Shown one piece after another: positions 1-64,000 of a stretch of DNA of 64,000 bases. Location of the stretch: positions 39,552 through 103,551 of the forward strand of contig NZ_FRFA01000001.1 of assembly GCF_900143535.1 (NCBI RefSeq), given 5' to 3'. The notes under the pieces were generated by a model, which saw nothing but the letters and a program-made list of their open reading frames with translations, ran no database searches and was not told where the DNA came from. This stretch comes from Tateyamaria sp. Alg231-49. Lineage in GTDB: Bacteria > Pseudomonadota > Alphaproteobacteria > Rhodobacterales > Rhodobacteraceae. A program made the translations under genes and the position numbers. How positions within the stretch are numbered: the stretch's first letter is position 1; each line of letters begins with the position of its first letter.

Positions 1-182
1 GACCACTTGTAATAGATGCCCTGAGATATCCCCTCCCGGCGACACAACTCGGCAATGCTGTCCTCCCCACGCAGACCATCAAGGACGATCCTGATCTTCT
101 CTTCGCTAGAATAATGCTTGCGCGTGGCGCGCTTGATATCTTTGACGATCTTCTCGCCGGAGCTCTTCGTTGTCTTTCTCAT
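1..182 (-). mobile_element. IS3-family transposase OrfA, N-terminal part (cut by window start)
   Basis: Reading leftward from an ATG at 182, the first 60 codons encode a basic N-terminus followed by a helix-turn-helix with the residues RKHYSSEEKIRIVLDGLRG and AELCRREGIS, typical of the DNA-binding OrfA subunit of IS3-type transposases. OrfA binds the terminal inverted repeats; the DDE catalytic domain would lie in OrfB beyond the window edge. A GGAG ribosome binding site precedes the ATG. The element end should lie shortly upstream of the start, around 200-245, but I could not see the partner inverted repeat, so the boundary is not fixed. The gene borders the defence island and is a sign of past transposition here. 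Subgroup is not assigned. Confidence 0.85.
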
Positions 183-236
183 CGTCCACTCCTCGGTGGC
201 TACGATGAGCAACAAACACTCTCTTAGCAAATGACC

Positions 237-602
237 CTATTTGGACCCATAAGCGCTGACGTCAGACAGCGCGTCGTTAGCATCTACAAGGTCGATCAGG
301 GCGGTGAGATGTTGTCGAGCGCGACCTTCGGGCAGCGCTAACGGGTCGATCTTGCTCAGTTGCGTATCTGAAGTTGACGACAGCAGTGTGTATAGAGCTT
401 TTTCGACAACAGCCTGAACTTCGCGCGGAGCAACACTGGAACTTTCGCTCCAAGGTGCACCTCTCGCGCCGAGTTGCGCGTCCCAATGAAAGTCCCTGGG
501 GCGTGGGGCCAAATAAGCGTCGGCCAAAAGATCGGGTGATAAATTTCGATATGCCCCAGTTTCTGGATGCTGTGTGATTAGATTGCCCCAGTTGATAGTC
601 AT
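237..602 (-). CDS. Hypothetical protein, 121 aa, possibly shortened by the adjacent IS
   Basis: A 121-codon gene starting at an ATG at 602 with a good AAAGGA ribosome binding site. I do not recognise the family. The product is soluble and acidic, with no signal peptide or membrane segment; the middle has a predicted helical stretch with AVVEKALYTLL. Its stop codon lies only about 55 bases from the IS3 transposase start, close to where the end of that element should be. The C-terminus may therefore be shortened or altered by the insertion (inference). It is transcribed away from the helicase operon, so the 350 bases between them must carry promoters for both directions. Confidence 0.55.
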   Translation of the reverse strand: MTINWGNLITQHPETGAYRNLSPDLLADAYLAPRPRDFHWDAQLGARGAPWSESSSVAPREVQAVVEKALYTLLSSTSDTQLSKIDPLALPEGRARQHLTALIDLVDANDALSDVSAYGSK

Positions 603-954
603 TTTGCTATCGTTTCCTTTCGTCCGTTCTTGAAATCTGCACTACTCGCAAGGCGGCAAAACCTCGGCACGATCTCAATTGAATTAGTTGATGGAACTTG
701 ACGACTTTAAGCAAGACCTTTGAAGCATCATGATGGCCGGACATTCTCGGGCTATGAGACAAAACTCCCTTTGGTAAGAGGGGTTTGTTAAAAATACAAC
801 TTAACATTGTGCTTCGGATCGGAAGCTGTGACTATAGAGAGAAGAGCGTTGGTAGCCGCTCTCATTTGGCGTGCTTTCGAAAGATTTTGGCCAAGAATCG
901 AAAGAACGAAAAACTCCGAAAGACTAGGTTTTAAGCAACCGGGAGCTGATCCAT
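603..954. promoter_or_regulatory. Divergent intergenic region upstream of the defence operon
   Basis: About 350 bases without a convincing gene separate the orphan gene on the minus strand from the helicase operon on the plus strand. It must contain the operon promoter. Three copies of the heptamer CGAAAGA occur at 878-884, 899-905 and 917-923, spaced 21 and 18 bases apart, just before the helicase start. They could be an operator or simply local repetition. No regulator gene is encoded in the operon. A TATAGA at 833-838 could be a -10 box, but no well-spaced -35 partner was found, so no promoter is called. Confidence 0.4.
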
Positions 955-3900
955 TTGAATATTGTACTTAAAACTGTCGAAGCATTTCCGAAAGGACGCA
1001 CCAGTCAGGAGTTATACGCGCTTCTGGATACTGACTTCAAAGCCAGTCGTCGGGAGGAAATCCTGGCCGAATTAATAGCGCTACAAAAACAAGGATCAAT
1101 TCTACTTGGCCAAGACAGAAAGTGGCGCGCAGTTAGCAGAACTATAGTCAAAGGCTTGCCTTCAGTGCCTCAAGGCATCGCAGGACAGGCAACACTTACA
1201 GCGGGCCCCCTGACTGCATCACCCGCACGCTTTGGGACAGAACCCGATGCCGATGTTTTATCGGCAGATGACCTCGAAGAATCTAACGAAATTGATGCAA
1301 CCGCACTCCTTAAGTACTATCGTGCTGCTCTTCAAAGTGATCCGCGCGGTGCTCTTACACAGGCAGATGATCGTCACGGTACAACGTATCAGCTGTTGAG
1401 CGGCGCTGGCGACCTCTTTCCTGAGGCTGATGAAACTGGTTTCATCCGCGTGAAACTCGACCATTTGCCCGACAGCTTCCGCGAAGCTTTGACGCGACGA
1501 GAGTCGCATGATCCAGCTCTGGCGGTCGGGTGGCCAATCGCAATCGGAAAAAAATCTGGGGCACCTGCGATCCGGCCGGTTGGTTTGGTGGCGGCGACCT
1601 GGAACCGAGACGAGGAGGACCTTATTGTCCAGATCGAAGCTGATGATGTCTTGGTCAACCCTGACTGGATAAAATCGGCGGCTGCGGGTTCGGCATGGTC
1701 ATCGTCCAATCTTTCGGACGTGTTCGCCGGGCAGGCGGGAGCTGGCCTCAAGCGAGATGATTTTCTAAACCGCCTTCGTGAGGCAGCAGCGAAATCTGCA
1801 AGGGGGCGCATCACCGGCCGAAGTTTTGTTGCCAGTGTCGATCCATTGGACGAAGGCATTTTTGATGCCATTGGATTGTTTTTGCCTTCGGAGAGCTCGT
1901 TTACGGCGGGAGCGGTACGCGATCTGGACGAAATCGCAAGTTGGGACCAAACTAAGATATCCCGAACGGCTCTTGGCCCAATTCTCGGGCTTGCACACAA
2001 TGGGGAAATTGAAGCGACGTCCCCCATTAATGTCGGACCTCTTAACCATGAACAAATTCGCGCTGTCGCCAATGCGACCTCTCAACCTCTTTCGGTTGTT
2101 ACAGGCCCGCCAGGTACTGGAAAAAGCCAAGCTATTGTAGCAATGGCTGCAACGACGATGCTTCAGGGTGGCTCTGTCGTAGTCGCTTCGAAAAACCACC
2201 AAGCATTGGACGCGGTAGAAGAACGGCTTTCCGCTATGGCGCCGAATGTTCCGTTTTCCGTCCGAACTTTGGACCCGTCGCGTGAGATCGACCAAAGTGT
2301 GAAGAATGTAGTCTCGGCTCTGGTGAACGACACTGGCGGAGCGGGGATCGGGGCCGATCCAATGCTTGTTTCTCAGCTATCATCGCTGGCAAATCGTCGC
2401 TTGTTTGCACTTGATTCTATTGAAGCGCGTCGCGACCTCAACGCACGATTGGCGGATCTGACCGAGACCCTTGAATTGCGAAGGGAGGAAGTAACTCCAA
2501 GAGAGCAACCCATAGAAAATGGCGAAAAAACCGGGTGGTGGAAACGGCTACTCCTTTGGTTGTTTCCTAAGCGTTTTAGCTCGACAGAAATGGAAGAATT
2601 GCCGCTCAGCAGAGTAAGGCTGGAGGACCTCAGAAACGAGGCAGACAAGATAAGGAGCGATGTAAAAGAGCAAGCTGAGCCAGAAGACCCCGTCGCTCTG
2701 ACAACAGAGATTGAAACGCTGGCACAATCGGTGCTGCGGCGCAATTTGGGTGAACGATGCTCACTGACAGAAGAACAAAGGCTTCAGCTCTCTGGCGAGC
2801 ATGATGACCTTCAGCTTCACGGCAGTTCGGCCATGTCGCGCGACATTGCAGAAACCGTCTTATACCATCGACCTTTGTGGTTGGCATCCGTTCTGGGCAC
2901 TCCCAAGCGTATCCCTTTATACGAAGGACTATTTGACCTGGTGATCTTTGACGAAGCCAGCCAATGCGACATTGCGTCTGCGTTGCCGTTGTTGGCTCGA
3001 GCTAAGCGTGCCGTCATTGTTGGGGATGATCGACAACTCGCTTTCATATCGCAAATTGGAGTTAAGCAAGATCGAAATTTGATGTCAGCCAACGGTCTGC
3101 CTGACCGTGGTACCGGTCGTTTTTCTCAAGGGCGAAAAAGCCTTTTCGACCTCGCACGAAGCACGCCAGGGGTCCCAGCAGTCATGTTGCGCGACCAATA
3201 CCGATCCGCAGAACAGATCGTCCAATATATCAACGAGATGTTCTACGGAGGTAAGTTGCGTGTTTCAGCTAATCTAGCGGCGATGAAGATCCCTAAAGAT
3301 CGCAAACCAGGATTGGCATGGACGAATGTCCCTGGCCCAACGTTACCTTCGCATGAAACCCAAAATATCAATGCTGAGGAAGTCGCTGCGATCACCGCTG
3401 AAGTCGAAGATCTATTGGTCCGCAAACGATATCAGGGTTCCATTGGTGTGATTGCTCCGTTCCGTTCCCAAGTCCAAGAACTGAACAGGGCGCTCAAAGC
3501 AAAAATACCAGCCAAGTTGTGGCAAGAAGCTGAGCTACGTGTTGGAACAGTCGACGGGTTTCAAGGACAAGAACGAGACTTGATCCTTTTTTCGCCGACG
3601 GTACATGCCAAGATCAAGTCCTCAGCAACCGCGTTTCTGCAAAGAGATTGGCGGCGCCTAAACGTAGCGATCAGCCGGGCTCGGGCCGTCGCCCATGTAT
3701 TTGGTGATTTGGACTTTGCGCGGTCAGGTCAGATCAAACAGCTCCGCAGCTTGGCTGCTCGAGCAACCGAACCTTATGTGAGCGCGGTTGGGGAGGGCGT
3801 TTTTGACAGTGAAATTGAGCGGATTGTGTTCCACAAATTGAAGGAACATGGCTTGGAACCGCACCCCCAATTCGAGATCGCAGGGCGCAGGTTAGACTTT

Positions 3901-4110
3901 GCTCTGTTCGGGGCAGGGGACATCAAGCTGGACCTCGAAATAGACGGTCGTCGTTGGCACCAGGATGCAGACGGAAACCGTAAACTTGATGATCACTGGC
4001 GTGATCACCAGATGCGCTCGCTTGGCTGGAAAGTCCAGCGCTTCTGGGTGGATGAATTAATGCAGGATATGGAGGGATGCCTTGACCTCGTCAAACGAGA
4101 ACTCGGTTAA
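955..4110 (+). CDS. SF1 (UPF1/Dna2-like) helicase with C-terminal Vsr/DUF559-like nuclease domain
   Basis: A 1051-residue motor protein, first gene of the defence operon. Residues 1-60 look like a winged-helix domain. The helicase core carries Walker A GPPGTGKSQ near residue 384, the motif II variant DEASQ near 666, GDDRQL near 691, a QYRS motif near 748, VDGFQGQERD near 866 and the motif VI block NVAISRAR near 900: an UPF1-type SF1B helicase. Between motifs Ia and II is a long insertion with coiled-coil character and a tryptophan-rich amphipathic stretch (TGWWKRLLLWLF). The last 100 residues resemble a Vsr/DUF559 PD-(D/E)XK nuclease, with RLDFAL and LEIDGRRWH supplying candidate acidic residues. 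The start is TTG with a GGGAG ribosome binding site. The next gene begins within a few bases of its stop. Likely role: translocating on and cutting foreign nucleic acid (inference). Confidence 0.9.
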   Translation: MNIVLKTVEAFPKGRTSQELYALLDTDFKASRREEILAELIALQKQGSILLGQDRKWRAVSRTIVKGLPSVPQGIAGQATLTAGPLTASPARFGTEPDADVLSADDLEESNEIDATALLKYYRAALQSDPRGALTQADDRHGTTYQLLSGAGDLFPEADETGFIRVKLDHLPDSFREALTRRESHDPALAVGWPIAIGKKSGAPAIRPVGLVAATWNRDEEDLIVQIEADDVLVNPDWIKSAAAGSAWSSSNLSDVFAGQAGAGLKRDDFLNRLREAAAKSARGRITGRSFVASVDPLDEGIFDAIGLFLPSESSFTAGAVRDLDEIASWDQTKISRTALGPILGLAHNGEIEATSPINVGPLNHEQIRAVANATSQPLSVVTGPPGTGKSQAIVAMAATTMLQGGSVVVASKNHQALDAVEERLSAMAPNVPFSVRTLDPSREIDQSVKNVVSALVNDTGGAGIGADPMLVSQLSSLANRRLFALDSIEARRDLNARLADLTETLELRREEVTPREQPIENGEKTGWWKRLLLWLFPKRFSSTEMEELPLSRVRLEDLRNEADKIRSDVKEQAEPEDPVALTTEIETLAQSVLRRNLGERCSLTEEQRLQLSGEHDDLQLHGSSAMSRDIAETVLYHRPLWLASVLGTPKRIPLYEGLFDLVIFDEASQCDIASALPLLARAKRAVIVGDDRQLAFISQIGVKQDRNLMSANGLPDRGTGRFSQGRKSLFDLARSTPGVPAVMLRDQYRSAEQIVQYINEMFYGGKLRVSANLAAMKIPKDRKPGLAWTNVPGPTLPSHETQNINAEEVAAITAEVEDLLVRKRYQGSIGVIAPFRSQVQELNRALKAKIPAKLWQEAELRVGTVDGFQGQERDLILFSPTVHAKIKSSATAFLQRDWRRLNVAISRARAVAHVFGDLDFARSGQIKQLRSLAARATEPYVSAVGEGVFDSEIERIVFHKLKEHGLEPHPQFEIAGRRLDFALFGAGDIKLDLEIDGRRWHQDADGNRKLDDHWRDHQMRSLGWKVQRFWVDELMQDMEGCLDLVKRELG

Positions 4111-4114
4111 TCAG

Positions 4115-5755
4115 ATGCCGAAACACGAAGAGTGGCGAAAGTCGCGCACGTTCACATGGATGGCTGTTACGGCGTCAGTCTTAGTCGTAGCCGTATTTGG
4201 CTATACGCTGTTCAAAGTAAATGTTCTTGAAACCGAATACGGAGAGATCCAAGGAAACAAAGTACGGATTTTGAGGCAGATCGAAAACCGGGAGGAGCAA
4301 CACGCAGAACTTCTGGCCAAAATTCAAAAACTCGAAACCGAGAAGTCGCTTCTCGAGGATGATCTAGCGGTGTCTCGTGTGCGGCAGGAAGAGCTTGCGG
4401 CCCTAAACGAAGGGGTCGCTTCTTCCGAAGCCACGCTCAAGGACCTGCAAGGGGCCATAGTCGAGGCCAATCAAAAGTTGATGGAGCAAGAATCTGTCGA
4501 AATAGCGCTGGAAGAATCTCGTGGCGAGCAAAGTGAACTGGCCCAACAGAAAGTTCGCCTAAATGCGGAGATCGCGAGCCTTCAGCGTGAATTAAACACT
4601 GCGAATGATGAAGCGCGTGAGGCGAAAAATAAACGTGACCAATTCCAGGACGAAGTTTCAGATCTGCTGGAAAAGAAGCAGCAACGAGACGAAGCTGAGA
4701 GCGAACTAAACGCGGCACAAAATGCCCTGACGGCCATTCAAGACAAACTAAGAAATGCAGATAAGAACCTTGCGGAGAGGGAAGCCTCAGCATCAGATGC
4801 CGAACGCCGCTTCTCTCAGGCTGAAAAAGATCTGACATCGCTGAGTGCTCGCATCGCTACTAGGCAAACGGAGCTAGAAAGCAAAAGCAATGATGCGAAC
4901 GCCGAAGCTACCCGCTTGGCCGGGCTGGAGCAAGATCGCGAAAATCTGTCTGAACAGGTTGATAGACTGAAAGCCGAAGAAACGCGGTTGAAACTGTTCG
5001 TCGAGAGGAACGCAAAAGCTGAAGCCGCGCTGGAAAGCACCTCACAAGCTTTGCAGCTTGCTCGCGACGAGAAAACCGAGATCGAAGCTGAGCTAGTCGC
5101 AAAACGCAACGAAATCCAAGACGAACGGATCAAAATTTCCGAAGTTAAGGTTGAAGTCGCCGCGCTGCGTCAAAACATTTCTTTGCTTGAAGCTGATCGG
5201 CAAGAAGCCACAAACAAGCGCGACGCCGTCGATTCAGAAATTCTAGCGAAATCCCAGACGCGTGAGACTTTGGCTGAACAGTTGAACACGGTATCGGCAG
5301 AACTTGCATCTGAAACGACCTTGCTTGCCCAGAAAAGTGGTGAGCGGATAGCCGAAGAAGCAAGGCTGGCGGACTTGCAAACCAAAGCCGTGGGTTTGAG
5401 TGAGGTTGAGGCTAAGCTTGCGGAGCTGCAACCCCAACTGGACGCACGTGAAAACGCCGCAAAAGCTGCTGAAATCTCGCTTGCCAAACTATCCGGTAAG
5501 ATCGAGGCGGAACAGATCAGTCTGAGTTCGCTGCGCCAGGAGATAAACGACACTTCAGGTGATCTGGACAGTTTGAACAATCAGAAATCGAAACTGGACG
5601 CGCGCATAAACGAGCTCGCCGCAGAAAAAGCTGATTTTGAAGCAGAAGTTGCAGCGTTGGAGCAACTGATAACTAACCGTGAATCATCGCTGAAGCCCCA
5701 ACCTACCGATCAACCAACCGATGATACCGGTGCGCAACCTGAAGGAGACAACTGA
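4115..5755 (+). CDS. Membrane-anchored long coiled-coil protein, 546 aa
   Basis: Second gene of the operon. After a short charged N-terminus there is one hydrophobic segment (about residues 15-36, WMAVTASVLVVAVFGYTLF). An almost uninterrupted heptad-rich coiled coil, dominated by Glu, Ala, Lys, Leu and Gln, then runs to about residue 520. The tail is short and proline/threonine rich. There is no catalytic motif; the architecture is that of a membrane-tethered rod or scaffold. I chose the ATG at 4115. An upstream in-frame TTG at 4082 would overlap the helicase gene by 29 bases and is the alternative. The gene ends in a TGATG overlap with the next ATPase gene, implying translational coupling. 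It probably pairs with the coiled coil of the next protein to hold the system at the membrane (inference). Low-complexity coiled coils make homology assignment unreliable. Confidence 0.85.
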   Translation: MPKHEEWRKSRTFTWMAVTASVLVVAVFGYTLFKVNVLETEYGEIQGNKVRILRQIENREEQHAELLAKIQKLETEKSLLEDDLAVSRVRQEELAALNEGVASSEATLKDLQGAIVEANQKLMEQESVEIALEESRGEQSELAQQKVRLNAEIASLQRELNTANDEAREAKNKRDQFQDEVSDLLEKKQQRDEAESELNAAQNALTAIQDKLRNADKNLAEREASASDAERRFSQAEKDLTSLSARIATRQTELESKSNDANAEATRLAGLEQDRENLSEQVDRLKAEETRLKLFVERNAKAEAALESTSQALQLARDEKTEIEAELVAKRNEIQDERIKISEVKVEVAALRQNISLLEADRQEATNKRDAVDSEILAKSQTRETLAEQLNTVSAELASETTLLAQKSGERIAEEARLADLQTKAVGLSEVEAKLAELQPQLDARENAAKAAEISLAKLSGKIEAEQISLSSLRQEINDTSGDLDSLNNQKSKLDARINELAAEKADFEAEVAALEQLITNRESSLKPQPTDQPTDDTGAQPEGDN

Positions 5756-7761
5756 TGGGATCTCTCGTTTTGACAGTCCTAATTGCAGGCTTTGCTCTGT
5801 TGGCGCTGGTAATCATCATGGTGGTCGTAGCTGCGCGGGCGGATCATGCCAACACACTCAAACCCCCGCTGGCCACACTTGGTGAAATTGACGCGCAAAT
5901 CCGCGGCAAGACCTCTACATTGGATGACTTGGAAGCTGAGCTGGGCAAACGGCGAGACGCTATTTCGAGCATTGCTGACATTCAGGCTGAAGTTGATGCC
6001 TTGGTTCGGCAGAAGGATGAGTTGCTTGCTGAATGGCAGCAAGCAGAAGATCGGCGCCAGGAAATCTTAGCCCTGCGCCAGGAAACTGATGAAGCCCATA
6101 CGGCCCTTGCCACGGCAACCCGCGATCTGAGCGAGAAGGCCTTGGAACTTGAGCAGGTCGAAGCCCGCCTACAAAAGGCGGAGCAGCTTGTTGCCCAGAT
6201 TTCCGAGCTAGAGGAAAGCAAAGCTAAACTTGATGAAGCAGTGGTGGAACTTCGCGGGGAGCTGTCGGATTTGCAGACGTTGCAAGCTCGAGAAAAGGAC
6301 CTTCGCGAAAATATCGAACGGTATTTGCGGGACTCTTCGCGCCTTGAAGGTGAGATCGACAGCTTTCAGTCCCGTCGCGATGAAGCCAAGGAGGGCGCAC
6401 GTTTAGCCCAGGAGCGATTGGAAGAAATCAAGGCTGTTTACACCGGTGAAGCAGCCAAACTAGCATCTCAACAAACCGAGCTCACACGGATGGACGCACA
6501 GCGAGCCGGGTTGTTGGCGCAAATCGAATCCATGAAAGAAAAAGCTGGCTTGGCTGGCAGTGACGGAGGAACGGGCGCCGATCCGTTAGCCGAACTCCAA
6601 TCGCTCCCCCCGGTGCTGTCCGGGATGCAGAAATGGGCTGAACACGCAGCGCGCGAACTGGAAACCGACGCCCTGCATCGCGTTACGGTTCACATGCGAG
6701 CTTTGGGATTGGACTATCATCCGCGCGTCATTCGCGCTTTTCACACCGCGATGAAAGTGAACGAAACTACCCAGATGGCTGTGCTTGCTGGTATCTCTGG
6801 AACCGGGAAAAGCCAGTTGCCGCGCCGGTATGCTCAGGCAATGGGTATTGGCTTTCTTCAGGTCCCGGTTCAGCCGCGATGGGATAGCCCGCAGGACCTT
6901 ATGGGTTTTTATAACTACATTGAAGGCAAGTTCAGGCCCACTGATCTGGCACGGGGACTTTACCATCTGGATAAGTGGAACGGCCCAAGTGAGAGCCGCG
7001 AACTTCAGGACCGAATGATGTTAGTTCTTCTGGATGAAATGAACCTTGCACGGGTGGAATACTATTTCTCAGACTTTTTGAGCCGGCTCGAAAGTCGCCC
7101 AGGCATCGATCAGGCAGATCGTCAGGAATTGCGCAAGGATGCCGAACTGGAGTTGGACATTCCGATGCCAAAGGGTGAAAGTTCACCGCGCATCTTCCCT
7201 GGATACAACGTTCTCTTTGCTGGCACGATGAACGAAGATGAAAGCACTCAGTCGCTGTCGGACAAGGTCGTGGACCGGGCAAATGTGATGCGGTTTGCAG
7301 CGCCTAAAACTATCATGGCCGGAACTGGGGAGGGCACCCCTATTGAAACCAAAGCACTGTCGCGCAGCCAATGGCGAACGTGGGTCAAAGGTGTCGATGG
7401 GCTTGGCGCCGAACGAAACGCGGTCGAAAGCCATGTTGAAAAGATGGTCGGCCACATGACGGCTTTGGGCCGTCCGATTGGCCACCGATTGGGTCGCGCC
7501 ATGATCGCCTACGCCGCCAACTATCCAGAAGACAATGGTCGCCGAGATGTACAAACTGCACTGGCAGACCAGGTCGAGATGCGGCTCCTCCCAAAATTGC
7601 GTGGCGTCGAGATGGAAACGGCTAGCAGCTCTCTTGATCAGTTGGCCGAGTATGTTCAAGCGGACCTAAACGATACGATCCTTGCCGACGCGATCCGTGA
7701 TTCCGCACGGCTGGCAGATGAAGGTACTGGGCAGTTTGTATGGCGAGGAGTAACGAGGTAA
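5755..7761 (+). CDS. Membrane-anchored coiled-coil McrB-like AAA+ ATPase
   Basis: Third operon gene, 668 residues. A transmembrane helix at about 3-28 is followed by a coiled coil from about 35 to 260, and then by an AAA+ module of the McrB/MoxR type: Walker A GISGTGKSQ near 346, Walker B LLDEMNLARVEYYF near 425, and a sensor region GTMNEDEST near 490 followed by VVDRANVMRF. The DEMNLA-VE-YFSDFL pattern is characteristic of McrB-like (COG1401) ATPases. The classical McrB GTPase signature MNTADR is replaced by MNEDES, so nucleotide preference is uncertain. An N-terminal membrane helix plus coiled coil instead of a DNA-binding domain is unlike E. coli McrB and closer to membrane or coiled-coil McrB relatives. 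Start ATG overlaps the previous stop (TGATG), and its stop overlaps the next start (TAATG). Confidence 0.9.
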   Translation: MGSLVLTVLIAGFALLALVIIMVVVAARADHANTLKPPLATLGEIDAQIRGKTSTLDDLEAELGKRRDAISSIADIQAEVDALVRQKDELLAEWQQAEDRRQEILALRQETDEAHTALATATRDLSEKALELEQVEARLQKAEQLVAQISELEESKAKLDEAVVELRGELSDLQTLQAREKDLRENIERYLRDSSRLEGEIDSFQSRRDEAKEGARLAQERLEEIKAVYTGEAAKLASQQTELTRMDAQRAGLLAQIESMKEKAGLAGSDGGTGADPLAELQSLPPVLSGMQKWAEHAARELETDALHRVTVHMRALGLDYHPRVIRAFHTAMKVNETTQMAVLAGISGTGKSQLPRRYAQAMGIGFLQVPVQPRWDSPQDLMGFYNYIEGKFRPTDLARGLYHLDKWNGPSESRELQDRMMLVLLDEMNLARVEYYFSDFLSRLESRPGIDQADRQELRKDAELELDIPMPKGESSPRIFPGYNVLFAGTMNEDESTQSLSDKVVDRANVMRFAAPKTIMAGTGEGTPIETKALSRSQWRTWVKGVDGLGAERNAVESHVEKMVGHMTALGRPIGHRLGRAMIAYAANYPEDNGRRDVQTALADQVEMRLLPKLRGVEMETASSSLDQLAEYVQADLNDTILADAIRDSARLADEGTGQFVWRGVTR

Positions 7762-9260
7762 TGTATCTCGTTCGCCGCCCCTGGTCGCTTCGTTCGGAAG
7801 ACGCGGAGGAGACGGTTTTCGGTCCCGAGGATTGTTTTCTTGGTGACGCTGAATCCGGGATTGATCGCAACAGTCGCCATACGAAGCTTCTGTCCCGCGA
7901 AAAACGCGAATTGAGACTGTTTCCCTATCCGAAAACAGGGAGTGCAGATGCTCCGATCCGAGTTTCGGGCCTTCCCGCGCGCCCAAAGATAGGCCTTGAA
8001 CCGAAGACGCCCGAAGAAAAAACTGCTGTCGAAGCTTCGGGCCGTATGCATCGGGTTCTTGCAAGGATAGCAGAGCTTGAAGGGGCATTGGACGATCCTG
8101 AAAACCTTTGGCAACGCCTACAGGAGGCTTGGGATCGAGCTGAAGACGAGAGCGATCCACGAATGTCGGAGATCGTCCGGCAATCAAACCAAATCAAACC
8201 TCATTTGATTGAGTTGGAAAAGCGTATCCGTAGGGTGCTTCGCCGGAACCGTGAACTGACACCGCTTAATCGTGTCCAGGAAATGGACCGCGCCTCCATG
8301 CTCTGGATGGTACGTCAACCTGGGAAAAACACGGCGGAGAGGGCGGGGGCTGACCAACGTGTGCTTGCCATCGTGCGGCATGAGAATTTTGACACGCTGG
8401 AGAACAGGGTCTTGCACGCTTATCTCAAGTTGGCTTCACATTTTGCCCGCCAATGGCTTCGAGAGCACAAACGGGCGAAAAGCAGTGCGCGTTTCAAGAT
8501 GGTTGAGTCCTACTTCCGGCTCTGTCGCCGGATTGCGCGCGAGCTGGCCAATTTAGGCGTTGCAATTGCCGAGCCAGGTGTCCCTGCGAACTATGTACTC
8601 ATGGAGGACAGAAGTTACCGAGCGGTCGATGAAGCGTGGGATAGATTACTTCGACAGGACAAAGCGGAGGATGAGCTTTGGGCATGGCAGGCAGAAAGCT
8701 GGACAGATTTCTGCGTGCTCGCGGTCACGCTTGCCCTGCATGGATTGAATGAATCCATACTTATCGCTCAGGCACCTTTGGTTTGGGTGGATGAGGCCAT
8801 ACAAGGTAGGCGTTTCCTCCATGACCGGCCACTTGCGGTGTTCTGGTTGCGCGAAAGCGGAATAATCGTGGAGGTTCAGGCGCGGCCGGAAGAGATTTCG
8901 GCGAACCAGTTTGCCGCAAGGGCGAACTTGTGGCTTCGCGTTACCGACCTGAAAACCGATGCCGTCGAAAGACGGATCCCTGTTTGGACCCCTCATTCGT
9001 TTAACAGGATGTCTGCGCAGTCAGAAGCGCAAAGCGCCTCCACATTGGTGCACGCTCTCCGCAATCGGCCGGGACAGGAAGTATTAAGGGAAGGGCTGAT
9101 ATTGATGCCCGCACACGGAGTTACAGAAACCTACGAGGCGACGTCAGGCGGCGGGCGCGTCCAAGCAATTGCAATTGATGCTGTTGGCGAAACACTCAAA
9201 GAAGGAAAGACGGCCCTGGCCAACTTTGTGCGGACTTGTTTTCAAGAGAGTGAAGCATGA
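7761..9260 (+). CDS. DUF2357 / McrC-like partner protein, 499 aa
   Basis: Fourth operon gene. The position directly after an McrB-like ATPase, the size, and the central helical region with ENRVLHAYLKLASHFARQW fit the DUF2357 family, which often accompanies McrB-like ATPases as the McrC counterpart. In such pairs the McrC-like protein binds the ATPase ring and stimulates it. I do not see a convincing PD-(D/E)XK nuclease triad at the C-terminus; the best candidate strand reads GIIVEVQARP, with Gln where Lys is expected. The nuclease function of the system may instead reside in the helicase. I chose the ATG at 7761 (TAATG overlap with the previous stop). An in-frame ATG at 7740, adding seven residues, is possible. 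The last codons overlap the next gene as ATGA. The family call is moderate; the gene call is strong. Confidence 0.75.
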   Translation: MYLVRRPWSLRSEDAEETVFGPEDCFLGDAESGIDRNSRHTKLLSREKRELRLFPYPKTGSADAPIRVSGLPARPKIGLEPKTPEEKTAVEASGRMHRVLARIAELEGALDDPENLWQRLQEAWDRAEDESDPRMSEIVRQSNQIKPHLIELEKRIRRVLRRNRELTPLNRVQEMDRASMLWMVRQPGKNTAERAGADQRVLAIVRHENFDTLENRVLHAYLKLASHFARQWLREHKRAKSSARFKMVESYFRLCRRIARELANLGVAIAEPGVPANYVLMEDRSYRAVDEAWDRLLRQDKAEDELWAWQAESWTDFCVLAVTLALHGLNESILIAQAPLVWVDEAIQGRRFLHDRPLAVFWLRESGIIVEVQARPEEISANQFAARANLWLRVTDLKTDAVERRIPVWTPHSFNRMSAQSEAQSASTLVHALRNRPGQEVLREGLILMPAHGVTETYEATSGGGRVQAIAIDAVGETLKEGKTALANFVRTCFQESEA

Positions 9261-11614
9261 AGCGGCTTGTAGGCTATGATCTGAATGGCTGGAGCGATTT
9301 TTCTGCCCGCAACTGGCTTGAGGTTCCCGGTCAGGAAACTCTTGAAAACCAAGATCAGGTTATTCAAGGGGGCATTGGCGGTGTCGTGGTGACCGTTAAA
9401 GAAAGTCCGCAAGGCACCGAGTTCATCGGGGGGATGCAAGCGCAACGCGCACCGCATGGAAGAGGCACCGGCTGGGGCGCTGTCGGCGCAAAAGAAAATC
9501 GGTCAAGTTTGCTACAATTACTTGAAAAGCCAAACGACTATACGCGTGAAATTTCAAGCGCGTTGTTCGCAATGGCCGACGCTCGCAAGGCAACGGCTGT
9601 TTTTTCAATTCCTGACATACCTGCGCTAGTCGAAGATCACCAAGAGGCATTTCTCAAATGCTTGGAGACTCTGCGAGCGGGCAGGCGGCTACTCGTCTGG
9701 CGACCCGTTTTGGCCGTGCTGGCGGCATTTGAAGAGTGTTCCAATGTTCAGTGGGACGATGTCAAAGACATCGGAGTTATCATCCACACTTCAAAGGGCT
9801 TTTCTTCGCAGCGATTACAACTTCGCAAAGAAAAAGTCTTTGCACCAGAAAGGCGATATTCGGGGCGTCATCATGACTGCGATTTGGGTCTTGAGGCACT
9901 TTGGGGTCAAGCAAAAGCAGCGCTGAAGGCGCGATGCGCTAACCCCGAAAAAGCCGACCATGTCGATGCGTCTCAACTGCCCTCGAAACTCGCTTTGGGG
10001 CACGAGTGGGATGCAGAACCTCTTAGGCGGTGGAATGGCTCTTGGGAAATTGTTACGCCACCGGAAGAGTTCGATATTGCACGCGGCAAAGTTCCAGAGG
10101 CTCTCGCTGACCATCTTTCTGATTGCAGTATAGTTCTATTCCAATCGCCAACTGTTGGCGTGGTTCGTGACTGTGTTGTTCAGCGCCTTACGACCCAGCT
10201 CGGGTGTAACCTCCATTGTTTGGAACCGCAGGCAATAGCCCGCGGTGCGCTGGAAGCGGCGCGTCGCCTTTCCGAAAATCTGCCGATTTACTATGATTTC
10301 TTGCCTCAGATCTCGACCATTGTTCAGGATGCAGATGGAGCGAAAAGCTACGATCTCATCCCAACCGACGCTCTGTTGCCCGCCGGGCAATCATATCGAA
10401 GTGACCAACCTGCTCGGTTGGGACTGCTGGCTGGCATGGAAGAAATCAAGATTCATCTCAAAAAAGAAACCGATGCAACACCCCGCCGCGCTGTAGTCAC
10501 ACTTACGACACCACCCGCAAAAAACACTCCTATTGAATTGCATTTACAACAAACACCAGCGGCGGGCCGTGCTCGAATGACCTTGGTATCCGAAGCGTTC
10601 TCGGGTCCAATAATTGTGGATTGGGAGACAGCAAGAGAGTTAGATCAAAATTGGGAAGAAGTCATTGAGAGCCTAGAACCTGAAAGGCCAACTGTACCCA
10701 ATCGTTTAGTTCTACCTTGCGGAACGGACACATGGTTCGAGCAAGACAACAGGCCAGGTCTTGAAGACCTCCTAGTACAAGAGCTCTCAAGTCGAGATCC
10801 AAAATGGAATACACTCGCCTCCAAATTATCAAGCCGATCAAACGGAAAATATTCGATCTCGAGCGACGGGGAGTATCCCAGCCAGCTTCCTCAACCCTCC
10901 AGATATTTGCTGGAAGATGCTATCAGCCTCGCTGAGAAAGATGTGCAAGAGCGTCTTGCGGGAAGGGGAACCAACAATAACCATTCGTTGCGGTTTCTGA
11001 CCTGGCTATTCCACATGTGCCCTGACTGGGTTGTGCCGCATCTAATTGATGGTGCAGAGGCCAGAACCGGATATCATGCATTCGTGCAATCTGGTGGATC
11101 AAGGGGGCTCATGCTGCAAGCAATTGGTAGAACAGCACAAGATCCAGAGCATCAGAAAAGGGCTTTCAAACATCTTTTGCAATTGCCTTTGGGCAGGTGG
11201 AAAAAGGACCAGATCGCCTGCGCCGCATTCTTGTTGTCTCGAAATGACAGCGCACCATTGTTGCTCGAAAGGAGCGAAGTCGACTTTCTTGCAAAGGTTG
11301 CCGAAACAAAAGTGCTTGAGGCCGTGGGAAAGGATTTTACGTCTGCTTACATTTACGGCCCATACCTTTTGGTAGGTCTGCTAAGGTGGCGCCTTCGAGA
11401 TCCATGGGCCTTGGTTGTGGGTCGAGATCCAGTCGCCGATGATTTACTTTCGGCTACCCGAAAGTTGATGGCGCATCTGAAAAGGAGAATGTCCCGGGAC
11501 GGCAATTTGAAACGCTACCATGATATCCTAGACCAGGTTTGCGAAGAGCTGGAAGGGAAGGGCACTAACCCGGATATCTTGATCGACATAGAAGGTCTGG
11601 CCTCAAGTCGGTGA
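9257..11614 (+). CDS. Probable Hsp70/actin-like protein of the defence operon, 785 aa
   Basis: Last operon gene, ATGA-overlapped with the DUF2357 gene. The N-terminus VGYDLNGWSDF is placed like the phosphate-1 loop of Hsp70/actin ATPases. Around residues 293-350 the stretches IVLFQSPTVG and AIARGALEAARRL resemble the adenosine motif and the following helix of Hsp70 proteins. Next come IPTDALLPAGQSY and a beta-rich segment (about 375-460) positioned like an Hsp70 substrate-binding domain. The canonical DIGGGT phosphate-2 motif is not evident, so ATPase activity may be lost or altered. The C-terminal 250 residues are helical and unrecognised. A chaperone-like subunit would be unusual in a McrBC-type system; it might sense a phage protein or control assembly (inference). 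The gene call is secure; the fold call is tentative. Confidence 0.6.
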   Translation: MKRLVGYDLNGWSDFSARNWLEVPGQETLENQDQVIQGGIGGVVVTVKESPQGTEFIGGMQAQRAPHGRGTGWGAVGAKENRSSLLQLLEKPNDYTREISSALFAMADARKATAVFSIPDIPALVEDHQEAFLKCLETLRAGRRLLVWRPVLAVLAAFEECSNVQWDDVKDIGVIIHTSKGFSSQRLQLRKEKVFAPERRYSGRHHDCDLGLEALWGQAKAALKARCANPEKADHVDASQLPSKLALGHEWDAEPLRRWNGSWEIVTPPEEFDIARGKVPEALADHLSDCSIVLFQSPTVGVVRDCVVQRLTTQLGCNLHCLEPQAIARGALEAARRLSENLPIYYDFLPQISTIVQDADGAKSYDLIPTDALLPAGQSYRSDQPARLGLLAGMEEIKIHLKKETDATPRRAVVTLTTPPAKNTPIELHLQQTPAAGRARMTLVSEAFSGPIIVDWETARELDQNWEEVIESLEPERPTVPNRLVLPCGTDTWFEQDNRPGLEDLLVQELSSRDPKWNTLASKLSSRSNGKYSISSDGEYPSQLPQPSRYLLEDAISLAEKDVQERLAGRGTNNNHSLRFLTWLFHMCPDWVVPHLIDGAEARTGYHAFVQSGGSRGLMLQAIGRTAQDPEHQKRAFKHLLQLPLGRWKKDQIACAAFLLSRNDSAPLLLERSEVDFLAKVAETKVLEAVGKDFTSAYIYGPYLLVGLLRWRLRDPWALVVGRDPVADDLLSATRKLMAHLKRRMSRDGNLKRYHDILDQVCEELEGKGTNPDILIDIEGLASSR

Positions 11615-11638
11615 CACACGTGTGTTGAGTGTCACCGA
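11608..11638 (+). terminator. Hairpin overlapping the end of the defence operon
   Basis: A perfect 10-base inverted repeat, TCGGTGACAC at 11608-11617 and GTGTCACCGA at 11629-11638, encloses an 11-base loop and overlaps the stop codon of the last operon gene. There is no U-tract after it, so it is either a weak terminator or an mRNA 3'-end stabiliser. Confidence 0.5.
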
Positions 11639-11982
11639 GATCTGAACCGGCATCCAGAAGATCTGACCTGACTGCGAATACGGAGCAGACTGACGGAAAA
11701 GGTTAGAAAGGACTATTCGGTTTTAGTCTGACCCCAGACGCCGTTGTCCTTGCAAAGTGAGTTAACCGCAAAGTCGATGGAAAGAATGGATGTTTATTGC
11801 TGTACCATTTCTGTACCATCGCAAAGAATGTGGACAAAGCTCAATCTATACGGAAATCCATGTCTGCTGAGGCTTCAACGACCCTTAAGAAGTCTTAAAA
11901 ACTTATTTAAATTCAGTTGCTTGCTTGTTGTCGCCCCAATAAAACATGATACAATGTCAAAAGTTTCTATTACTGCCATATT

Positions 11983-12029
11983 GGATTGAAAATCCTCGTG
12001 TCGGTGGTTCGATTCCGCCCCCGGCACCA
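11983..12029 (+). tRNA. 3' fragment of a tRNA (tRNA-Phe-like), probable attachment-site remnant
   Basis: The segment matches the 3' half of a bacterial tRNA: an anticodon loop TTGAAAA (anticodon GAA, phenylalanine), a variable region, a T-arm with stem GGTGG/CCGCC around loop TTCGATT, and a terminal CCA at 12027-12029. The upstream 60 bases contain no D-arm or 5' acceptor strand, so no full tRNA exists here. The outer anticodon-stem pairs do not match and the acceptor strand is one base short. Truncated tRNA 3' ends are the usual footprint of integrative elements that use a tRNA gene as attachment site. The position just after the defence operon fits that reading (inference). Confidence 0.65.
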
Positions 12030-12197
12030 TCAAAATCCGATAAGAAATTGATTTTGAATGGGATTTTAGAAATTTTTAATTCTCTATCCCCCTAATTATC
12101 CTCCCTTAAGCCGTTGGTGGATTTTTGTTTGGGACCTAGACCTACAAAATTCTAACGCACCAAAATGCCACAAAGCGGACCTTCGATGCGCGATGCC

Positions 12198-12267
12198 CCA
12201 ATGACCGAGTTGCGGACTAAACCGTCGTTCGCTACGGCTTGCACCAATGACCGCTGGTTGCGGACTA
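12198..12267 (+). repeat. Short direct repeat pair upstream of the cyclase gene
   Basis: Two copies of a 22-24 base sequence sharing CCAATGACCG and TTGCGGACTA lie at 12198-12219 and 12244-12267, 46 bases apart. They sit 90-160 bases before the TPR-cyclase gene. They may be regulator sites or decayed intergenic repeats; nothing in the window distinguishes these. Confidence 0.45.
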
Positions 12268-12359
12268 GCGGCCTCAATTTTGTTGAGCGGGAGAGGCAAT
12301 CAGAAACTGGATTCCTTTAATTTCTGAGTCTAGTCTTCGGCGTTTAGGGAGGTGCGTGC

Positions 12360-14123
12360 ATGAAACGAAGACTTGCTGCCATACTTGCAGCAGATGTCGT
12401 GGGTTATTCGCGCCTCGTCCGCTCTAATGAAGAGCAGACGTTAGAGCGATTGCGAGAACTACGGAAAAACGTCATTGAGCCCGCCTTTGCAAAACATGAA
12501 GGTCGAGTGGTCAAATGGATGGGAGACGGAGTACTGACGGAGTTTGCAAGTGCCGTCGACGCGGTTTCATGCGCCTACGATATTCAAAAGTCTATCCATT
12601 CACGCAACGGAGACTCTGCAGTTGATGAGGGGATTATTTTTCGCGTCGGCATCAATATCGGCGACGTCGTGGTGGAAGGCGACGACATTCATGGCGATGG
12701 GGTTAACGTAGCCTCAAGGTTGGAAACGCTGTCCGAGCCTGGTGGAATTTGCATTTCGGCCTTAGTCTATGAACAGGTCAAGCACCGCCTCCATGTGCCT
12801 TTTCAAGACGCGGGTGACCAGCAGGTTAAAAATATTGCAGAGCCAATCCGCGTCTGGAAATGGGTGGATAAGGCAAACGATGAAGCAACCACTCAAGATT
12901 CCGTTGTAAAGTCAGGGCTAATTTTGCCTCCTAGCCTGCCAGACACTCCGTCTATCGCGGTTTTGCCGTTTGACAATATGTCAGGCGATACCGAGCAAGA
13001 GTACTTCGCAGACGGCATGACAGAGGACCTGATCACCGACCTATCAAAATTGTCTGGCTTGTTAGTCATCGGTCGCAACTCTTCATTTGTTTACAAAGGC
13101 AAGGCCGTAGATCTGCGACACGTCGGTAAGGAGTTGGGTGTGCATTATGTCCTTGAGGGAAGTATCCGCAAGGCAGGCAATCGGGTTCGCATGAACGCGC
13201 AGCTAATTGAAACAGCGAATGGAACCCACGTATGGGCCAATCGCAGGGACGGAACGCTAGAAGATATTTTTGACCTGCAAGACGAGATTACAAGAGAAAT
13301 TGTCGATGCGCTGTCTGTTCAGTTACGGGAAGGTGAAGAAAAGCGTCTTGGCAGTCAGTACACAGAGAATATTGAAGCGCGTGACTGGTTTCTTAAAGGG
13401 CGACTGCGCTATCGCGAACCGGGTCCGCAAGCCAACGCCGAAGCCCAGCTACTGTTCACCAAAGCTTTAGAAGCTGACCCAAACTTCGCCTATGCATTGG
13501 CTGTTAGAAGCTACCTTAAATTCCATGCTTGGTTCTTCAAGTGGAACAGCCACCACAATGCGTTTGACGAAGCATTGGCTGAGGCCGAACATGCTGCCAA
13601 GATGGATCCTAACCTAGCGGCAGCTCACGCGTATCTAGGTTGGATGCATATGTGGGGCGAGGGATCCGAAAGAGCTCTTTCTGAGCATGAAACAGCTTTA
13701 TCACTGGACCCCAATTCCTCAGATGGACATTTGTGGCAGGCTTCTTCGCTCATCTACGCGGGAACGCCTGAGTTGGCAATTACTCCGATGGATCGAGCAA
13801 TGCGGCTAGAACCGCACACTCCACCCATTTACCTTCTTAATTATGGTCACCTGATGTTGCAGCTTGACCGGTATGAAGAAGCTATCGAATATTTGCAGGC
13901 GGCAATAAGAAACGCTCCTCAGTTTCCTATGAACTACATATTTTTGTCGGCGGTAAAAACTGCGCAAGGCAAATTGCAGGAGGCAGAGGAGGCTGGCTTG
14001 AGACTTCTCGGATTGATCCCAGTAGCTACGGTATCCACACTGAGTTCCCAATTGCCCTACGTAAAGGAAGAGCACAGACAAAAAATTGTGGCGGGCCTGA
14101 AAGCCGCAGGGTTGCCTGATTAG
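12360..14123 (+). CDS. Class III adenylate/guanylate cyclase with TolB-like and TPR domains
   Basis: A 587-residue soluble protein. Residues 1-170 form a class III nucleotide cyclase domain with the metal-binding aspartates in AADVVGYSRL and MGDGVL, and the transition-state pair Asn/Arg in GVNVASRLE. A TolB-like/FlgO-like linker domain follows (about 195-325, IAVLPFDNMSGD then a YVLEGSIRK motif), and then several tetratricopeptide repeats (about 335-575). This architecture is common in Rhodobacterales and Rhizobiales as stand-alone cyclases probably controlled by protein contacts through the TPRs. The catalytic residues look intact, so cyclic nucleotide synthesis is plausible. Start ATG at 12360 with a strong GGGAGG ribosome binding site. 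It is a single gene just outside the presumed island boundary. Confidence 0.9.
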   Translation: MKRRLAAILAADVVGYSRLVRSNEEQTLERLRELRKNVIEPAFAKHEGRVVKWMGDGVLTEFASAVDAVSCAYDIQKSIHSRNGDSAVDEGIIFRVGINIGDVVVEGDDIHGDGVNVASRLETLSEPGGICISALVYEQVKHRLHVPFQDAGDQQVKNIAEPIRVWKWVDKANDEATTQDSVVKSGLILPPSLPDTPSIAVLPFDNMSGDTEQEYFADGMTEDLITDLSKLSGLLVIGRNSSFVYKGKAVDLRHVGKELGVHYVLEGSIRKAGNRVRMNAQLIETANGTHVWANRRDGTLEDIFDLQDEITREIVDALSVQLREGEEKRLGSQYTENIEARDWFLKGRLRYREPGPQANAEAQLLFTKALEADPNFAYALAVRSYLKFHAWFFKWNSHHNAFDEALAEAEHAAKMDPNLAAAHAYLGWMHMWGEGSERALSEHETALSLDPNSSDGHLWQASSLIYAGTPELAITPMDRAMRLEPHTPPIYLLNYGHLMLQLDRYEEAIEYLQAAIRNAPQFPMNYIFLSAVKTAQGKLQEAEEAGLRLLGLIPVATVSTLSSQLPYVKEEHRQKIVAGLKAAGLPD

Positions 14124-14461
14124 TGAAAAGCAAAGAAGCCCGCTTTGGGCTCAGAGCAGCCATTCGCTGCAGAGCGGCTCAAGGTCCGCTTTGTCGTCAA
14201 TCGCCAGCTTTTGGTATTATCGGTCCCGAGCCACAACTAAGTCTGCGGTCCATCCAAAGAAAAGCAAAACAAATTTGGCAACAAACAACGCTAATTGTCC
14301 GGTAGAACAACCTGCGCCTGTCCGCACCGATTGATACGTTCCCTAAACTCCACTTCAGTTTCGCTTTCTATCCGTTCTAATGACTGTCCAGAATTCATAC
14401 CGTAAGCGGAGACCGCTTCTTTGGTTTGCGCACATCCGTCTCCTCGCACTGTCGTCTTCAA
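14124..14461. other. Intergenic region, no feature seen
   Basis: About 340 bases between the cyclase gene and the convergent AraC regulator gene. A 60-codon open frame from 14123 lacks a ribosome binding site and recognisable content. I see no strong terminator or repeat. Confidence 0.4.
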
Positions 14462-15457
14462 TTAAGCATGGGTTTCTTTCAGGCTATGCAATTTTCGGAC
14501 CTTCCCCGGAGGTACTTCAAAAACCCTTTTGAAAGCCTTGTTGAACGAAGGTTCGGATAGGTACCCAACCCTGGCCGCGATCTGCGAGATCGGCTGGTCT
14601 GTTTCAATCAACTGTTCTCGAGCCAAATGCATGCGCCATGTTGCAAGATATTGAATGGCCGGAACGCCGACGAGTTCCGTAAACCTTGCTGAGAATGCTG
14701 ACCTCGACATTCCTGCAAGCTGTGCAAGCGACTCGACCGACCAGTTTGCGGCTGGGGCGCGGTGAATGGCTACTATGGTGCGCCCAATCTGCGGATCTCG
14801 CGCCGCTTTCAGCCAGCCGCGATTTGCGTCGGGCGCGCTGTTGAGCCATCGGCGAATGGCCTCGATAACCACCACATCAGCCAAGCGTGTAATGACCGTT
14901 TCGCCACCCGGTCGCAGTTCACGTGCCTCTTTTGCAATGAACTGCAGGGTTGCCTGTAGCCAACTCCCGGCGTCCTCCTCCCATGGATCGATTTTGATTA
15001 TGTCAGGCAGCAAGTCCATCAACAAACCGCTGGCTGCATGATCTATTCTGACCAAGCCATACATGATGCCGGTCTCTGCGCCACCACCACCATATTCGAG
15101 CGTTTCCAAGATCTCTGTCACCTTGCGTATCGGCAACTCTTCCAGAGTTAAAAGCGGCGTATCTTCTGAACTGAAGAAACCGATAGGCGCGCCTTTTGTC
15201 ATCAAAACCAGATCGCCTTTTTCGACTTCAAAAGGGTTGTCCTCCCCAACCCGCATAAAGCAACGCCCGTGTGTAATGACTGCAAAGCTCAGGATGTCGG
15301 GAAACCCAGGGATCGCGACGCCCCAGGGCGCCGACAAGCGTGACTGGCAATAGAATGTGCCTGTGAGCTTCAGAAGATGAAGAATTTCTCCCAGCGGGTC
15401 GCCAATGGGTTGGGCCAGTGCATCGGGGTCGGGGACGTGTGGTTCAATCTGGTTCAT
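14462..15457 (-). CDS. AraC-family transcriptional regulator with cupin-type N-terminal domain
   Basis: A regulator with an N-terminal AraC-type cupin sensor domain (about residues 20-190) and a C-terminal double helix-turn-helix (about 230-325): SVESLAQLAGMSRSAFSARF, and then PISQIAARVGYLSEPSFNKAF, the conserved second AraC HTH with its closing FEVPPGKVRK. It is divergent from the NmrA-family gene at 15595, with about 140 bases between them, so it likely controls that gene and the downstream membrane protein gene. Start choice is uncertain. I used the ATG at 15457 (331 aa); a GTG at 15493 would add 12 residues. Neither has a strong ribosome binding site. Ligand unknown. Confidence 0.85.
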   Translation of the reverse strand: MNQIEPHVPDPDALAQPIGDPLGEILHLLKLTGTFYCQSRLSAPWGVAIPGFPDILSFAVITHGRCFMRVGEDNPFEVEKGDLVLMTKGAPIGFFSSEDTPLLTLEELPIRKVTEILETLEYGGGGAETGIMYGLVRIDHAASGLLMDLLPDIIKIDPWEEDAGSWLQATLQFIAKEARELRPGGETVITRLADVVVIEAIRRWLNSAPDANRGWLKAARDPQIGRTIVAIHRAPAANWSVESLAQLAGMSRSAFSARFTELVGVPAIQYLATWRMHLAREQLIETDQPISQIAARVGYLSEPSFNKAFKRVFEVPPGKVRKLHSLKETHA

Positions 15458-15594
15458 CTCGTGAGTTTGGTCGAAATTGCCCTGTCCGTCCACATATGTT
15501 GGACGAATGGATAATAAGTAAGGATTATCGAGAATAGATCATCTCGCTCGATTGCCTATCTGTGGGTCATCAACGGAAAACATGGAGATGATCA

Positions 15595-16422
15595 ATGACA
15601 CAGCAAACAATTCTCGTACTTGGCGCAACAGGCAAAACCGGGTCGCGGATCACGGCGCGCCTCGAGGACAAAGGGCACAAAGTCAGGCGTGGATCGCGTG
15701 GCAGTGAAACGCCCTTTGATTGGGGAAAACCGGAGACTTGGCCTGCGGTCCTAGACGGCGTTTCGTCCGCCTACATTTCTTATTTTCCCGACATCGCATT
15801 TCCAGGCGCGGTCGAGCAGGTCGAGGCCTTCACGGCATTGGCCAAAGAAACTGGATTGCAACGCCTTGTGCTTTTGACTGGGCGTGGTGAGTTCCACGCC
15901 GAAAGAGCCGAAGAAGTTATCCGAAACTCTGGCATACCGTTCACGATCGTACGTGCCGCGTGGTTTGCACAAAACTTCTCTGAGGGTGCATTGCTTGATC
16001 CGGTTATGGCCGGTGTATTGCCAATGCCTGCTGGCGAAGTGCGCGAACCGATCGTCGACGTAGACGACATTGCGGACGTTGCCGTTGTTGCATTGACCGA
16101 AGAGGGCCACGCCGGTGCGCTTTATGAAGTCACAGGGCCACGGCTCATGACATTTGCGGACATGGCCCAAGAGCTTTCAAGCGCCATGGGCCGGACAGTG
16201 CAATACCTGCCGATCTCCTTTGAAGATTTTCATGCGGAAATTGCGAGTGCGAATGGGCTGATGATTGCCGACGTAATTACAGACATTGCCCGCGAAACTC
16301 TTGACGGACGCAATGCCACCCTTGCTGACGGTGTTCAACGCGCCCTGGGACGTGCGCCGCGCGACTTTGCTGAGTTTGCCCATAACGCCCAATCGTCGGG
16401 TGCGTGGACCAAAGCCGCCTGA
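15595..16422 (+). CDS. NmrA-like / SDR-a5 NAD(P)-binding protein
   Basis: A 275-residue atypical short-chain dehydrogenase fold protein. The N-terminus ILVLGATGKTGSRI is the glycine-rich dinucleotide-binding loop of the NmrA/SDR-a5 group. The middle carries LVLLTGRGEFHAE and the conserved TIVRAAWFAQNFSEG, typical of NmrA-type quinone or NAD(P)-sensing proteins. The Tyr-x3-Lys catalytic pair of classical SDRs is not obvious, so it may act as a redox sensor or an NAD(P)H:quinone oxidoreductase. ATG start with GGAG upstream. It is divergent from the AraC regulator and followed 28 bases later by a DUF4345-like membrane protein gene; the pair probably forms an operon. Confidence 0.85.
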   Translation: MTQQTILVLGATGKTGSRITARLEDKGHKVRRGSRGSETPFDWGKPETWPAVLDGVSSAYISYFPDIAFPGAVEQVEAFTALAKETGLQRLVLLTGRGEFHAERAEEVIRNSGIPFTIVRAAWFAQNFSEGALLDPVMAGVLPMPAGEVREPIVDVDDIADVAVVALTEEGHAGALYEVTGPRLMTFADMAQELSSAMGRTVQYLPISFEDFHAEIASANGLMIADVITDIARETLDGRNATLADGVQRALGRAPRDFAEFAHNAQSSGAWTKAA

Positions 16423-16450
16423 GGCAAGTTGACAAAGAAAGGAGCCAATC

Positions 16451-16876
16451 ATGGAATTTGGTTTTAGACGCAGACTGGTCCTGGGCATTTCCGGATTGGC
16501 TGCAATCACTGTCGGTCTGGCTATCACACTGGACCCACAGGCCTTCTACGCCAGTTATGGCATCGTGCTTACGCCGCAACCAAACTTGATGAGCGAGCTT
16601 CGTGCACCTGCTGCCAATCTTGCGGTACTTGGCCTGATCATCCTGTCTGGCGCCCTTTACAAAAGGATCACGCATTCAGCCGCGTTGCTTGGAACGGCCG
16701 TATTTCTGGCTTTCGCGATGGGTCGAGTGGTTAGTCTGGCCCTTGATGGTCGACCATCTGACAGCATTCTTGCCGCGCTTGGGATTGAGGTCGTTCTTGC
16801 GTTGCTATGCTTGTGGGTTGCTGCTCCAAGAAGACAACGCGCGGATAAAGTTAGCGGAGCTGGCGTAGGCGCTTGA
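16451..16876 (+). CDS. Small four-helix membrane protein, DUF4345-like
   Basis: A 141-residue protein with four hydrophobic segments (about 9-27, 55-75, 82-100 and 104-124). The central stretch ELRAPAANLAVLGLIIL and the later AMGRVVSLALDG are characteristic of the DUF4345 family of unknown function. It has a clear AAAGGAG ribosome binding site and lies directly after the NmrA-like gene in the same direction, with a strong hairpin downstream. Function unknown. Confidence 0.8.
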   Translation: MEFGFRRRLVLGISGLAAITVGLAITLDPQAFYASYGIVLTPQPNLMSELRAPAANLAVLGLIILSGALYKRITHSAALLGTAVFLAFAMGRVVSLALDGRPSDSILAALGIEVVLALLCLWVAAPRRQRADKVSGAGVGA

Positions 16877-16916
16877 TTAAAAAAGTCAGCCCTGGCGCAA
16901 AGTGCCTTTTGGTTCA

Positions 16917-16948
16917 CCGCCACCCGCACCTTTTGGGGCGGGTGGCGG
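16917..16948 (+). terminator. Strong hairpin after the NmrA/DUF4345 pair
   Basis: Perfect 11-base arms CCGCCACCCGC (16917-16927) and GCGGGTGGCGG (16938-16948) with a 10-base loop, located 40 bases after the DUF4345 stop. The following bases ATATTTATCC are AT-rich but not a pure U-run. A likely intrinsic terminator. Confidence 0.7.
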
Positions 16949-17500
16949 ATATTTATCCTCAGCTTTTTGCTTTGAAAAACTTGCAAAGTTCAGCTCGTTC
17001 CGCCCCCTATACACACGGCCGGCTTGTCGGTTTACCTGCTTCAGTCGTCGCTTACCAAACGAGCTTTCGCGTCAGTCATCTTGTTCTCGGCTCGGCTCGG
17101 CTCATCATCACCTCGTGTTGATCTCTCTGTGACTGGATCATCGGAGTGTTGTTAATCATCCCACACCAAAGATAGGCCCGCACTTTTCCCTCGCATGTTC
17201 GTGGGCGCGCGCTAACGCAAGGAAAAGAAGCGTGCGGGCATTGGAAACACTATGGTCGCGGTCCAGCTTCAGACTGGTCAAGATATGCACGATTTTGCTC
17301 GTATGTTATGCCCCTTTTGCCGTTTCATCGTGATGGTCCGTAAACGCAGACGGCAGCAAGATCACGGTGAGCGACTGTATTTCTATGGGTTTGGATTCGT
17401 CGCTGGGGGCTGACCTTTCAATGTTCTGCTTGCTTGCACATCATTGTGTTTTGCGGCACCCGTAGGAACAGGATGTACCTTTGGATAAGCAACTGAAGCC
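16949..17500. other. Intergenic region with an imperfect inverted repeat
   Basis: About 550 bases with no secure gene. The notable element is an inverted repeat in which GCCCGCAC (17176-17183) pairs with GTGCGGGC (17232-17239), with CTTTTCC (17183-17189) and GGAAAAG (17221-17227) inside as an offset second arm. This could form a long stem around about 30 bases. An open frame of 53 codons (17252-17413) with a CPFC motif and a weak GGAAA upstream sequence is possible but unsupported. Confidence 0.35.
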
Positions 17501-18271
17501 ATGAGTTGGAAGCAATCGATTTTACTTTTAGCGCTCCAAACTCTGCTGTGGGTCGACGCCGCGGCTGCACAATCATTTGTTTCCGATGCAACCAGCAATT
17601 TACCAATCGCCAATGAAGTCAACATTGGCGGTGGTGGATGGGCGCAGATCTACAACCAAGCGGAGCTTGCCGCCTTTGCGATTGATGTCGTTGTTGCACT
17701 CGCGCTGGCGACACTGATTGCTTTGCACCCGGTCAGGCGTGCGGCGCGGTCGAAAACTATTGATTTCATCCTTCCACGTCTGTTTGCTTTTTACGCGCTG
17801 ATTGGAATGGTCGTTGGTTTTCTCGTGGATCAGCACGGTTACATCATCGGCTTTGTGGTGTTCGGCATCGGCGCTCTGTTGCGCTTCCGATCAAACCTTG
17901 ATGACCCGGTCGATACGGTTGAAATGATCCTTGTGACAGTGCTTGGGCTTTGCGTTGGGCTTGATTTGCCGGTCATGGCGATCCTGATTGGCGCTGTGAG
18001 TTGGGTGTTGATCTGGGTGAGCGGTCGCCGCTTGCCGATCGAATTGCGCCTGCAGGCCGACAGCATGGAACGGCTTGAGCATGCTTTGGATCGTGTTCAT
18101 CAAATTGCACGGCAAGAGCAGTGGAAAGAGGGCTATTTGCACCGATCGCACTCGAAAAACAGCGCGCGTTTGATTTTGCTGCTTCACGCCTCGATCGGAG
18201 AAGAAGGCGTCGAAACCGCATTGCAAAAAGGGTTGGATGGCGAGGGTCTGATCTGGAAAGTTGGCAACTAG
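17501..18271 (+). CDS. Membrane protein with signal peptide, DUF4956-like
   Basis: A 256-residue protein with a Sec signal peptide (about 1-23, ending VDAAAAQ), a short extracytoplasmic segment, and four or five transmembrane helices between about 50 and 175. The block GFVVFGIGALLRFRSNLDDP resembles the conserved core of DUF4956 proteins, and to a lesser degree of MgtC-like proteins. The C-terminal 80 residues are soluble and charged. The family assignment is tentative and the function unknown. The ribosome binding site is weak. It converges with the metallophosphoesterase gene, with six bases between the two stop codons. Confidence 0.65.
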   Translation: MSWKQSILLLALQTLLWVDAAAAQSFVSDATSNLPIANEVNIGGGGWAQIYNQAELAAFAIDVVVALALATLIALHPVRRAARSKTIDFILPRLFAFYALIGMVVGFLVDQHGYIIGFVVFGIGALLRFRSNLDDPVDTVEMILVTVLGLCVGLDLPVMAILIGAVSWVLIWVSGRRLPIELRLQADSMERLEHALDRVHQIARQEQWKEGYLHRSHSKNSARLILLLHASIGEEGVETALQKGLDGEGLIWKVGN

Positions 18272-18277
18272 GCCGCG

Positions 18278-19222
18278 CTAGCGCATCAGGTCCAGGCGCC
18301 TCAGCACACCGATGTCTTTGGGCAGCGATCCGAAATCAATGGCCCTTGCATAGTCAGGTCCGCGGCGTGCCTCGACATCGATTGTGCCGTCCGGTGATAT
18401 CGTCAGAATGGTTAGCGCGTGAGGCGCCCTGTCGCGTGTCCCGATCAAAGCCCGTGGTCCGCCGCCCAGACAGGCCTGACTGACATAGGCGACACCGTCC
18501 TTGTATCCCGGCCAGAATGCGTGGTGATGGCCGGACAGGTGAAGATCAACGCCCAGTTCCTGATATAGCTCTTCAAGTGCCGGATCACCGATGATCTCCC
18601 TTTCGCGTTTGATTGCGAAGGGAAAGAGGGGCAGGTGGCTGAACGTCACTGCTGTATTGGCTTGCGACATCGTGGTTTTCAGGCGGTTGTGTTGATCACC
18701 CCGCAAAGGCCCCAACGTGGTTGCGTCCAAAGAGGCAAAACGCACGCCACCGATTTCGAAGACGTAAAAGAATGGGTATCCAGCATCGTCGATGAACTTG
18801 AGGTCCGGTTTGCGATCTTCCCACTCGGCGGCAAAAATCCGTCTCTCTGCCGCAAAGGCTTCGTACGCGCTCGCATCATGATTGCCCGGAGTGACCGCCA
18901 GAGGAATCCCCGCGCGATCAAGCGGATCGCTGACAGTTTCGTGGAACGCAGCCCACATGCGCTTAACGTGCGCGTTGGACAACACCGGACTTCGCTGTCC
19001 TGCCACCATGTCGCCGGTGGAGATCACCAGATCTGGTTTTGTCTTAATGATCCAGTCCACTGCGCGGGACACGCGCGGCGCGTAGTCGGTGGAGCCATAA
19101 GAGCCATTGAGGTCTGAGATGACCACGACTTTTATTGGCTTGGCGCAAGAGACACCCGCCCAGCATATCAACAAAAGCGCGGCGAGAGATTTAAGCACCA
19201 CAGGCAATCTGTTGTTCGACAA
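18278..19222 (-). CDS. Extracytoplasmic calcineurin-like metallophosphoesterase
   Basis: A 314-residue secreted or lipid-anchored protein; the N-terminal hydrophobic stretch ends in AGVSCAKP. The metallophosphoesterase motifs are in order: VVISDLNGSYG (the usual D-x-H is D-L-N here), STGDMV, TPGNHDAS, FSHLPLF and SGHHHAF. These ligate two metal ions for phosphoester hydrolysis. The D-L-N change at the first motif removes one usual metal ligand and may alter metal use. The start overlaps the end of the upstream gene by 32 bases, so it is the last gene of a three-gene operon with a kinase-like and a phosphatase-like protein, all exported. Substrate unknown. Confidence 0.85.
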   Translation of the reverse strand: MSNNRLPVVLKSLAALLLICWAGVSCAKPIKVVVISDLNGSYGSTDYAPRVSRAVDWIIKTKPDLVISTGDMVAGQRSPVLSNAHVKRMWAAFHETVSDPLDRAGIPLAVTPGNHDASAYEAFAAERRIFAAEWEDRKPDLKFIDDAGYPFFYVFEIGGVRFASLDATTLGPLRGDQHNRLKTTMSQANTAVTFSHLPLFPFAIKREREIIGDPALEELYQELGVDLHLSGHHHAFWPGYKDGVAYVSQACLGGGPRALIGTRDRAPHALTILTISPDGTIDVEARRGPDYARAIDFGSLPKDIGVLRRLDLMR

Positions 19223-20621
19223 CCGCGCCGGTCAGAAAGAACTCCTTTGGGGACAGGTCGAAGCGGAGGTTACCCGCTTCACAGGTCGCTTTCAGTATCC
19301 CGGTGGCGAGGCTGGTGTTTTTAACGATCTGATCAATCTGCCCTTCGTTCAGACCCACAGACGCAGAAACCCATTCAAAGAGTGGACCCTTGGATTGGAG
19401 GTCCTGATCGAGCGCCACTAACTTTTGGTAAGTGTCCGCACTCATGTGCCGCAGCTTTTCGAGCATCTGAGTAGACTTCGCGAAATTGGCATATTGCACA
19501 CGCCCGCCGGCATCGTTGTCGTTAAGGTTTGTCCGGCGGATCAGTTTTGCTTGTGCTGGGACAGAGGCATCGCCGGGCTCGTGGTGCTTTGCCTTCTTAT
19601 GCTTCACCTCGCCGTTTTCTACCCAGTAGTAGTAGGGGGTAAAGTCGATGTTTCCGACGCGGTCTTGTTGGCTAAAGATGAAATCCATAACCACAATTTC
19701 CGACAGTTCTTTCATCCAGAAAACCATCTGTTCGGGAGCGGTGTCAGCCCCCAGATCACGGGCGATTTGTGGATCACGGGCGCCTTTGGCCAACCCGTCC
19801 GTTATTGCGTCGGCTAGTGGTTTTTCCGAGCGCAAAGCCAGAAAGGCGGGCGTTTCCTGAAAGTCGAAATTCTGTCCCTTGCCCCAGCCTGATTTTCTGG
19901 TGCCATTTATCTCTGAGCCATATCGGTGCCCCGGGCTTGATGTCAGTACCCCAAAGATTTGCTGCCGGTCCGAGGTAAACAACTCATCGGTTGGCGAATA
20001 CTTGTCTGGGTTCTGGTCCGCTGCCACAAGCATCTGCCAGCCGGCATTGTTCATACGCGCGCTGCGGTTATGCCCAGATATCGACAAACCTGGGCGCGCC
20101 ACTTCGCTCAGGTGCATTTGTGCATCCATCGAGCGCCAGACCGTGACGGGGACTTTGACCGTCGCGTCGAAGTACCGTGAAAAGTGGTAGTACAGCAAAG
20201 CGGACGGCGAGAAGGTTCCCGAAGTGCCGCTGGCATTCATCGTTGGCTTGAACTTTGCAAGGTCAGTCTTGGCGAGACCTTTTGCCGATTTTCCTTCGGT
20301 GCAGGCATTGCGTTCAAAGCCTGTGCGATCCATCGCGTAGTTGCCTTCCGAAACATCGTAGATCATCATCCCCGGAGAGGTGCTCCACGTCTTCGGGCAC
20401 AGGGCAACTGCCGGTGCATAGAGGTCGATCTGGCAAAAGGCGGTCTCTTCTTTGAGATCGCCGTTACTGTATTTCCCCCCCGGAATTTGGGCGATGCGTA
20501 CACAGCGTTCCGCCAATCCGTTTGGACTTTGAAAAGTGGTTTCGGTGCCGATCACGTCGTCTGACGCCAACAGCGGTGTGGTGGACATGAATACAAGTCC
20601 TGCGAGCAGTGTCAGGCGCAT
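19191..20621 (-). CDS. Exported protein with weak kinase-like motifs
   Basis: The ATG at 20621 has a GAGGG ribosome binding site and gives a 476-residue protein with a clear signal peptide (MRLTLLAGLVFMSTTPLLAS). I do not firmly recognise the family. Two segments recall atypical kinases of the Fam20/PI4K/HipA type: VVMDFIFSQQDRVGN, placed like a catalytic N-x-D-R/D-R loop, and later TNLNDNDAGGR, placed like a metal-binding D-x-G. The rest contains several Cys and Trp-rich exported-protein features. The open frame extends upstream of 20621 without a signal peptide; I rejected that longer form. The middle position in an operon with a phosphatase-like and a phosphoesterase gene makes a phosphoryl-transfer role attractive, but this is inference. 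Confidence 0.6.
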   Translation of the reverse strand: MRLTLLAGLVFMSTTPLLASDDVIGTETTFQSPNGLAERCVRIAQIPGGKYSNGDLKEETAFCQIDLYAPAVALCPKTWSTSPGMMIYDVSEGNYAMDRTGFERNACTEGKSAKGLAKTDLAKFKPTMNASGTSGTFSPSALLYYHFSRYFDATVKVPVTVWRSMDAQMHLSEVARPGLSISGHNRSARMNNAGWQMLVAADQNPDKYSPTDELFTSDRQQIFGVLTSSPGHRYGSEINGTRKSGWGKGQNFDFQETPAFLALRSEKPLADAITDGLAKGARDPQIARDLGADTAPEQMVFWMKELSEIVVMDFIFSQQDRVGNIDFTPYYYWVENGEVKHKKAKHHEPGDASVPAQAKLIRRTNLNDNDAGGRVQYANFAKSTQMLEKLRHMSADTYQKLVALDQDLQSKGPLFEWVSASVGLNEGQIDQIVKNTSLATGILKATCEAGNLRFDLSPKEFFLTGAVVEQQIACGA

Positions 20622-20643
20622 AGCAATCCCTCGGTTGATAGAA

Positions 20644-21300
20644 CTATTTCGGGCAGATAGCGGCGCGCTGTGCGTCAGAAATCGCAAGCGATGGGTCCAC
20701 TGAGAATTTGGCAAATTTCCCGTCTATCCAGCCGTCGCAACCTCCCGAGCACGGGGCACCGTTGCGCGCCTCGTTCCAGTAGTCTTTTGCCCGTGCTTCA
20801 GACCATCCGCAAAACTGCACAAGGGCCATGGCAGACAACGCGCCGGACGAATGTACGCCCCACATGCAATGCACCAGCACCGGGCCACTGTTGTTGACGA
20901 TTGCCTTGTGAACGTCCTTCATCACTGCCGCAGGCCGCGAAGACCGGGCTGATTTGTATTCGAGCGATCCAGCACCACAGGAGGTTGTTCCATACGACGT
21001 GTTCTTTCCAAAATCCGCATAGAAAGCTTCTGAAAAACCGGACTGACACAGGCTTTGTTTTTGCGGTTCGGACAGCCCGGTGCGCCCCTTGTCCCCGCCC
21101 TGAAATCCACCGCGATAGAGAACGCCGGACAAAACCGGTCGAAAGAAGGCCATTCCATCTGGCTGGCCAGACATCGACCGTACCATCATTGCTTTATCGC
21201 TTGGCCCGCCTGAACGCGCTGTAAAACCGTCGGCGGCCGTGACCGTCGGCAATAACAGTACAAACACGAGCCAGAAGTAATTTGGAATTTTTGCAAACAT
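20644..21300 (-). CDS. Exported tyrosine/dual-specificity phosphatase-like protein lacking the catalytic Arg
   Basis: A 218-residue protein (ATG at 21300; an in-frame ATG at 21312 sits too close to its GGGGGA site). It has an N-terminal signal segment (WLVFVLLLPTVTA). The fold markers of cysteine-dependent phosphatases are present: VLYRGGFQGG early, and PVLVHCMWGVHSSG with the P-loop Cys near residue 145. In active enzymes the loop reads HCxxGxxR; here the Arg is replaced by Ser (HCMWGVHS). That Arg is essential for phosphate binding, so the protein is probably a non-catalytic binder or uses changed chemistry. First gene of the three-gene exported operon, 22 bases before the next start. Confidence 0.7.
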   Translation of the reverse strand: MFAKIPNYFWLVFVLLLPTVTAADGFTARSGGPSDKAMMVRSMSGQPDGMAFFRPVLSGVLYRGGFQGGDKGRTGLSEPQKQSLCQSGFSEAFYADFGKNTSYGTTSCGAGSLEYKSARSSRPAAVMKDVHKAIVNNSGPVLVHCMWGVHSSGALSAMALVQFCGWSEARAKDYWNEARNGAPCSGGCDGWIDGKFAKFSVDPSLAISDAQRAAICPK

Positions 21301-21472
21301 CTTGAACGGCATCCCCCGTGGTTTGTGACGAACGCGGCGTTGGTAGCCTTTGCGTTTTCTACGTCAGCTTGTTTTTATAGCTCGGCGGCTTTAAGCAAGA
21401 CTACCGTATCACGAAAGCGTCACCAAGCAAGGCGTGCACCGTCTGTGCGTGGGGCCAACAAGGAGGACACTC

Positions 21473-21772
21473 ATGTTCAAAAAAATTTTGGTAACACTGC
21501 CTGCTTTGGCCGTTCTAGCGGCTTGCGACGAAGGCACAACAAGCCAGAGCGCTTCAAGCGCTGAACCCACTGCTGCCCAACAGGCATGTTTGCGGGACGT
21601 GACGGCCACAACGAACAATCCGGATGTTGTCCTTCTTGGTTCTGAATTCTCAGAGGCCGGTACGCTGGTGCGCGTCGGTGTAGGCCCCGACCGGGCGCCT
21701 TGGCAGTGCATCGCCTATAGTGATGGCACGACTGACGGCATCCAATCCCTGACGAACGAAGGCACGCTGTAG
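21473..21772 (+). CDS. Small lipoprotein with a CIAY-type domain
   Basis: Start at the ATG at 21473 with an AGGAGG ribosome binding site; 99 residues. The lipobox LAVLAAC gives a mature N-terminal lipidated Cys. The mature part contains two further Cys, SEFSEAGTLVRV and WQCIAYSDG. The same pattern (SEFSEAGTLV, then CIAY-DG) recurs in the gene at 22442, so these are paralogous domains about 60 residues long. Function unknown; an outer-membrane or periplasmic small lipoprotein. It is the first of four small same-strand genes. Confidence 0.75.
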   Translation: MFKKILVTLPALAVLAACDEGTTSQSASSAEPTAAQQACLRDVTATTNNPDVVLLGSEFSEAGTLVRVGVGPDRAPWQCIAYSDGTTDGIQSLTNEGTL

Positions 21773-21873
21773 TATTTTTTGAGTTTGCCCCGAGTGCTGG
21801 CGGCCGATGATCGGCCGCCACCTTGGCATGTCTCAACACCGCGAAACGTCTTAAAGCAATCAGAGGAAACGAA

Positions 21874-22170
21874 ATGAAAATCGTAAACCTATTGGTCGTT
21901 GGCGGAATGACCCTTGCCGTAGCCGCATGTGACGATGGCGCCAGCGCCCCCGGACAACCTGCCGTTGGCAGCAGCACAGACCTGAGCGCATTTCAGGGTG
22001 CAGGTGCGGGACAAGCCGAATTGGGTATTCAAAACCTTGGCTACGAACTGGTTCGCAGTGAAGGGTTGACCAGCTATTGGTTCAATCGCGAAACTGGTGC
22101 CTGTGCGGAAATTACGACGTCCGAAGGCGTCTATTCATCCGTTAACATGCTGCCAGCCGGAGATTGCTGA
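21874..22170 (+). CDS. Small lipoprotein, 98 aa
   Basis: ATG at 21874 preceded by AGAGGAAAC. The signal peptide ends in the lipobox LAVAAC. The mature protein is about 80 residues and has a single Cys near the end (ACAEITTSEGVYSS), then another at the C-terminus. It does not carry the CIAY motif of its neighbours, though the ending GACAEITTSEGVY may be a distant version. Its length and position within a run of small envelope genes suggest a shared envelope role; function unknown. Confidence 0.7.
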   Translation: MKIVNLLVVGGMTLAVAACDDGASAPGQPAVGSSTDLSAFQGAGAGQAELGIQNLGYELVRSEGLTSYWFNRETGACAEITTSEGVYSSVNMLPAGDC

Positions 22171-22205
22171 AGCCGCCCCATACTGGAATTCGGAGTTAAT
22201 CAGCC

Positions 22206-22385
22206 ATGCATTTTGACTTGGCCCACGCGATTGTCACGGTCGCGCTGCTTTTTGCCACTCTGTTTGTGCTGAAAAAGGTCGGCGTGATCACAGAAGGTGA
22301 AGAACGGAAATTCAGTTGGACCGCGGTCATCGCAATGGCCATCGTCGTCTTCATCCTGAATCTGATCTGGCCATATGGGCCTTAA
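22206..22385 (+). CDS. Small two-helix membrane protein, 59 aa
   Basis: A short open frame from an ATG at 22206 to TAA at 22383-22385, with CGGAG about 13 bases upstream. The product has two hydrophobic helices (about 8-22 and 38-55) separated by a charged loop (KKVGVITEGEERK). The strand, tight spacing to both neighbours (36 bases after the previous stop, 57 before the next start) and clean two-helix pattern support a real gene. No family recognised. Confidence 0.6.
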   Translation: MHFDLAHAIVTVALLFATLFVLKKVGVITEGEERKFSWTAVIAMAIVVFILNLIWPYGP

Positions 22386-22441
22386 TTGAGTGGACCGGAT
22401 TTGACCGCGACACAGAAACTGCGCCGACAGAGGTATCACAC

Positions 22442-23056
22442 ATGAAAAATTCTACACTTCACCTTGCTGCCGTCTTGCTTGCAATGAGTGGCGCACCCGC
22501 TTTGGCAATGACGGACGAAGAAGACGCGTGCATTGACGAACTCCGCCGAGTTGGTGGGCCAGATGGGCAATCCGGCATTATTGAAAGCTCTGAGTTTTCT
22601 GAGGCCGGTACTCTCGTCATGCTGCGTGATGGGGGCGGCAGTCTTTATCGGTGCATTGCCTACAAGGACGGTAGCATCGGAGAGATGACCGCAGTGGACG
22701 CAATGGATGACGGTGATGGCGCGTTGTCTGCTGAGGCCGGTGCGACGGCAAGCCAACGCGTGCAGTTCGATGCTGGTGCGACTGGCGCTGAACTGACTGG
22801 GTCACTCGCGCCGGGAGCGTCGGCACAGTACCTGATGGGCGCCAAGAACGAACAGTTTTTGTATGTGCGTGTCGCCCCCAAAAACGGCGCGTTGGACTAT
22901 GTCATCCGAAACCCCGATGGATCGGAACTGTTGGGGTTGATGACAGCTGATCAGGAATATCGCGGACAGCTTTGGCAAACCGGCGACCACATTGTCGAGG
23001 TCATAAACAGAGGTGCCTCAAACGTCGATTACAATGTCATCTTCGGAATTGAGTAG
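22442..23056 (+). CDS. Exported protein with CIAY-type domain and C-terminal beta domain
   Basis: ATG at 22442 with a GAGG upstream; 204 residues. The signal peptide ends at APALAM. Residues about 22-80 repeat the domain of the lipoprotein at 21473 (SEFSEAGTLV then YRCIAYKDG). The C-terminal half (about 100-204) has alternating beta character with YLMGAKNEQFLYVRV and GDHIVEVINRG, resembling the beta-sandwich pre-peptidase C-terminal or similar carbohydrate/inhibitor folds. The combination suggests a periplasmic binding or inhibitor protein. A hairpin follows. Confidence 0.7.
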   Translation: MKNSTLHLAAVLLAMSGAPALAMTDEEDACIDELRRVGGPDGQSGIIESSEFSEAGTLVMLRDGGGSLYRCIAYKDGSIGEMTAVDAMDDGDGALSAEAGATASQRVQFDAGATGAELTGSLAPGASAQYLMGAKNEQFLYVRVAPKNGALDYVIRNPDGSELLGLMTADQEYRGQLWQTGDHIVEVINRGASNVDYNVIFGIE

Positions 23057-23131
23057 TCTTTAAACCGGATCGTGAAAGGGTTGGGGCCTGCTTATCGCAA
23101 GAAGGTCCCGCCTTACACATTTCGTTCGATG

Positions 23132-23152
23132 AGAGGGGCGCTAAACCCCTCT
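23132..23152. terminator. Hairpin between convergent genes
   Basis: Arms AGAGGGG (23132-23138) and CCCCTCT (23146-23152) around a seven-base loop, located between the convergent exported-protein gene and the SpoIIAA-like gene, touching the stop of the latter. It may serve both directions. Confidence 0.5.
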
Positions 23153-23889
23153 TATGTCCTGATCCAAGCCTTGGCGTCTTCGAACTCGTCATTGTCAAAA
23201 ACCATAACTTCGGTCGGCATCAGGCCGCCAAACAGCTTTGCGCTTTTGCGTATCCAGTCGATATCTGTGACCAAGGCCAGCTTTGAAAACGTGGTGAAGT
23301 GCGAAAACCCAAACCGCATGTCGTCCCAAACTGCTCCCGCTGAATAGCCGTCAAAGTACTGGTCCAGAACACATAACAGTTTCAGCTTGTCATGTTCTTT
23401 TGCAGCCTCATCGATCAGCGGTACGAGGCTGTTTGAATAGTCCTGCGACGTGATTAACCCGGAAAAGCGCAGGGCAATGACATCTCTTGGAAAGCCTTCC
23501 ATTTGCGTGATCGCACCGGGGTGATCTTCTTCCATGGCGGCCCAGTTCAGCGCGTCCTCAAGGGCCTCTGATTTGAAACGCCTGATCTTCGCAGCCGTAA
23601 AAACATCAGCGAGAGGTCGTGCCAACGAAAGGAGAACGCTGTCGGTCACGAAGGCTACTTTTGGGACGATCTTGTGGCGGTCATGAACGAATGAAAGATG
23701 CGACTTCAATGCATCGAAACTGTCCCACATCGGGGCGCTGTCCGTCTTTATGACAAGGCTGGGGACTTTGTCATACTCGTTGATGTACCCGTTCATTGCC
23801 GCGACAAGGCCGTCGATATCTTCCTTAGAGATCGCTTGTTCGGGTGAAATCACCATGATGTTTTCACGGTCCCTTAGGTCCAGTTTCAT
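23152..23889 (-). CDS. Protein with two SpoIIAA-like (STAS-fold) domains
   Basis: Start ATG at 23889 with a GGGGGA ribosome binding site; 245 residues. Two tandem domains of about 115 residues are seen. The first has MKLDLRDRENIMVISPEQAIS and the second FPRDVIALRFSGLITSQDY. Both follow the SpoIIAA-like (PF11964) pattern in which a short beta strand is followed by helices and a conserved Trp-Asp-D-x-x-F region (AVWDDMRFGFSHF). The family has a STAS-like fold and unknown function, possibly lipid or small-molecule binding. A longer frame upstream adds a non-conserved hydrophobic stretch and was rejected. Confidence 0.75.
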   Translation of the reverse strand: MKLDLRDRENIMVISPEQAISKEDIDGLVAAMNGYINEYDKVPSLVIKTDSAPMWDSFDALKSHLSFVHDRHKIVPKVAFVTDSVLLSLARPLADVFTAAKIRRFKSEALEDALNWAAMEEDHPGAITQMEGFPRDVIALRFSGLITSQDYSNSLVPLIDEAAKEHDKLKLLCVLDQYFDGYSAGAVWDDMRFGFSHFTTFSKLALVTDIDWIRKSAKLFGGLMPTEVMVFDNDEFEDAKAWIRT

Positions 23890-24062
23890 TGGTCGATCCC
23901 CCTGTTTGAGAATGCGAGCGTACCATAAGCAGCGATTCTGCTGAACGGCCAACTGGGCGCATGGGATAACCAAGGCGGTGCCCATCAGAAACACTAGGCT
24001 TGAGTATTCTCGTGCGGGCAGCGCATGGTTGGGTTGATCAAAACCTAACGAGAGGAACAAAC

Positions 24063-24317
24063 ATGACGTTCGGAAGCATCATTGCAATGTTGATCATCGG
24101 AGCACTTGCCGGCTGGCTGTCGGGCAAGGTTATGCAAGGTCGCGGCTTTGGACTGATGGGCAACATAATCGTAGGGATCGTTGGCGCATTCGTGGCAGGA
24201 TTGATATTCCCGGCGCTCGGGTTTTCGGTTGGCGGTGGGCTCATTTCCTCAATATTCCATGCCACGATTGGCGCGATCATACTGCTGTTTATCATTGGGT
24301 TGATCAGACGCGCTTAG
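24063..24317 (+). CDS. GlsB/YeaQ/YmgE-family membrane protein
   Basis: An 84-residue protein made of three glycine-rich transmembrane helices (about 4-20, 30-50 and 58-80), with the signature GALAGWLSGKVMQGRGFG and GNIIVGIVGAFVAG. This is the transglycosylase-associated/GlsB family, often stress induced and of uncertain function. The ATG at 24063 is preceded by GAGAGGAAC. A single gene; the following 290 bases hold no gene. Confidence 0.9.
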   Translation: MTFGSIIAMLIIGALAGWLSGKVMQGRGFGLMGNIIVGIVGAFVAGLIFPALGFSVGGGLISSIFHATIGAIILLFIIGLIRRA

Positions 24318-24607
24318 AATTGGCTGCTGGCGGTGCGCCACACCAATTGGGTCAAAGCATGAGCAGCGGCGTGACAAAGTGCACACCAGTCAGCCTGACA
24401 GCATAGATCGCTTGCCTCAGCCCGCCTGACGCCCCTAAGCTCGGAGTGTTCTATTTAGCATCTAAGTCGTTTTTGAATGCGATATCTTGAGTGGCGGGGG
24501 ATTAACAGGACTCGGACAACGCAGATCAATCTTCGTCCGAAATTGGGTCCGGTCACACGGGGCGTAGCAAACTAAGCCCAGATGATCTGCAGGCCCAGCT
24601 GGCTGCG

Positions 24608-27600
24608 ATGTCAGAGATCATGCAAGTGATCAACGCATCGCGCCATGATGAAGCCCCGATATTCGCCTCTATCCTCGACCACGCCAGAACCCTGTGTAAC
24701 GCGCCGATGGCGGGCCTCATCCTCGCGCGCGCGGGCGACCCCCACCAAAGGCTTGCTGCGCATATCGGAATGGCGCCGGCTGGAATAGCGCTTTACGAAA
24801 GCGGTCAAATGAAAATGGACGCGTCGCTGTCCTATGCCGCCAGATGCATTCTGAACGCCGAATTGATCGCATTGCCCGACATGGGGCAGAGCGATCTTTA
24901 TAAGGCGAGCAGCCCAGTTGTCCGATCGATGGTAGACGAAAGCGACATACGGAGCATTCTCTTTGTCCCGCTGATCCTGAATGGTGCGGCCATCGGTCTG
25001 ATCACGCTCTTTCGGCAGGAGGTGAACCCGTTCACGGCCAGTGAGATTGTCCTGCTCAAAACCTTTGCCGCGCAGGCTGTCATTGCAATCGAGAATACGC
25101 AACAATTCAATGAGACCCAACAGGCACTGGCTCGCCAGACCGCTACGTCAAACATCCTGCGGGTCATCAGCGCGTCACCGACCGATACGCAGCCTGTGTT
25201 TGAGGCGATCATCAAAACCGCGACGGAGATCAGCAAGTCGAGTTACTGCATGCTGCTGCGTGTTGAGAACGGCATGTCCTACTTCAGTGGCAGCTACGGG
25301 TATGGCGAGGATGAATTGGCCGACAGCGATGTTCAGGCCCCAATCGCGTTAAACGACAACACGATCGCAGGGCAGACTGTGAAGTTGGGCCACACGTACC
25401 GGTTAGAGGATGCCACGACTCCTGATTACCACGACCACCGCCTTGCGCGCAGCAAGGGCATCGAATTCGCAATAGGTGTGCCGATCCACGTAGGCAAACG
25501 GGTCTGGGGCGTGATCTCTTTGGGCTGGCCCAAGGGATACAGACCGCCCGAAGCGGATATCGAACTGGTCGAGACTTTTGCCGATCAGGCGAGTATCGCG
25601 ATCGAAAATGCGCGCCAGTTTGACGAGACTCAAGCCCGAACTGCCGAGGTCGAAGAGGCGCTGGAGTATCAGACGGCGACGTCCGAAGTGTTGGATGTCA
25701 TATCGCGCTCGCCCAACGAGTTGATGCCTGTACTGGATGCGATCCTCTCTGTCGCAGCCCGCATCTGCGAACCGCATTATGCCTATGTGGCGATGCTGGA
25801 CCCGGAGGACGGTCTGTATCACATGGTGACCTCGTTGAACGTGGATGCGGAATTCTTTGAGTATCTCAAGGCCAACCCAATTGAACCGGGACGAGGGACA
25901 TGCACTGGACGCACTGCGCTATTGGGGCGGACTGTCTATATTGAGGATACGGAACACGACGACAGCTATGAGTGGAAAGAGGCGGCGCGGCTGGGATCGT
26001 TTCAGTCGACCGTGGGCGTTCCACTGATCAAGGACGGTATCACCGTCGGCGTCATTTCATTGGCCCATTCTCAGCCATATGGGTTCGCGAAGAAACAGAT
26101 CAAGTTGGTCGAAACCTTTGCCGCCCAAGCTGTCATTGCGATCAGCAACGCGCGGCTATTTGACGAGGTGCAGGCCCGAACGGCTGAAGTCACTGAGGCG
26201 CTTGAGTATCAAACCGCAACGTCTGAGGTGCTGGATGTCATCTCTCGCTCTCCCAACGAAGTGCAGCCAGTGCTCGAAGCCATATTGCGCGTGGCGGATC
26301 GGATTTGTGGACCCGAAGCGGCATATGTCGCGCTGCTCAATCCTGACACTGGCATCTACGACGTCGTGGCGACACAGAAAGGGAACGACCGCTTCAGAGA
26401 GGTGATTGCTGAACAGGTGTTCAAGCCCAGCAAAGATACGGGAACTGGTCGTGTCGCTTTGACCGGCAAGACAGTCTACATTCAAGACGTCAGGACGGAT
26501 CCCGACTACGGCTGGAAAGAAAAATCGCAAGCCGCGGGGTTCATGTCTATTTTGGGCATTCCTCTAATCAAGGACGGCGTGACCGTGGGTGTGATTTCGC
26601 TGTCCCACGGCAAAGTTGCTGCATTCAGCAAAAAGCAAATCGCATTGCTGGAAACCTTTGCTGCGCAAGCCGTGATAGCACTGAACAACGCCCGTCTGTT
26701 TGACGAGGTTCAGCAGCGTACCACTGAAATTGAAAGTGCATTGGTGCGCGAACAGGCTAGCGCGGACATCCTGCGGGTCATCAGTGAGTCTCAGTCCGAT
26801 CTGGAGCCTGTCTTTGAGGCCATCCTCAGCCGTGCAGCACAACTATGTGATGCGCCGATGTCGAGCCTGAACATCGTCAATCCGGAACGCACGCACGCCA
26901 ATCTTGTGGCCCACTACGGCGAAACATTGCAGGCGCTTGAGGTGGGCAAGACGCAGTGGCCTTTGGATGGCCCGCTGTCAATCGCAGCATCAATCATAAG
27001 CAAACGAGCAGTGCTCATCGAGGACTTGAAAGACACGGACGGGTACCGCAACGGCGAGGAGATCCGACGCCACGCAGTCGATGAAGAGGGGGTACGTACT
27101 TTTCTTTCCATACCGCTGATCCACAAGGGTGAAGGCATAGGCTGCATGGCGCTATACAAGCGTGAGGTTTCCCCATTCAGCGCCGACGACATCGCACTCT
27201 TGGAAAGCTTTGCCGATCAGGCGGTAATCGCCATCCATAATGTGCGGCTTTTCAACGAGACCCAGACCGCCCTCGTGCGCCAGACCGCAAGCGCGGATAT
27301 TCTGCGCGTCATCAGCGGGGCGCAGACTGATGTGCTGCCGGTGTTTGAGGCAATCTGCACTGCCGCCACAGCGTTGCTGACGAGCGATCTGGCTTTTGTG
27401 ATGACAAGCGACGGGAAAACCTATTCACCTCTGGCGGGTGCGACGCCCGATGGCGTTCTTGATGATCTGGGCCCTCAAAACATACCCGTAGATCCCGAAC
27501 AAAATTACCCGTCGCGCGCTATCCTCAGCCAAGAAGTACTGCATCTGCCCGACTGGACCGCGCTTGATTTGCCTGCGCATGAGCGTGTGGTTCACAAGAA

Positions 27601-30600
27601 CTACGGTGTGAATTCGGCGCTCTATGTGCCGCTGATCAGCAAGGGCAAGTTTCTGGGCCTCCTTGTTTTTGCCCGCCGCGAAAAAAGAGCCTACTCGGAC
27701 GATGACATTGCGCTCGCTCAGTCCTTTGGGGATCAGGCCGTTATCGCCATCGAAAACGCGCGACTCTTCAACGAAACCCAAACCGCCCTCGCGCGGCAGA
27801 CAGCAAGTGCCGACGTATTGAGGGCAATCAGCGAGTCACCGACCGATGTTGCGCCTGTATTTGAAGAGATCGTAAGCTCTGCCATCAGCTTGGTATCCTG
27901 TGACAGGGCCGTCCTTATTCTTTCTGATGATACGTGCCTCTGGCAGGCCGCCGTTGCGACTCAACAAGGTCATACGTCTGATTTTTCTCGCACGCGTCAC
28001 CCAATTGATCCGGACGACAACATACCGTCCAGCGTAATTGTCTCAAAAAAGAAATGGCACATTACGGACTGGTTGGAAGAGGATTTGCCGCCAAAAGACG
28101 TGGCGATACAAAAAGAAAGCGGATACCGGGCATCTTTGGCTATCCCATTGCTCAGCGGTCAGAAATGTTTTGGCATGATCGCGTTTCTGCGCCTGCAGGC
28201 CGGGGCTTTTAGCGATGGTGAAATCACCATGGCGGAGTCTTTTGGGGATCAGGCAGTCATAGCAATCCAGAACACGCAGCTCTTCAACGAAACACAAACA
28301 TCCCTTGCGCGGCAGACAGCCAGTGCGGAAATCCTGCGCGTGATCTCGCAGTCGCCGGATGATCTGCTACCGGTCCTGGACCGGATCACCCGCAGCGCCA
28401 CAGAAGTGTGCGACGCGCGGTTCTGTATGTTGTGGCGCTACAAGGACGGTATGATCCATTACCGCTCCAGCAGCGGATTCACGCCAGAATTCATGGAGGA
28501 ATACCTCAAAGACTATCCGATGCCGACAAGGGAAACCTCGATCGCCGGTAAGACAATCGAGCGTGGTGGGCGATATCATTTGGAAAATGCTCAAGACCCA
28601 GAAGCGTACTTTGACTGGGAGACGGCGCGCATACATGGGTTCAAGCACATCGTCGGTATGCCCGTGATGACAAAGGGGCAGACTTGGGGGGTCCTTATTG
28701 TCGCCTGGCCAGAATCTATCATCCCGGACGAGGGACACTTTGAACAACTGAAGGCTTTCACCGATCAGGCCGCTATCGCGATCCAAAACGTCCGTCTTTT
28801 CAACGAAACACAGACCGCCCTCGCCCGGCAAACTGCCAGTGCCAACATCCTGCGCGTCATCAGCGGATCACCAAACGATACCACTCCGGTGTTCCAGGAA
28901 ATCGTGAAATCGGCGGTGAAACTGATCGACTGCGATATGGCGGTTGCTCTGATCAAGACGCAGGAGACACTGTCGCAGGTGGCCGTCGCAAATCGGGATG
29001 GTTTGGTTGAAAAACCCGCCGAAATTAGCGTTCAAATTGACCCGGACCACAATCTGCCATCCAAGGCCGTCGTATCTCGCAAAGTCTTGCACACACCGGA
29101 TTGGGATAGGGCCGAGCTTTCGCCCATGGACCAAACAATCAGAGAGCGCGTGGGGATCAAGTCGACGATCATGCTGCCGCTGATCCACGGTGACGATTGT
29201 GCGGGCACCCTGAACATCTTCCGTTTTGAACAAAAGGCCTTCACTGACGAAGAAATTGCCTTGGCGCAGACCTTCTGCGATCAGGCTGTGATCGCCATCG
29301 AGAATGCGCGCCTGTTCCGCGAAGCACAGGATGCACGCGCCGCTGCGGAAAAGGCAAACGAGGCCAAGAGTGCCTTCCTGGCGACAATGAGCCACGAAAT
29401 CCGCACACCCATGAATGCTGTGATCGGAATGAGCGGGCTGTTGATGGACACGCCCCTAGACCCCGAACAGAACGATTATGCCCGCACGATCCGCGACAGT
29501 GGTGACGCGTTGCTGGGTATCATCAACGAGATCCTCGATTTTTCAAAGATCGAGGCTGGGCAGATGGATATCGAGGATCATCCCTTTGATCTGCGCGACT
29601 GCGTTGAATCCGCCCTTGATCTGGTGAGCGGCCTTGCCGGTAAAAAGCAACTTGATCTGGCCTATATCATGGACGACCAAATGCCTGCTGCGATCAGTGC
29701 TGACCTGACGCGTATGCGGCAAATCTTGTTGAACCTTTTGTCCAACGCCGTGAAATTCACGGACGAGGGCGAAGTTGTGTTGTCTGTGACCTCCGAACCC
29801 GAGACTGATGGTGCCGTTCTGATCAACATAACGGTGCGTGATACCGGTATCGGATTGACCAAAGACGGGATGGAGCGTTTGTTCCAGTCCTTCAGTCAGG
29901 CCGACAGTTCGACAACCCGCAAATATGGTGGCACCGGTCTGGGGCTCGCCATCTCAAAACGCTTGGCTGAATTGATGGGGGGGACCATGTGGGCCACCAG
30001 TGATGGTGCCGGGCATGGATCCACCTTCCACTTCACCATCCGTGCCAAGCCCGCCGCACTGCCAAAAACGCAAGCCCGCAGCCTGACTGGCGCGCAATCC
30101 GAAGTCGAAGGCAAGCAGTTGCTGCTGGTAGACGACAACGCGACGAACCTGAAAATTCTCAGTTTGCAGGTCGAGAAGTGGGGCGCGCAGGCGCAGACAT
30201 TCCTGAACCCACGTGAGGCCCTGAAGGCGCTTGAAAATGGTGCCGCGTTCGACCTTGCCATCCTTGATATGCATATGCCCGAAATGGATGGAATCGCCTT
30301 GGCAGAGGCAATGGTGAAACTACGCCCGGAGCTGCCCCGCATCCTGTTCAGCTCGTTGGGTTTGCGCGACGGGGATGCGCAGAAAGACCTGTTTGCCGCC
30401 TACCTCTCCAAACCGCTCCGCCAGTCCCAGTTGTTCGACACGCTGGTCACTGTCTTTGCCCCCGCTGATGCCCCCAAGGTCGCCGCTGCGCGCCCGGACA
30501 AGCCCAAGACTGATCCAGAGATGGCCAAACGCCATCCGCTTAGGATCCTTTTGGCCGAAGACAATCTGGTGAACCAGAAACTGGCCACGCGGCTACTTGA

Positions 30601-30919
30601 ACAGATGGGCTATCGCACAGACCTTGCCAGCAATGGCGTAGAAGCACTGCAAAGTGTGGCACGGCAAAACTACGATGTGGTGCTGATGGATGTCCAAATG
30701 CCGGAAATGGATGGGCTTGAGGCGTCACGCCGCATCCATGCTGACCACCCCGGCGACACGCGTCCGAAAATCATCGCAATGACGGCCAACGCTATGCAGG
30801 GGGACCGCGAGATGTGCATCGCGGCCGGTATGGACGACTACATCGCCAAACCCATCCGCGTGGACCTCCTGATTGACGCGCTGTTGCGTGTCCCGCCCAA
30901 CATCAAGGAAACATCATGA
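24608..30919 (+). CDS. Giant hybrid sensor histidine kinase with nine tandem GAF domains
   Basis: A 2103-residue cytoplasmic kinase with no transmembrane segment. Nine GAF domains occupy residues about 1-1570. From the second on, each is preceded by a near-identical linker of the form RQTAS-D/E-ILRVIS (linkers near 172, 352, 532, 712, 886, 1060, 1233 and 1403), a period of about 175-180 residues. Then follow HisKA (SHEIRTPMN, phospho-acceptor His near 1595), the HATPase domain ([21 protein letters not shown]), and two receivers (phospho-acceptors in [12 protein letters not shown] near 1886 and [12 protein letters not shown] near 2026). It overlaps the Hpt gene by ATGA. The start is uncertain: the frame is open back to 24506 and reads protein-like ([11 protein letters not shown]) but offers no ATG, GTG or TTG. 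GAF ligands are unknown. Confidence 0.92.
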
Positions 30920-31251
30920 CAGACGCTTTGATCGATGAGGCTGTTTTTACAGAGCTTGCGGATGCAATGGGGGCTGAGTTCGCCGCCGAACTGGTCGATA
31001 CGTTTTTGAGTGAGGCTCCGGGCATGTTTGCCGAATTGCGCGCCGCCTTTGTGGGGCGAGATGCGGACAACTATCGGCGCGCGGCCCATTCCATCAAGTC
31101 CAACGCAGATGTCTTCGGTGCCCGTGCGCTGGCAGATCAGGCCCGCGCGATGGAGATGTCCGAACTGCCAGAAAATGATACCGCCATTGCGACCCTTGAC
31201 GCCATCTATGCGGACACGTCCGCTGCCCTGAAGGCCCGGTTGCATGACTGA
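30916..31251 (+). CDS. Histidine phosphotransfer (Hpt) protein
   Basis: A 111-residue four-helix Hpt protein. The phospho-acceptor His is residue 58 in [14 protein letters not shown], the standard H-x-L/I-K-G/S-x-S/A context. It accepts phosphate from the kinase's receiver and passes it to a separate response regulator. The start overlaps the kinase stop (ATGA), and its end overlaps the next gene by eight bases, so the three are one translationally coupled operon. The obvious downstream target is the receiver-cyclase encoded next. Confidence 0.9.
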
Positions 31252-32269
31252 GAGCCAAGCGCATCTGCTGATCGTGGATGACAATAAGGTCAACCGTTTG
31301 CTCATGTCGCGCAGCGTGGAAATGCTGGGGCACCGGGCATCATTGGCAGAGAATGGCAGAGTTGCCATGCAGATGCTGCAAACCGGTCGGTACGATGTCT
31401 TGCTGCTGGATATCGAGATGCCCGAGATGGACGGGTTCGAGGTGCTTGAGGCCCTGAAAGCAGATCCTACTTTGCGCGACTTGCCGGTGATCGTCACGTC
31501 CTCGGTCGAGGGGCTGGACAACATTGTGCGCTGCATCGAACTGGGCGCTGAAGACTACATTCCCAAGCCCGTCAACAAAACTTTGCTGAATGCGCGTCTC
31601 AATTCCAGTTTGGAAAAGAAGCGGCTTTATGATGAGCAAAAGAAGCTGCTTCAGCGTTTTGCCACCGATGAAGTGGCCAAGGATCTGAACGAACAGGGGT
31701 TTACCATCGGCGGGCGACGGATGACGGCAACGGTGCTGTTTTGCGATATCCGCGACTTTACAGCCTTGTCCGAGGATATGAGCCCCGAAGCGACCATTGA
31801 GCTGCTCAATACCTTTTACACTTTGATGTTTGATGCAGTCACAGGCCATGGGGGCATTGTCAGCTTGATGGTTGGGGACGGTTTGATGGCGCTGTTTGGG
31901 GCGCCGCAGGCTTTGGAGAACTCCGCTCAAAGTGCGGCATCCGCCGCACAAGAGATGCGCGATATGATGGGTGTGCTCAATCAAGAACGCGATGCGATGG
32001 GCGAGAGTATGATCAAGGTCGGCTTTGGCATCGCTACCGGAGAGGTGGTGGCGGGCTATGCTGGCACAGATGCGCGCGCCACCTACACCTGCATCGGCAA
32101 GACTGTGAACCTTGCCGCAAGGCTTGAAGCACACACAAAAGTGGCAGGTCACACGATCCTGTGTGACCTGCAGACGCAGCGTGCGCTTGTAGATGGGGAG
32201 GGCAGCGCGCCACTGTCGCCCGTTCAGTTCAAGGGTTTTTCCGAGGCGCTGGATGTCTTTGCCCTATAG
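31244..32269 (+). CDS. Response regulator with class III adenylate cyclase output
   Basis: A 341-residue protein. Receiver domain at about 5-125, with acidic pocket VDDN at 11-14, phospho-acceptor Asp56 in LLDIEMPEMDG and the conserved lysine in PKPVNK. A short coiled linker (KKRLYDEQKKLLQRF) leads to a class III cyclase domain (about 165-335) with metal aspartates in LFCDIRDFTAL and MVGDGLMALFG and the catalytic Asn/Arg pair in TVNLAARLEAHTK. All key residues look intact. Phosphorylation through the Hpt protein would control cAMP (or cGMP) synthesis. Start ATG at 31244 within the Hpt gene. It converges with the YdcH-type gene, with 22 bases between stops. Confidence 0.92.
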   Translation: MTESQAHLLIVDDNKVNRLLMSRSVEMLGHRASLAENGRVAMQMLQTGRYDVLLLDIEMPEMDGFEVLEALKADPTLRDLPVIVTSSVEGLDNIVRCIELGAEDYIPKPVNKTLLNARLNSSLEKKRLYDEQKKLLQRFATDEVAKDLNEQGFTIGGRRMTATVLFCDIRDFTALSEDMSPEATIELLNTFYTLMFDAVTGHGGIVSLMVGDGLMALFGAPQALENSAQSAASAAQEMRDMMGVLNQERDAMGESMIKVGFGIATGEVVAGYAGTDARATYTCIGKTVNLAARLEAHTKVAGHTILCDLQTQRALVDGEGSAPLSPVQFKGFSEALDVFAL

Positions 32270-32291
32270 GCGCGGACCGCACTGGGAAACT

Positions 32292-32543
32292 TTATGACTG
32301 CGCAGTCTGCTGCATCAGATAACGATAAATCTCGTCTTTGAGATGCATCCGTTCTTTGCGCATCTGGACCAGATGGTCGTCCGAAGTTGGTTCAACATCT
32401 GTCTCTGCCCGGTGCACCGCCCGATTGGCGGTGTGATAGGCGTCGCTCAGCTTGGCGAAGTGGGCATCCTTCTCGCGCAAATCGTGCATGAGTGCGGTGT
32501 GTTCTGGAAAATCCTCGGCAAGTTCGTGGGGTGTATGAGACAT
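32292..32543 (-). CDS. YdcH-family (DUF465) small protein
   Basis: An 83-residue, highly charged, helical protein with the DUF465 pattern: an N-terminal HELAEDFPEH, a central HFAKLSDAYHTANRAVHRAE, and a C-terminal LRKE-like run (QMRKERMHLKDEIYRYL). Members are abundant small cytosolic proteins of unknown role. It lies downstream of ppk2 on the same strand with a short gap, possibly co-transcribed. Confidence 0.85.
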   Translation of the reverse strand: MSHTPHELAEDFPEHTALMHDLREKDAHFAKLSDAYHTANRAVHRAETDVEPTSDDHLVQMRKERMHLKDEIYRYLMQQTAQS

Positions 32544-32564
32544 GTATTGTCCTTCTTTGTTGGC

Positions 32565-33461
32565 TTAGTTGGTGGTTTTGCGCGTTTGCGGGTGCAGGGA
32601 CGTGGCAAGGATGTGATCGGAATTTTGCACCACGTGGTCCGCGTGCAGAACGATCAGCGGGTCGGGCAGGGCCGCAACTTCGGTGTCTTTGTCTGGATAG
32701 TCCAACTGCGAAAGAAAGTGTTTCATGCAGTTGAGGCGCGCCCGCTTTTTGTCGTTGGAGCGGATGACGGTCCACGGCGCATCGGCAGTGTCTGTGTAAA
32801 AAAACATCGCCTCCTTGGCTTCGGTATAGTCATCCCAACGTTCAATGCTGGCGCGATCAATTGGCGAAAGCTTCCAACGTTTCAGCGGATCGGTTTCGCG
32901 TGAGGCAAAGCGGCGCCGTTGTTCTTCCTGCGTGACTGAGAACCAGTATTTGAACAGTTTGATGCCCGACCGGGTCAGCATCCTTTCGAATTCTGGGGTC
33001 TGTCGCATGAACTCGAGGTATTCGTTGGGTTCACAAAACTCCATGACCCGCTCTACGCCGGCACGATTGTACCAGGACCGGTCATATAAAACGATCTCAC
33101 CAGCTGTGGGCAAGTGTTTGATATAGCGTTGAAAGAACCACTGGCCGCGCTCTTCTTCGGTTGGTTTGTTTAGCGCCACGACACGTGCATCACGCGGGTT
33201 CAGGTGTTCCATGAACCGCTTGATCGTGCCCCCTTTGCCTGCGGCATCACGCCCTTCGAACAGCATCACAAACCTTTGGCCCGTATCGGCAACCCAGTGC
33301 TGTACCTTCAGAAGCTCGACCTGAAGTGCCGCCTTCTCGGTCTCGTAATCGTCGCGCGAGATCTTGTTGGGATAGGGATATTCACCTTGCTCGAAACCGA
33401 CAACCTCGGCTGCAAGTGGGTTTGCATCTGATTTGCTGTTTTTTGTGACCTTATCGAGCAT
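32565..33461 (-). CDS. ppk2: Polyphosphate kinase 2 (PPK2)
   Basis: A 298-residue PPK2-family enzyme that phosphorylates nucleotides with polyphosphate (or the reverse). The P-loop is FEGRDAAGKGGTIKRFME near residue 69. The lid and catalytic elements follow: RGQWFFQRYIKHLP, the DRSWYNRAGVE motif near 127, and YWFSVTQEEQRRRF. The length fits single-domain PPK2 class I. It is followed by the DUF465 gene and preceded by a gap of about 110 bases before the glyA terminator region. Confidence 0.92.
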   Translation of the reverse strand: MLDKVTKNSKSDANPLAAEVVGFEQGEYPYPNKISRDDYETEKAALQVELLKVQHWVADTGQRFVMLFEGRDAAGKGGTIKRFMEHLNPRDARVVALNKPTEEERGQWFFQRYIKHLPTAGEIVLYDRSWYNRAGVERVMEFCEPNEYLEFMRQTPEFERMLTRSGIKLFKYWFSVTQEEQRRRFASRETDPLKRWKLSPIDRASIERWDDYTEAKEAMFFYTDTADAPWTVIRSNDKKRARLNCMKHFLSQLDYPDKDTEVAALPDPLIVLHADHVVQNSDHILATSLHPQTRKTTN

Positions 33462-33570
33462 ATGGTTTCCTTTCCAATGAAAGGACCCTAGGGGCTGTTA
33501 TCCTGTTCTGCTTTGATATGTGTCAAACGACGTTGTTACGCCCCAAATTTGGCCCAACGTGCAAAAGAAA

Positions 33571-33597
33571 AAGCCCGCAGTCTGACCTGCAGGCTTT
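33571..33597 (-). terminator. Rho-independent terminator of glyA
   Basis: On the minus strand a hairpin AAGCCTGCAG / CTGCGGGCTT (one mismatch, loop about six bases) is followed by TTTTTCTTTT. It lies 24 bases after the glyA stop. Confidence 0.8.
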
Positions 33598-33620
33598 GTG
33601 TTCTAAAGAAAGCGAAGGGC

Positions 33621-34916
33621 TTACAAACCGGGATACATCGGGTAGCGCGCGCATAGGGCAGCCACTTCGGCCTTGACCTTGTCTTCGACGGCGCCGTTAC
33701 CGTCTTCGCCGTTTGCGGCCAATCCGTCGACCACTTCGATGATCCAATCGCCGATCTGACGGAATTCCGCTTCACCAAAGCCGCGCGTCGTGCCTGCGGG
33801 GCTGCCAAGGCGGATGCCGGACGTGATTGTCGGTTTCTCGTCATCAAAGGGCACACCGTTCTTGTTGCAGGTGATATGTGCCCGCCCCAGCGCTTTTTCG
33901 GTCGCGTTGCCTTTTACGCCTTTGGGGCGCAGATCGACCAACATGACGTGGGTGTCAGTGCCGTGCGTGACCGTGTCTAACCCGCCTTTGTGCAACTGAT
34001 CAGCGAGCGCTTGTGCGTTCTTGATCACCTGTTGCTGGTAGGTTTTGAACGACGGATCGAGCGCTTCGCCAAAGGCCACAGCCTTGGCGGCGATTACGTG
34101 CATCAATGGCCCGCCCTGAATGCCGGGGAAGATGGCGGAGTTGAATTTCTTCGCCAGCGCCTCGTCATTGGTCAGGATCATGCCACCGCGCGGGCCGCGC
34201 AGGGTTTTGTGCGTGGTGGTCGTGGCCACGTGCACATGCGGGAACGGGTTGGGGTATTCCCCTGCCGCGATCAGGCCAGCAAAGTGTGCCACATCGGCCA
34301 GCACCCATGCGCCAACCTTGTCTGCGATCTCGCGGATGCGGGCAAAGTCGATGACGCGCGGGATGGCAGACCCACCGGCGATGATCATCTGGGGTTTATG
34401 CTCCAGCGCCAGCGTTTCGATCTGGTCATAGTCGATGTCGAGGGTGTCGCGGCGCACGCCGTATTGCACAGCGTTGAACCACTTGCCGGACTGGTTTGGC
34501 TTGGCCCCATGGGTCAGGTGCCCACCTGCATCCAACGACATGCCGAGGATCGTATCGCCTGGCTGCAACAGCGCCTGGAACACACCTTGGTTGGCTTGAG
34601 AGCCTGAGTTTGGTTGCACATTGGCAAAGCCGCAATCGAACAGTTGTTTGGCCCGCTCAATGGCTAGGTTTTCGGCCACGTCGACGAACTGGCATCCACC
34701 ATAGTAGCGGCGGCCCGGATACCCTTCGGCATACTTGTTGGTCATCACTGACCCTTGTGCTTCGAGCACGGCGGCCGAAACGATGTTCTCGGATGCGATC
34801 AATTCGATTTCGTCGCGCTGGCGTCCCAGCTCGTCGCGGATCGAGCCAAACAGCTCTGGGTCGCGGTCGGCGAGGGATTGGGTAAAGAAACCGTCGGTGC
34901 GATGGGGCGCGTTCAT
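33621..34916 (-). CDS. glyA: Serine hydroxymethyltransferase
   Basis: A 431-residue PLP enzyme interconverting serine and glycine with tetrahydrofolate, feeding one-carbon metabolism. The PLP-lysine motif [14 protein letters not shown] lies near residue 235. Other conserved parts are [25 protein letters not shown] and the C-terminal [18 protein letters not shown] at 34916 follows an AGGAG site; an in-frame GTG two codons earlier is too close to that site. A strong terminator follows, so it is probably monocistronic. It is divergent from nadK. Confidence 0.97.
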
Positions 34917-35090
34917 GGGCACTCTCCTGATGATCTGCGAGTCGGGTTGAATTTGAACCGTTTCCTATCGGAAACCACGCCGGGCGCAAAGGATGTAAAG
35001 CGACGAATCCCACGCGATCGGCGGCAATGCTGGTAAGGGGTGAAAATATATGGTTCTTTCGGCACAAAGACACCACCATAGGAAACGCAT

Positions 35091-35852
35091 ATGTCGCTGA
35101 AAATCGCTTTTGCTGCCAGCGGCGCACCTGTGGCGCAGTCGGCGCGTGCCGCGCTTGTGGGTCGGTATGGCGACGCTGACCTTGAAGATGCGGACGTGAT
35201 TGTGGCGCTTGGGGGGGATGGCTTCATGCTCCAGACCCTGCATGGCTCGCAGCACCTCAATGCCCCCGTCTACGGGATGAACCGTGGCACAATCGGCTTT
35301 CTAATGAACGAATACAAAGAGGCGGATCTCGAAGCGCGCCTTGATGCAGCGGAAGAGGCAGTGCTGAACCCATTGACGATGAGCGCTCGAGATGTGGATG
35401 GGCATGAACACAAAGCCTTGGCCATAAACGAGGTGTCGCTGCTGCGTGCGGGGCCGCAAGCGGCCAAACTGCGTATATCGGTGGATGATAGGCTGCGCAT
35501 GGATGAGTTGGTTTGCGACGGTGCACTGGTCGCAACCCCCGCTGGTTCCACGGCCTACAATTACTCCGCCCACGGACCTGTGCTGCCGATTGGTTCTGAC
35601 GTGCTCGCCTTAACGGCTGTTGCAGCGTTCCGCCCGCGTCGATGGCGGGGGGCTTTGTTGCCCAAAATGGCACGCGTGCGCTTTGAGGTTCTTGAACCCG
35701 AAAAACGCCCCGTTATGGCCGAAGCGGACTCCCGCGCCATCCGAAATGTAGTGTCAGTTGAAATCCAGTCCGAACCGGCCGTGGTTCACCGTATCCTTTT
35801 TGATCCCGGTCACGGGTTGGAGGAGCGGCTGATTTCAGAACAGTTCTCCTGA
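35091..35852 (+). CDS. nadK: NAD kinase
   Basis: A 253-residue enzyme phosphorylating NAD to NADP. The GGDG motif ([13 protein letters not shown], near 43), the NE-containing [11 protein letters not shown] and [15 protein letters not shown] are the defining NAD kinase motifs. It is on the short side, as is usual in alphaproteobacteria. ATG preceded by AGGAAA. It is divergent from glyA and followed by a gene-poor region. Confidence 0.95.
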
Positions 35853-36170
35853 CCCTGCGCGATCCGGTTCCGCCATCCCCGTGCACTGATTGCGGGGTGT
35901 CCCGGATGACCGACCCAACTGCCTGTGGGACAGCGCGCCAGTTCATCAACCCAGATTATCCGGGGCTTGAGCGCGCCGTGCATTGCCTGCCAAAATGAAG
36001 AACATGGTTCCAGATCATTTATGGCAAATCGCGACGCCCTACGGACTAGTCGCCAAAGAAGTCGAAAAATCACCCGTTTCTTATGACTAAATTTAGCGCG
36101 GTGGTGCGCGCTCTAACACCCCCGGAGCAGATCATTTAGGTTAAGACCGTAAAGCGCAAAACCATGTGCC
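35853..36170. other. Intergenic region, nothing secure
   Basis: About 320 bases between nadK and the SCO1-like pseudogene. Open frames here are short and unsupported by ribosome binding sites or recognisable sequence. Given the adjacent pseudogene it may be decaying sequence. Confidence 0.4.
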
Positions 36171-36727
36171 CTAGCTTTGCGGGTCCAGATATCCACGCGC
36201 AACGCTCACCATTTGACCCAAATCCAAGACCGGACGCAGCAAGGTCAGAAATTCGCCCTCCGCATCCACCAGATGCACAAACCTGCCATGGGCATGGATC
36301 CAGCCATATCCCGGGTTCTCGAACAACGGGTGATCTCGACGGCAAAGGCGGCATAGGCCGCTTGCTGGGCACTCTAATCTCTGGCCAGCCCGACGAACTC
36401 GGGATGGATGTCGGCGAGGGGCGCACTCATTGCGTTCCCCCGATCCCGATGTTGGGCGGCGGTGATCATCACCGGGGTCACATCAATCCCGTCTTCGGCG
36501 CGCACATCAACATCCTGCGCCATCAGGCGCAGGGCAGCTGAGCGGATGTTGAGACAATTTGCGCACCCGAAAAACACGAGCTGCGCATTGCTGTTCGCAA
36601 CAACCTCTGTGCGTACCCCCCCGTTCTGATCGACCAGTGTGTAAGGCCCGCCAATATTGACCGGAAATGAGCTTTGCCCAAATGCTGGCAGTACAGCGCA
36701 ACACACGGCAGCAATAAGAGGACGCAT
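36171..36727 (-). pseudogene. SCO1/SenC-like copper chaperone, decayed
   Basis: Read on the minus strand from 36727, the first 117 codons give a signal peptide and the SCO1/SenC N-terminal half: GGPYTLVDQNGGVRTE, LVFFGCANC and EDGIDVTPVMITA, up to an in-frame stop after HPEFVGLARD. The same frame then resumes with QAAYAAFAVEIT, and after a frameshift the C-terminal part follows (FENPGYGWIHAH, RFVHLVDAEGEFLTLL), ending at a stop at 36171-36173. The copper-binding CPxxC motif is also damaged: ANCLNIRS has Leu for Pro and Arg for the second Cys. A nonsense change, at least one frameshift and loss of the metal site make a functional protein unlikely. SCO proteins deliver copper to cytochrome oxidase; another copy elsewhere would be expected. 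Confidence 0.85.
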
Positions 36728-37015
36728 CGCTCAGAAATTCTCTTCTATATAAGCCATTATCAATGGCGGGTCCGAGACACCCTTCGGATTCGATCATACC
36801 CTTCACGCGCGGGTCGCGGAGGAACCATGGGTCCTTGCCATTGGCTTCGGCGCGTTTCTTGGCCCCTTTCGATATGCTTTGAGCCTACGAAGAAAAGCCT
36901 ACGCGTCAAATCGCGCTTTGGTTGCACGCATTTGTGATCGCTTGGCGCTGTCGGTCACGCATGCTAGTGTTGTGACAATTACAAAGAGGCACGAGCGGGC
37001 CCGGCACACACTGAC
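36728..37015. other. Intergenic region with possible coding remnant
   Basis: Between the SCO1 pseudogene and the M48-like gene. On the minus strand around 36780-36880 one frame reads KRAEANGKDPWFLRDPRVK, which has the look of a real protein C-terminus, but no start or ribosome binding site is present and the family is unknown to me. It may be the remnant of a neighbour that decayed with the SCO1 gene. Confidence 0.3.
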
Positions 37016-38029
37016 ATGACGGCACTGAGCAAATATGAGCGGCTCGAAGCGACGGGCTTGTGGCGCAGCGCGCCTGATGGGCAACGGCGCGAGGTGTTCG
37101 TGTCTATTGGCGATGCCACTCTGGTGATCAGTGATATCAACAACCGTGCGGTGACCCACTGGTCTCTGGCTGCAATTGAACGTGCGGCAGATGTGGATGG
37201 CCGCATTGTTTTTCACCCCGATGGAGATCCGGGTGAGACGCTGGAATTTGCCGCCTCAGAAACCGAGATGATCGAGGCGATTGACACGTTGCGCCAAGCT
37301 GTGGCGCGTGCCCGTCCGCACCCGGGGCGCTTGCGCTGGATGGGGGCTGCGGTGTCGGCATTGGCCGTTGGCGCGCTCGCTGTGCTTTGGCTGCCCAGCG
37401 CGTTGGTTGATCATGCAATGCGGGTCGTTCCCCCGGTGAAGGAGGCAGAAATTGGCGCTGCTTTGCTTGTGCGCATCGAACGTGTGTCCGGCGTGCGGTG
37501 CCGCAGTGTGCAGGCCCGCGACGCCCTGACGGCGCTGGCGCGACGTACTGGGGCTGCACGGATTGTGATCGTGCCCGGTGGTGTGCGCGAGGCCTTGGCG
37601 CTGCCCGGTGGAACAATTCTTCTTAACCGCGCTTTGGTGGAAGACTACGAAGAACCGGATGTGGCGGCGGGCTATGCCTTGGTCGAGCAGGCACGCAGTG
37701 TGGCCGTGCCCCCTTTGCGGACCTTGCTCGAACACGCCGGCGTTCGCGCCTCTGTCACTTTGCTGACCACAGGCGCTGTCCCGCCCAAGGCTTTGGATGA
37801 CTTCACCGCTGCGCAGCTGTCACGCTTTGCACCCACCTTGCCCGCTGAAGAGGTCCTACCCGCATTCGCAGACGCCGCATTGCGCAGTACGCCATATGCG
37901 CGGGCGCGCGACATTTCGGGGGAACAAACGCTAGAGTTGATCGAGGCGGACCCAATGGCCGGTCAAGTATCTGACCCGGTGATGCCCGATCGTGATTGGC
38001 TACAGCTTCAATCCATTTGCGAAAGTTGA
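37016..38029 (+). CDS. Membrane protein resembling a degenerate M48 metallopeptidase
   Basis: A 337-residue protein with a cytosolic PH-like N-terminal region (about 1-100), one transmembrane helix (about 109-130, VSALAVGALAVLWLPSAL) and an extracytoplasmic C-terminal domain. In the latter, ALPGGTILLNRALVEDYEEPDV matches the strand-and-helix preceding the HExxH zinc site in M48 peptidases (typically ALPGG then an E-x-A-x-V-LAHE run). Here the expected HExxH is replaced by ALVEQARS, so zinc and catalysis are lost. It may act as a regulator or scaffold derived from an M48 peptidase. The M48 link is my inference from this one block. Confidence 0.6.
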   Translation: MTALSKYERLEATGLWRSAPDGQRREVFVSIGDATLVISDINNRAVTHWSLAAIERAADVDGRIVFHPDGDPGETLEFAASETEMIEAIDTLRQAVARARPHPGRLRWMGAAVSALAVGALAVLWLPSALVDHAMRVVPPVKEAEIGAALLVRIERVSGVRCRSVQARDALTALARRTGAARIVIVPGGVREALALPGGTILLNRALVEDYEEPDVAAGYALVEQARSVAVPPLRTLLEHAGVRASVTLLTTGAVPPKALDDFTAAQLSRFAPTLPAEEVLPAFADAALRSTPYARARDISGEQTLELIEADPMAGQVSDPVMPDRDWLQLQSICES

Positions 38030-38067
38030 GCGTAGGGCGGATCAGGATCCGCCTTACACTCTAGCGC

Positions 38068-39153
38068 TTAGCGCACAAAGGCATCTTTGAAACCGACCTC
38101 GCGGCTTGTGTTCAGTGCTTGTGCAAGGCTGTCTGAACTTTCAAAGGGCCCTGCGACCACAACCTGATAGCGTTTTAGTCCGCGCCGGATCTTGCCAATG
38201 CGTGCTGGCAGACCTGCGCGTATGATACGTTGCGCGGCGGCTTGGGCGTTGGCTGGCTTGTCGTAGGTGCCGACCTGCACAAAACGACCCTTGCTGTCTG
38301 CCTTGACCTTGGCTGGAACGACCGGCTCGATGGCGGAACGTGTCGACACCGTCGGCGCACGGGTCTTGGCCTTGTTGCGCACAATCCGTTTTTGCAATTG
38401 GCCGTCGCGGTAAACAAGGGTCACACTGCCCAATTCGCGAAACTGCGTTTCCATGTCCGTGTATGGGTAAACCAATGCGATGGTGGCCGTCACATCCTTG
38501 CCAGACGTGCGATCCACAAGGCGGCGGGGCACCGTCTGGGTCCAGACCAGCTGGGTGCGAGCAACGCCTTCGAGCGATTGTTCGGCACGGCGCGGGTTCA
38601 GACGATCATCGTCCCACACGCGACGGTATCCTTTTGGAACCGGGAAAACGTCCTGCCGGGGCCGCGTTTCGTAAACCTGGCGTGGCACAATACGCGTGCG
38701 CGGCGTGACCACTGGTGCTGCGGGGGTCGCTTTGGGCGCTGTGCGCACAACTTGCGGTATCGCAGCAGCTGGCGCGGTGCTGCTTGCAACCGCCGCGGGG
38801 GCGGGTCTCGCTTGTGGCCTTGCGGTAGGGGGGTCAGCTTGGGGGGCTGTGGTTTCGGCGAGGACTGGCTGAGTGGAGTCTGAAGCAATCGCCTTTTGCG
38901 TTCCACTGAGCGTGGGCGTCTGCCCACAAATCAGTTGGCGTTGCTGGTTGACCCGCGGGACCCAGTTAATGTTGCCATCAATGCCTGCACGAATGAACAC
39001 ACATCCGTTGCTGTCGACGTATTGCGCGCCACGATAAGACGCCGGCGGCAGCTCAGCCGGTGCTTGAACAGCGCTGGTGGTCTGAGCTTGTGCAGCACCG
39101 GTGCCAAAACCCAGTCCAATGACAGTGATCGCGGCAATTCTTGTTAAATTCAT
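38068..39153 (-). CDS. Exported SPOR-domain protein
   Basis: About 361 residues from the ATG at 39153 (ATG at 39156 equally possible; both follow GGGGG). A signal peptide ends at GAAQAQ. A region with conserved Cys (SNGCVFIRAG and RQLICGQ) is followed by a long proline/alanine-rich linker and, at the C-terminus (about 285-361), a SPOR domain starting GRFVQVGTYDKPANAQAAA and ending VVVAGPFES. SPOR domains bind denuded peptidoglycan at division sites, so the protein is probably periplasmic and septum-associated. It is a single gene, downstream of upp on the same strand. Confidence 0.85.
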   Translation of the reverse strand: MNLTRIAAITVIGLGFGTGAAQAQTTSAVQAPAELPPASYRGAQYVDSNGCVFIRAGIDGNINWVPRVNQQRQLICGQTPTLSGTQKAIASDSTQPVLAETTAPQADPPTARPQARPAPAAVASSTAPAAAIPQVVRTAPKATPAAPVVTPRTRIVPRQVYETRPRQDVFPVPKGYRRVWDDDRLNPRRAEQSLEGVARTQLVWTQTVPRRLVDRTSGKDVTATIALVYPYTDMETQFRELGSVTLVYRDGQLQKRIVRNKAKTRAPTVSTRSAIEPVVPAKVKADSKGRFVQVGTYDKPANAQAAAQRIIRAGLPARIGKIRRGLKRYQVVVAGPFESSDSLAQALNTSREVGFKDAFVR

Positions 39154-39221
39154 CATATCCCCCACAAGATATAGGAGAAATGATGCCTCAAACGCGCTTG
39201 TTAGTAAAGCCGCAGGTGGCT

Positions 39222-39854
39222 TTATTTGGTGCCAAACATGCGATCACCCGCATCGCCAAGGCCCGGAACGATGTATCCTACCTCGTTCAGGCGCTCATCA
39301 ACCGCCGCGGTGACGATGGGCACGTCGGGATGGGCTTCTTTCATACGCGCGATTCCCTCGGGGGCAGCCAGCAGGCACAAAAAGCGGATATTGGTCGCGC
39401 CGGCCTCTTTCAAAAGATCAATCGCCGCGGCGGACGAATTGCCGGTGGCGAGCATCGGATCAACCGCAATGACCAGACGATCCTCCAACGCTTCGGGCAC
39501 TTTGAAGTAATACTGGACTGGTTGCAGGGTCTCTTCATCCCGGTAAAGACCGACAAAACCAACACGCGCTGATGGGATCAGCTCCAGCACGCCATCCAGC
39601 AATCCATTGCCTGCCCGCAGGATCGAAATGAGCGCCAGTTTCTTGCCCGCCAGGGTCGGCGCGTCCATCTCGGTCATTGGGGTCGCAATCCGCTTTGTCG
39701 TCATTTCAAGATTGCGTGTCACCTCATAGGCCAGCAATTGGCTGATTTCGCGCAACAACTGTCGAAACACAGCCGTCGGCGTGTCTGCATCGCGCATGAT
39801 GGTCAGTTTGTGCTGGACGAGGGGGTGATCAACGATTGTGAGGTGGTCAGACAT
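39222..39854 (-). CDS. upp: Uracil phosphoribosyltransferase
   Basis: A 210-residue enzyme making UMP from uracil and PRPP. The PRPP-binding loop [15 protein letters not shown] and the [13 protein letters not shown] motif are diagnostic, as is the C-terminal [17 protein letters not shown]. The ATG is followed by [15 protein letters not shown], the usual N-terminus. It lies downstream of, and in the same direction as, cdd-deoA-deoB, but behind a terminator, so it has its own promoter or depends on read-through. Pyrimidine salvage. Confidence 0.97.
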
Positions 39855-39941
39855 AGCGGCAGGCTCCTTGCTTACCCCTTAGTGCCGCGCCAGCCCGCCA
39901 AGGACAATCCCCTGACTCATTCCGCCCTGCTTCTCTGATTG

Positions 39942-39974
39942 AGAAAAATCCCGGGGTTTGGGGCAGCGCCCCAA
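39942..39974 (-). terminator. Terminator after deoB
   Basis: Minus-strand hairpin with arms TTGGGGC (39968-39974) and GCCCCAA (39958-39964) and a three-base loop, followed by ACCCCGGGATTTTTC. It lies about 50 bases after the deoB stop and before upp. Confidence 0.7.
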
Positions 39975-40021
39975 GGCACGTGCGTCAGCACAAATTGAAT
40001 CGTGCGCGCACGACAGTGCGC

Positions 40022-41194
40022 TCACTTTGGTGAAACGCCCAGATGTTCCGCCACGAGGGCCGCCACATCGACAAAACCCATCAACCCCAGTGGTGGCCCG
40101 TCGTAGCCCTCAACCAGTACCGGCACACGTTCGCGGGTGTGATCGGTGCCGACCCACGTGGGGTCATTGCCATGGTCAGCTGTCAGCACCAACAAGTCCC
40201 CCGGACGCAGGCGCGCGCGCAGCGCACCGATTTCGCGGTCAAACCACTCCAGATGTCGTGCATAGCCGGCCACATCCCGGCGGTGCCCGTAAAGGCTGTC
40301 AAACTCGACGAAATTGGCAAAGGTCAGACTGCCGTCTTCAGCGCTATCCACAAGATCAGACAGGTGGGTCATCAAGGTGGCATCGTCGCCTTTGCGGACC
40401 TCGTCAAAACCTTGCATTGAAAAGATATCTCCAACCTTTCCAATGCCATAGACGTGGCGCCCTGCATCCCGCACCCAGTTCGACAGGATTGGGGCGGGCG
40501 GCGTGATCGCATAGTCCTTTCTGTTGCCGGTTCGCTGAAATGATCCAGGGTCTCCCACAAAAGGGCGCGCGATCACGCGGCCTACGCGCATCTGGTGCAG
40601 TTTGGGCGCAACGGCCGCGCAGAGATCGAGCAGTCGGTCGAGGCCGAAATGCTCTTCATGTGCTGCAATCTGGAACACACTGTCCGCCGAGGTGTAGCAA
40701 ATGGGCCAACCCGTTTTGATATGCTCAGGCCCGTGAAGCGTGATGATGTCGGTGCCTGATGAATGGCAGTTTCCCAAAATCCCGTCAGTTCCCGCTGCAT
40801 CGCAAACCGCCCGCACAACATCCGATGGAAAGGATGGCGTGTCGTTGGGAAAGTAATGCCAATCCCATGGCACTGGTACGCCCGCCAATTCCCAATGGCC
40901 CGACGGGGTATCTTTGCCGCGCGACACCTCTGTTGCGGCGCCTGAGCGAGTCGAAGATGCTGTGCCGCCTGCCGCCAAGGCCATAACTTCGCGCAAGCCC
41001 ATTTGATCAAGCGTCGGCACAGCCAGCGGCCCACTGCGTCCCTGATCAGCTGCACCTGCGGCACAGGCGTCAATGATATGACCAAGTGTATTGGCGCCGG
41101 TGTCTGGCACAGTGCCGTTGAAATAGGCATCTGCGTCTGGTGCACCGCCGATGCCTACCGAATCCATGACGACAAGAAAGGCGCGGCCCATCAT
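40022..41194 (-). CDS. deoB: Phosphopentomutase
   Basis: A 390-residue metalloenzyme of the alkaline phosphatase superfamily interconverting (deoxy)ribose 1- and 5-phosphate. The N-terminal metal motif VMDSVGIGGAPDA, the middle GKDTPSGHWELAG and the C-terminal LTADHGNDPTW and GTDHTRERVPVL are conserved. The first ATG (41194) overlaps the deoA stop by four bases; an adjacent second ATG is equivalent. Last gene of the cdd-deoA-deoB nucleoside salvage operon. Confidence 0.97.
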   Translation of the reverse strand: MMGRAFLVVMDSVGIGGAPDADAYFNGTVPDTGANTLGHIIDACAAGAADQGRSGPLAVPTLDQMGLREVMALAAGGTASSTRSGAATEVSRGKDTPSGHWELAGVPVPWDWHYFPNDTPSFPSDVVRAVCDAAGTDGILGNCHSSGTDIITLHGPEHIKTGWPICYTSADSVFQIAAHEEHFGLDRLLDLCAAVAPKLHQMRVGRVIARPFVGDPGSFQRTGNRKDYAITPPAPILSNWVRDAGRHVYGIGKVGDIFSMQGFDEVRKGDDATLMTHLSDLVDSAEDGSLTFANFVEFDSLYGHRRDVAGYARHLEWFDREIGALRARLRPGDLLVLTADHGNDPTWVGTDHTRERVPVLVEGYDGPPLGLMGFVDVAALVAEHLGVSPK

Positions 41195-42498
41195 CCGATC
41201 CGATCAAGGATCAAGTCGGGTGCCGGAACCGGGCTGGCGGAAATGGTGATCGCGGCGCGCAGTGCTGTTTCTGCCTGATCGGCATCACTTGCGCGTCCCG
41301 CATGCACCACAGCCAGTGGTTGGCCGCGTGTAACCTGTGTTCCGATACGCACGACATCTGACACGCCAACAGCAAGGTTCAGGGCCTCACCTTCGACTTT
41401 GCGGCCACCGCCCAGATCAACAACTGCCATACCCAGCGCTTCGCCGTCGATCGCAGTGACATAACCTGATGCAGGTGCCGCAATCTCGCGGATAACCGTG
41501 GCTTCTGGCAAGAAGCGCGCCCAACTCTCGACGAACTGAACCGGTCCGCCCATTGCGGCGATCATCGTGCCAAAGCGTTCAGCTGCGCGGCCATCGGCAA
41601 TCGCGCCGGTGATTGCATCGGCACCCGCCTGAACATCCTCGACCAAATTCGCATCGGCCAGCAGTACGCCTCCAAGGCTGGCACACATCTCAACGAGTTT
41701 ACCCTTGGTCTGTCCGGTCAGGACCTTCATCGTTTCCGCCACTTCAAGGGCGTTACCAAGGGCGGGGGCCACCGGCTGGCTCATGTCGCTGATCAGGGCC
41801 GTGGTTTTGCAGCCCGCAGCGTTCGCTGTCTTTACCAGCGCTTCGGCAAGTTCGTTTGCCGCTGCGCGGTCCTTCATGAACGCACCCGCACCGACTTTGA
41901 CGTCCAGCACAAGGCCATCAAGCCCTGCTGCCAGTTTCTTGGACAGGATCGATGCGGTGATCAGATCAAGGCTTTCTACAGTCGAGGTCACATCGCGCAC
42001 CGCATAAAGCCGCTTGTCTGCAGGTACGATGTCTGCCCCGGCACCAACGATGGCGCAACCTGCGCGGGTCACCACATCGCGCAACTGTTCGACACTCAGT
42101 TCGGTGGCCAGACCCGGGATCGCGCTCAGTTTGTCGAGCGTACCGCCTGTGTGCCCAAGGCCTCGCCCTGAGATCATTGGCACGAATACACCGCACGCGG
42201 CGAGGGCCGGAGCGAGGACAAGGCTCACACAATCGCCGATCCCGCCGGTGGAATGCTTGTCCAGAACCGGACCACCCAGATTCCAATCCAGCACCCGTCC
42301 CGAATCGCGCATTGCCATCGTGAGTGCGACCCGGCCCACATCACCGAGACCATTCAGGCACACCGCCATGGCAAAGGCCCCGGCTTGCGCATCTGTGACA
42401 GTATGGTCTGCTAGGCTCTGGGCAAACCAGTTCAATTCTTCGCGCGAAGGAGTCTGACGGTTGCGCAGTTTGCTGATTATCGTGCGGGCATCGCTCAT
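41191..42498 (-). CDS. deoA: Thymidine phosphorylase
   Basis: A 435-residue enzyme that phosphorolyses thymidine and deoxyuridine. The glycosyltransferase signature KHSTGGIGDCVSLVLAPALAA, SGRGLGHTGGTLDKLSAIPG and DVKVGAGAFM match the pyrimidine-nucleoside phosphorylase family; length is normal. It overlaps cdd by ATGA and is followed by deoB, so deoxyribose 1-phosphate passes directly to the next enzyme in the operon. Confidence 0.97.
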   Translation of the reverse strand: MSDARTIISKLRNRQTPSREELNWFAQSLADHTVTDAQAGAFAMAVCLNGLGDVGRVALTMAMRDSGRVLDWNLGGPVLDKHSTGGIGDCVSLVLAPALAACGVFVPMISGRGLGHTGGTLDKLSAIPGLATELSVEQLRDVVTRAGCAIVGAGADIVPADKRLYAVRDVTSTVESLDLITASILSKKLAAGLDGLVLDVKVGAGAFMKDRAAANELAEALVKTANAAGCKTTALISDMSQPVAPALGNALEVAETMKVLTGQTKGKLVEMCASLGGVLLADANLVEDVQAGADAITGAIADGRAAERFGTMIAAMGGPVQFVESWARFLPEATVIREIAAPASGYVTAIDGEALGMAVVDLGGGRKVEGEALNLAVGVSDVVRIGTQVTRGQPLAVVHAGRASDADQAETALRAAITISASPVPAPDLILDRIG

Positions 42499-42893
42499 GA
42501 CCGGGGTTCCATATGGTCGGCGGTAAAGGCCCCGGGCAAAAGTTCGTCCATGCGCATTGTTTGTTCGGTTCCACCCGTCGTCGCCATTGTGATGGGCACG
42601 TCTGCTCCGGCGAATTCAGCGAGTTTCTGGCGACAGCCACCACAGGGGGGCACGGGCGTCGGGCTTCCTGCGATCACATAGGCGGCCGCAATCTCACGCT
42701 CGCCTGCGGCGATCATCGCTGCGATTGCGCCCGCTTCGGCACAGGTTCCTTGCGGGTAGGCGACATTTTCAACATTGCAGCCTGAAAAGACGGCCCCGGA
42801 CGGAGTAAGGATCGCAGCCCCCACTAAAAACTTGGAATAGGGGGCATAGGCATTTTCGCGCGCTGACATTGCCGCCACCTTCAACTCATTCAT
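42495..42893 (-). CDS. cdd: Cytidine deaminase
   Basis: A 132-residue zinc enzyme deaminating cytidine and deoxycytidine. The catalytic motif CAEAGAI supplies the first zinc Cys and the proton-shuttling Glu, and PCGGCRQ supplies two further Cys ligands. It is the first gene of cdd-deoA-deoB, joined to deoA by a four-base overlap. It provides (deoxy)uridine for the phosphorylase. Confidence 0.96.
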   Translation of the reverse strand: MNELKVAAMSARENAYAPYSKFLVGAAILTPSGAVFSGCNVENVAYPQGTCAEAGAIAAMIAAGEREIAAAYVIAGSPTPVPPCGGCRQKLAEFAGADVPITMATTGGTEQTMRMDELLPGAFTADHMEPRS

Positions 42894-43074
42894 CTCTCAT
42901 ACTCCGTTCACACCCACGCCATGTCGCACCGCGATTGTCGGAAAATCAACCCTTGGCGGCCGGTGACGGCGACCAAAATCGGGTCGATGCAGGATTTGTG
43001 GCGAAGGTCGCGGTGTTTCCGATCACCTTCGCCAACCTGACCCAGCACAGTCGTTCGCGCCGTTCGGGAAACTC

Positions 43075-44163
43075 TTATGCAGGTTGTGCGTCTTCGGTCT
43101 TAAAAATGCCTGGCAGCGAAACCTCCAACAATTCGAGATCGCTGGATGGATCAGCATAGCGCACAGCCAGTCCCGGCGGGATCACGAATGCATCGCCGGG
43201 GGCAAGGTCGACCGGGTCGCGCTGGTCGGCCTCAAGACGCATGCTGCCCTCCATCACAAAAGTGAACAGGATGTCACTGTCATGGGTGCTCCATGTCGAT
43301 GGCCCTTCGGCGCGCCGGGCGACGTGCACACCCGCAACCCCCTGAGTGCCATCCGAAATCCCCGTGTCACGCCCCTCAAAGCCAGCGAGACGAAAGGGTG
43401 TCCACGTTGCCTCATTGACCCGGTGATGGACAAACCGCTGGCCCTGAAAACGCCGATCCGGGTTGGCAGGTCCATTGGGCAGGGTCATGTCATGATCGAT
43501 GGTGGTGATATGCTCCGCTGGGACGCCGATCTCGATCACCTCGATATTGTCGCTGGCAAAAAGCACACGATGCCGGATTTCAGGGGGCTGGATAACACAA
43601 CACCCTTCCTCAAGGCGGAAAGGTTCGCCCTGATCTTCGTAGACCAGATCAACCCAGCCCTTATAACAAAAGATGAGTTGAAACCCGACCGTGTGGTAGT
43701 GAACGACATCTGGGACTGGGCCGCCATCGGGAATACGGATGTGGCTGGCGATAATCGATCCGCCAAGCCGGTCAGGAATGAGATCGCGGTAGTGCATACC
43801 GGCCCGTCCAATAACCCAAGGGGCTTGGTCGGCCAGACGACGGACAACGAAACTGTGGGCCGTTTCCGGCATCTGAAGAACTGGGTTCAAATCGCAGACA
43901 TCAACACGCGTGCCACCCGGCGACGTGAATGAGCGTTCATCAAAACTGTCCGGATCATCTGTCGCAATGCGCAACGTGCCAGTTGGCGCATCTGTTCCAG
44001 CCTCCAGACGCAGGCGCACTCCAAGGCCCGAAAATACGGCCACGGAGGGATTATCTGCAGGAAAAATCGTATCCATCCGCATGCCCAACCGCTTGGTGAA
44101 AAACGCAATGTCTTCCCGCAGATTGGATGTGGCCAGACAGACTTCGGCTTGTGTTCCGCCCAT
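43075..44163 (-). CDS. VOC (glyoxalase-fold) domain fused to a bicupin
   Basis: The ATG at 44163 has an AAGGGGG site seven bases upstream; an ATG at 44181 would add six residues. The 362-residue product starts with a vicinal-oxygen-chelate domain (about 1-105; AEVCLATSNLREDIAFFTKRL). It continues with two cupin domains (about 115-235 and 250-355), the first with VVHYHTVGFQLIFCYKG, Glu in QPPEIRHRV and a His. This fusion is seen in some proteobacterial dioxygenase-like proteins, but no substrate can be assigned. Metal-binding residues seem present in the first cupin (HYHT, H in IRH) and less clear in the second. It is divergent from maeB. Confidence 0.75.
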   Translation of the reverse strand: MGGTQAEVCLATSNLREDIAFFTKRLGMRMDTIFPADNPSVAVFSGLGVRLRLEAGTDAPTGTLRIATDDPDSFDERSFTSPGGTRVDVCDLNPVLQMPETAHSFVVRRLADQAPWVIGRAGMHYRDLIPDRLGGSIIASHIRIPDGGPVPDVVHYHTVGFQLIFCYKGWVDLVYEDQGEPFRLEEGCCVIQPPEIRHRVLFASDNIEVIEIGVPAEHITTIDHDMTLPNGPANPDRRFQGQRFVHHRVNEATWTPFRLAGFEGRDTGISDGTQGVAGVHVARRAEGPSTWSTHDSDILFTFVMEGSMRLEADQRDPVDLAPGDAFVIPPGLAVRYADPSSDLELLEVSLPGIFKTEDAQPA

Positions 44164-44361
44164 AAATGCCCCCTTCTTCATGCAAAGCTAACTCTGGGAA
44201 CAGTGTGGATGCAATCCGCGCTGGGGGCAAAGCCTCTAAAAATGTTGTGGGCGCAGCCCGCATCGGGATCAGTTTCTTTGCCCCGCAAGAAAAGGTGAAT
44301 TGTTGGGTTGAAAAAAATAGTTTAACGCTAAACCAAATTGGGAACTCCCGGGGGGGAACAG

Positions 44362-46635
44362 ATGTCAGATCAACCAAGTTTGCGGCAGGCCGCGCTCGAC
44401 TACCACGAATTTCCCAAGCCAGGAAAACTGGAAATCCGCGCAACCAAGCCGATGGCAAACGGGCGCGATCTGGCGCGGGCCTATTCTCCCGGTGTTGCTG
44501 AGGCTTGTCTGGAGATCAAGGATGACCCGGCAAATGCGTCCCGCTTTACGGCACGCGGCAATCTGGTGGGTGTGGTCAGCAACGGCTCCGCCGTCCTCGG
44601 TCTGGGCAATATCGGCGCGCTTGCTTCCAAACCGGTGATGGAGGGCAAAGCAGTCCTGTTTAAGAAATTCGCCTCGATTGACTGTTTCGACATCGAAGTG
44701 AACGAGACTGACCCTGAGAAACTCGCCGATATCGTCTGCGCGCTGGAACCCACCTTCGGAGCGATCAACCTTGAAGACATCAAGGCGCCTGACTGTTTCA
44801 TCGTGGAAAAACTGTGTCGTGAGCGCATGAACATCCCAGTGTTCCATGACGATCAACACGGAACTGCCATCGTGGTCGGGGCGGCAGTCAAAAATGCCCT
44901 GCACGTTGCCGGTAAAGCATTCGAGGACATCAAGATCGTTTCGACCGGCGGCGGGGCTGCTGGAATTGCCTGCCTGAACATGCTGCTGAAAATGGGTGTC
45001 AAACGTGAAAACGTCTGGCTGTGTGACATCCACGGTCTGGTCTTTGAGGGGCGCGAGGTGGATATGAATCCGGCCAAGGCAGCCTTTGCACAAGCGTCTG
45101 ACAAACGCACTCTGGACGACGTGATTGATGATGCCGATTTGTTTTTAGGCCTATCTGGCCCCGGCGTGTTGAAGCCGGAACATGTGGCCAAAATGGCAAA
45201 ACGCCCCATCATATTTGCACTTGCTAATCCGACGCCCGAAATCCTGCCTGATCTGTGCCGCGAGGTTGCCCCGGATGCGATCATCGCCACAGGTCGCAGC
45301 GATTTTCCCAATCAGGTCAACAACGTGCTCTGTTTTCCATTCATCTTCCGTGGAGCGCTGGATGTCGGGGCAACGACGATCAATGACGAAATGGAACTGG
45401 CCTGTATTGATGGAATCGCGGCCCTTGCCCGCGCGACCACCAGTGCCGAGGCAGCTGCCGCCTATCAGGGTGAACAACTGACTTTTGGTGCGGACTATCT
45501 GATTCCCAAACCGTTCGATCCCCGCCTTGTCGGCGTCGTCAGCTCTGCAGTGGCGCGCGCGGCTATGGAAACAGGCGTTGCCACCCGGCCGATAGAAGAT
45601 CTTGAGGCCTACAAGGTGAAATTGGATGGTTCTGTTTTCAAATCCGCACTTCTGATGCGCCCAGTTTTTGAGGCGGCACGTGCCAAGACGCGGCGCATCG
45701 TGTTTGCCGAGGGCGAGGATGAACGGGTGCTGCGCGCTGCGCAGGCCATGATCGAAGAGACCACCGAAACACCAATCCTCATCGGACGGCCCGAGGTGAT
45801 TGAGGCCCGGATTGAACGGGCTGGTCTGAACCTTGAACTGGGCAAGAATTTCGAACTGGTGAACCCGGAAAACGATCCCCGCTATCGCGACTATTGGGAA
45901 ACCTATCACGAATTGATGTGCCGCCGTGGTGTCTCACCAGACATCGCGCGCGCGGTTATGCGCACGAACACAACTGCCATCGGGGCTGTGATGGTCCACA
46001 GGGACGAGGCCGACTCGCTGATTTGCGGCACGTTTGGTGAATTCCGCTGGCACCTTAACTATGTCACACAGGTGCTGGGGCGCGAAGGGCACAACCCCGT
46101 TGGTGCGCTGTCGATGATGATCCTTGAAGACGGTCCGCTGTTTATCGCCGACACCCAGGTTCATCTGCATCCCGAACCCGACAAGATCGTGGAAATCGCC
46201 GTTGGCGCGGCCCGCCATGTCCGACGTTTTGGGATCGAACCGCGGATTGCGTTCTGCTCGCAATCCCAGTTTGGAAATCAAGGGGATGGCTCAGGTTGGC
46301 GTATGCGCGAGGCCGTACGTCTGCTCGACGCGCAAGGCCATGACTTCTGTTATGAGGGCGAAATGAACGTCGACACCGCCCTTGATCCGCAATTGCGTGC
46401 GCGCCAGTTCCCGGCCAACCGGATGGAAGGGGCGGCCAACGTTCTGGTCTTTGCCCATGCCGATGCGGCGTCGGGTGTGCGCAACATCCTGAAAATGAAG
46501 GGTGGGGGGCTCGAGGTTGGTCCGATCCTCATGGGCATGGGAAACCGGGTACATATCGTCAGCCCATCAATCACGGCACGCGGGTTGTTGAACATGTCGG
46601 CGGTGGCTGGCACGCCAGTGACGCACTACGGATAA
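44362..46635 (+). CDS. maeB: NADP-dependent malic enzyme with phosphotransacetylase-like tail
   Basis: A 757-residue fusion from the ATG at 44362 (strong GGGGGGGAA site; an upstream TTG was rejected). The malic domain (about 1-165) contains [12 protein letters not shown] and [10 protein letters not shown]. An NAD(P)-binding domain (about 170-390, [16 protein letters not shown]) follows. The C-terminal 330 residues (from about 430, [15 protein letters not shown]) are phosphotransacetylase-like, usually regulatory rather than catalytic. It converts malate to pyruvate with NADPH production and is typical of MaeB in alphaproteobacteria. The role with gluconeogenic and carboxylate growth fits the tct/tcu locus nearby. 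Confidence 0.95.
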
Positions 46636-46801
46636 CGTGCTCTGGCAGGAGGGCGGGAATGACACCCAGCCCCCCTGTCGTGTTTTTGAAAATTGCCGCG
46701 GTGCCCGGGTGCAAACCTATCTTATCGCGCTATATCTAACGGTGTTGCTTCGATTTTGCGCCACCGAATACTGATTTAGAACCCTTCACGGAGAGTGACC
46801 A

Positions 46802-47059
46802 ATGACCCGGTTCATCCCACTTCTCATCGTCGTATTCGGCCTGTCTGCCTGCGCCCAAACGGTTGGCGAAATAGAAGGCACGTTTGTCTACAATGGCCAA
46901 AGCTACCGATCGGTTGAACGCCAGTTTGTTTCGAACGATCGCAGCTATTCGCGTCGGTACATATCCGTCGGAGCCCGAAGCGTGAGTTGTTCAGCGACGG
47001 ATGATCTAGATTGCAATGCCGCCATCCGTGAAACCCGCGATCGCCCGTTCGATCCGTAG
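46802..47059 (+). CDS. Small lipoprotein, 85 aa
   Basis: Signal peptide with lipobox FGLSAC; the mature part is about 68 residues with two further Cys (VSCSATDDLDC) and a GEIEGTFVYNGQSYRS start. It has an AGAGTG-type site before the ATG. No family recognised. It lies between maeB and prpE on the same strand but is probably separately expressed. Confidence 0.75.
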   Translation: MTRFIPLLIVVFGLSACAQTVGEIEGTFVYNGQSYRSVERQFVSNDRSYSRRYISVGARSVSCSATDDLDCNAAIRETRDRPFDP

Positions 47060-47154
47060 TGTAAATTTTGCACGACTGTTGGCGCTCACACCCCTTGCCC
47101 CTCCCCCCTAGGGGGGCGTAATCCTCAACCTTAGTAACGTCGGGGAGGAAGACC

Positions 47155-49047
47155 ATGGGCTATCGCGCGGAGTATGACAGCTGGAAAGCGGACCCGGAGG
47201 CGTGGTGGATGAATGCCGCGCAAGCGATCGACTGGGTAACCCCGCCAACCCAAGCGCTGTTTGATCGCGGCGACCACCTTTACGAATGGTTTGCTGACGC
47301 AGAGGTCAACACCTGCTGGAATGCCGTTGACCGGCATGTTGAAGCCGGGCGCGGTGAACAGGTTGCGATCATTTACGATAGCCCCATCACCGGCTCCGCC
47401 TCTAAAACGACGTATGCCGAATTGCAGACCCAAGTCGCGTCTTTGGCCGGTGCCTTGGCTGCCAAGGGCGTCGGGCTGGGTGATCGCGTCATTATCTACA
47501 TGCCGATGGTGCCCGAAGCCCTTGTGGCAATGCTGGCCTGCGCCCGTCTGGGCGCTGTGCATTCCGTGGTCTTTGGCGGTTTTGCCGCCAACGAATTGGC
47601 GGTGCGCATCGACGATTGCGCCCCCAAGGCGATCATTGCCGCCTCATGCGGGATCGAGCCGGGCCGCGTGGTGGCTTATAAACCCCTGCTGGACGGCGCC
47701 ATTGAACTGGCCGAGCACACTCCGGACGTTTGCGTGATCCTTCAAAGGGAACAAAGCCCCTGTGATCTTGGACCGCTGGACGTCGATTGGCATGATTTTC
47801 AGGCAGGCGTCGCACCGGCCCCTTGTGTTCCGGTTCCCGGCAATCATCCGGCTTATATCCTTTACACCTCTGGCACCACGGGCGCGCCCAAAGGCGTTGT
47901 CCGTCCCACCGCTGGCCATCTGGTCGCGCTCAATTGGACCATGAAGAATATCTATCAGGTCGATCCGGGCGAAGTGTTCTGGGCGGCTTCTGATGTCGGT
48001 TGGGTCGTTGGACACTCCTACATCTGTTATGCGCCGCTGATCCACGGCAACACGACGATTGTGTTCGAGGGTAAGCCCATCGGGACACCCGATGCCGGGA
48101 CATTTTGGCGCGTGATCGCTGAACATGACGTCAAATCTTTCTTTACGGCACCGACGGCGATCCGCGCGGTAAAACGCGAAGATCCCAAGGGCCTTGAGCT
48201 CAAAAAACATGACATCTCTGGCCTGCGTGCCTTGTATCTGGCAGGCGAGAGGGCCGATCCGGATACGATTGAGTGGGCGCAAAACCTGCTGGGCGTGCCA
48301 GTGTACGATCACTGGTGGCAAACCGAAACGGGTTACACCATCGCTGGAAACCCTGCCGGGCTTGAGGCTTTGCCGGTCAAAATCGGTTCCCCCACGGTCG
48401 CAATGCCGGGCTACGACGTTCAGATCCTCGATGAGGCCGGCCATCCTGTCAAAGCCGGTACGCTTGGCGCAATCGCCATCAAACTGCCGCTGCCCCCTGG
48501 CACCCTGCCGACGCTTTGGAACGCCGAGGCGCGGTTCAAGTCGTCCTACTTGAACGCCTTTCCCGGTTACTATGAGACTGGGGATGCCGGGATGATGGAT
48601 GAAGACGGGTACCTCTACATCATGGCGCGCACGGATGACGTCATTAACGTAGCAGGGCACCGTCTGAGCACGGGTGCCATGGAAGAGGTCCTTGCCGGGC
48701 ACCCGGACGTGGCCGAATGCGCCGTGGTTGGGGTGTCTGACCCGCTCAAAGGGCAGGCACCGCTTGGCCTTCTCTGTCTGACCAAGGGGGTGAACCGCCC
48801 CCATGATGAGATCCGCGCAGAATGTGTGAAGCGGGTACGCGAACAGATTGGGCCGGTGGCTGCGTTCAAGTTGGCGCTGGTTGTCGACCGTTTGCCCAAG
48901 ACCCGTTCAGGTAAAATCCTGCGCGCAACCGTAGTCAAGATTGCCGACAACGAAGCATTCAAGATGCCCGCAACCATTGATGATCCAGCTATTCTGGACG
49001 AGATCAGGGACGCGTTGCAAACCATTGGGTTGGCCAAGGGCGTTTGA
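47155..49047 (+). CDS. prpE: Propionyl-CoA synthetase
   Basis: A 630-residue acyl-adenylate-forming enzyme of the acetyl-CoA synthetase group, activating propionate (or acetate). The N-terminal MGYRAEYDSWKADPEAWW, the P-loop YTSGTTGAPKGVVRPTAGH, the WWQTETGYTI motif and the catalytic lysine in PKTRSGKILRATV are all present. The length and N-terminus match PrpE rather than AcsA. ATG preceded by GGGGAGG. A hairpin follows the gene. Confidence 0.93.
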   Translation: MGYRAEYDSWKADPEAWWMNAAQAIDWVTPPTQALFDRGDHLYEWFADAEVNTCWNAVDRHVEAGRGEQVAIIYDSPITGSASKTTYAELQTQVASLAGALAAKGVGLGDRVIIYMPMVPEALVAMLACARLGAVHSVVFGGFAANELAVRIDDCAPKAIIAASCGIEPGRVVAYKPLLDGAIELAEHTPDVCVILQREQSPCDLGPLDVDWHDFQAGVAPAPCVPVPGNHPAYILYTSGTTGAPKGVVRPTAGHLVALNWTMKNIYQVDPGEVFWAASDVGWVVGHSYICYAPLIHGNTTIVFEGKPIGTPDAGTFWRVIAEHDVKSFFTAPTAIRAVKREDPKGLELKKHDISGLRALYLAGERADPDTIEWAQNLLGVPVYDHWWQTETGYTIAGNPAGLEALPVKIGSPTVAMPGYDVQILDEAGHPVKAGTLGAIAIKLPLPPGTLPTLWNAEARFKSSYLNAFPGYYETGDAGMMDEDGYLYIMARTDDVINVAGHRLSTGAMEEVLAGHPDVAECAVVGVSDPLKGQAPLGLLCLTKGVNRPHDEIRAECVKRVREQIGPVAAFKLALVVDRLPKTRSGKILRATVVKIADNEAFKMPATIDDPAILDEIRDALQTIGLAKGV

Positions 49048-49350
49048 ATTAGAGCAGGGCCAAGCGATAGCTTAGCGCGAAACCCACGGCCGGGTGGGTT
49101 TCGCAGGCGTCGATTGAACCCATAATTTTCCCGAGTTTAAGAACCACACTGCGCATATCCGCAGTGGCACACGCCTTTGTGCGCCAGCCCCAATGATTTA
49201 AATCAATTTGCCACAAGATCGCCTTGGTTGTGCCGCCCTTGAGCCAAAACACCGAGCAATTTGGAGGGCGCTGGGTCGTACGTTCAACTGTGCGGGACTG
49301 TGGGGGTATTTGAGTTTTGTGATCGCGAATGGCGGTCAAAGGGAACGAAA
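49048..49350 (+). terminator. Region after prpE with two hairpins
   Basis: Just after the prpE stop, GCGAAACCCAC (49077-49087) pairs with GTGGGTTTCGC (49094-49104), a perfect 11-base stem likely to end prpE transcription although no U-run follows. A second stem CACTGCG (49147-49153) with CGCAGTG (49160-49166) lies further on. The rest of the 300 bases to the next gene presumably contains its promoter. Confidence 0.55.
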
Positions 49351-49965
49351 ATGAAAGTAGTCAAAACGCTCGCTGCCGCGACGATCATGGCATTTGTTAC
49401 CTTGACGGCTGCGCAAGCTGCCACCGTGATCAACCAAGCATCTGGGCTTGCCGACCCGGACACGCTGATTACCTTTGATGAAGGTGCGCTTGCAGACAGG
49501 ACATCTGTCTCGAACCAGTTCGATGGGGTCTCCTTTTCTGCAGGCATACAGATAAATACTTTTACTTATCCGTTTCCAAACGTACCCGGTCGGAACCTGA
49601 GAAATTTTTCCCCAATAGCAGGCACGTTTTCGATTTTCTTCGATGCCGATGTCACGGACGCGACATTCTCAATGATCACAAACACAGGAATATCGTCCTT
49701 TACTGCATTGCTGGACGGCGAAGAGGTTGAAACGTTCCGGGGCCTGACAAGGGTGAACTCGGCTTTGAATTTCTTTGGCTTTGCCGATATTCTGTTCGAC
49801 GAAATCCGCATAGCAGTCGGTGGTTTCAACTCTGCGATGTTGCTCGATAATCTCGCCTACAACGTTGAAATCCCGCCCACAGTGCCAATGCCAGCAAGTC
49901 TGCCACTGATGTTGGGTGGGCTGGGCGCCTTTGGTGTGATGAGGGCCCGGCGCAAGAACGCCTAA
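49351..49965 (+). CDS. Exported VPLPA-CTERM-type sorting protein
   Basis: ATG at 49351 with AAAGGGAACG upstream; 204 residues. A signal peptide ends at TAAQAA. The mature beta-rich domain is followed by a C-terminal sorting tail: VPMPASLPLMLGGLGAF, a hydrophobic helix, then the basic end RARRKNA. This is the VPLPA variant of PEP-CTERM, processed by an exosortase-type system usually linked to exopolysaccharide export. No exosortase gene is in the window. Confidence 0.85.
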   Translation: MKVVKTLAAATIMAFVTLTAAQAATVINQASGLADPDTLITFDEGALADRTSVSNQFDGVSFSAGIQINTFTYPFPNVPGRNLRNFSPIAGTFSIFFDADVTDATFSMITNTGISSFTALLDGEEVETFRGLTRVNSALNFFGFADILFDEIRIAVGGFNSAMLLDNLAYNVEIPPTVPMPASLPLMLGGLGAFGVMRARRKNA

Positions 49966-49987
49966 CGGCTTTAACCTCAGGCACGCA

Positions 49988-51349
49988 TTACGACAGAGGC
50001 AAAGCCACCTGTATCGCAGCACCCCCATTGTGATCCAAAATACGCAACCGCCCGCCGTGGTTTTCCGCGACCCTGAGCGCAATAGGCAGGCCCAGCCCTG
50101 AACCCGCTCCGCCTCCGGCCTGTGCAAAGCGGCTTATGGCGGCGAGACGTTTGTCGGCTGGAATGCCGACGCCATCGTCAATCACGTTCAGAACGGCCAT
50201 GCCGTCAATTGTCCTCAATGAAAGGGTAATGGTCGTCACGTCTGGACCACCGTGTGTTGTGGCGTTGGTTAACAAGTTGAGAATGGCCTCGTGCAACATC
50301 ACGGCCTCACCTCGCACAACGACCGGATCGTTGGGCAGGTCATAGACAAGTCTGGCGGCTCCGTCCCCGGCAGCGGTGATGTAAGTTGCACCGACTTGTT
50401 GGATCAGCGCGCTCAGGTCGAGGGGTTCACCGGACTGGCGCATGTCGGTCCCGCTTGCCCGTTCAAAGGACAACAGCTTGTTTGTGAGCGCGCTCGCCTC
50501 TCGGGCAGCCTGCACCAACTCAGCGCTGCGTTCCTGTGCTGCGTCGGGGTTGGGCGCGTTCTGTACAGCTTCGGCCAATGCCAACACACCGGCGACTGGA
50601 TTGCGTAGCTGATGCGCCGCGTTCGAGATGAACTCGTCCTTTGAACTGATCCGCCGCGATATCCGGTCGAGCAGGCTGTTGAGTGTTCGGACAAGGCCCT
50701 GGGCCTCGACCGGGACGGGCCGCTGGATTGGTTCCAGTTCGGTCGGGGTGCGTTTGGCGATTGCGCTTTCGAGGTCCACAAGTGGGCGCAGGCCCAACCC
50801 CACCCCGAACCAGACGACCACAGCGACGCAGAGAACCAGCAGGGCGATTACGCCAAAGGATCGGCTAAGCACGTCGCGCACAAAATAACTGCGCACCTGA
50901 GCACTTTGCCAAACAGTAATGTTGAACACGCCGGCAATGCCGCTAACCACGGTAACATCTTGGAACCGTAAGACACGGACGTCTTCGCCCTGATACCGCC
51001 CATCATAAAAGAACGGTTCGGTCAGGGTTTCGGACGCTTCGGGCGGCAGGATTGGCGGCGTTGAATAGCCCGTCACAAACACGCCGTCCGGGGCGTAGAC
51101 GTGATAGAACAGTTCACCCCCTGACGTGTCGTTGACCAGCGCCCGCGTTCCCGGGCTGAGTGCGTCACCATCCGACACAGCCACATCGCGCGAGATCGCG
51201 AGTGCCGCGGATAACAGACCACGATCAAAAATGTTTGCGGCGCGCTGGGTCGTATTGCGGAACTGCCATGCTGCAGCCACCAACGCGATCACCAACAGCG
51301 GCGTCAAGATGATCAGGATCAGGCGGGCGCGCAGGGAATTGAGTTTCAT
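49988..51349 (-). CDS. tctE: Sensor histidine kinase, TctE-like
   Basis: A 453-residue kinase from the ATG at 51349 (ATGA overlap with the regulator gene). Two transmembrane helices (about 11-31 and 155-175) enclose a periplasmic 2CSK-type sensor domain. HisKA carries the H-box FISNAAHQLRNPVAGV; the ATPase domain has NLLTNATTHGG, DDGVGIP and GSGLGLPIA. This is the architecture of TctE-type tricarboxylate sensors. It is encoded with the TctD-like regulator and divergent from tctC, so it likely senses the transported carboxylate and controls the transporter operon. The symbol is assigned by architecture and context. Confidence 0.88.
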   Translation of the reverse strand: MKLNSLRARLILIILTPLLVIALVAAAWQFRNTTQRAANIFDRGLLSAALAISRDVAVSDGDALSPGTRALVNDTSGGELFYHVYAPDGVFVTGYSTPPILPPEASETLTEPFFYDGRYQGEDVRVLRFQDVTVVSGIAGVFNITVWQSAQVRSYFVRDVLSRSFGVIALLVLCVAVVVWFGVGLGLRPLVDLESAIAKRTPTELEPIQRPVPVEAQGLVRTLNSLLDRISRRISSKDEFISNAAHQLRNPVAGVLALAEAVQNAPNPDAAQERSAELVQAAREASALTNKLLSFERASGTDMRQSGEPLDLSALIQQVGATYITAAGDGAARLVYDLPNDPVVVRGEAVMLHEAILNLLTNATTHGGPDVTTITLSLRTIDGMAVLNVIDDGVGIPADKRLAAISRFAQAGGGAGSGLGLPIALRVAENHGGRLRILDHNGGAAIQVALPLS

Positions 51350-52020
51350 GCCTCGTTCCCAACAAGCATTTGGTACCCAAGCCCGCGCCGGGTGCGGATT
51401 ATGATGCCATAGGGCTTCAGGCGGCCGCGCAACCGCGAGGCATAGACTTCGACCACCGTTTCTTCGGCATCCGCGCCCACGCCATAGACATGATCCAGAA
51501 CAAGGGACTTGGACACGGTGCGCCCTTCGGCCAGCAACAGGCACTCAAAAACAGACAACTCGCGCCGGGGGATGTCCAACTCAACCCCGTCCGAAAACAA
51601 CTGGCGCGCGCTGGCATCATAGTCCAGTGCCCCGATGCTGCGCAGATGTTGCTGGGGCACGATGCGGCGGCGCAGAAGGGCGCGCACCCGCGCCTCCAGC
51701 TCTGCCATCTCGAAGGGTTTGATCAGGTAGTCGTCCGCACCCGCATCCAAACCGCGCACCCGGTCGTCGGTATCGGCGCGCGCGGTCAACAGGATGACGG
51801 GCCGCGCATCGCCACGCTTGCGCATGTCCGACAGCAAGGTCAGACCGTCTGTGCCGGGTAGGTTGATGTCGAGAATGACCAGATCCGCGCCATCATCCTT
51901 CAGATAGGATTGCGCCGCACTGCCGTCATGCAGCGTGTTCACCGCATGCCCGGCATCCTCAAGGCGATAGCTGATACCCTTGGCGAGGCTGATGTTATCT
52001 TCGACCAGAGTGATGCGCAT
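51346..52020 (-). CDS. tctD: OmpR-family response regulator, TctD-like
   Basis: A 224-residue regulator from the ATG at 52020. Receiver domain: acidic pocket LVEDN, phospho-acceptor Asp in LVILDINLPGTDGL, and KPFE lysine motif. A winged-helix DNA-binding domain follows (about 125-220, RRELSVFECLLLAEG and RLRGRLKPYGIIIRTRRGLGY). It lies divergently about 140 bases from tctC, whose upstream region holds two hairpins. Confidence 0.9.
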   Translation of the reverse strand: MRITLVEDNISLAKGISYRLEDAGHAVNTLHDGSAAQSYLKDDGADLVILDINLPGTDGLTLLSDMRKRGDARPVILLTARADTDDRVRGLDAGADDYLIKPFEMAELEARVRALLRRRIVPQQHLRSIGALDYDASARQLFSDGVELDIPRRELSVFECLLLAEGRTVSKSLVLDHVYGVGADAEETVVEVYASRLRGRLKPYGIIIRTRRGLGYQMLVGNEA

Positions 52021-52082
52021 TCTATGTATTTTTGCCCCTGCAAGCCTAACGCAAGGTTCGCAGGTCAAGACAGGGACATCAA

Positions 52083-52139
52083 CAGGGGCGGACACCCCTG
52101 TACGATTCTATTCAAAGCCCCTTTGGGAGAAGGGGTTTT
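52083..52139 (+). promoter_or_regulatory. Leader with two hairpins before tctC, second terminator-like
   Basis: Between the divergent tctD and tctC genes. CAGGGG (52083-52088) pairs with CCCCTG (52095-52100). Then CCCCTT (52118-52123) pairs with AAGGGG (52130-52135), followed directly by TTTT (52136-52139), the shape of a small intrinsic terminator, 20 bases before the tctC ATG at 52159. If transcription starts upstream this could attenuate expression; alternatively the repeats are regulator sites. Confidence 0.5.
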
Positions 52140-52158
52140 ACATAACCGGGAGGAACAT

Positions 52159-53265
52159 ATGTCCACTTTCAAAACCACGCGTCGCGTGGCCATGAGCCTT
52201 ATGGCCACGGCAGCCGCAACATTCGCCACATCTGCATATGCGGGTGGCCATGGCATTGATCTGGAAGGCAAAACTGTTGAATGGATCATCCCATTCTCCG
52301 AAACTGGCGGATCGGCCAAATGGGCGAACTTCTACGCGCCTCTGCTGTCCGAAGCGCTGCCAGGCCAGCCCACAGTCGTTGTGAAATTCATGCCCGGTGC
52401 GGGTTCGACCAAAGGCGCGAACTTCTTTCAGGAACAGAAATATGAAGACGGAACGCTGATCTTCGGCTCGTCCGGCTCTACGCAGTTCCCTTTCCTGCTT
52501 GGCGATCCACGGGTCAAATTTGACTACGCCGACTGGAACGTTGTTCTGGCCTCCGGCACAGGTGGCGTTGCATATCTGCCGCCAGAGCTGGCAGAGAAAA
52601 TGGACGGCATGGATGCCTCCGGCCTTCAGGGCGAAGACTTCATCTACGGCAACCAAGGCGCCACCCGTCTGGACCTCGTGCCAACGCTGGCATGGGAAAT
52701 GCTGGGCCTGAATGTTGAGTCCGTCATGGGCATCAAAGGTCGCGGCGATGGCCGTCTGATGTTTGAACGCGGCGAAGCCAACATCGACTATCAGACATCC
52801 TCGTCTTATCTGTCCGGCGTCACTCCGCTGGTCGAGGCGGGCACAGCTGTGCCAATGATGACTTGGGGTGCGTTGGATGACGCTGGCGATATCGTGCGTG
52901 ACCCAACATTCCCTGACATCCCAACCTTCAAGGAAGTTTGTGATGCGACCCCTGCATGCGAAACATCCGGCGAAAAGTGGGATGCATGGAAAGCCTTCTT
53001 CATTGCCGGTTTCCCAGCGCAAAAGATGGTATTCCTGCCAAATGGCGCCAGCACCGATGCGATTGTGACGTACACAAAAGCCTTTGAAGACGTCAAAGCA
53101 CGCGCAGATTTCGCTGAAATCTCTGGCAAGCGTCTGGGCAAGTACCCACAAATGACTGGCGATGCCGCGGCGACAGCCAAGGCAAGTGCGACTCAAGTGT
53201 CGCCCGAAGCAAAAGAGTTCATCGTGAACTGGCTTCAGGAAAAGTACGGCGTGTCGCTGAACTAA
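52159..53265 (+). CDS. tctC: Tricarboxylate transporter solute-binding protein TctC
   Basis: A 368-residue periplasmic binding protein with signal peptide (ending TSAYAGG) and the TctC/Bug fold: VEWIIPFSETGGSAKWANF and VVVKFMPGAGSTKGANF near the N-terminus. The usual Bug pattern P-x-x-x-G-G is kept. ATG at 52159 after GGGAGG. It delivers the substrate to the TctAB membrane permease encoded next, beyond an internal terminator, which would leave the binding protein in excess. Confidence 0.92.
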   Translation: MSTFKTTRRVAMSLMATAAATFATSAYAGGHGIDLEGKTVEWIIPFSETGGSAKWANFYAPLLSEALPGQPTVVVKFMPGAGSTKGANFFQEQKYEDGTLIFGSSGSTQFPFLLGDPRVKFDYADWNVVLASGTGGVAYLPPELAEKMDGMDASGLQGEDFIYGNQGATRLDLVPTLAWEMLGLNVESVMGIKGRGDGRLMFERGEANIDYQTSSSYLSGVTPLVEAGTAVPMMTWGALDDAGDIVRDPTFPDIPTFKEVCDATPACETSGEKWDAWKAFFIAGFPAQKMVFLPNGASTDAIVTYTKAFEDVKARADFAEISGKRLGKYPQMTGDAAATAKASATQVSPEAKEFIVNWLQEKYGVSLN

Positions 53266-53280
53266 GCCTTTGCTTTTTGA

Positions 53281-53310
53281 ACACCCCGCTGGAAACGGCG
53301 GGGTGTTTTT
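53281..53310 (+). terminator. Intrinsic terminator between tctC and tctAB
   Basis: Perfect stem ACACCCCGC (53281-53289) with GCGGGGTGT (53298-53306), loop of eight, and TTTTT after (53306-53310). A strong, textbook-shaped terminator within the transport operon, giving differential expression of binding protein over permease. Confidence 0.85.
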
Positions 53311-53334
53311 CCAAGTAAAGGGGAGGGCGGCGTC

Positions 53335-55362
53335 ATGGAAGTCATCATGGAGGCCTTGCCAGCGTTCGGCGACGCATGGGGTTTGATCCTGCAGCCGATT
53401 GTGCTGGGATATTTGGTTCTTGGTGTTGTGATGGGGCTGTGCATTGGGGTGTTCCCGGGCCTTGGCGGCATCGCTGGACTGTCTCTTTTGCTGCCGTTCA
53501 TGTTCGGAATGGACCCTGTCTTGGGCCTTGCCCTGATGATCGGTATGGTGGCCGTTGTGCCGACATCCGATACATTCGCATCAGTCCTGATGGGGATACC
53601 GGGGTCTTCTGCATCGCAGGCCACTGTGTTGGACGGCTTTCCCATGGCTAAGAAAGGGATGGCGGCGCGGGCCCTTTCAGCGGCTTTTGCCTCGTCTCTG
53701 TTCGGCGGGCTTGTGGGGGCCAGTTTCCTCACAATCTTTATTCTGATCGCGCGGCCCATCGTGCTGGAGTTCCGCACGCCTGAGCTGTTGATGATCACCA
53801 TTTTTGGCCTGTCCATGGTGGGTATCCTTGCGGGCCGTGTCGCGATCAAGGGCATCGTGGCCGCAGGGCTTGGCATGTTGATCGGCACGATTGGTGAAGG
53901 TGCATCGTCAGGTGATCTGCGCATGTCGTCCTATGACTTTCCCTACCTCACGGACGGTTTGAAACTGGTCATCGTCGGCCTTGGCATCTTTGCCATTCCC
54001 GAAATCATTTCGCTGCTGCGCAAAGACCGGGCCATTTCGGATCAGCCGCAACTGGGCGGTGGCTGGATCGTGGGCGTGCGGGACTGGTTTGCCAATATCT
54101 GGCTGTCGATGCGCTGTTCTATCATCGGGGTGGTCGTGGGTGTGATCCCTGGTTTGGGAGGGTCCGTGGTGGATTGGATTGCCTATGGTCATGCGGTGCA
54201 AACCACGCCGGACAAGTCCAACTTTGGCAAAGGCGAAGTGCGCGGCGTGATTGGGCCGGAAAGCTCGAACAACGCCAAAGAGGGTGGGGGACTGGTGCCC
54301 ACGCTTCTGTTCGGCATCCCCGGTTCTGGTTCAATGGCGATCTTTATCGGGGCCATCGCGCTCTTGGGCTCTGGTCAGATCGAAGTCGGCCCGGCCATGC
54401 TCAAGAACAACCTCGACATCACCTATGCCATCGTGTGGCTGCTGGCCTTGGCCAACGTCGTGGGCACTGTGATTTGCATCGCGGCCTCGGGCGGTATTGC
54501 AAAGCTGACGACGATCCGCTTCGTTTTGCTTGCTCCATTCCTGTTCATGATCATCAGCTTTGCTGCGTTCCAGTCGGGACAAAACCTGATGGACCTCGTC
54601 GCACTGTTCGCCATCGGGTTCCTCGGTATCCTGATGCGCCGTTTTGACTGGTCGCGTCCGGCCTTCCTGATCGGGTTCGTGCTGTCCAACCCGGCAGAGA
54701 CCTATGCCAACCAGGCCGTGCAGATCGCAAGCTCGCGTTTCCGCAAGAGCTTTGGCGAAGGGATCGAGTACATGTTTACGCCGATCGTCATTGTTTTGCT
54801 GATCATCACAGTGCTGTCGGTCGTCATCGGGTTGCGTCAGGCCAAACACATCATGGCCGAAGGCGACGTGAAATCCGGCTCAAAACGTGCCCCTTTCGTC
54901 TTCATGCTACTGGTCACAGGCTACATCGCCTATGCGTTCTACGATGCTGCCTCGATCCCGTCATTCAGCCGGGACAGGACGTTCCCGATGTTTGTGGCCG
55001 GTGTAAGCCTCGTTGGGTGCGTGGCGCTGATCATCCGAATGATGCTTAAACCAGAAACGGACGTCATGTTTGCTGACCGCGAACGTGAGGGGGATGACGC
55101 CGAAGCCACCCATGGCCTCTGGCCAACGTTGGGATGGTTTGCGGCTCTGTTGGTGTTGACGTCCTTGCTGGGATTTATTCTTGCGCTGGCGGTATTCCTC
55201 TTCAGCTTCATGTTAATGCGCGCGCGTCTGAGTGCACCAATGGCGGCGGGATACACGGCAGCCGGCATCATGTTCATGTGCACGATGGCGTGGCTGTTGA
55301 ACCGCGACTTCCCGCCCGGTTTGCTGCAGGAATACGTTGATCTGCCTTGGCCGCTGACATGA
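53335..55362 (+). CDS. tctA: TctA-TctB fusion permease of a tripartite tricarboxylate transporter
   Basis: A 675-residue membrane protein. Residues 1-500 are the large TctA subunit (about 11-12 transmembrane helices; GVFPGLGGIAGLSLLLPF, and an inverted second copy with GVIPGLGGSVVDWIAYGHA). Residues about 515-675 form a TctB-type four-helix domain (PFVFMLLVTGYIAYAF, FPMFVAGVSLVGCVAL, PTLGWFAALLVLTSLLGF). In most systems TctB is a separate gene; here the two are fused and no separate tctB is seen. The stop overlaps the next start as ATGA. A GGGAGG site precedes the start. It uses a cation gradient to import a carboxylate bound by TctC. Confidence 0.9.
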   Translation: MEVIMEALPAFGDAWGLILQPIVLGYLVLGVVMGLCIGVFPGLGGIAGLSLLLPFMFGMDPVLGLALMIGMVAVVPTSDTFASVLMGIPGSSASQATVLDGFPMAKKGMAARALSAAFASSLFGGLVGASFLTIFILIARPIVLEFRTPELLMITIFGLSMVGILAGRVAIKGIVAAGLGMLIGTIGEGASSGDLRMSSYDFPYLTDGLKLVIVGLGIFAIPEIISLLRKDRAISDQPQLGGGWIVGVRDWFANIWLSMRCSIIGVVVGVIPGLGGSVVDWIAYGHAVQTTPDKSNFGKGEVRGVIGPESSNNAKEGGGLVPTLLFGIPGSGSMAIFIGAIALLGSGQIEVGPAMLKNNLDITYAIVWLLALANVVGTVICIAASGGIAKLTTIRFVLLAPFLFMIISFAAFQSGQNLMDLVALFAIGFLGILMRRFDWSRPAFLIGFVLSNPAETYANQAVQIASSRFRKSFGEGIEYMFTPIVIVLLIITVLSVVIGLRQAKHIMAEGDVKSGSKRAPFVFMLLVTGYIAYAFYDAASIPSFSRDRTFPMFVAGVSLVGCVALIIRMMLKPETDVMFADREREGDDAEATHGLWPTLGWFAALLVLTSLLGFILALAVFLFSFMLMRARLSAPMAAGYTAAGIMFMCTMAWLLNRDFPPGLLQEYVDLPWPLT

Positions 55363-56447
55363 CGCAAACGGCAATCCCATTTGTGTTCATGCGCGGCGGC
55401 ACGTCGCGTGGGCCATATATGAACCGCGCTGATCTGCCCGAAGATATTGAGACCTTGGCCAAGGTGCTGGTCGCCATTGTGGGATCGGGCCACCCCATCA
55501 ACATTGACGGAATTGGGGGCGGTGTTGCTGTTACGACCAAAGTCGCCATGCTGTCGCGCTCTGAGGATGACTGGGCGGATGTCGATTACTTCTTTGCCCA
55601 AGTCAGCGTGGACGACGCCCAGGTTGATTTCAAACCGACCTGTGGGAACATCCTGTCTGGTGTCGGCCCTGCCGCAATTGAAATGGGCCTTGTCGCAGCA
55701 CAGGATGGCGAAACACCCGTCAACATCCGCGCTGTCAATACAGAGGCCCGCGTGGCTGCCGTGGTCCAGACGCCGGGTGGCGTGGTGAACTATGAGGGGG
55801 ACGCACAAATAGATGGCGTGCCCGGAACCGCTGCACCGGTCGCATTGCAATTCATGGAAACTGTTGGCGGCGTGACGGGGGCTTTCCTGCCCACGGGCAA
55901 CCTCGTGGATGATATCGACGGGATCAACGTCACGTGCATGGACGTGGCCATGCCGATGGTCATCGCGCGGGCATCCGACTTTGGACTGACGGGGTATGAG
56001 TCTGCCGCTGAACTGGACGAAAACACTGACTTCTTTGCGCGGATGGAGGCTGTGCGCATCAAGGCGGGTGCGCTGATGGGGATGGGGGACGTGACCAAAT
56101 CGGTCACGCCCAAGTTTGGACTGCTGGCCCCGGCAAAAGAAGGGGGCACCATCGCGACCCGATATTTTATGCCATGGCGCACGCATCCGACTATGGCAGT
56201 GACAGGCGCGCAGTGCCTTGCCTCTTGTGTGCTGACCCCCGGCACAGTGGCGGATGGGCTTGCAGCCAAGCCCAATGAAACGCCTGTGACGATCACGCTG
56301 GAACATGCAAGCGGGCAGATCGACGTGTTGGTGGACTATGATCAGACTGATGTCGGTTTCGAGATCAAGTCGGCAGGCCTTGTTCGCACCGCGCGCAAGC
56401 TGGCTGCTGGAGAAGTATTCGTGCCGGCATCCGTTTGGGGCGGCTAG
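55359..56447 (+). CDS. PrpF/GalD-family isomerase (DUF453)
   Basis: A 362-residue protein from the ATG at 55359 overlapping the TctA-B stop (ATGA); an in-frame TTG at 55347 is rejected. Family markers are FVFMRGGTSRGPYMN, GSGHPINIDGIGGG, FKPTCGNILSGVGP (the catalytic Cys of the group) and the later TCMDVAMPMVIARASDFG. PrpF isomerises trans-aconitate and related propenyl tricarboxylates, and GalD tautomerises 4-oxalomesaconate. Either would fit a tricarboxylate import operon; position beside a TcuA-like dehydrogenase favours aconitate-type chemistry. Convergent with the next gene, overlapping by four bases. Confidence 0.85.
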   Translation: MTQTAIPFVFMRGGTSRGPYMNRADLPEDIETLAKVLVAIVGSGHPINIDGIGGGVAVTTKVAMLSRSEDDWADVDYFFAQVSVDDAQVDFKPTCGNILSGVGPAAIEMGLVAAQDGETPVNIRAVNTEARVAAVVQTPGGVVNYEGDAQIDGVPGTAAPVALQFMETVGGVTGAFLPTGNLVDDIDGINVTCMDVAMPMVIARASDFGLTGYESAAELDENTDFFARMEAVRIKAGALMGMGDVTKSVTPKFGLLAPAKEGGTIATRYFMPWRTHPTMAVTGAQCLASCVLTPGTVADGLAAKPNETPVTITLEHASGQIDVLVDYDQTDVGFEIKSAGLVRTARKLAAGEVFVPASVWGG

Positions 56448-57118
56448 CTGTTCGCCTTTACAAAACCGCTGTCGATGGCCCGCTCAACGAACGCATCTAA
56501 TGCCGCAAGCCGTGGATCGTCGCGGCGGGGAAGCACCATGGCTTGACGCACGGACGTCAAAGCGCCCGGTAGCAAACGCACGTTCGTGTCACCTTCAAAA
56601 AACCCTTCGAGCGACTGTCGTACCCCGGCAACGGCATCACAACGTCCGTCACGGAATGCTGCAAAACTGTCGGGCGGCGTGCCGAACCGTTCCAGCGTGG
56701 CCTGCTGTAAGGTGTCGGTCAGGTACATGTCATAGGCTGACCCTTTGGCGGTGAGCACTTGCACGCCTGCACGGTCAACGTCCTCAATTTGTTGAAAGGG
56801 CGCATCCGCGCGAACCGCATAGGTCGCCTCGATCACGATATAGGGTCGGGTAAATGCGATCTTTTCGGCGCGTGTTGGATCAATGGCCAGAAACCCCACG
56901 TCCCAAACGTCGCGTTCAGCATCCGCAAAGACTTTGCCCGCGCCCTCATAGATCACATGCTGCAGACGCCCCCCGATTTCATCTGCAAGGCGCCGGGCGA
57001 GGGTCGGGCTTATGCCACGCAACAGCGCGCCATCCTGCTGCACCAACGCACGATTGCCGGTGTTGATGGCCACCCGCAAAACGCCGTCTCTTGCAAGGCT
57101 AGTGAGGTCGTTTGTCAT
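56444..57118 (-). CDS. Solute-binding-fold protein without signal peptide
   Basis: A 224-residue protein from the ATG at 57118 (AAGGTG site; a GTG at 57127 is possible). The SBP_bac_3 fold is recognisable: an opening LARDGVLRVAINTGN, VWDVGFLAIDPTRAEKIAFTRPY, and the late FVERAIDSGFVKAN. The sequence starts directly at the first beta strand, with no signal peptide, so it appears cytoplasmic. A cytosolic binding protein beside a transport and oxidation operon might sense or buffer a carboxylate, or the signal peptide was lost. Divergent from tcuA-like gene with a palindrome between. Confidence 0.75.
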   Translation of the reverse strand: MTNDLTSLARDGVLRVAINTGNRALVQQDGALLRGISPTLARRLADEIGGRLQHVIYEGAGKVFADAERDVWDVGFLAIDPTRAEKIAFTRPYIVIEATYAVRADAPFQQIEDVDRAGVQVLTAKGSAYDMYLTDTLQQATLERFGTPPDSFAAFRDGRCDAVAGVRQSLEGFFEGDTNVRLLPGALTSVRQAMVLPRRDDPRLAALDAFVERAIDSGFVKANS

Positions 57119-57198
57119 AATATCCACCTTGTTGTTTGCGCGCTCTGTACCGGATCAGGGCTTGCCATTTCCACTGACTCATTCTAAGCACAGATAAA

Positions 57199-57218
57199 TT
57201 GTATCCGCTTGGATACAA
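57199..57218. promoter_or_regulatory. Palindromic operator candidate upstream of the TcuA-like gene
   Basis: A perfect inverted repeat TTGTATCC (57199-57206) and GGATACAA (57211-57218) with a four-base centre GCTT, 21 bases before the ATG at 57240 and 80 bases from the divergent binding-protein gene. Its size and AT-ends fit a GntR-type operator, but no such regulator is encoded nearby. Confidence 0.6.
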
Positions 57219-57239
57219 AATTAGACTAGAGGAAAAGAA

Positions 57240-58703
57240 ATGTCAAAATCCGTGATCGTTGTGGGAACTGGAAACGCCGCCCTTTGTGCTGCCATCGCGG
57301 CGCTGGAGAAGGGCGCGCGCGTGACCTTGCTGGAAAAGGCGGACGAAGCGCTGGCCGGGGGCAACACCAAGTACACTGCGGGGGCGATGCGTTTTGCCTA
57401 TGATGGGGCGGAAGACTTGATACCTTTGCTGCGTGACCCGAATGATCCACGGCTGAGCGCCACCGACTTTGGCAGCTACACCACCGACAAATTCGGAGGC
57501 GACCTGCTGGGCTTTAACGACGGTCGTCCTCTGTCGGAAGAACAACAAACGCTGGTCAACACGTCGCTTGAGACAATGGGATGGCTGGCGTCGCATGATG
57601 TCAAATTCGAACCGATCTACAGCCGCCAAAGCTTTGAAAAAGACGGGCGGCATGTGTTCTGGGGCGGGTTGACGCTCGCGGCCGAGAACGAAGGCGTCGG
57701 CCTATTTGACATGGAACTGGCGGCAGTCGAGCGGATGGGCGGAACTGTACGCTACAACAGCGCTGTGACTGGGCTGATCATGGATGGTGCACGTGTTGTC
57801 GGCGTGCGCATTGGTGACGAAGAACTGCATGCCGATGCTGTAATCCTCGCGTCCGGCGGGTTTGAAGCGAACGAAGAGATGCGCATTGCTCACATGGGCC
57901 CCAACTGGAAAGCGGCCAAGGTGCGCGGCACCCCGCACAACACTGGCGACGGTCTGCGCATGGCTGAGGCTGCGGGGGCAGAGCCAAATGGCTTTTACAA
58001 AGGCGGGCACGCCACGCCGATGGATCTGCATATGGCGGATTTCGGCAACCTTGATCTGCCCCCGGGGGAGCGCAAGAACTATCGCAAGATCTGCTACTTC
58101 CTTGGCGTGATGCTAAATGCCAAGGGTGAACGTTTCGTGGATGAAGGCATAAATTTCCGCAACTACACTTACGCGCAATATGGTGCTGTCATTCTGGAGC
58201 AGCCCGGACAGTTTGCCTGGCAGGTTTTTGACTCCAAGGTTTTTGACCTGCTGTATGGCGAATACAGTTTCCATGACGCCCATTTTGTCGAGGCCGATAC
58301 GCTGGAGGCCTTGGTGGCCAAGATGGAGGGCGTGGAGCCGAAAGGTGCCATGGCGACCTTGACCGCTTACAACGCGGCTGTGGATACAGAGACGCCGTTT
58401 GATCCGACCTCTCTTGACGGTAAAGGCACAACCGGGCTCGCTCTTGCCAAATCCAACTGGGCGCAAACGCTGGACAAAGGGCCCTTCCGTGCATTCCCTG
58501 TCACAGGCGGCATAACCTTTACCTATGGCGGCGTAAAAGTGGACGACCAAGGCCGCGTAATCGGAACAGATGGCGCCCCAATCTCAGGGTTGTTCGCATG
58601 TGGCGAGATGGTGGGCGGCGTGTTTTTTGCAGGCTATCCCGGCGGGTCGGGCCTGACGTCGGGCGCGGTGTTCGGGCGGCGTGCGGGGTATGGCGCGGCC
58701 TAA
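57240..58703 (+). CDS. tcuA: FAD-dependent tricarballylate dehydrogenase-like (TcuA)
   Basis: A 487-residue flavoprotein of the fumarate reductase/succinate dehydrogenase group. The N-terminal dinucleotide loop VVGTGNAALCAAIAALEKGA, the GGNTKYTAGAMRF motif, KGGHATPMDLHM and the C-terminal GYPGGSGLTSGAVFGR are all present and match TcuA-type dehydrogenases that oxidise tricarballylate to cis-aconitate. An AGAGGAAA site precedes the ATG. No TcuB (the electron-transfer partner) is found in the window. It converges with the acyl-CoA ligase gene with a four-base overlap. The substrate assignment is by family and context. Confidence 0.85.
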   Translation: MSKSVIVVGTGNAALCAAIAALEKGARVTLLEKADEALAGGNTKYTAGAMRFAYDGAEDLIPLLRDPNDPRLSATDFGSYTTDKFGGDLLGFNDGRPLSEEQQTLVNTSLETMGWLASHDVKFEPIYSRQSFEKDGRHVFWGGLTLAAENEGVGLFDMELAAVERMGGTVRYNSAVTGLIMDGARVVGVRIGDEELHADAVILASGGFEANEEMRIAHMGPNWKAAKVRGTPHNTGDGLRMAEAAGAEPNGFYKGGHATPMDLHMADFGNLDLPPGERKNYRKICYFLGVMLNAKGERFVDEGINFRNYTYAQYGAVILEQPGQFAWQVFDSKVFDLLYGEYSFHDAHFVEADTLEALVAKMEGVEPKGAMATLTAYNAAVDTETPFDPTSLDGKGTTGLALAKSNWAQTLDKGPFRAFPVTGGITFTYGGVKVDDQGRVIGTDGAPISGLFACGEMVGGVFFAGYPGGSGLTSGAVFGRRAGYGAA

Positions 58704-60328
58704 TCGGCCGCCGCCAATTTCCGCAGCTCGAATTTCTGGATCTTGCCCGTGGATGTCTTGGGCAATTCCTGGAACACGACTTTTTTTGGGGCTTTGAACC
58801 CGGCCAGTTTCTCCCGGCTGAACGCGATCAGGTCGGCCTCGCTCGGGGCCGTGCCCGGTTTTAGTTCAATGAAGGCGCAGGGTACCTCACCCCATTTATC
58901 ATCTGGCTTGGCCACCACGGCGGCAAGGTTCACATCCGGGTGTGCCATCAGCACACCTTCGACCTCGACCGAGCTGATGTTTTCGCCGCCCGAAATAATG
59001 ATGTCTTTGGCGCGGTCCGCGATCTGGATGTACCCATCCGGGTGCTGGATCGCGATGTCACCTGAATGGAAGTAGCCGCCTTCAAAGGACTCAGACGTCG
59101 CTTGCGGGTTCTTATAGTACCCCTTCATCACCGAATTCCCGCGGATCATGATCTCGCCCTGCGCCGCCCCGTCCATCGACACCTGCGCCATGTCTGCGTC
59201 CATGACCGTAATGTGTTCCATCATTGGAAAGGCGACACCCTGACGGGCCTTGATGGCCGCCTTGTCGTCCTGAGGCAGTTCATCCCAGTCTTCGCCCCGC
59301 CACACGCATTCTGTGACGTGACCATAGGTTTCCGTCAGTCCGTAAACCTGGGTGACGTTGAACCCCATAGTCTCGATCTTGCCCAGTGTTGCCGGGGCAG
59401 GAGGTGCGCCCGCAGTAAAGACCTCGACCAGGTGATCAAACGGACGGCGGTCACTTGCGTCGGCGTTGACCAGCATGTTGAGAACGATAGGTGCACCGCC
59501 AAAGTGGGTGACCCCTTCGTCAGCGATGGCGTTGAAGATATTCGCGGCCGTAATATCACGACAGCACACAATCGCACCGCCAAGTACGGGCATCATCCAT
59601 GTGTGGTTCCACCCATTGCAGTGAAACAGAGGCACGATTGCCAGATAGACAGGGTGCAACGTCAGCTGCCAGCTTACCACAGTACCCATTGTCATAAGAT
59701 ACGCACCCCGGTGGTGATGCACGACGCCTTTGGGTCGCCCCGTGGTGCCGGACGTATAGCTAAGCGCGAGGCTTTCCCATTCATCCTCGGGCATGATCCA
59801 TTCAAATGCTGGATCAGCGGCTGCAAGCACGTTTTCATAAACCGGGTGCCGTCCAGTTGCGGGAAAGCCCGCAGCCTCATCAGGCACTTCAATAATCTCG
59901 GGGCCGGATCCTTCCATACCGGCAAGTGCGGCCTCAGCCAGTGGGACAAATTGCGTATCGACAAGCGCCACTTTGGCACCGCCATGTCCGAAAATGTAGG
60001 ACACCGTATCCACATCAAGCCGCGTGTTGATGGTGTTCAGAACCGCGCCGCATGCAGGCACGCCGAAATGCGCTTCGGCCTGCGCGGGCAGGTTGGGGAT
60101 CAGGGTCGCGACGACGTCTCCGGGCGCTACGCCGCGCGCAGCCAATGCAGAGGCAAGTCGCGTGCAGCGTTCGTAGTATTGGGCGTAGGTCACGCGATGT
60201 GCGCCATAGATCACCGCCGTGCGGTGGGCAAACACGTGAGCTGCGCGGCGCAAATGCGAAAGCGGCGTCAACGCCACATAGTTCGCTGGCGTCTTGCCCA
60301 ATCCCGTTTCATCGGCCATCCAACCCAT
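58700..60328 (-). CDS. AMP-dependent acyl-CoA ligase
   Basis: A 542-residue fatty-acid-type acyl-CoA synthetase from the ATG at 60328 (GGGGAGAAACGTG upstream). Motifs: YTSGTTGRPKGVVHHHRG, VYGLTETYGHV, and the C-terminal lysine in PKTSTGKIQKFELR. It belongs to the medium/long-chain or DmdB-like branch; substrate not determinable. It lies beside the TcuA-like gene but on the opposite strand, so it need not belong to that pathway. Confidence 0.88.
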   Translation of the reverse strand: MGWMADETGLGKTPANYVALTPLSHLRRAAHVFAHRTAVIYGAHRVTYAQYYERCTRLASALAARGVAPGDVVATLIPNLPAQAEAHFGVPACGAVLNTINTRLDVDTVSYIFGHGGAKVALVDTQFVPLAEAALAGMEGSGPEIIEVPDEAAGFPATGRHPVYENVLAAADPAFEWIMPEDEWESLALSYTSGTTGRPKGVVHHHRGAYLMTMGTVVSWQLTLHPVYLAIVPLFHCNGWNHTWMMPVLGGAIVCCRDITAANIFNAIADEGVTHFGGAPIVLNMLVNADASDRRPFDHLVEVFTAGAPPAPATLGKIETMGFNVTQVYGLTETYGHVTECVWRGEDWDELPQDDKAAIKARQGVAFPMMEHITVMDADMAQVSMDGAAQGEIMIRGNSVMKGYYKNPQATSESFEGGYFHSGDIAIQHPDGYIQIADRAKDIIISGGENISSVEVEGVLMAHPDVNLAAVVAKPDDKWGEVPCAFIELKPGTAPSEADLIAFSREKLAGFKAPKKVVFQELPKTSTGKIQKFELRKLAAAD

Positions 60329-60450
60329 CACGTTTCTCCCCATAACCGCAATACGATGTCGGCAGACTATGGCGCTGTGCGTCCGGGATGAAAAGAGAGG
60401 ATGCATCGCAAAACATTGGACGCGGGCGCTTGCATCACTAGGGTGCGAAC

Positions 60451-61092
60451 ATGATCCTGAGTTTAGGCCGCCAGTACGTTTTTATCCATGCGCCCAAAAC
60501 GGGGGGCACGTCCATGGCGCTGGCGCTTGAAGGGCGCGCCATGAAGGATGACATCATGCTGGGCGATACGCCCAAAGCATCAAAGCGGCGCAATCGGGTC
60601 AAGGAAGTCGAGACGCGTGGCAGGCTTTGGAAACACAGCACGCTGGCCGATATCGACGGACTGGTCCCAACGCTTGATGGGCTCTTTGCGTTTACGCTGG
60701 TCCGCAACCCGTGGGATCGGATGGTCAGCTATTACCATTGGCTACTGGATCAAAGCTTTGATCATCCTGCGGTCGCATTGGCCGCGCAAACGGAATTTGT
60801 TGATTTCGCCTGTGCGTCAGAAACCTGCGCTGCCATGCGAGCGACCCCTGCGCGATATTACATGACCGATGCCACGGGGCAGGAACGGTGTGACCTCTAC
60901 ATCCGGCTGGAGGCGTTTGAGGGGGACGCGGCACCACTGTGGGATCATCTGGGGTTTAGACTGACCCTGCCGCAATCAAACGCATCAACGCGTGGCCCGG
61001 ATTACCGGGATTACTACACCCCGGCCGCTCAGAAGGCGGTGGGGGAAGCCTGTGCAGAAGACATTGAGAGATTCGGGTATGCCTTCGAATAA
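60451..61092 (+). CDS. Sulfotransferase-family protein
   Basis: A 213-residue protein with the PAPS-binding loop HAPKTGGTSMA near residue 15 and the 3'-phosphate motif TLVRNPWDRMVSYYHW near 80. These define the sulfotransferase family; substrate (carbohydrate, peptide or lipid) is unknown. The spacing suggests a single gene. Confidence 0.85.
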   Translation: MILSLGRQYVFIHAPKTGGTSMALALEGRAMKDDIMLGDTPKASKRRNRVKEVETRGRLWKHSTLADIDGLVPTLDGLFAFTLVRNPWDRMVSYYHWLLDQSFDHPAVALAAQTEFVDFACASETCAAMRATPARYYMTDATGQERCDLYIRLEAFEGDAAPLWDHLGFRLTLPQSNASTRGPDYRDYYTPAAQKAVGEACAEDIERFGYAFE

Positions 61093-61173
61093 TCCCGTCT
61101 AAAGAGAATTTTCTTCGAAATTGTCCCAAATGCGGAGCCAATCTTGGAAACTTGACGAGGATTGTACGGCAAT

Positions 61174-61929
61174 GTGGCGACAGTGCCCAAGTTCGGCCTT
61201 ATTCGTGGCAAGTCTTTGCCCCGAGAATCATCCCAACTGGTTCCATCAAACGCAACCGGCGCACCAAAAGGCGCCGTCACCATGGGGATGGATGAGATGT
61301 TTGGATGGACGAAGAAAACTGCGCCGCGCTACATGCCAGAAACGTCTGGGGCGAGCGATGGTGTTGCCTTGAACACGGCCGGATTGCTGAGTGGATGCTA
61401 TGTGGCGACTGCCACTGGGTGGCGACCAGTCGAAGCCATTGCGGTTGGCGACATGATAATGACATTCGACTGCGGGTTGTGCCCGGTCCGCGAAGTGCGT
61501 CGAGAGACGTTTTGCGTCGCAGGCATGATAACGCCCTCGGTTTACGACTCGGTCTTTGTGCCTGCGGGTGCACTTGGAAATTCCAAGGATGTCGAATTGT
61601 TGCCGGATCAGGGTGTTCTGATTGAAAGTGACGCGGCTTGTGATGCGCATGGCGACCCGTTTGCCGTTGTGCTTGCACGGTCTCTGGTTGGGTATCGCGG
61701 CATCAGCCGTACCCCGGCCCGCAGACAGATCGAAGTGATCACGCTGGTCTTTGACAAGGCTCAGGTCATTTATGGCAATGGCGGCGCTCTGATATACTGC
61801 CCGCCAGCTGAAATCTGTCTGTCAGATTTCGGCAAACAGCGCGATGCCTACGACGTCATTCCGGTGGAAGAGGCAGAGTTTCTGGTCGAGTGCATGATGG
61901 TCGAAGATCGCGCTCGAGCAGCCGCCTGA
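61174..61929 (+). CDS. Hint-domain (hedgehog/intein-type) protein
   Basis: Start choice: a GTG at 61174 (251 aa, MATVPKFGL...) with GAGGA upstream fits the usual N-terminus; a TTG at 61162 or ATG at 61282 are alternatives. The Hint module (about 70-230) begins with SGCYVATATGWRPVEAIAVGD, the start of a Hint_2 domain, and continues with SVYDSVFVPAGAL. Such proteins are common in Roseobacters, often in secreted or calcium-binding proteins, and may self-process. A hairpin follows the gene. Confidence 0.8.
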   Translation: MATVPKFGLIRGKSLPRESSQLVPSNATGAPKGAVTMGMDEMFGWTKKTAPRYMPETSGASDGVALNTAGLLSGCYVATATGWRPVEAIAVGDMIMTFDCGLCPVREVRRETFCVAGMITPSVYDSVFVPAGALGNSKDVELLPDQGVLIESDAACDAHGDPFAVVLARSLVGYRGISRTPARRQIEVITLVFDKAQVIYGNGGALIYCPPAEICLSDFGKQRDAYDVIPVEEAEFLVECMMVEDRARAAA

Positions 61930-62094
61930 CCTCAGTTGAATATGTCAACGCGCTGAAACCAGCGCGCTGATGCCCTCCAAGCAAGAATGCCTTGTGCCTT
62001 TGGAGTAATTGCTCGTGCCCTCGGGTTGTTCCAGGCATCCGGCGGTGATGGTTTGACCCGTTCGCGAGTCGGAGAAAAGCCATCCACAAATGAG

Positions 62095-62120
62095 AAAGGC
62101 CACGCATATGCGTGGCCTTT
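62095..62120. terminator. Bidirectional terminator between Hint gene and fad gene
   Basis: A perfect 26-base palindrome with arms AAAGGCCACGCAT and ATGCGTGGCCTTT, flanked on the plus side by CTTTTC. It sits between the convergent Hint-domain and fatty-acid oxidation genes. Confidence 0.8.
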
Positions 62121-62142
62121 CTTTTCAGTGTTCTTGAGTTAT

Positions 62143-64000
62143 TCAAGCGGCTTGGGCGTCTTTCGGACCAAACCTACCATAAAAGCTCTGGCCTTTCTCG
62201 GCCATCTCGCGCAGCAGGGCAGGGCATTTGAACCGCTCGCCATATTGCGCCTCAAGCTGATCACACCGCTCGGCTGCGTAAGGTGCACCGATGATGTCTA
62301 GCCACGACAGCGGCCCACCGGACCAAGGCGCAAAGCCCCAGCCCAGGATCGCACCGACGTCACCTTCGCGGATATCCATCAGCACGCCCTCTTCCAGTGC
62401 GCGTACAGCCTCAAGCACCTGGGAGAAAAGCAGGCGGTGCTGTACTTCGAGCAGTTCCGGTTGATCGTCGGCCAGCGGGTATTTTTTATTCAGACCGCTC
62501 CACAGTCCGGTGCGCTTGCCCTTGTCGTCATAGGCGTAAAAGCCTGCATTGGCTTTGCGCCCCAGACGTCCTTCGCCTTCCAACCAGAAGATCAGGTCGT
62601 CAGCACCCGAATTTGGGTATGCATCGCCCATCGCCGCCATGGTGGCACGCGCGATCTTGGCCCCGAGGTCGATGGCCGTCTCATCGGTCAGTTGCAGTGG
62701 CCCAAGTGGCATGCCCACGAGCTTTGCTGCGTTTTCGATCAGCGCAGGTTCGATCCCCTCGGTGACCATCCGCGCGCCTTCGTTGACGTACGGAATGATG
62801 CAACGGTTGGCGTAGAAGAACCGCGCGTCATTTACAACGATTGGTGTCTTGCGGATCTGACGGACGTAATCGAGCGCCTTTGCGACGGCCCGATCGCCTG
62901 TTTCGTTGCCTTTGATGATCTCGACCAGCAGCATCTTTTCAACAGGAGAAAAGAAGTGAATGCCGATGAACTGGTCCTGATTTTTGGACGCCTTGGCGAG
63001 TTCAGAGATCGGCAACGTTGAGGTGTTTGAGGCAAAGATGCAGTCTTCTGGAATGATCGCCTCTACCTTTTGGGTGATTTCCGCTTTGATCTTTGGATCT
63101 TCAAATACCGCTTCGATGATCAGATCGCAGCCCTTGAGCGCCTCCAGATCTGGCGTCGGGGTGATGCGCGCAAGCAAAGCGTCGGCCTTGTCTTGCGTGG
63201 TCTTGCCCCGCTTCAATCCACCCTCGGTGTATTTCTGTGCGTAGGCCTTGCCTTTGTCCGCGGCCTCCTGATCGCGGTCGATCAAGACAACCTCGATCCC
63301 CGCCTGTGCGGATACCAGCGCAATACCGGCACCCATCAGCCCCGCGCCGAGAACACCCAGTTTTTTCACCCGCTGATCAGGCACACCCGCAGGGCGCACA
63401 GCGCCTTTTTCCAGTGCTTCTTTGTTCAGGAAAAGAGAGCGGATCATAGCACCCGAAGAAGGGTTGAGCAGGATGTTCGTAAACCAGCGCGCCTCAACCT
63501 TGAGGGCTGTATCAAAGGGCACAAGCGCGCCTTCGTATACTGCCGAAAGAAGCGCCTTGGCCGCCGGGTAAACGCCTTGGGTCTTGCCGTTGACCATGGC
63601 CGCTGCACCAACAAAAGTCATGAAGCCTGCCGGATGGTAGGGCGCGCCGCCGGGCATTTTGTAACCCTTAGCGTCCCATGGCTTGAGCAGATCGGCGTCC
63701 GTTGCACTTAGCACCCATGCGCGGGCGGCGGCGACCGGATCATCAACCACTTCGTCGACCAGTGTCCCCTTGGCCTTGTCCGGGGACAGCATCTTGCCTT
63801 CCAACAGGAAAGGAGAAGCGCCCATTGCGCCCAGTTTGCGTACCAGTCGGGTTGTGCCACCAGCGCCGGGGAAGATGCCGACCATGATCTCTGGCAGGCC
63901 CACCTTGGCCTTGGGGTTGTTCGCCAGGAAAATGCGGTGCGTGGCCAGTGGCAGTTCCAGCCCAATGCCGGCGGCTGTGCCGGGCAGGGCTGCGGCGATC
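62143..64000 (-). CDS. fadJ: Fatty-acid oxidation complex alpha subunit (FadJ/FadB-like), start beyond window
   Basis: A bifunctional enoyl-CoA hydratase and 3-hydroxyacyl-CoA dehydrogenase. The frame is open to the window edge with a crotonase-domain segment (GTAAGIGLELPLATHRI, then VGIFPGAGGTTRL), so the protein is N-terminally truncated here. The dehydrogenase domain has the NAD loop VLGAGLMGAGIA and HFFSPVEKMLLVEI. The C-terminus ends SFYGRFGPKDAQAA. This is beta-oxidation; a thiolase partner is expected beyond the window. Confidence 0.93.
   Translation of the reverse strand, partial: IAAALPGTAAGIGLELPLATHRIFLANNPKAKVGLPEIMVGIFPGAGGTTRLVRKLGAMGASPFLLEGKMLSPDKAKGTLVDEVVDDPVAAARAWVLSATDADLLKPWDAKGYKMPGGAPYHPAGFMTFVGAAAMVNGKTQGVYPAAKALLSAVYEGALVPFDTALKVEARWFTNILLNPSSGAMIRSLFLNKEALEKGAVRPAGVPDQRVKKLGVLGAGLMGAGIALVSAQAGIEVVLIDRDQEAADKGKAYAQKYTEGGLKRGKTTQDKADALLARITPTPDLEALKGCDLIIEAVFEDPKIKAEITQKVEAIIPEDCIFASNTSTLPISELAKASKNQDQFIGIHFFSPVEKMLLVEIIKGNETGDRAVAKALDYVRQIRKTPIVVNDARFFYANRCIIPYVNEGARMVTEGIEPALIENAAKLVGMPLGPLQLTDETAIDLGAKIARATMAAMGDAYPNSGADDLIFWLEGEGRLGRKANAGFYAYDDKGKRTGLWSGLNKKYPLADDQPELLEVQHRLLFSQVLEAVRALEEGVLMDIREGDVGAILGWGFAPWSGGPLSWLDIIGAPYAAERCDQLEAQYGERFKCPALLREMAEKGQSFYGRFGPKDAQAA

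Follow-up and report, generated by a model that had tools for sequence, protein, structure and literature searches.

The window, a stretch of 64,000 nucleotides from Tateyamaria sp. Alg231-49, carries at positions 955-11614 five consecutive open reading frames on the forward strand, here called cnuH, cnuA, cnuB, cnuC and cnuD (Table 1). The ORF listing confirmed the five adjacent genes in the order proposed by an initial annotation of this DNA. That annotation had also described junctions of four bases or fewer, which holds with later start codons only; with the listed starts the successive overlaps are 29, 1, 22 and 4 nt. At the cnuH/cnuA junction, a 29-nt overlap results if cnuA starts at TTG 4082 and a 4-nt gap if it starts at ATG 4115. 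The TTG start is favoured because GGAGG lies 6 nt ahead of it and because the homologues in loci L025, L028 and L029 have no later methionine. The cnuB/cnuC overlap is reduced from 22 nt (ATG 7740) to 1 nt if ATG 7761 is used.

Table 1. Features of the operon and its immediate flanks (window coordinates).
Feature	Position	Strand	Description
Transposase start	1..230	-	IS3-type by eye; continues past the left window edge (13403-14782 in locus L110)
cnuH	955..4110	+	UPF1-like SF1 helicase with C-terminal Vsr/MTES_1575-type PD-(D/E)xK nuclease
cnuA	4082..5755	+	N-terminal hydrophobic helix (residues ~23-44), then long coiled coil
cnuB	5755..7761	+	Hydrophobic helix (residues 1-27), coiled coil (~40-280), McrB-like AAA+ domain
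cnuC	7740..9260	+	McrC-like: DUF2357 and C-terminal PD-(D/E)xK-like fold; alternative start ATG 7761
cnuD	9257..11614	+	Hsp70-like nucleotide-/substrate-binding domains (~1-473), helical C-terminal region
tRNA-Phe 3' fragment	11982..12029	+	48 nt; aligns with the 3' portion of the intact tRNA-Phe of contig C25, one base missing

The domain assignments made from the letters alone, namely an SF1 helicase with a Vsr/DUF559-type nuclease, a coiled-coil McrB-like AAA+ protein, a DUF2357/McrC-like protein and a likely Hsp70-like protein for genes 1, 3, 4 and 5, were all borne out. CnuH matched the Pfam families AAA_12 (6.1e-37), AAA_11 and MTES_1575/DUF559 (2.8e-13), with the matches beginning at residue 360, and has a Walker A motif at residues 384-391 and a DEAS motif at 666-669; its profile matches in the PDB were SEN1, UPF1 and SMUBP-2. 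The MTES_1575 domain, which we take to be Vsr-like, spans residues ~950-1050 and carries Asp981, Glu995, Asp997, His1002, Asp1013 and Arg1016. These six residues are identical in all 24 aligned rows that reach the region (two of the 26 rows are cut), and the nuclease of CnuH is apparently intact. A strict regular expression for the Vsr motif matched 46 of 65 CnuH sequences, but it is too strict for the far clade and the alignment is preferred. CnuH also gave matches to Mokosh, Hhe, ProA and PLuB proteins, which cover the helicase core only, in some cases with the nuclease, and reflect shared parts rather than membership of those systems. Its NCBIfam matches fall far under the cut-offs (for Hhe, 108.7 against 2000 bits), and a PADLOC search of CnuH gave no Mokosh, Hhe, ProA or PLuB match.

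CnuB contains a Walker A motif (residues 346-353), a DEMN motif (427-430) and an NxD motif formed by Asn493-Glu494-Asp495 and followed by Glu496 (MNEDE). The NxD motif and the following glutamate are kept in all seven CnuB rows from a whole-protein search. NxD with the glutamate behind it was found in 81 of 81 loci (the best 80 of 202 relatives and one viral contig), a count that is partly circular, GTMNEDE having been one of two patterns used in the scan. Residues ~40-280 resemble the coiled-coil models of SMC, Rad50, dynactin and tropomyosin, as profile matches only, and a profile search of CnuB against the PDB likewise gave coiled coils. For CnuA, profile searches returned coiled-coil-type matches only, all under the curated cut-offs; its homologues are 20-27% identical and occupy the same place in five of six loci of the family.

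The Pfam DUF2357 match of CnuC lies just under the cut-off (22.0 against 23.3 bits), and a fold search with its predicted structure gave McrBC chains. Profile matches of CnuC to T-cell receptors in the PDB were rejected as chance. The catalytic ExK motif is missing, residues 376-380 reading IVEVQ, and as judged from the predicted structure CnuC is an McrC fold with a dead nuclease. Sequence searches with CnuD gave nothing except a weak match to 4gni (E 0.67). A fold search with its AlphaFold2 model ruled out a fold of no known kind: the model is that of an Hsp70 fold, with fold matches spanning residues 1-458, and residues ~500-785 are modelled as helical.

The full set matches a system already described, the Type III-B CoCoNuT, a predicted restriction system derived from McrBC (Bell et al. 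2024, PMC11090510). As set out in the main text of that paper, Type III-B comprises a Vsr-fused CnuH, separate CnuA and CnuD proteins, a CnuC with a dead nuclease and an McrB-like GTPase with NxD in place of NxxD, usually then Glu or Asp. Its CnuH is described there as having an N-terminal wHTH, an OB-fold and a helical insertion after Walker A, and its CnuD as having HEAT-like helical repeats; Types III-B and III-C are without TerY-P, and III-B is found primarily in Alphaproteobacteria. The operon agrees with this account in its CnuH-Vsr fusion, CnuA coil, CnuB with NxD and a coil, dead CnuC, separate CnuD, alphaproteobacterial host and absence of TerY-P. No TerY-P genes were found beside the operon, where an ORF of 121 aa with no family match and the transposase lie to the left, and the tRNA-Phe scrap followed by a gene weakly matching a cyclase to the right. 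The operon is almost certainly a Type III-B CoCoNuT, and a well-preserved one. The initial annotation was right to place it in the McrBC-related conflict world. Its suggestion of an unrecognised five-gene system is ruled out by the match, which covers composition, the motif and the main host group; a match of the full set to a described system is an outcome that the annotation itself had named as refuting.

A search with CnuB of 295 genomes of the family found matches in 13, seven of them full length including that of the window. Four of the six other full-length loci have all five genes in the same order; one of the remainder is without CnuA by BLAST and one is without CnuH, its contig ending there. 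In a wider sample of one genome per species (84,980 species), 202 relatives were found, and the best 80 of these were kept together with one viral contig. The H-A-B-C-D order is complete in 64 of these 81 loci, where CnuA is counted as the ORF ending next to cnuB and a cut-short CnuH as present (L048, L067; the CnuH of L080 is an 82-residue stub, and cnuH is split in L033-L036). Eight of the 17 incomplete loci are truncated by the left end of their contig (L032, L050, L057, L062, L064, L074, L075 and L099). CnuH lies downstream of the other genes in three Verrucomicrobiota loci (L098, L103 and L104). Six loci have room for the genes and no profile match to CnuH, CnuC or CnuD (L078, L085, L093, L094, L096 and L100); such misses in far loci may reflect sensitivity, because the profiles were built from the near clade.

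The nearest CnuB rows come from Roseobacteraceae, Paracoccaceae and one MAG labelled Gammaproteobacteria. In the CnuB tree the window groups with Shimia abyssi and the MAG labelled Gammaproteobacteria (98/94), and in a wider group with Ruegeria and Jhaorihella (100/99); with midpoint rooting the Type III-A and III-C rows are placed outside, subject to a long-branch warning. Relatives resembling III-B reach Planctomycetota, Thermodesulfobacteriota, Verrucomicrobiota and Lentisphaerota.

Several of these loci have features of their own. In the Rhizobium loci L033-L036 (3897-6267) cnuH is in two pieces, and it is whole in R. tubonense (L042). Between the pieces in L033 sits a gene pair, presumably IS21-like (IstA/IstB-like). 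The Albidovulum locus L056 (3671-16433) combines a near-clade CnuH with divergent CnuB, CnuC and CnuD and a CnuA of 1067 aa, as if modules had been exchanged inside the operon. The Jannaschia operon (L044) is directly preceded by a gene (1509-4796) for a second SF1-type helicase, one that carries an RNase_H_2 domain. An alphaproteobacterial-type copy on a 5.7-kb contig of a MAG labelled Saccharibacteria (L064) is possibly a binning error.

The initial annotation had claimed membrane anchors for genes 2 and 3, and both proteins do have hydrophobic N-termini that are widely kept. Helices were scored as the mean Kyte-Doolittle hydropathy over 19 residues at a threshold of 1.4 (the usual cut is 1.6), using only rows with the start present. 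All 76 scorable CnuB rows reached 1.4 and 73 reached 1.6, leaving three in between; left out were three cut rows and two in which the ORF is split, the N-terminal pieces of these two scoring 2.76 and 3.19. For CnuA, 70 of 73 scorable rows reached 1.4 and 68 reached 1.6, with four loci without a called CnuA and four cut rows left out. The mean of the best 19-residue score in CnuB was 2.84 in the 43 near loci and 2.33 in the 33 far loci, and the helices of both proteins span Alphaproteobacteria to Planctomycetota and Verrucomicrobiota. As controls, two Type III-A CnuB proteins, which are near-identical to each other with identical GTPase domains, scored -0.24 and have no helix. Five other McrB-like proteins, those readable among ten control loci, scored 1.29 or less and four further McrB-like proteins from genomes of the family 0.24 to 0.89; one Type III-C CnuB (L106) scored 2.39.

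From these scores, the N-terminal helices of CnuA and CnuB are very probably real membrane anchors, the evidence being hydropathy and conservation. The stretches could instead be buried helices of a soluble assembly. That hydropathy is the sole measure, and that three of the 76 CnuB rows lie between 1.4 and 1.6, would be compatible with such burial, but the high mean hydropathy in both clades, the almost uncharged N-terminus of CnuB and the excess of lysine and arginine behind its helix speak against it, and we consider burial very unlikely. If they are anchors, the helices provide a handle on the location of the machine and on the arrangement of its two coiled coils.

The charges that flank the helices may also bear on topology. 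In 75 of 76 CnuB rows more lysine and arginine lie behind the helix than ahead of it, a lopsided comparison as the pre-helix tail is very short. Of the 42 near-clade CnuA rows, 41 carry a higher net charge ahead of the helix than behind it, with none reversed, and lysine and arginine alone give 31 against 3; these counts are not independent events, because the near and far clades were split by hand and the rows are related. Applying the positive-inside rule to these flanking charges would place CnuB in the cytosol and near-clade CnuA on the opposite side. For the 28 far-clade CnuA rows, an N-terminus facing in is favoured by net charge (19 for, 5 against) and disfavoured by lysine and arginine (8 for, 13 against). 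The system might then work as a switch across the membrane, the CnuA coil of ~500 residues lying on the periplasmic side and the CnuB ring on the cytosolic side; by sensing phage as it crosses the envelope, CnuA might set off the GTPase together with the Hsp70-like part and the helicase-nuclease. We regard this arrangement as rather unlikely. The lysine and arginine counts of far-clade CnuA lean the other way, the CnuB tail is short, the rows are related, and the ~500-residue coil would have to fold back within the periplasm.

The operon had also been described as lying between an IS3-type transposase and a tRNA 3' remnant, as a transferred island would. Both flanks are present, and the occurrence of the system is patchy: CnuC was found in two of 20 genomes of the genus and CnuD in one of 190 genomes of the class, the window's own genome included in each count. 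ARAGORN found no whole tRNA in the 64-kb window. Other observations speak against an island: the intact tRNA-Phe lies on another contig, at 427 kb of the 460-kb C25, whereas the scrap sits 51.5 kb into contig C28, so that the two are roughly 80 kb or more apart. On these grounds the intact gene was rejected as the partner end of the scrap. By eye, none of the ORFs adjoining the operon was recognised as an integrase, and no empty site was found by way of the right flank (12360-16422), which was detected in none of 19 other genomes of the genus, bar short scraps in one. The flanks thus stand as described, while their reading as the ends of a transferred island is weakly supported.

The 64-kb window is no defence island. 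Two of nine neighbouring proteins in the window had PADLOC matches, both weak and generic. In 30 hand-picked loci no flank family was common to more than three of 167 flanking ORFs, so the five-gene unit appears to stand alone. Some flanks carry type I restriction genes and one a BrxL gene (raw counts from the 92 of the 167 proteins that were scanned). Two further features of the window are a 2103-aa histidine kinase with nine GAF and two receiver stretches (24608-30919) and a 289-bp stretch (14146-14434) that is 98% identical to G000:C31:38698-38986 and recurs in part in ten further short matches in the same genome.

Relatives of CnuB were found on three rhizobial plasmids, and a search of 50,697 phage records gave two partial matches. 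On the viral contig L105 the operon is complete, and a Phage_integrase gene (3253-4353) lies ~1 kb upstream of cnuH. We infer that the role of the operon is probably defence against phage from its descent from McrBC, its patchy spread, the copy on the viral contig with an integrase ~1 kb away, the rhizobial plasmids and the defence genes in some flanks. Several of these same points weigh against membrane-associated quality control of RNA or protein under stress, in which CnuD and CnuH would act on stalled translation complexes. Such a role would suit the Hsp70 fold of CnuD, the UPF1-like helicase of CnuH and the link of CoCoNuTs to translation components drawn in passages of PMC11090510. It sits poorly with the patchy occurrence, with the whole copy ~1 kb from a phage-type integrase gene, and with the plasmid-borne CnuB relatives and defence genes in some flanks; we think it quite unlikely.

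The best overall explanation, to which we give a probability of roughly 0.7, is a Type III-B CoCoNuT in which an anchored GTPase ring works with a helicase-nuclease. By analogy with McrBC, CnuB would form a GTP-driven hexameric ring stimulated by CnuC. The N-terminal helices would hold the ring and the coiled coils at the inner membrane, the entry point of phage nucleic acid. CnuD and the N-terminal part of CnuH might recognise the target, upon which GTP turnover could release or power CnuH to unwind and cut the nucleic acid of the invader. The substrate of CnuH might be RNA, as proposed for CoCoNuTs, or DNA, with host RNA possibly attacked as a last resort; the chance that RNA rather than DNA is the target is about even. 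Under a DNA-directed, Type IV-like mode of restriction, the membrane ring and CnuH would target phage DNA, either modified or on its way in, as McrBC does. A membrane position would fit entering DNA, and the sole intact nuclease recognised is the Vsr/MTES_1575 PD-(D/E)xK domain, but the nearest PDB relatives of the helicase are SEN1, UPF1 and SMUBP-2, and the Hsp70-like subunit is argued, in the relevant passages of PMC11090510, to favour RNA. We hold DNA-directed restriction to be somewhat short of an even bet. A relative of McrBC that is bound to the membrane and includes an Hsp70-like part would amount to a defence machine stationed where phage nucleic acid enters.

The literature found on the system consists of the eLife paper and its preprint, a preprint of 2025 about YprA helicases, in which a Type IV is added, and a review where the name coconut appears once; in what was searched, Type III-B is described by computation only and no experiment on it was found. 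In the main text of PMC11090510, supplement and figures aside, the membrane helices of CnuA and CnuB go unmentioned: no word there begins with membrane, anchor, periplasm or inner membrane, and in its passages 'transmembrane' occurs for CoCoPALM, for EssC-like proteins and in one reference. CoCoPALM, as those passages present it, also has an McrB-like GTPase whose N-terminal part combines a membrane segment and a coiled coil, but genes of the signal-peptidase/pilus-assembly kind are linked to it, whereas the operon here has no sixth gene. The membrane and coil domain fused to the CoCoPALM GTPase is homologous to FtsB; CnuB has its hydrophobic helix and coiled coil, with no FtsB family among its listed matches. 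CnuB matches the PADLOC model PDC-M26A (E 2.9e-39), but the other four proteins have no PDC-M26 match at E 0.01, and membership of PDC-M26 was rejected as CnuB alone matches.

Among the other CoCoNuTs compared, two loci assigned to Type III-A from their gene order (L107 and L108) share the SF1 helicase, CnuB and a McrC/DUF2357 gene. They differ in having phosphatase and kinase genes (and in L108 an annotated VWA gene), a gene of its own following the helicase where the operon has the Vsr fusion, a single DUF2357 protein of 1348 aa, and a CnuB without the N-terminal hydrophobic helix. The Synechocystis pSYSX locus (L106), assigned to Type III-C in the same way, resembles the operon in that a DUF2357 gene follows a CnuB bearing an N-terminal hydrophobic helix, and differs in a phospholipase D-type gene and in that no cnuA was recognised by eye. 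The helices thus appear to separate Type III-B, together with the one III-C locus examined, from the III-A loci examined.
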